From: Myxococcota bacterium
GTDB taxonomy: Bacteria > Myxococcota_C > UBA6777
Direction of reading: 5' to 3'
Length of the DNA stretch: 19,869 bases
Assembly (NCBI GenBank): GCA_023150835.1
Contig: JAKLKB010000129.1
Coordinates: 1-19,869 of the forward strand
The notes beneath the pieces were generated by a model, which had not been told where the DNA came from, did no database searches, and was given only the letters and a program-made list of their open reading frames with translations. Shown here in pieces: positions 1 through 19,869 of the stretch; position 1 is the stretch's first letter; the number at the start of each line of letters is the position of its first letter. The position numbers were made by a program, and so were the translations under genes.

Positions 1-126
1 GATCCTTCGGTGTGAAACACGCCAAGAGGCGGACGGTTTTGAGCAGCGGTTATACCAGCCCTTCTGTGGGGGCTTTGCGCGTTATCTGGCATCAGAGATC
101 GCGTATGGCGGCGGGAAAAACAGAAC

Positions 127-234
127 GAGCTAGATCAGAGGCAACACAACGAAAGAGAGGATGGGAGGGAGTCGAACGACGAGCTAGATCAGAGGCAACA
201 CAACGAAAGGGAGGATGGGAGGGAGTCGAACGGC
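127..234. repeat. 54-bp tandem repeat, two copies plus a degenerate start of a third
   Basis: Copy 1 is 127-180 and copy 2 is 181-234. They differ at only two positions (A/G at the middle of the GAAAG[A/G]GAGG run and A/G near the unit end). A third copy begins GAGAGGG at 235 and decays into a G-rich run before the stop codon of the lipoprotein gene at 259. The unit is a multiple of three, so it creates an apparent plus-strand reading frame with an 18-residue basic repeat. I see no ribosome-binding site or protein family supporting translation. The stretch 1-126 shows no gene I can support. Confidence 0.9.
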
Positions 235-258
235 GAGAGGGCGGGAGGGGGGGACAGA

Positions 259-3200
259 TCAGAAGCAGATCGCCTTGTAGGTGATCTCGATCTTGGCCCC
301 TGCGGGGGGGGCATTGTTGAAGGCAACGCTGTTGTCTGTAGGGACATAAGCCCAACCGTTGGTGGGGTCGGCTTGTGGGACATTTTGCCCGTTGACTTTG
401 ACGGTGACAGTCGCGGGATCAGCGGGGCGCGAAAGGAAGAACTGTTTGCGATAGCCAAAGGTGACTGCACCGATCTGGCTGAGCGTTCCGGCCCAGTTGT
501 TGTTGCAGATCGAGGCAACGACGCCGTTGGTGGCGTTGATCACGTCGAGATAGCGACCGCTCGAAGAAGCGGACTGACCGCCACTTGAGCAGCTATTTTG
601 TTTCGTGGCAGGATCATAACCGATCACGCCGTTGACACGGAGAAGATCGGGGTTGCGGACGCCTTTGATGTTGCGGAAAAAGTTGATGTAGTAGGGAGTG
701 GTGCCGGGCGAAGAATCGGGTTCATCGGAGATGATGATGATCGCAAGCGAGGCATCATTGCGCAAAAAGCCTTTGTTTCCGCCTTGTGCGACATCCGTAT
801 TGATCAGCGGATGCGAAAGAGCAAGGCGAGCAGCTTCCAAGCCTTGTTCATTGGCAGAGCCGTTGGTTCCGACGTTTGCGTTTTGTCGGAAAACGGTGGC
901 GAGGCTGGGAGTTGCGTTGTCCATAATCTTGGGACTGCCGCGCAATCCTCCCGGGGTGTTGTTGCCGCCGCCGATCGGGGTTCCCGTCGTGACATCGGTG
1001 GTGGTGATGCCGATCTGGAAGTCCACTTTGAGGTTCTGCGCAAAAGTGATGAAGCTCGTAAAGTTGCTTCCGAGGCTGGATTGTTCGTCGCCCATCGAGC
1101 AGGAGTTATCCACGACGAAGAGGATATCGACTTTGGGTTGGGTCGCTTGGTTGAAAACGTCGGTCTGTTCGGCATTTGTGGTGCCTTCGGCAGCGAGAGG
1201 AACGGACAACGGGGATTGTTGTGTAAGGGAGTGTTCGACTTCAAGAACGGCGTTTTGCTTGATGGCGGCGGTGGCGCGATAGGCCACTTTGATCTCGGAT
1301 TGTTGGCCTGCGTTGATCGTAAAGGGGGTGGTTTGGGCCTGTACAATACGGAAGCCGTTGGCTCCAGCCGCAGAGAAACCGACTTTGTTCACGGTGATGG
1401 CGGCAGGACAGGTGTTATAGACCAAGATGCTTTCGTTTCGAGAAGAACAATTGACTGTGACGAGGCCGATATTGAGTTGATCGGGTACGACCTCGACGCA
1501 AGATTTGATCGCAAGGCCGGTCAGATCGGCCTCTCGGTAAGGTGGTGTGCCTTGGAGAGAGACGCGAAGCTGTCCATCAAAAGAAGGCGACCCAAGCGGA
1601 TTGGCTTCTTTTTCTGCAACAGGCGAAAAACCAACATCAATGTTCACGGACTGCGAGGGTTGGATAACAAGCGGCGGATTGCACACACCGTTGGGGCATT
1701 GAGGTGGGAGAGCGGGCAAGACAAAGACATTGGGTCCGCTGTACGGGGGGAATCCGCTGCGGTCGATGAAGGTCTCGATCTTGGTGATGGTGCAATCGAG
1801 AGCGCCTTGGTTGGTCCAGACGATCGGGATGGTCTTGGTTTTACCGATAACGGAGAGGCCGAAGTTGACGAGTTGCGGAACAGGGATCAGGTCGCAGATC
1901 CGTGCGGTGCTGCCTTCACCTTCGAGGGCGACGCGGATCATCGGCTCATCAGGATCATCGCTGCGAACTTCGATGGCTCCGGCATCTTGGCCTGCATCGA
2001 TCGGTTCGTAGAGGACATTGAGCGTGGCAAACTTGTTGGGTCCGAGCTTGAGCGGAAACGTCGGCGGGTTATCGAGTTTGAATTCTGGCGAGGAACCTTG
2101 GGCGATCTGGACAAAGTTGACGGTAAGCTCGCGGTCGCCGATGTTTGCGATGGTCATCGGCAAGATCTTTTTCAGAGCCACGCGGCCAAAGTTGATCTTG
2201 CGGGGCGTGACGTCGATGTTGGGGGCGGAGACTTTTCCAGACAAAGGAACATCCACGACAGGACTGGATGGGTCGTTGGACTCGACTTGCACGACGCCTT
2301 GGTCGCCAGCGCCCGTACTTGGGCGGTATTCGATCACAACAGGGCGGCTTTCACGCGGTTGCAGGATCAAGCCCGTGATGGTGGGAACGATAAAAGCACC
2401 GCTTGAACCAGCCTTGAGCGAGACTTTTTTGACTTCGAGGGGTGCAGAGCCGACGTTGGCGATCTGCAACGCTTCGCGCTTGGTTGAGCCGGAAGCGACG
2501 AAGCCAAAGTCGATCTGTGTGGGCGTCACTTGGATAGAAGGCGCAGCCAGCTTGCCTTCAAAGCGCAAGAGATAGGTCTCCCCACGCAAGTTGGGATCGG
2601 GATCGCTTGGAGAGCAGCTACCGCCTTCGCATTTGAAGGCCATCGTTCCGAGATCAGGGTTGCGCGTGGTGGGCGAATACTTGGTTTTGAAAGTAAAACT
2701 GGTGCCGACTTTGAGTTCTTTGGGGCCTTCGGGTTTGCCATCAGGGAAGGTAAAGCCCGGACTCGACGCGGGATCCCACAAGATACTAACGATCTTGAGA
2801 TCCGCGTTTCCTTTGTTTTCGACGCGCACCTCGATCTCTTTGGTGTCGTTTTGTTGCAACTCGCCGAAGTCTACGGGGCTTGGTGTGATCACAAGGCGCG
2901 GCTGTGTTGCACTCGCCAACAGCGGAACATCGAGGAACCCTTCTCGCGGGATCACCGCGCTACTCTCGACACGCAAGCGCCCAGAAGCCGCGCTTCCCGC
3001 AGGAGCCGTGTAGATCACACGCAGCGTAATCTGATCGCCTGTTTTGTAGGATTTCGGAAGCGTCGGTAGGCTCGCAGGATCGATGCGAAAAAAGCTCTTT
3101 CCTTGATCGATGGCGATCGAATTAATCTGAACGGGACCTGTCTTGACTTCGATCAATAGGCTTTTTGCGTCTTCTTGGCCTTGCGCTCCTGAAAAGGTCA

Positions 3201-3336
3201 GCGTATCGGGAACAGCTTTGATCTCGGTGTTGGCTTGCCCAACGCCGTCATCGCATCCGCACTGCATCAAAAAAGGCGAACACATCAAAAGCACACAAAA
3301 CAGCATACGCCGCATCAAGATTGTCTGTGCTGGCAT
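259..3336 (-). CDS. Surface lipoprotein with ASH (HYDIN-like) repeats and a C-terminal VWA domain
   Basis: This 1025-residue protein is predicted to be exported and lipid-anchored. It has a basic N-terminus, a hydrophobic stretch (about residues 11-25), then Cys26 and Cys28 in an atypical lipobox (LMQC). A run of Ig-like ASPM/SPD-2/Hydin domains is marked by recurring P-x4-(D/N)FG-type motifs near residues 43 (weak), 150, 272, 375, 485 and 617. The C-terminal third is a von Willebrand A domain, starting about 734, with an intact MIDAS DxSxS (DNSCS, about 740-744) for metal-dependent ligand binding. The start at 3336 is chosen because AAAGGAG lies 6 nt upstream. A second ASH lipoprotein lies 187 nt upstream on the same strand, so the two may be co-transcribed. 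Known: ASH domains are structural or adhesive modules of cilia-associated and bacterial envelope proteins. The role as an adhesin or scaffold is inference; the ligand is unknown. Confidence 0.9.
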   Translation of the reverse strand: MPAQTILMRRMLFCVLLMCSPFLMQCGCDDGVGQANTEIKAVPDTLTFSGAQGQEDAKSLLIEVKTGPVQINSIAIDQGKSFFRIDPASLPTLPKSYKTGDQITLRVIYTAPAGSAASGRLRVESSAVIPREGFLDVPLLASATQPRLVITPSPVDFGELQQNDTKEIEVRVENKGNADLKIVSILWDPASSPGFTFPDGKPEGPKELKVGTSFTFKTKYSPTTRNPDLGTMAFKCEGGSCSPSDPDPNLRGETYLLRFEGKLAAPSIQVTPTQIDFGFVASGSTKREALQIANVGSAPLEVKKVSLKAGSSGAFIVPTITGLILQPRESRPVVIEYRPSTGAGDQGVVQVESNDPSSPVVDVPLSGKVSAPNIDVTPRKINFGRVALKKILPMTIANIGDRELTVNFVQIAQGSSPEFKLDNPPTFPLKLGPNKFATLNVLYEPIDAGQDAGAIEVRSDDPDEPMIRVALEGEGSTARICDLIPVPQLVNFGLSVIGKTKTIPIVWTNQGALDCTITKIETFIDRSGFPPYSGPNVFVLPALPPQCPNGVCNPPLVIQPSQSVNIDVGFSPVAEKEANPLGSPSFDGQLRVSLQGTPPYREADLTGLAIKSCVEVVPDQLNIGLVTVNCSSRNESILVYNTCPAAITVNKVGFSAAGANGFRIVQAQTTPFTINAGQQSEIKVAYRATAAIKQNAVLEVEHSLTQQSPLSVPLAAEGTTNAEQTDVFNQATQPKVDILFVVDNSCSMGDEQSSLGSNFTSFITFAQNLKVDFQIGITTTDVTTGTPIGGGNNTPGGLRGSPKIMDNATPSLATVFRQNANVGTNGSANEQGLEAARLALSHPLINTDVAQGGNKGFLRNDASLAIIIISDEPDSSPGTTPYYINFFRNIKGVRNPDLLRVNGVIGYDPATKQNSCSSGGQSASSSGRYLDVINATNGVVASICNNNWAGTLSQIGAVTFGYRKQFFLSRPADPATVTVKVNGQNVPQADPTNGWAYVPTDNSVAFNNAPPAGAKIEITYKAICF

Positions 3337-3366
3337 CGAGCACTCCTTTCACATCAAACAAGTGGG

Positions 3367-3382
3367 GTATCCATCAGGATAC
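3367..3382 (-). promoter_or_regulatory. Perfect 6-bp inverted repeat upstream of the VWA lipoprotein gene
   Basis: GTATCC and GGATAC flank a 4-nt loop, about 18 nt upstream of the Shine-Dalgarno sequence of the VWA lipoprotein gene. It could be an operator or a small leader hairpin. No convincing -35/-10 pair was found in the 187-nt gap (3337-3523). Short palindromes arise by chance, so this is weak. Confidence 0.25.
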
Positions 3383-3523
3383 AAAAGCTCGAAAAAACAG
3401 GCTGATCTCCGCATCCCTCCAACGAAAGACTGCCTTTCCTTAAAAACGGTCTCTTGCCGATCCGTCCAATTATCCGTCGAGTCGGTACAAAAGAAAGGAA
3501 CAAATGCGGAGAAACCACAAGAA

Positions 3524-5203
3524 TCAATCTTCTACTTTGAGGATCTCGGTTTTTTTGCCGGTCAATCCGCCTTCGTCGGTCACTTCGAGCGTCACTTTGA
3601 ACTCACCACGCCCATCCACCAAAAAAGTCGGCGTCTTGTCCGTTTCGCTGCTAAGCTTACTCGCCGAACCCAACGGGACTTCGAGAGTCCATTTGTAGGC
3701 GGTAATCTTTCCCTCACGATCAAAACTGGTGGAAGGATCAAGCTTGACGCGGGGCCGCTCACCACCCCGAAAGACAGGATTGGGGATGGGCTTGTCGACA
3801 TCCGCAGCTTGGCAGACGTTCCCGCTGACTTCGGCACAGAGAAAGACAAAGCGCGCAAACGGAGGGATATTGACTTCAGTCCCAGCATTGATCGCGACGA
3901 CGATCCCCGACGTGGGATCTGCAAAAGCAGCATCGTTGGTTTTAACAACAACGCCCGCAGATACGGCAGTTTGTGCGGTGGGTGCAAAGATGACTTCGAC
4001 TTCAAGGATCTGACCTTTTGCAAGCACAATCGGAGCGGCCTGTGTGGGGACAGGAACTTCTTGTCCACCTTTTCTGAATTTTCCAAGCGTCAAAGAAGCG
4101 GGTGCAGCGCCTTTTCCATCATCGCTGGTCAGTTTCACCTCGGAGACTTGTAGGTCACACAGCGAGTTTGCGGGATCGGGCTGCAATTTGAGTGTTTTGG
4201 TTTCCGTTTTCCCCACAGCGATGTTCGAGAACGTCATCAATGACGAGTCGACGCTGCCGCGAGTGGGACTGCTGCCTTCAAGGCGCAACGAAAGCTGTTG
4301 CGCAGCAGGGGGTTGCCCTTTGTCTTTGTCGCCTTTTTGGAAGATGGAGTTGCTATTGATGTTGAGAAGTGCTTTGTGATCACCGCAGGTCTTGGGGGTG
4401 TACTGGACCTTGAATTCCATATCTTGGCTGGGCGTAAGTGCAAAGTCTTGGTTGAGTTCGATGGGTTTCCCGTCTTTGCCTTGGATGGCAAAAGACTTTG
4501 CGGGATCTTCTTGAACCCAAACAAAACGAAACTTGAGTTCGCCCGTTGTTGCGGCGTTTCGGATGATCAAAGTGTCGACTTTGCTTTTGTCTTTTTCAAT
4601 CTTGCCAAAAGAGATCAAAAAGTCCTTGTCACCGACCACTTGGGCGCTCACGTCGATCTTGGGTTCACCGCCGCGTGTTTGCATACGAATCTCTGTCTTC
4701 ACATCGCCGATGCTTGTAGGATCGTTGACATTTTTGGTATTCGAAACAATCAACACCTTGGCAAGTTGAAAGTCGTTGCTGTTGGAGAAGGTAAACTCCA
4801 CAGAAAATTCTTTTTTCTCACCGGGCTTGAGCTTGAATGGAACGGAGGGAAAAGGAACACATTGTTGCTCATCGGCCCCAAGCGGGCATTGATCGGAGAT
4901 CAATTTGAACTGCGCGCTTGCCGCAGCATCGAGCTTGATCGACTTGATCTCCAGATCTTGAGCGGTAAGAGCAGGGTCGATCTTGTTGCGGATGGAAAAC
5001 TTTTTGTAGATCCGCAGCCCTGCAGGACGAACTTCGCCGATGTTCCAGCTATCGGGCGTCAACTCGATCTCGGGCAAGATCGGCGGAACGGTTTTTTCTT
5101 CGGGGCAGGCGGTTTGAAAAACACCCATCACCAACAAAAGCAGCGCCCACACCGAGATCTTTGCGATCCGTTGCGGCCAAAATTGTCGCACAAATACATC
5201 CAT
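3524..5203 (-). CDS. Lipoprotein with ASH (HYDIN-like) domains and a C-terminal PKD-like domain
   Basis: The 559-residue product has a basic N-terminus, a leucine-rich hydrophobic segment (about 17-30) and a lipobox-like QTAC with Cys33, so it is probably an envelope lipoprotein. Three Ig-like ASH-type segments can be made out, beginning near residue 43 (TPDSWNIGEV), in the region before LISFGKIEKDKS, and at SLMTFSNIAVGKTETK. The last 100 or so residues read as a PKD fold (LDPSTSFDREGKI..Y.W and FKVTLEVTDEGG). Start at 5203: AGGAAAG sits 6 nt upstream. It shares fold and export type with the neighbouring VWA lipoprotein, which it precedes in transcription order, so the pair may form one surface assembly. 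No enzymatic motif is visible. The adhesion or scaffold role is inference. Confidence 0.88.
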   Translation of the reverse strand: MDVFVRQFWPQRIAKISVWALLLLVMGVFQTACPEEKTVPPILPEIELTPDSWNIGEVRPAGLRIYKKFSIRNKIDPALTAQDLEIKSIKLDAAASAQFKLISDQCPLGADEQQCVPFPSVPFKLKPGEKKEFSVEFTFSNSNDFQLAKVLIVSNTKNVNDPTSIGDVKTEIRMQTRGGEPKIDVSAQVVGDKDFLISFGKIEKDKSKVDTLIIRNAATTGELKFRFVWVQEDPAKSFAIQGKDGKPIELNQDFALTPSQDMEFKVQYTPKTCGDHKALLNINSNSIFQKGDKDKGQPPAAQQLSLRLEGSSPTRGSVDSSLMTFSNIAVGKTETKTLKLQPDPANSLCDLQVSEVKLTSDDGKGAAPASLTLGKFRKGGQEVPVPTQAAPIVLAKGQILEVEVIFAPTAQTAVSAGVVVKTNDAAFADPTSGIVVAINAGTEVNIPPFARFVFLCAEVSGNVCQAADVDKPIPNPVFRGGERPRVKLDPSTSFDREGKITAYKWTLEVPLGSASKLSSETDKTPTFLVDGRGEFKVTLEVTDEGGLTGKKTEILKVED

Positions 5204-5225
5204 GACGTTCTTTCCTAACTTGATT

Positions 5226-5437
5226 CTAGCGCGTCGCTTCGATCAAAGCACGCAGTCCACAAGGATCAGGCTCCTCTTGACAGCCTTTTGTCTTGCACTT
5301 GTAGCAAAATCGACCGAGAGAGGCAAGAGAGACACACGCGGATGCTTTGCGGCAAACGCGGCTTCGCGCACGATGGGTTTGTCGATCATGATGGGCTTGT
5401 GGGTATCGAAAGATGATCTGGCTTGGTTGCGTCCCAT
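5226..5437 (-). pseudogene. Possible frameshifted small gene, unrecognised
   Basis: On the minus strand, the frame starting at ATG 5437 has codon use like neighbouring genes for about 30 residues (start MGRNQARSSFDTHKP), then looks non-coding. The overlapping frame becomes coding-like from there and gives a cysteine-rich tail (FCYKCKTKGCQEEPDPCG) ending at a stop at 5226. One small indel near 5345 would join them into a protein of about 70 residues. Against this, no Shine-Dalgarno precedes 5437 and no family is recognised. The alternative is that both are chance frames in intergenic DNA. Confidence 0.2.
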
Positions 5438-5502
5438 TGTTTGAACGGTTGTTATGAATAACAGAGAAGCTCACACGCAGCAAGTCTTTTTTATTTGTAT
5501 CG

Positions 5503-5599
5503 GATGAGCGTGACACAGTTAACCCCAAAAAACCCTTCGACGGCGGACGATCATTGAAACGGGGATGATGAGCGTGACACAGTTAACCCCAAAAAACCC
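5503..5599. repeat. Exact 33-bp direct repeat, two copies
   Basis: The same 33 bp occurs at 5503-5535 and 5567-5599, a 64-bp period. It begins GATGAGCGTGACACAGTTAA and ends in CCCC, A6, CCC. After copy 2 the sequence continues into the interspersed hairpin element; after copy 1 it continues with a diverged version of the same arm. No transposase accompanies it. Confidence 0.92.
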
Positions 5600-5716
5600 G
5601 TGTTCGCGCCGCTTGAAGCGACAGCGTCGTTTGTCAGGAAAACCATCGCTCTCTTCGCCCCTCTCGGGGTCCATAGAGCTGCGCTCTATGGCGGAGTATG
5701 GAACCTCGCCCCACAA
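5588..5716 (-). repeat. Interspersed hairpin repeat, copy A
   Basis: It starts with an A-rich arm (CCAAAAAACCCGTGTTCG, then CTTGAAGCGAC, then GGAAAACCAT) and continues into a GC-rich block. That block contains a perfect hairpin: CCATAGAGC (5671-5679), loop TGC, GCTCTATGG (5683-5691), preceded by a smaller CCCC/GGGG pairing. The order matches the reverse complement of the element at 13983-14203 and the element at 18000-18140. Strand is given relative to 13983-14203. It is probably a REP- or MITE-like palindromic element; outer boundaries are by eye. Confidence 0.7.
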
Positions 5717-5774
5717 GACCTATCCAACGAAGCCCGTCGTGTGAGCAGTTCAAGCAGAAGGGTTGCGAAAGGTC

Positions 5775-5802
5775 TTGATCTTGTCGAGGGGGTGACTATA
5801 AT
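5775..5802 (+). promoter_or_regulatory. Sigma-70-like promoter for the ppiD-like gene
   Basis: TTGATC (5775-5780), a 16-bp spacer and a perfect TATAAT (5797-5802) form the best housekeeping promoter in the window. Transcription would begin near 5809, about 110 nt before the ATG at 5923. Confidence 0.65.
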
Positions 5803-5922
5803 CCGCCATTCTTTGCGCAAGTGTATCGTGCGGAGGCACGCGGATAGGCTCTCCGGGTCGAAACGCTGCGCATGGCGCGTGCGGCTCACGAAAGACAGAC
5901 AATCGAACTAAGGTGGAATATC

Positions 5923-7557
5923 ATGTTAGAGAAAATGCGGACACACTCCCGCAACTGGCTGATCTCGTTTCTCTTTGGCATCATCATCGTGGTCTTTGCA
6001 ATCAACTTTGGCCCGGGCTTCGATCAGCTCAACCAAACGGGCTGCGTGCGCAACGCAGGGAATGCAGCGACGGTCAACGGCGAGCCTATCTCGCGGCAAC
6101 TCTTTATGATGCGCTGGCAAAACTACTTACAAGCGCGTCAGATCCCACCGCAATTCATTCAAGCCCTCGACCTAAAAGGCCGATTGATCGGCGAGATGAT
6201 CGATGTGCTGTTGCTTTCCCAAGCGGCTCGCCGTTATGGGGTTCAGATCGCCGACGAAGAAGTCCAACAACAGATCATCGAATCGCCCGAGTTCCAAAAC
6301 AACGATAAGATCTTTGATCCAGAGCGTTTTCGTCGTTTGGTGAGCTATTACGGCCTCACCACCGAACAATACCAAGAACAACGTCGCCAACTCCTTCAAG
6401 CCGATCGGATGCGCGCTGTGTTGACGGCAGGCGTACAAGTTTCGGATGACGAAGTGTTGCAGCGTTACAAAGAAAACAATGACAAAGCCAAGATCGCCTT
6501 CCTTTCGCTTCCAGCGACGGGCATCAAGCTGGATGTCAAAGTCAGCGAGCAAGATATCGATGCCTTTGTCAAAGACAGCGGCAACGAAGAAAAACTCAAG
6601 AAGCTTTACGACTCGCGCAAAAGCAGCTACGAGCGCAAAGTGCGCGTCAGCCACATCCTCGTGAAGACCGATCCTGCACGTGCGAATGATGCCGCCTACA
6701 TCGCAGAAAAGCGCAAAAAGATCGATGATATCCGCGAAAAAGTGCTGAAAGCCCCCAACGACTTCGCCAAGCTTGCCCGCGAGCAATCCGACGATCCCAC
6801 TCGCGCAAACGGCGGTGACTTGGGCTTTATCAACCAAGTGATGATGGTTCCGCCCTTTACCAAAGCCTCCTTCGCTCTCAAGCAGATCGGCGAGATCAGC
6901 CCCGTAGTACTCACCAACTTCGGCTACCATGTGATCAAACTGACGGGTGAACAGCCCGAACGCACCTTGGCTGACATGAAGCTCAAACGCGAACTTGCCC
7001 GTGAATTGGTCGAAACCGAACGCAACCAAAACGCCACGATGATCCTCGCCAAACAATTTCTCGCAGAAGCCCAAAAAGGCGCACGCTTCGAGGATATCGC
7101 CAAGCGTTACCAAAAACAGGACGCCCCCAAAAAGGACGCGACCTCGCAACCCACCTCCGTAGCGTCTCGCCCTGCTTCACAAACGCCTTACTACGCCCAA
7201 CTTGTAGGCAAAGTCGTGGTCAAAAGCCCCGCAGCATTTACACGTTTTCCCGACAACGTTCCTGATATCGGAAGCATCGAAGAGAGCAAGTCTCTTGTCC
7301 ATGCGGCTTTTTCGATGAAGCCCCAAGAACTGCTGAACCAACCTTTGGTGATCAAAGACAAGATCTTCTTGGTACAACTTCGCAAACGCATCGATCCCAA
7401 TATGAAAGAGTACGAGAAAGAAAAAGAGCAGCTTCGAGAACGAATGCTGAACCGCAAAAAGTCTCTTCTTGTCCAAACATGGCTCGAAAATATGCGTAAA
7501 AGCGCGGATATCTTCAAAAACAAAACCATCCTCTCTTACGGCCCCAACCTCAACTAG
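5923..7557 (+). CDS. ppiD: PpiD-like membrane-anchored periplasmic peptidyl-prolyl isomerase/chaperone
   Basis: The 544-residue protein has an N-terminal anchor (about residues 12-30, FGIIIVVFAINFG), a SurA_N-type chaperone region (about 40-215) and a parvulin PPIase domain (about 237-345). The family's two hallmark histidines are present: H244 in VSHILV and H336 in FGYHVIKL. A charged C-terminal lobe contains a Thr/Ser/Pro linker (SQPTSVASRPAS). Known: PpiD sits on the periplasmic face of the inner membrane and assists folding of proteins leaving the Sec translocon. ATG 5923 is preferred over the upstream in-frame ATG at 5872 because AAGGTGG lies just upstream and the anchor then falls at the extreme N-terminus, as in PpiD. 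The gene is apparently monocistronic behind its own promoter. Such a chaperone suits a region rich in exported proteins. The symbol is by family likeness; orthology to E. coli PpiD is not proven. Confidence 0.88.
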   Translation: MLEKMRTHSRNWLISFLFGIIIVVFAINFGPGFDQLNQTGCVRNAGNAATVNGEPISRQLFMMRWQNYLQARQIPPQFIQALDLKGRLIGEMIDVLLLSQAARRYGVQIADEEVQQQIIESPEFQNNDKIFDPERFRRLVSYYGLTTEQYQEQRRQLLQADRMRAVLTAGVQVSDDEVLQRYKENNDKAKIAFLSLPATGIKLDVKVSEQDIDAFVKDSGNEEKLKKLYDSRKSSYERKVRVSHILVKTDPARANDAAYIAEKRKKIDDIREKVLKAPNDFAKLAREQSDDPTRANGGDLGFINQVMMVPPFTKASFALKQIGEISPVVLTNFGYHVIKLTGEQPERTLADMKLKRELARELVETERNQNATMILAKQFLAEAQKGARFEDIAKRYQKQDAPKKDATSQPTSVASRPASQTPYYAQLVGKVVVKSPAAFTRFPDNVPDIGSIEESKSLVHAAFSMKPQELLNQPLVIKDKIFLVQLRKRIDPNMKEYEKEKEQLRERMLNRKKSLLVQTWLENMRKSADIFKNKTILSYGPNLN

Positions 7558-7636
7558 CCCTCCCTCAGACACTTTCTGCCCCTCTCCATCCTGCTTTCCA
7601 ACCACCATCTCAAAAATAAACCCGATCCGCTTGAAT

Positions 7637-7661
7637 CATGCGACGGGAAGGTCCGTCCATG
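7637..7661. other. Stem-loop in the gap after the ppiD-like gene
   Basis: CATG, a bulged C, GACGG, loop GAAGGT, CCGTC, CATG can form a 9-bp stem. There is no T-run after it, so an intrinsic terminator is not well supported. It may be a weak terminator or a leader hairpin of the next gene, whose ATG is at 7772. Confidence 0.3.
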
Positions 7662-7771
7662 CAGCCATACGAAACCCTGCGAGGACACAGGTCGTTGACC
7701 GCTGCTGCTTTTGATCGCAAGGTGAAAAAAAGTCTCGAACGCCTTAAAAAGAACGAGACAAGGAGGTCATC

Positions 7772-8176
7772 ATGTTTCACGACCGCTGGCTTCGATGGGT
7801 GGTCTTTTCTAGCGTGTTGGGTGGGGTATTTTTGGGATGGGTCGATCGCAGCGCGTGGGCCCAATGCAACCAAACGCTCTGCTATGTTTGGGATATCCGC
7901 AAAAAGCGCTGCACTTTCCGTTGCAAGGCGGGGCGCGAGATGTGTTTTCGCGGAAAGTGTGTGCGACTCAAACGTTGCCGCTCGCTGCGATGTGAACGGT
8001 TCGATCCCTCGAAAGGGCGCTGTGTCTCACAATGCCGCCAAGGGATGTTCTGTCACCAAGGCCGATGTACCCGCCGATGCCCACGACCCCAATGCTACCT
8101 ACAAACAACAAAACGTTGCGTCCAACGCTGCCCACCAAGAACGCGCTGTTTGAACGGCAAGTGTGCAAAAGATTAG
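7772..8176 (+). CDS. Small secreted basic protein with three tandem six-cysteine repeats
   Basis: The 134-residue product has a Sec signal peptide (hydrophobic about residues 8-24, likely cleavage after AWA before QC). The mature part is three tandem repeats of about 35 residues, each with six cysteines in the pattern C-x4-C-x(7-9)-C-x3-C-x(5-6)-C-x4-C, 18 cysteines in all. The spacing predicts three disulfide-knotted modules. Arg and Lys are abundant, so the protein is strongly basic. A full AAGGAGGT Shine-Dalgarno (7760-7767) fixes the start. No named family is recognised. The CxxGxC-type ends resemble short Cys modules in the lipoproteins at 14284 and 16225 and in the glycosidase at 11918. 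No partner gene is obvious. An extracellular binding or peptide-like role is inference. An overlapping frame (7638-8153) lacks a signal peptide and ribosome-binding site. Confidence 0.82.
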   Translation: MFHDRWLRWVVFSSVLGGVFLGWVDRSAWAQCNQTLCYVWDIRKKRCTFRCKAGREMCFRGKCVRLKRCRSLRCERFDPSKGRCVSQCRQGMFCHQGRCTRRCPRPQCYLQTTKRCVQRCPPRTRCLNGKCAKD

Positions 8177-8264
8177 GCGTCGTCAACATCTCGATCATTC
8201 GGGGACTTTGCGCGTTGAGACGACGCAACCAAGCGCGTTCGATGGCGTCAGCAACGTATGCGAC

Positions 8265-8294
8265 TTGACAAGCACGGGGGAAAGGGGCTAGAGA
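8265..8294 (+). promoter_or_regulatory. Candidate promoter for the zinc-ribbon/GYF_2/TPR gene
   Basis: A perfect TTGACA (8265-8270) is followed 18 bp later by TAGAGA (8289-8294), or 17 bp later by CTAGAG. The predicted transcription start, near 8300, lies downstream of the in-frame ATG at 8258, which supports ATG 8342 as the true start. Confidence 0.5.
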
Positions 8295-8341
8295 AAACAG
8301 GGCAAAGAACTGCAAACCCACACCATCGGGCCAAAAAAACG

Positions 8342-11209
8342 ATGAAGATACGCTGTGATAACTGCGCGACGGTATTTATGATCGAGGACGCCTTGATCTC
8401 GGATAAGGGAGTCAAGGCACAATGCCCAAAGTGCGGGCATCAAAAGGTCGTATGGAAACACAACGCCATCCAAGAAACATCATGGATCGACGCACCCGAA
8501 GGAAGCTCCGCCGCCACCGCGAACCCATCCAACTGGATGGACGAGCCGCTGTCTGGCGTGCTGCAAGAAAAACTCGCTTCGATGGACAAAGGACCCGCCC
8601 CGCTGCTTGGAGGGAGTCCTCCCTTGTTTGGTGGGGGCGATACCGCACGCGGAGGTTCGCTGTTGCCCGGTGGACCCACAGCCAGCTTGTACCCGCTCTC
8701 CAGCGCGTCGTCCGACAGCTTGTATCCCGCAGGAGAACAAGAACCTCTCGGTGGTGCGCTTTATGGTGCAGGCACAGGAGCTCGTGGAGCAAGCCTTTAT
8801 CCAGCAAGCCCTTCGCAAGACCTCCTTCCTCCGCTTGGTTTGGAATACGAAGACTCTCTGTCGGGTGGTGGCTTTGGAGCGCCCACCTCGATGGTCTACA
8901 AGCCACACGGAGCGCCGGAAACACTTTCCCTAGACGAAGAGGCCGGTGATTCGCTCGCCCTACACGTCCCACCCACCACGTTGACGGCGAGAGGCACCAT
9001 CGCCTCCAGCGAGATCGGTCGCAAAACCACAACAGAGGCCGAGCAGCCACCCGTCGATCCAGAGTGGATCAAAGTCCGCCGAAGCAGCGACAAAAAAGAG
9101 ATCGGCCCGATGACCCTTCAAGAAGTGCGCTCTCTCTACGCACACGGAAAGATCTCTTTGCTCGACGAGTGCGCAGGACGCGATGGAGGATGGCGTCTGA
9201 TCAAAGCGGTTCCCGAGATCGAAAGCATCCTCAGCCGAACCCCACAGATCACCGAAAAAACCCCCGAGACCAAAGGAACCACCAAAGCGGCGAAAAGCAG
9301 CAGCGAAGGAGGGAGTTTCGTTTGGGTGGTCTTGAGCCTTTTTCTGTTGGGCGGTGGCGCGGGTGCTGCTTATTTCTTGCGCCCGTATCTCAAGTCCAAC
9401 AAAGGTCCAAACCCCGAAGATGACGTTCCTCGTGCTGGCTTGCTTGAAACCAAGATCGAGCGGTGGAAAAAAAGTTATCCCGGACTCAAAGCAAGCCCTC
9501 GCCAAAGCAAAAAGATCGCAGAAAAAGGCATGGCCTTGTTCTATCGCGATCTTCAAAGCGACTATCGCGCCGCCAATGAGGTCTTCCAACAAGCTCTTGT
9601 GGCGTGGGACAAAAACGGAGATGTCATCGCAGCAATCGGCCTTTCCGTCTTATGGGGCTCGCAGGGATTGCCTCGACAAGGCCGCATCATCGAAGAGTTT
9701 GAAGAGATCCTGCGCGAACATACAAAAAAAATACCCACCAACCAAGCGATCAAAGCGGCCTTTGCAGCCTTTCTTGCAAGACAAGGAGAGTTCGCCAAAG
9801 CCACCGAACAAGCCAAACAAGCCGCTGCCAAAGCCCCGAAAGATCCGCTGGTTCTGTTGGTTTTGGGAGAATTGTTGCTCCAACAAGAACGCACAGCCCT
9901 CGAAGCTCGCCCCGTGTTGGAGCGCGTCGTCGAAACCCAACCCAAGATGGCCCGTGCGCGCTATCTACTCGCCAAAATACAAATCCAAAGCTCAAATCAT
10001 TACCAAGCCGCTCAAAACCTCGAACCACTCGTGCAAAACAAGCATCTCCCCAGCTTGTTCTTGATGGCGGAGCTTCAGCATAGTCTCGGAAATTACCGAG
10101 ACGCCAAACAAATCCTCAATCGGCTGCTTGCGATCGCCCCCCAAGATGATGAAGCTCGCTTGCTTTTGGGTATCCTCGAATATCAAACCGCTCGCAACTT
10201 CGCCGCAGCCAAGCGCCTTTTCGCTCGCCTCAACCAAAACTCCACCCAACGCGGCGTCTTGCGTCGTGCCCTGTTGCATCTCGCTTACGTCGCCTTGGAA
10301 GAAAACCAAACCCAAAAAGGCTTGGAGTTGATTGCACAGCTCGAAAAACTCGACAAACACTTCCTCCCGATCCTGTTCGCCAAAGCCCAACTCCTCGCAG
10401 CAAAACGCTCTTATCCCGAAGCCACCGCCGTTTTACAGCGATTGCTCCCACAAGTCTCCGAACCGCCACAACAGATCTTGCTTGGTTATCTCCACAACAA
10501 ACAAAAACAACCCGACAAGGCCAACCAAGTCTTCCAACAAATCGCAAGTGAAAATCAACGATTCATCTGGTCTTATCTCTTCCTTGCCGCCAACGCGATC
10601 GATGCCAACAACGCCACCCAAGCCTTCATCTACATCAAAAATGCCCTTGATATCGAACCGCCCTTGTACACAAGCAACTTGCGCGTAGGCCCTTATCCTC
10701 TCTCTCGACGTTTTCTTCGCGGCTTAGCCAAAACCTTCCGAGACGCCCGAACAGAGGACTCTTCCATTACCTTGGCTGCCGCAGGCATCGTGTATTACCA
10801 ACTCGGCGACAGCAACGAAGCCTCCAACTACTTGAAACGGGCCCGTTCACGCGACGCCAACGCCCTTGCTGCGAACCTCTATCTTGCACAGATCGCCTAC
10901 GAAAAAAAGCAATACGCCGCAGCGCAAAGCTACGCACGTCGGGTGTTTCAAACATACACCCAACACCCCATAGCCGGCACGATCTTGGGGCTGTGCGAGT
11001 TTCAAAAAGGCAGCGAAAAAAAAGCACTGGGCTACTTTTCACAGATCGAAGAAGCCCGCCCTTGGTATCTTTACGCACGCGCACACCGCTTGATCCTCTT
11101 GCACAAAAAAGGCGAAAAGAAGGACGCCCAAGAACTGGCTCGTTCTTTGTTGACCTTGTATCGCTACAACCACGACTTGTTGCGTATCCTCTACAGCATC
11201 CAATGGTAG
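8342..11209 (+). CDS. Zinc-ribbon / GYF_2 / transmembrane / TPR protein
   Basis: The 955-residue protein begins with an MJ0042-type zinc ribbon (C5, C8, C28, C31). A Gly/Ser/Leu/Pro-rich flexible stretch with repeated SLYP motifs follows, then a GYF_2 (DUF4339) domain (about 240-298: EWIKVRRSSDKKEIGPMTLQ.. ending in a GGW). One transmembrane helix (about 324-350) separates this from a long C-terminal array of tetratricopeptide repeats (about 375-950). Zinc ribbon and GYF_2 are probably cytoplasmic and the TPR array periplasmic. ATG 8342 is chosen because the zinc ribbon belongs at the N-terminus and a TTGACA promoter lies just upstream; the Shine-Dalgarno is poor. Known: zinc-ribbon plus GYF plus one TM is also the front half of the Myxococcus gliding protein GltJ/AgmX, where these domains bind MglA and AglZ. 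A scaffold role here is inference; the TPR tail differs from GltJ. Confidence 0.85.
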   Translation: MKIRCDNCATVFMIEDALISDKGVKAQCPKCGHQKVVWKHNAIQETSWIDAPEGSSAATANPSNWMDEPLSGVLQEKLASMDKGPAPLLGGSPPLFGGGDTARGGSLLPGGPTASLYPLSSASSDSLYPAGEQEPLGGALYGAGTGARGASLYPASPSQDLLPPLGLEYEDSLSGGGFGAPTSMVYKPHGAPETLSLDEEAGDSLALHVPPTTLTARGTIASSEIGRKTTTEAEQPPVDPEWIKVRRSSDKKEIGPMTLQEVRSLYAHGKISLLDECAGRDGGWRLIKAVPEIESILSRTPQITEKTPETKGTTKAAKSSSEGGSFVWVVLSLFLLGGGAGAAYFLRPYLKSNKGPNPEDDVPRAGLLETKIERWKKSYPGLKASPRQSKKIAEKGMALFYRDLQSDYRAANEVFQQALVAWDKNGDVIAAIGLSVLWGSQGLPRQGRIIEEFEEILREHTKKIPTNQAIKAAFAAFLARQGEFAKATEQAKQAAAKAPKDPLVLLVLGELLLQQERTALEARPVLERVVETQPKMARARYLLAKIQIQSSNHYQAAQNLEPLVQNKHLPSLFLMAELQHSLGNYRDAKQILNRLLAIAPQDDEARLLLGILEYQTARNFAAAKRLFARLNQNSTQRGVLRRALLHLAYVALEENQTQKGLELIAQLEKLDKHFLPILFAKAQLLAAKRSYPEATAVLQRLLPQVSEPPQQILLGYLHNKQKQPDKANQVFQQIASENQRFIWSYLFLAANAIDANNATQAFIYIKNALDIEPPLYTSNLRVGPYPLSRRFLRGLAKTFRDARTEDSSITLAAAGIVYYQLGDSNEASNYLKRARSRDANALAANLYLAQIAYEKKQYAAAQSYARRVFQTYTQHPIAGTILGLCEFQKGSEKKALGYFSQIEEARPWYLYARAHRLILLHKKGEKKDAQELARSLLTLYRYNHDLLRILYSIQW

Positions 11210-11299
11210 CCCCCTCTGCGGCGCGAGAGACTCCACAACACACTCAGACCCGCACAACTTGATCGCCTAGCACCACCGACAAAAACACTGATCCCGATC

Positions 11300-11326
11300 A
11301 AACAGTTCAAACAGTTCAAACAGTTC
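11300..11326. repeat. Three exact 9-bp direct repeats (AAACAGTTC)
   Basis: Three head-to-tail copies of AAACAGTTC are followed by a diverged GAAAC. They lie 67-93 nt upstream of the PurE-like gene in the 183-nt gap after the TPR gene. Evenly spaced short repeats can be binding sites for a regulator. A remnant of the local interspersed repeats, whose arms also carry TTGAACAG-like sequence, is an alternative. Confidence 0.7.
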
Positions 11327-11343
11327 GAAACACAAAACGGCGC

Positions 11344-11359
11344 GATGGTTCGAGCCATC
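11344..11359. promoter_or_regulatory. Imperfect 16-bp palindrome upstream of the PurE-like gene
   Basis: GATGGTTCGAGCCATC is self-complementary except for one pair (T/G flanking the TCGA core). It lies about 34 nt upstream of the ATG and 17 nt downstream of the 9-bp repeats, a position suited to an operator. No -35/-10 pair was convincing nearby. Confidence 0.35.
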
Positions 11360-11392
11360 CGCCCCCAACATCGAGCATAACGAGGGAGTACG

Positions 11393-11914
11393 ATGGAAAA
11401 TCCGTTGGTAGCGGTTGTGATCTCTGCCGAAAATGAGCTGGCTTATATGGAAGAATGCGAGCGAACCCTGATCGGCTTTGGAATCCCTTTTGAATCCCGT
11501 GTGCTCTCACTCCAGCAAGCTCCTGAGCACTGTATCGATTGGGCGCGTTCCGTCGAAAAGCGCGGTGTCAAGGTCGTGATCGCAGGTTCGAGTTGGTCTG
11601 CTCCCTTGGCTTCGGTGCTTTCTTCTTTCACCATTCTTCCCGTAATCGCCGTCCCGCTTCCCATCTCTCCGATGCACGGGCTCGATGCGCTCATGGGCAT
11701 GGCGCAGTCCTATGTGGGCGCACCCATCGCAACGATGGCCGTCGGCAAACCCGGGGCCGCCAACGCGGGACAATTGGCCGTACAGATCTTGGCTTTGCAG
11801 TTCCCTCAGCTTGCAGACCAATTGCGCGCCTACCGTTCGGGCCTTGCAAAACAAGTCGAAGCCAAAGACGGTGCGCTCTACCAAGATCGCCAACGCCGTC
11901 GCCTTGGGAGTTGA
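11393..11914 (+). CDS. PurE-fold (AIR carboxylase family) protein lacking the catalytic residues
   Basis: The 173-residue protein aligns along its length, by eye and without gaps, with class I PurE (N5-CAIR mutase), of similar size. It keeps the hydrophobic strands and the C-terminal GKPGAANAGQLAVQIL signature. The active-site motifs are gone: the phosphate/substrate loop GSxSDW reads SAENEL (residues 11-16), SAHRTP reads SLQQAP (39-44; catalytic His and Arg become Q41 and Q42), and GGAAHLPG reads SWSAPLAS (67-74; the second His becomes P71). Canonical purine synthesis activity is therefore unlikely. ATG 11393 has GAGGGAG upstream. The stop is 3 nt before the next ATG, so it is almost certainly co-transcribed with the secreted glycosidase. 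It may be a structural or ligand-binding pseudoenzyme, or a subfamily with a changed substrate. The true purE would have to lie elsewhere. Family assignment is firm; function is unknown. Confidence 0.85.
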   Translation: MENPLVAVVISAENELAYMEECERTLIGFGIPFESRVLSLQQAPEHCIDWARSVEKRGVKVVIAGSSWSAPLASVLSSFTILPVIAVPLPISPMHGLDALMGMAQSYVGAPIATMAVGKPGAANAGQLAVQILALQFPQLADQLRAYRSGLAKQVEAKDGALYQDRQRRRLGS

Positions 11915-11917
11915 GCC

Positions 11918-13918
11918 ATGCGGATCTGGCTGGTGTGGAGTGCCGTCCTTTGGGTGTTTTGGCGATCTTTGGGCGCAGAGGTACTCGCGGCCCCTCCGCC
12001 CGGCCAAAGCGCGCTACTCAACGGTATGCACGATATCGAATCTGCCGCGTGGATGAAAAATGCCACGCCCGGTTGCGACAAAGGCTGGATTACCGATCTC
12101 CGCTACATCGGCACACAAGGCAACCCCGCCGCCGACTGCCATCTAGCCACCACCCAAGCAGGCCTCTCGATCATCCAACGCCTTGATGTCAGCGGCTCCG
12201 AATCTTATCCCCACGATCCCGCCCAAGCCACCGCCTTCGCCAACACCTTCGCGGCCTACGTCGCTCAATGCCCCAATATCCACGTCTGGATCGTCGGAAA
12301 CGAACCCAACTTTACGGTCCACAAAAGCGATCCCGACTGCTCTTCTTCGGCTTATGCCAAGGCTTATGCCGAAGTCCACAAGCGCGTACATGCCTTGCCC
12401 GGACACCAAGACGATATCGTCCTTCTCGCCTCCAACTCGCCCTACTCTCCGGGATGTTTGGCAAGTCTTCGTTCCATCATCCGCTACGTCAAACAAGAAG
12501 GCGTACAGCCCGATGGTTTCGCTGCTCACGCCTACACACGCGCCCCCAATGCCGGCCAGATCAACGCAAGCCTCGTCACCGATACACGCCGTCAGACCGA
12601 CCCCACCGTCGACGAATGCCCCGGGCCGATCACTTGGAATGACACATGGTACTCGCATTTCTTGATCTACCGCGATTACATCGGTGTGATGGAATCCGAA
12701 GGTATGCGCGGAAGCCCCGTCTTTATCACCGAAAGTGGCAACGCTTGTGATCCTGTCCGTGGCAACGCTTGTTATCCCAACGCCGACGTCGGCTATTTCC
12801 AAGCCCTCTACAAAGAAGCCCATCAGTGGAACAGCAACAGCGCCAACCTCACCAAGATCCGTGCGATCACGCCCTATCGATGGACGATCAACGATGATGG
12901 TACAGGACGAGACTTTGCCATCGGCCAAAAGCCCGGGCTGTTGGGAGATCTGACCAAAGCCTTCGCTCAACGCTACGCATGGACCACCATCGGATGTGGA
13001 GGCCAAACAGGTTGCACCAAAGATGCGGATTGTCCTCAAGGACAGCGCTGTGACACTCCAAGCGGCCAGTGCGTCGCTCCACCCTGCAAACAGGCCGCAG
13101 ACTGCCCAGCAAAGATCTGTAGCCCCAACAATTGTTCAACATCTCCCGGCCAATGCGTGGACAAAGGCGAAGGAAGTTTTTCTTGGCAAACCAACCCACC
13201 CGTCGCTGGGCAAGACCTGCGCATCCAGTTCACTCACCCTTCTGGCTGGACACACATCGGTCTGCGTTATTGTGGCCCTGCCTCGGGCACAGGCCGCGAT
13301 CTCAAGATATCACGAGACCCCCAAGATCGACCGATCTGGGCCTTCACCATCGGGCCCCTTCCTGCTGGACGTTATCGCGTCGACTTCACCGCCGATAGTG
13401 AAACCCGCATCATCGGCTCCACCGAGCTGATCGTCCCTTCCCCTTGCTCTCCCAAACCCGAAGAGTGCAACAACCAAGACGACGATTGCGACGGACAGAT
13501 CGACAATGGCCTCTCGCGCCCCTGCTACGATGGCCCGCCTGAAACGCGAGGGCGCTTGCCTTGTCAAGATGGCGCACAGCTTTGCAATGCCGGTGTCTGG
13601 GGGCCTTGCGTCGGACAATCCTTGCCTGTCCCCGAACGCTGCAACCAAGCCGACGACGATTGCGACGGACAGATCGACAATGGCTGCAACCCTCACCCCG
13701 AACCTCTCTCCGAAACCGCCCACGAATCCGCCCCTCAAGAGCCTTCTCCCGACAGTGCCGCGAACGAGATATTGATCTTGGACGGCAGCGAACAAGACAA
13801 AGAAAAAACAGTCCTGCGCCCCACAGGTTGCGGCTGCACAGGCCCAGATACGCCCCTTTCGGGTGGGTTGCTTTTGGGTGGACTCTTGCTCTTGTTCTTG
13901 CTGCGTCGGCGATTTTAA
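11918..13918 (+). CDS. Secreted clan GH-A-like glycoside hydrolase with MopE motifs and MYXO-CTERM tail
   Basis: The 666-residue protein has a signal peptide (about 1-25, cleavage near LAA/PPP). Its catalytic part (about 30-358) carries clan GH-A hallmarks: GNEPN with candidate acid/base E129, HAY (204-206) as in strand 6, and FITESGN with candidate nucleophile E272. A Cys-rich EGF/Dickkopf-like module (366-413) follows, then a beta-rich domain (about 418-506). Two MopE-type metal-binding motifs come next (CNNQDDDCDGQID at 517-529 and CNQADDDCDGQID at 575-587). The tail GCGC (637-640), hydrophobic helix and RRRF match MYXO-CTERM signals processed by myxosortases. The ATG is 3 nt after the PurE-like gene, implying an operon with it. 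The substrate and exact GH family cannot be called from sequence alone. Export and surface anchoring are well supported; hydrolase activity is likely but inferred. Confidence 0.86.
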   Translation: MRIWLVWSAVLWVFWRSLGAEVLAAPPPGQSALLNGMHDIESAAWMKNATPGCDKGWITDLRYIGTQGNPAADCHLATTQAGLSIIQRLDVSGSESYPHDPAQATAFANTFAAYVAQCPNIHVWIVGNEPNFTVHKSDPDCSSSAYAKAYAEVHKRVHALPGHQDDIVLLASNSPYSPGCLASLRSIIRYVKQEGVQPDGFAAHAYTRAPNAGQINASLVTDTRRQTDPTVDECPGPITWNDTWYSHFLIYRDYIGVMESEGMRGSPVFITESGNACDPVRGNACYPNADVGYFQALYKEAHQWNSNSANLTKIRAITPYRWTINDDGTGRDFAIGQKPGLLGDLTKAFAQRYAWTTIGCGGQTGCTKDADCPQGQRCDTPSGQCVAPPCKQAADCPAKICSPNNCSTSPGQCVDKGEGSFSWQTNPPVAGQDLRIQFTHPSGWTHIGLRYCGPASGTGRDLKISRDPQDRPIWAFTIGPLPAGRYRVDFTADSETRIIGSTELIVPSPCSPKPEECNNQDDDCDGQIDNGLSRPCYDGPPETRGRLPCQDGAQLCNAGVWGPCVGQSLPVPERCNQADDDCDGQIDNGCNPHPEPLSETAHESAPQEPSPDSAANEILILDGSEQDKEKTVLRPTGCGCTGPDTPLSGGLLLGGLLLLFLLRRRF

Positions 13919-13955
13919 GTGACCTCAACGTTGGCGCTTATTTCTCTTTGCCCCC

Positions 13956-13982
13956 TTGACTCTGACCGAGCAGGACGATAAT
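13956..13982 (+). promoter_or_regulatory. Candidate promoter upstream of the first collagen-like lipoprotein
   Basis: TTGACT (13956-13961) is followed by GATAAT (13977-13982) with a short 15-bp spacer, or by TAATAC with a 17-bp spacer. It would give a leader of about 290 nt that includes the interspersed hairpin repeat. It is weak because neither spacing/box combination is ideal. Confidence 0.35.
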
Positions 13983-14203
13983 ACGTTTTTCAAACGAACG
14001 ATACCTCTGCTTGAACAGTTTCTTTAATCACGTTTTTTCGATAAGGCCACGCGGTTGCGATCGTTTTGATGGGGCGCTGCCCCATACCCCGCAAGGAAAC
14101 GCGGCTCCCTTGACCCCGTGTTGGCGAATGGATCTATGGTTTTTCAAACAAACAACTCCGTCGCTTGAAACATTACGAACACGGCGTTTTTTGCCCAATG
14201 CGT
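13983..14203 (+). repeat. Interspersed hairpin repeat, copy C, flanked by two related AT-rich arms
   Basis: The GC-rich core holds two hairpins: ATGGGGC, loop GCT, GCCCCAT (14069-14085), and CAAGGAAAC, loop GCG, GCTCCCTTG (14092-14112; nine pairs counting G-T). Two related arms of about 60 bp lie on either side (about 13983-14041 and 14136-14195), each with TTTTTCAAAC, a CTTGAA and a CGTTTTTT. The core is the reverse complement of the core at 18064-18125. Confidence 0.72.
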
Positions 14204-14283
14204 CAATCCTATCTCAAGTACGTGATCTCTATTGTGCCTGTCATCTGCGCAATCTTTATCGTACCGAAAGGAGAATTTTGAAC

Positions 14284-16077
14284 ATGAAGCTCCCGTTGTG
14301 TGAGGGGCTTTGGTCGAGACGACACCTTGTTGGGTGGTGCTTGTTCATGGTGTGTTGGTTTGCTTCATCGTGCATAATCGAACCATTACCGTACTTGCGC
14401 TGCTACCCATGCAGAAAAACTTGCATCGAAGAGCAAAAGTTGATTTGCGTGCAGGGTGTTTGCGTCCCCGAAGCCAACCCCGATCCCAAACAGTGTCGCG
14501 GCGAAAAAACCGACGGCGACACCGAACAAACTGAAATTCCCGAAGAGGCCACTCACTCCGAAGAGGCCGCAAATCCCGAAGAACCCACCACTCCCGAACC
14601 CGAGCCTTACATCGAAACTGAACCCGAACGCCCTGAAACCCCCGACACTCAACACGTACTCATCACCCTGCTCGAAGGCGATGATGATCGAGAGCAACCT
14701 CTCTCCTATCCCACCGGCACTTCCGCGCCTCCAAACGCCAAAGAAGCCAAATTCCGATTCCGCACTTCATGGCGTGTCTTCGGGGCGAACCTTCGTCGCA
14801 TCGACTCTTGGAAACTACAATCCAAAGATAAATCTCAGACTTTTTCTCTTACTGCTACCGACATAAAGGATACCGACATGAAACTCACTCTCCCTGCTGC
14901 CCTCACTGCGGGCTTTTTTACTCTCCTTGGACTCATTGGCACCACCCCCACCGTTCAAGCCGAAGTTTACGTTCTCCAAGGCAAAGATGGCAAAGACGGC
15001 GCACAAGGCCCCAAAGGCGACATCGGCACGCAAGGCCCCGCTGGGAAAGACGGCCTCGGCTTCGATCCGACCACCCTCACCTTCGTCAACGCCCTCAAAT
15101 CCGCTGTCTCCATCCAAAACAACACCCTCACCTTCAAAGCCGACACCATCACCGTCGACACAAAAACCTTCACCGTCAAAGGCGATACCAAACAAACCAC
15201 CCTCACACTCGACGACTCCGCCCAAACCATCACCCTCGAAAAAGCCAATGTCCGTGTCGTCAACGGAACCAACAAAACAGACCAGACCAACAATCTCGGC
15301 AACCTGATCCTCGGCTACAACGAAGACGGTGGCACCACAAAAATACGCACCGGTTCTCACAACCTCATCCTTGGTACCGAACACAGTTATACCCGCCATT
15401 CGTCCATCCTTTCTGGCATCAAGCACACCGTCAACGCCGCCTACGCTTCCGCCATCGGTGGCTCTTCCAATACCATCACCAGCAACGCCCTCTACTCCGT
15501 TGCTATTGCTGGACAAAACAATACCTTCGCTTCCTCTGGCACTGCTCTTTATGCGGCTTCCCTTGGTGGCGAGGACAATAAAATCAATTCCAACTACGCC
15601 GCCGCTGTCGCTGGACAAAATAACAGTAATACAGGGACGCATGCCGCCGCTGTCGCTGGACAAAATAACAGTAATACAGGGACGCATGCCGCCGCTGTCG
15701 CTGGACAAAATAACAGCATCACAGCGACCCATGCCGCCACTCTCGCCGGCGGTGGAACGAGCACGAACGACAAAAACACCGTTTCTCAACCTTACGCGGC
15801 TGCCGTCGCTGGACAAAATAACACCGTTGACGGGAAGTATGCCGTCGCTGTCGCTGGACAAAATAACAGTATCATAGGAACCCATGCCGCCACTCTCGCT
15901 GGCGGTGGAACGGACGCGAACAACCACAAAAACACCGTTTCTCAATCTCACGCGGCCATTCTAGGGGGGCAAAACAACAACATCGATGCGGGTTCAAAGG
16001 CTGCCGTCGCTGTCTGCGGCTCTTTTGGCGTCAACTCCACTCTTTCCTCCTCCTCCTGTTGTGTTGGCAATCCTTGA
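14284..16077 (+). CDS. Collagen-like lipoprotein with YadA-head-like beta-roll repeats (first paralog)
   Basis: The 597-residue protein starts at ATG 14284 (AAAGGAG 10 nt upstream). It has a lipoprotein signal with lipobox ASSC (Cys30), a short Cys-rich module (40-71), a Glu/Pro-rich linker (about 85-122) and a probable IPT/TIG-like Ig domain (about 123-231). Nine Gly-X-Y collagen triplets (about 233-259) follow, then a Thr/Lys-rich beta region. The C-terminal part (about 354-590) is a beta-roll opened by RTGSHNLILG. It is built from repeats such as AAAVAGQNNSNTGTH, with the Gly and Asn spacing of trimeric-autotransporter (YadA-type) heads. The protein ends in a Cys pair. Three identical strands winding into a collagen-type stalk with a beta-roll tip is a plausible inference. 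A paralog follows 147 nt downstream. An adhesive surface fibre is the best guess; no binding partner is visible. Confidence 0.85.
   Translation: MKLPLCEGLWSRRHLVGWCLFMVCWFASSCIIEPLPYLRCYPCRKTCIEEQKLICVQGVCVPEANPDPKQCRGEKTDGDTEQTEIPEEATHSEEAANPEEPTTPEPEPYIETEPERPETPDTQHVLITLLEGDDDREQPLSYPTGTSAPPNAKEAKFRFRTSWRVFGANLRRIDSWKLQSKDKSQTFSLTATDIKDTDMKLTLPAALTAGFFTLLGLIGTTPTVQAEVYVLQGKDGKDGAQGPKGDIGTQGPAGKDGLGFDPTTLTFVNALKSAVSIQNNTLTFKADTITVDTKTFTVKGDTKQTTLTLDDSAQTITLEKANVRVVNGTNKTDQTNNLGNLILGYNEDGGTTKIRTGSHNLILGTEHSYTRHSSILSGIKHTVNAAYASAIGGSSNTITSNALYSVAIAGQNNTFASSGTALYAASLGGEDNKINSNYAAAVAGQNNSNTGTHAAAVAGQNNSNTGTHAAAVAGQNNSITATHAATLAGGGTSTNDKNTVSQPYAAAVAGQNNTVDGKYAVAVAGQNNSIIGTHAATLAGGGTDANNHKNTVSQSHAAILGGQNNNIDAGSKAAVAVCGSFGVNSTLSSSSCCVGNP
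14538..15029 (+). repeat. Duplicated 492-bp block, copy 1
   Basis: This segment aligns without gaps to 16521-17012 at a constant offset of 1983 bp, with about 15 differences by eye. It encodes the Glu/Pro linker, the IPT/TIG-like domain and the start of the collagen triplets. Sequence on either side is much more diverged between the two genes. Confidence 0.92.
15598..15732 (+). repeat. 45-bp coding tandem repeat, three units
   Basis: Units are 15598-15642, 15643-15687 and 15688-15732. The first two are identical and the third has a few changes near its end. Each encodes one 15-residue beta-roll turn (residues 439-483). Related partial units recur at about 15799-15880. Confidence 0.9.
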
Positions 16078-16224
16078 GTCCCCCCTCCTCGATGCGCTTC
16101 CCTTTCCTGTTCCCCTCAAAACACCGACCGCTCTTGACACCTGCCGTTGCCTCTGCCATCTCTCTCCACAGCGTCTGCTTTTTCTACCACCCTTCACTTT
16201 ATTTCTTGACATCACGGAGGCCCC

Positions 16225-17904
16225 ATGCCACCGCCCTTTTTCACGCACGCTCCTCCTTCAAAACGTGCAAACCACCGATACTTCGCCCTTTTCATCTCAA
16301 CTCTCTTTTCACTCTCCCTTCTTCCCCTTCACACCGCTTGTTTGCCTCCTGCTCCCCTCGACTGCACTCTTTGTCCAGCCGACCGCAACTGCGGAGTGAA
16401 CACGGGCTTTGTATGCAAAGACGGCTATTGTGTCCCTGAGAGCGACCCCAACCCCGCTCGCTGCAAAACCGAACTCCCTGACGTCGGTTTGGAAAAGACC
16501 GAACCCCTCGACGAGACCTCTCCCGAAGAGGCCACCCACCCCGAAGAGGCCGCAAATCCCGAAGAACCCACCACTCCCGAACCCGAGCCTTACATCGAAA
16601 CCGAACCCGAACGCCCTGAAACCCCCGACACTCAACACGTCCTCATCACCCTGCTCGAAGGCGATGATGATCGAGAGCAACCTCTCTCCTATCCCACCGG
16701 CACTTCCGCGCCTCCAAACGCCAAAGAAGCCAAATTCCGATTCCGCACTTCATGGCGTGTCTTCGGGGCGAACCTCCGTCGCATCGACTCTTGGAAACTA
16801 CAATCCAAAGATAAATCTCAGACTTTTACTCTCACTGCTACCGATATAAAGGATACCGACATGAAACTCACTCTCCCTGCTGCCCTCACTGCGGGCTTTT
16901 TTACTCTCCTCGGACTCATTGCAAACACCCCCACCGTTCAAGCCGAAGTTTACGTTCTCCAAGGCAAAGACGGCAAAGACGGCGCACAAGGCCCCAAAGG
17001 CGACACCGGCACCGCTGGAAAAGACGGCGACACCAAGTTCACCGACGCCGATGCTACCGCCCTCAAAGCTCTCCTTCTCAAACTCCAAGCCAGCGGTGAC
17101 AACCTCAACATCACCGCAAACACCGTTTCTTTCAAACCCACCTCCGGCGGCAATGTGACACTTGACCTCGGTGCTTCCGCCTCCCTCAAATCGGGCAACG
17201 CCACCCTCGACTTTGCGGGCGATGCCATCACCGTCACCTCAACCACTTTTTCCGTCGATACCACGTCCAAAATCGCACTCAAATCTCCCGATGTCGCCGT
17301 CGCCTCGACCACTTTTGAGGTCAAAGGAACCGCCAACAAAGTCTCCTTCAAAATCGATGACGCAAACAAAAAAGCGACCTTTGATACCGCAAACGTCCAC
17401 GTTCAAAGTGGACTCGGGCAAACAGCCCCTCCCGGCCCGACCTCCAACGATCCCCCCCAAACCAACGGGCTTGGTAACCTTATCATCGGATACAATGAAA
17501 CTCGCCCGTCTGGAAATCCTTTAAGAACAGGCTCTCATAATCTTATTATCGGCGCAGAACACCACTACACCAGCCACAGTGGCTTCGCTCAAGGTAAAAC
17601 GAATTCGATTCGCGGGGAACTCGCGGGGGTCTTTGGGGGGTCAGGGAACACGGCGAGTTCCCAAGGAGCGGGGGTCTTTGGGGGGTCAGGGAACACGGCT
17701 TCGGGGGTTTTTTCATCCGTCCACGGAGGTGGCGGCAGTACAACGACGGACGGAAACAAAGCTGAAGCCAAATACTCGTCCATACACGGCGGGCGGGGGT
17801 GGAACATCGTTGCAGGAACAAACGATGCGAAAACTTTTCATGGCCAAATTGGAGAAATTGTACTTTGTGGCCCGTCTCCTTCTAAAACGTTGTGCCAGCA
17901 GTAA
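16225..17904 (+). CDS. Collagen-like lipoprotein with YadA-head-like beta-roll repeats (second paralog)
   Basis: The 559-residue protein repeats the plan of its upstream neighbour. A signal peptide with lipobox HTAC (Cys39) leads to a Cys-rich module (47-79), a Glu/Pro linker, an IPT/TIG-like domain and eight Gly-X-Y triplets (about 247-270). A different beta region follows, then a beta-roll opened by RTGSHNLIIG (about 434) with GG-x-GNTAS turns. GGAGG ends 4 nt before the ATG. The middle is nearly identical to the first paralog, while the lipobox region and the C-terminal tip differ, so the tip may set the binding specificity. Codon choice changes from C-ending to G-ending codons from about 17596, suggesting the tip has a separate origin. 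The 147-nt gap before it has a TTGACA (16134-16139) but no good -10, so co-transcription with the first paralog is possible. Confidence 0.85.
   Translation: MPPPFFTHAPPSKRANHRYFALFISTLFSLSLLPLHTACLPPAPLDCTLCPADRNCGVNTGFVCKDGYCVPESDPNPARCKTELPDVGLEKTEPLDETSPEEATHPEEAANPEEPTTPEPEPYIETEPERPETPDTQHVLITLLEGDDDREQPLSYPTGTSAPPNAKEAKFRFRTSWRVFGANLRRIDSWKLQSKDKSQTFTLTATDIKDTDMKLTLPAALTAGFFTLLGLIANTPTVQAEVYVLQGKDGKDGAQGPKGDTGTAGKDGDTKFTDADATALKALLLKLQASGDNLNITANTVSFKPTSGGNVTLDLGASASLKSGNATLDFAGDAITVTSTTFSVDTTSKIALKSPDVAVASTTFEVKGTANKVSFKIDDANKKATFDTANVHVQSGLGQTAPPGPTSNDPPQTNGLGNLIIGYNETRPSGNPLRTGSHNLIIGAEHHYTSHSGFAQGKTNSIRGELAGVFGGSGNTASSQGAGVFGGSGNTASGVFSSVHGGGGSTTTDGNKAEAKYSSIHGGRGWNIVAGTNDAKTFHGQIGEIVLCGPSPSKTLCQQ
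16521..17012 (+). repeat. Duplicated 492-bp block, copy 2
   Basis: This is the partner of 14538-15029. Differences are mostly synonymous; the visible amino-acid changes include Ser to Thr near residue 202 and Gly-Thr to Ala-Asn at the LGLI boundary. Such closeness beside diverged flanks suggests recent duplication or gene conversion. Confidence 0.92.
17623..17712 (+). repeat. 45-bp coding repeat in the second paralog's tip
   Basis: A block opening GCGGGGGTCTTTGGGGGGTC and continuing to AACACGGC starts at 17623 and again at 17668. The first 32 bp of each copy match, and the ends differ. The 45-bp period equals one 15-residue beta-roll turn, the same period as in the first paralog, but the codons are G-ending. 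Confidence 0.85.
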
Positions 17905-17999
17905 GTTTCTTCTGCCCCTTGATTCCGTGCGCCCAAGACATACCACATCGATTTGGATGTCTCGTTGTTTTCGCGATCGGATGGACGAAACGCGGCTAA

Positions 18000-18140
18000 A
18001 AAAAGAAATGACGTGTTCGCGCCGATTCGAACGGCAGGGATGCTGCTTTGAAGAAGGCTGATCACCCCGTCCGTACGGGGTCAAGGGAGCCGCGCTCTGT
18101 GGCGGGGCATGGGGCAGCGCCCCATACGCGCCAAGGCAAG
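18000..18140 (-). repeat. Interspersed hairpin repeat, copy B
   Basis: It has an A-rich arm with GTGTTCGCGCCG (shared with copy A), then perfect hairpins ACCCCGT, loop CCGT, ACGGGGT (18064-18081) and ATGGGGC, loop AGC, GCCCCAT (18109-18125). Between them is a diverged version of the GAGC-CGC-GCTC hairpin. It fills most of the 251-nt gap between the convergent lipoprotein and phosphatase genes and could help end transcription from both sides, although no T-run follows the stems. The rest of 17905-18155 shows no gene. Confidence 0.72.
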
Positions 18141-18155
18141 CAAATCGCCTTGCGC

Positions 18156-19529
18156 TTATGGCACATCTCGACCGGGAAGCCACTCTTCCTCTTTGGCGAG
18201 ATCTTGCGCTTTTGCCCGAATCTCCGAGGAGGAAGACTTATTGCGCGTGATCTCGATCAACACAGGCTTGGATCCTTCTAACTTGACGCGCTGGGCCTCC
18301 GAAGACCATTTGTCCTTGCGCAAGCGCACGACATAATCCCCCACAGGAAGGCTCAAACTAAACCCGCCGTTTTGCAAACTCCCGATCGGCGTATCATCGA
18401 TCACAAGCTCCGCATCAGGAACGTCGGAGGCGATCACCAATTGCCCGTTGGCTGTAGGTGGAGCGACGATACGCGGCCCTGTATTCCCCGAAAAGATCTG
18501 CCGCAACGTCGTACGATTGGCAAAGATCGCATACGCGATCAGACCAAAAAACACCGCTGCGTAGATCATCAACATCGGCGTCGCAAACACGCGCTTGTTG
18601 AGCCAGTGCGCCAATCCAAGCTCTTGTTCCATACGCTTGGTGATCAAGTCGACGGGCTTTCGGACGTATTTGACGTTTTGCGGGATCGCGGGTTGAGGCT
18701 TCGGAGACTTTTTCAGATCCGCCCCCGAAAGCCGCAAGACGATCGACGTCACGTTGTCCTTTCCGCCATTTTCGAGCGCTTGTCGAACCAGCGCAACCGT
18801 CGCGGCTTGGACATCCTTGTGTTGGTTCAAGATCTCCTTGATCCTTGCATCGGGGACTTCGCCATGTAGTCCGTCCGAACAAAGCATGATCACATCGCCC
18901 TCTTCGAGCTCGATGAACTTAAGATCCACCAACACTTGCGGCGTCGGTCCAAGCGCTTGCAGGATCACGTTCTTTCCCGCAAAATTCTCCGCATGTTCCG
19001 CGCTGATCGCACCTTCTTCGATCAGCCTCTCCAACAACGATTGATCTTTCGTGACGCGTGTTAATTCACCACCACGCAACAAATAAGCCCGGCTATCGCC
19101 CACTTGTGCAAGGAAAGCGACATCACCGTAGATCGCCGCTGCCGAAACTGTCGTACCCATCCCTTTTTTGGAGGTGTCCTGTTGAGCGAGCGTATAGATG
19201 CTGTGATTGGCTTTTTGGATCGCATGATCCAATTTTTCTCCGAACAGTTGGGGATCTTGCGCAGGTTCAAGATCTTGAAGCTCTCGAAACAGCGTATCCA
19301 CCGTCATCTGGCTCGCCACTTCACCCGCTGCCGCACCGCCCATCCCATCGCACACCGCAAACAACAACCCACGCCCGCCCAAACGCCACGTCTCTCGCGT
19401 TTTATGCCGACCTCTGCGTTGGGTTTGCAGATCGGCGATCAAAAAATTATCTTCGTTCCCCTTACGAACACGCCCGACGTCACTCAGGCCAAAAAATTCC
19501 GCACTGATCTTTGGTGCTAATGGATCCAT
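18156..19529 (-). CDS. PP2C-family Ser/Thr phosphatase with TM helix and PEGA domain
   Basis: The 457-residue protein dephosphorylates Ser/Thr phosphoproteins by family. Its PP2C domain (about 10-267) has every metal-site motif: RKGNEDN (D27), CDGMGG (D61, G62), GMGTT (123-127), GDSRAY (144-149), CSDGL (D219) and GGKDNVT (D258). A linker, one transmembrane helix (about 316-337) and a PEGA-type beta domain (about 362-428, with DTPIG and LPVGDYVVRL) follow. The catalytic domain is predicted to be cytoplasmic and the PEGA domain periplasmic. ATG 19529 has AGGA 8 nt upstream. Known: such phosphatases counteract Hanks-type kinases, and PEGA domains occur on bacterial signalling proteins. No kinase gene lies in the window. 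It is convergent with the lipoprotein gene ending at 17904 and appears to be a single gene here. Function assignment is strong; targets are unknown. Confidence 0.93.
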   Translation of the reverse strand: MDPLAPKISAEFFGLSDVGRVRKGNEDNFLIADLQTQRRGRHKTRETWRLGGRGLLFAVCDGMGGAAAGEVASQMTVDTLFRELQDLEPAQDPQLFGEKLDHAIQKANHSIYTLAQQDTSKKGMGTTVSAAAIYGDVAFLAQVGDSRAYLLRGGELTRVTKDQSLLERLIEEGAISAEHAENFAGKNVILQALGPTPQVLVDLKFIELEEGDVIMLCSDGLHGEVPDARIKEILNQHKDVQAATVALVRQALENGGKDNVTSIVLRLSGADLKKSPKPQPAIPQNVKYVRKPVDLITKRMEQELGLAHWLNKRVFATPMLMIYAAVFFGLIAYAIFANRTTLRQIFSGNTGPRIVAPPTANGQLVIASDVPDAELVIDDTPIGSLQNGGFSLSLPVGDYVVRLRKDKWSSEAQRVKLEGSKPVLIEITRNKSSSSEIRAKAQDLAKEEEWLPGRDVP

Positions 19530-19704
19530 CCCTTCCTGCCCTTCGTTCCTTCGCTTTTGTCACGCAACGAACCATTGGCCCGTAGCCTACGCAAAAGCAA
19601 AGAAAAACGCAAGCCAACACCTCCCAACCCACACAAGCCTATTGACTGCGCAACATCGTGCGGATATCTCTTCTGTCTTGGGGCCGCCCAGCCAAGTCAT
19701 ACGA
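19530..19704. other. Upstream region of the PP2C gene
   Basis: This would hold the promoter of the minus-strand phosphatase, but I see only weak candidates (for example TTGCGT with TAGGCT 17 bp away on the minus strand). No gene is supported here. Beyond it the sequence is tandem repeat to the window edge. Confidence 0.4.
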
Positions 19705-19869
19705 AATCCGCCTGTTGTGTGATCGTGTAGGGGCAGCCCCCTGTGGCTGCCCGATAATCCGCCTGTTGTGTGATCGTGTAGGGGCAGCCCCCTGTGGCTG
19801 CCCGATAATCCGCCTGTTGTGTGATCGTGTAGGGGCAGCCCCCTGTGGCTGCCCGATAATCCGCCTGTT
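19705..19869. repeat. 51-bp tandem repeat with internal palindrome, at least 3.2 copies
   Basis: The unit starts AATCCGCCTGTTGTGTGATC at 19705, 19756, 19807 and 19858 and is cut by the window end. Complete copies appear identical. Each has a perfect 8-bp hairpin, GGGCAGCC, loop CCCTGT, GGCTGCCC (19731-19752 in copy 1). GTAGGGGCAGCC-type palindromes are a known kind of dispersed bacterial repeat; here they are in tandem. Confidence 0.93.

Follow-up and report, generated by a model that had tools for sequence, protein, structure and literature searches.

The PurE-like gene at 11393..11914 (+) of the window, the stretch of 19,869 nucleotides analysed here, encodes a member of the class I PurE fold family, hereafter PurEl, whose active-site residues have been replaced while the gene has stayed under strong constraint within a conserved cluster and a canonical purE lies elsewhere in the genome. 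We put at roughly 0.6 the probability that PurEl is a neofunctionalised PurE pseudoenzyme, probably serving this envelope-associated cluster from the cytoplasm as an adaptor or ligand-binding scaffold. That it is not an N5-CAIR mutase is well supported; the role as a scaffold is what we infer. PurE is a housekeeping enzyme that has been studied as a drug target, and its His has been described as universally conserved, yet the PurEl family has dropped the active site. In the literature searched, we found no report of PurE paralogs without one. Below, G000 denotes the genome of the window and G001-G004 the other sampled genomes of its phylum.

Fold and active-site residues of PurEl

The gene and its three altered motifs are located as follows.

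11393..11914, + strand: PurE-like paralog PurEl, 173 amino acids plus stop (from the ORF, Pfam, NCBI models and predicted fold)
11420..11440, + strand: motif I, residues 10-16, ISAENEL replacing MGSxSDL; invariant in five of five orthologs
11507..11524, + strand: motif II, residues 39-44, SLQQAP replacing SAHRTP, with Gln at the sites of the catalytic-base His and the phosphate-binding Arg
11582..11614, + strand: motif III, residues 64-74, AGSSWSAPLAS replacing AGAGGAAHLPG; varies between orthologs

The ORF starts with ATG and has no internal stops, and no signal peptide is visible by eye. The AIRC family PF00731 matches residues 6-152 of the 173 at 122.6 bits (gathering cut-off 30), bearing out the sequence-only reading of a full-length protein colinear with class I PurE. 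With the purE equivalog TIGR01162 the score is 115.7 bits, under the cut-off of 149.6, so that the resemblance to PurE is far above chance, yet PurEl is not a standard PurE. Class I PurE proteins are the nearest solved structures by sequence. The AlphaFold2 model, built from 59 sequences, has a mean pLDDT of 95.5 and an intact PurE fold; in comparisons with Foldseek and VIA-align 2, class I PurE ranks first with Z near 27, and most rows give an rmsd of 0.9-1.6 Å over some 160 residues. The structure prediction proposed from the sequence thus recovered the fold. The octamer probably persists, to judge from the intact predicted fold and the core positions retained.

PurEl therefore resembles class I PurE (TIGR01162, PF00731) in fold, length, colinearity and order of helices and strands, but differs in its three replaced motifs, its score under the equivalog cut-off and the presence of a canonical purE elsewhere. 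The class II PurE/PAICS AIRC domain has the fold in common with it (Z around 20-21) but keeps SAHK with its His, where PurEl has SLQQ and neither is kept; two class II-type sequences that retain SAHK (L121 and L123) are, at 23-27% identity, more distant from PurEl than class I. LarB belongs to the PF00731 superfamily and has another substrate; its model NF033503 matches PurEl only partially, at 23.5 bits against a cut-off of 175, and the genome encodes a separate LarB-like protein. Model scores and motifs rule out PurEl as a LarB or a class II PurE.

Replaced positions were defined by comparison with 52 canonical PurE sequences that came from loci in many phyla. In motif I, GSxSD has become SAENE, positions 11, 12, 14 and 15 each being 98-100% conserved in the canonical set. 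Motif II has changed from SAHR to SLQQ (A40L, H41Q, R42Q) with S39 retained, and motif III carries A66S, G67S, H71P and G74S. The observation from sequence that GSxSDW, SAHRTP and GGAAHLPG are all altered, with both His and the Arg lost, is accurate for PurEl. Among positions conserved at 98-100% in canonical PurE, seven carry the same substitution in every one of the five orthologs (M10I, G11S, S12A, S14N, D15E, R42Q and G74S), while A40, A66, H71, M106 and P107 are changed in all five by varying substitutes. In motif III, position 71, the site of the second His (H75 in E. coli, H89 in A. aceti), is P, G or S in the orthologs, and position 68 is W or G. Position 41, the catalytic-base His of class I, is Gln in four of the five orthologs, PurEl included, and His in that of G003. 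Orthologs that keep the catalytic His, named beforehand as something that would count against the sequence-only reading, thus occur in part: one of the four others has it, the remaining three having Gln. The G003 protein nevertheless lacks the second His, the Asp that binds the ribose and the phosphate-binding Ser, Ser and Arg, and a canonical PurE is encoded in its genome as well. PurEl numbering equals that of A. aceti PurE minus 18 (S57, H59 and H89, from entry titles, become 39, 41 and 71).

The C-terminal signature had also been read as intact. This is correct for G96, D98, L100, Q105, G109, P111, T114, G121, A122 and N124, but the canonical QMP motif is QSY in PurEl. P83 and P88 are further core PurE positions that are kept.

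The consequences can be judged from human PAICS, in which the AIR phosphate is bound by Lys304, Ser274 and Ser276 and the ribose by Asp277, the imidazole contacts are Ser301 and the backbone of Gly330, and the general base is His303, a residue that both PurE classes, I and II, retain (PMC9376930). In the same order, these residues align with Q42, A12, N14, E15, S39, G65 and Q41 of PurEl, which keeps only S39 and G65 of the ligand residues; the phosphate and ribose replacements A12, N14, Q42 and E15 are fixed in all five orthologs. Exchange of the His for Gln inactivates E. coli PurE and leaves the A. aceti enzyme only traces of activity (PMC9376930). The E. coli H45Q mutant, crystallised with nitro-AIR and CAIR bound (PDB 2nsh, 2nsj), has the same catalytic-base change as Q41 of PurEl but, unlike PurEl, is a single engineered mutant with intact phosphate ligands. 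Because this His-only mutant still binds, the loss of the phosphate ligands, not that of the His, would be what abolishes AIR binding in PurEl.

Canonical purE, orthologs and constraint

Three PF00731 proteins are encoded in the genome of the window: a canonical PurE (223 bits, contig C226), PurEl, and a 54-bit match on contig C167 whose size and score suggest a LarB-like protein. Overlapping the canonical purE is an ATP-grasp/PurK_C gene, which scores 411.9 bits, above the cut-off for purK. This purK-purE operon implies that the host has the usual two-step purine route without PurEl, and the search for a second, canonical purE suggested by the sequence-only reading was thereby successful; PurEl as the only PurE-type protein of the genome is ruled out. 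A canonical purE was detected alongside PurEl in four of the five genomes of the phylum and was not found in G002, a draft of 930 contigs. PurEl is 32-37% identical to the canonical PurE of the same genomes.

Orthologs of PurEl occur in all five sampled genomes of the phylum (65-99% identity), and motif I, R42Q and G74S are common to all of them, as had been looked for in asking whether relatives carry the same substitutions. A profile of the five sequences scores members of the clade at 344-351 bits, while the next best match among 386 genomes across the domain reaches 166 bits; the next-best matches inspected are canonical PurE. No ortholog was found with this profile in the rest of the 386 genomes, in 195 genomes of the phylum of G032 (best match 151 bits) or in the single genome sampled from one further phylum, an absence that holds for the sampled genomes and covers Myxococcota proper only as far as these samples reach. 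In a tree, the five orthologs group as a single clade with support 99/100. Its stem measures 2.24 changes per column, path distances from the window protein inside it are at most 0.76, and it does not adjoin the clade of the purE genes of the same genomes. A long stem with short inner branches is what a burst of rapid change and subsequent strict conservation would leave.

Constraint on PurEl is at least as strong as on the enzyme itself, which shows that a PurE scaffold can be put to a different use. Between G000 and G001, dN/dS (Nei-Gojobori) is 0.014 for PurEl, a value that rests on two amino-acid changes in the closest pair of genomes, 0.048 for canonical purE and 0.024-0.159 for neighbouring genes; PurEl has the lowest value of the nine genes compared. 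The dN/dS check envisaged at the outset therefore points to strong constraint. Between genera, PurEl orthologs are 65-67% identical and canonical PurE 71-73%, while the neighbouring peptidyl-prolyl isomerase, TPR and Cys-rich proteins show 33-46% in most alignments. About half of the PurEl positions are invariant across three genera. Together with the canonical purE elsewhere, the shared substitutions and the intact predicted fold, the low dN/dS favours the initial suggestion that PurEl is maintained to serve another function. A PF00731 or 'PurE' annotation does not, then, imply purine synthesis.

The gene cluster

The genes around PurEl are these.

5872..7557, + strand: cluster gene 1, SurA/PpiD-like peptidyl-prolyl isomerase (PPIase) with an N-terminal membrane segment; start uncertain
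7772..8176, + strand: cluster gene 2, Cys-rich protein, no Pfam family, probably secreted
8342..11209, + strand: cluster gene 3, protein with Zn-ribbon, weak GYF_2, transmembrane segment and TPRs (start set at the Zn-ribbon Met, 8342; the ORF begins at 8258)
11918..13918, + strand: 666-aa protein, probably secreted, with a glycosidase-like N-terminal part and a Cys-rich/MopE-like tail
18156..19529, - strand: protein phosphatase of the PP2C type, in convergent orientation; the next gene after PurEl in G002 and G004

The order PPIase, Cys-rich protein, Zn-ribbon/TPR protein and PurEl, all on one strand, is found in five of five genomes, the PPIase of G002 being cut by the contig start. From the TPR stop to the PurEl start there are about 26-70 nt in G002, G003 and G004; the window has a longer gap of 183 nt, in which nothing resembling a promoter or terminator was found. 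Downstream, the 666-aa gene lies directly 3' of PurEl in G000 and G001 and further along the contig in G003, and was not found in the stretches of G002 and G004 examined; the PP2C gene is convergent and downstream in four of the five genomes.

The TPR protein has an N-terminal Zn-ribbon, the weak GYF_2 match, a hydrophobic segment near residue 325 and then the TPRs. Invariant positions make up 57% of the Zn-ribbon and 46% of the GYF-like part, against 5% of the linker and 16% of the TPRs. If its topology is like that of similar one-pass proteins, the Zn-ribbon/GYF part would be cytoplasmic, and since this conserved part and PurEl would both lie in the cytoplasm, a partnership between the two proteins is plausible. 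A similar Zn-ribbon/GYF cytoplasmic part acts as a hub in the Myxococcus gliding protein GltJ; the NCBIfam GltJ model matches only the N-terminus of the TPR protein, at 38.5 bits against a cut-off of 450.

Several other features of the window were noted. Upstream of the cluster (259-5203, - strand) are genes for two large proteins, divergently transcribed and probably secreted, which are conserved in G001, G003 and G004. At 14275-17904, two tandem genes encode proteins with collagen-like GKDGKDGAQGPKG stretches and have in common a 492-bp block of 97% identity; the first also has AAVAGQNN-type repeats. In G001 the PP2C gene is directly 3' of the 666-aa gene, with no such pair between them, so that G000 seems to have gained the pair by insertion or expansion. 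Copies of a dispersed repeat, some 50-150 bp long and 77-88% identical, lie in both orientations at 14047-14193, 5589-5671 and 18044-18125, and again in other contigs of the genome (L120, 2964-3108 and 6094-6223). At 19705-19869, a 51-bp tandem repeat of 3.2 copies, matching at 100%, extends off the contig end.

Possible roles of PurEl and a second PurE-fold paralog

That PurEl is simply a decaying purE duplicate would agree with the missing active-site motifs, but a dN/dS of 0.014, an ORF open in all five genomes and invariance at about half of the positions across three genera refute decay for the phylum as sampled and make this reading next to impossible. That PurEl still works as an N5-CAIR mutase or AIR carboxylase through a rearranged active site, the canonical purE being redundant, is very improbable. 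This reading could draw on His41 in G003, on the retained S39 and G65, and on the trace activity of the A. aceti His-to-Gln enzyme (PMC9376930), but every ortholog has exchanged the second His, the ribose Asp and the phosphate ligands, and the canonical purE, with all its motifs and in the purK operon, is itself conserved. Catalytically dead paralogs are known as partners of deoxyhypusine synthase and AdoMet decarboxylase in trypanosomatids (PMC3663545, PMC6221367), and PurEl might likewise be a regulatory pseudo-subunit, forming mixed octamers with canonical PurE and tuning purine synthesis. The same fold, the presence of both proteins in four of five genomes and the retained core positions G96, D98, P83, P88, P111 and N124 are in line with this idea, which we nevertheless regard as rather improbable, given identity of only 32-37% to the genome's own PurE, a position in the tree apart from its clade, a gene in the envelope cluster rather than the purKE operon, and G002, where no canonical purE was detected.

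That PurEl catalyses new chemistry on a new substrate, in the same pocket at the subunit interface but with Glu15, Asn14 and Gln41/Gln42 in place of His, Arg and Asp, is unlikely but deserves consideration. LarB demonstrates that the PurE fold can accept another substrate, and I-S-A-E-N-E-L is invariant in all five orthologs with R42Q and G74S fixed, a new polar pocket that suggests a specific ligand. Four of the five, however, have no obvious general base or nucleophile, the residues of motif III vary, and metabolic genes are absent nearby.

We therefore prefer the pseudoenzyme scaffold. PurEl would have arisen as a paralog of class I PurE, keeping the predicted fold and probably the homo-octamer; with its phosphate ligands, its ribose-binding Asp and at least one catalytic His exchanged, it would no longer work as an N5-CAIR mutase and very probably would not bind AIR/N5-CAIR either. 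Purines would be made through the separate purK-purE operon, and strong purifying selection would hold PurEl within the envelope-associated cluster, where, presumably cytoplasmic, it might for example dock on the conserved Zn-ribbon/GYF region of the TPR membrane protein, whose gene lies just upstream. Against this scaffold stand His41 of G003 and the retained imidazole contacts S39 and G65, which make some imidazole-like ligand or weak chemistry possible, the variation of motif III, unlike a tightly defined new ligand pocket, and the draft genome G002 (930 contigs) with no canonical purE detected; nor does gene neighbourhood alone demonstrate an interaction.

Another phylum also contains a PurE-fold paralog that lacks the catalytic His, present in G057 and six relatives (L167-L173, family f54; 45-53% identity to the G057 protein). 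G057 also carries a canonical PurE (L016). The paralog adjoins a family 2 glycosyltransferase (GT2) gene and accA in seven of seven genomes and evolves faster than its neighbours. It differs from PurEl in its neighbours, its faster evolution and its motif replacements, the Arg being kept in some members; since the replacements differ, the two probably arose separately. Among 386 genomes, two PF00731 matches at E <= 1e-20 occur only in the window's group, G057 and G312, so that extra PurE copies of such strength are rare. With two apparently independent cases, the ligand of the PurE scaffold becomes directly testable. A broader and distinctly tentative proposal, which we think somewhat doubtful, is that PurE-fold pseudoenzymes are recurrent, at least two phyla having independently made conserved non-mutase modules tied to envelope or lipid clusters, and that the fixed new pocket of PurEl (I-S-A-E-N-E, Q42, S74) binds a ligand and signals to a membrane Zn-ribbon/GYF/TPR hub.

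Separately, an atypical PurE-like stretch in G033 (L118, 9775-10170) lies beside a purD-like gene and has SVHR as motif II with altered motifs I and III; from its sequence it may be a divergent active PurE.
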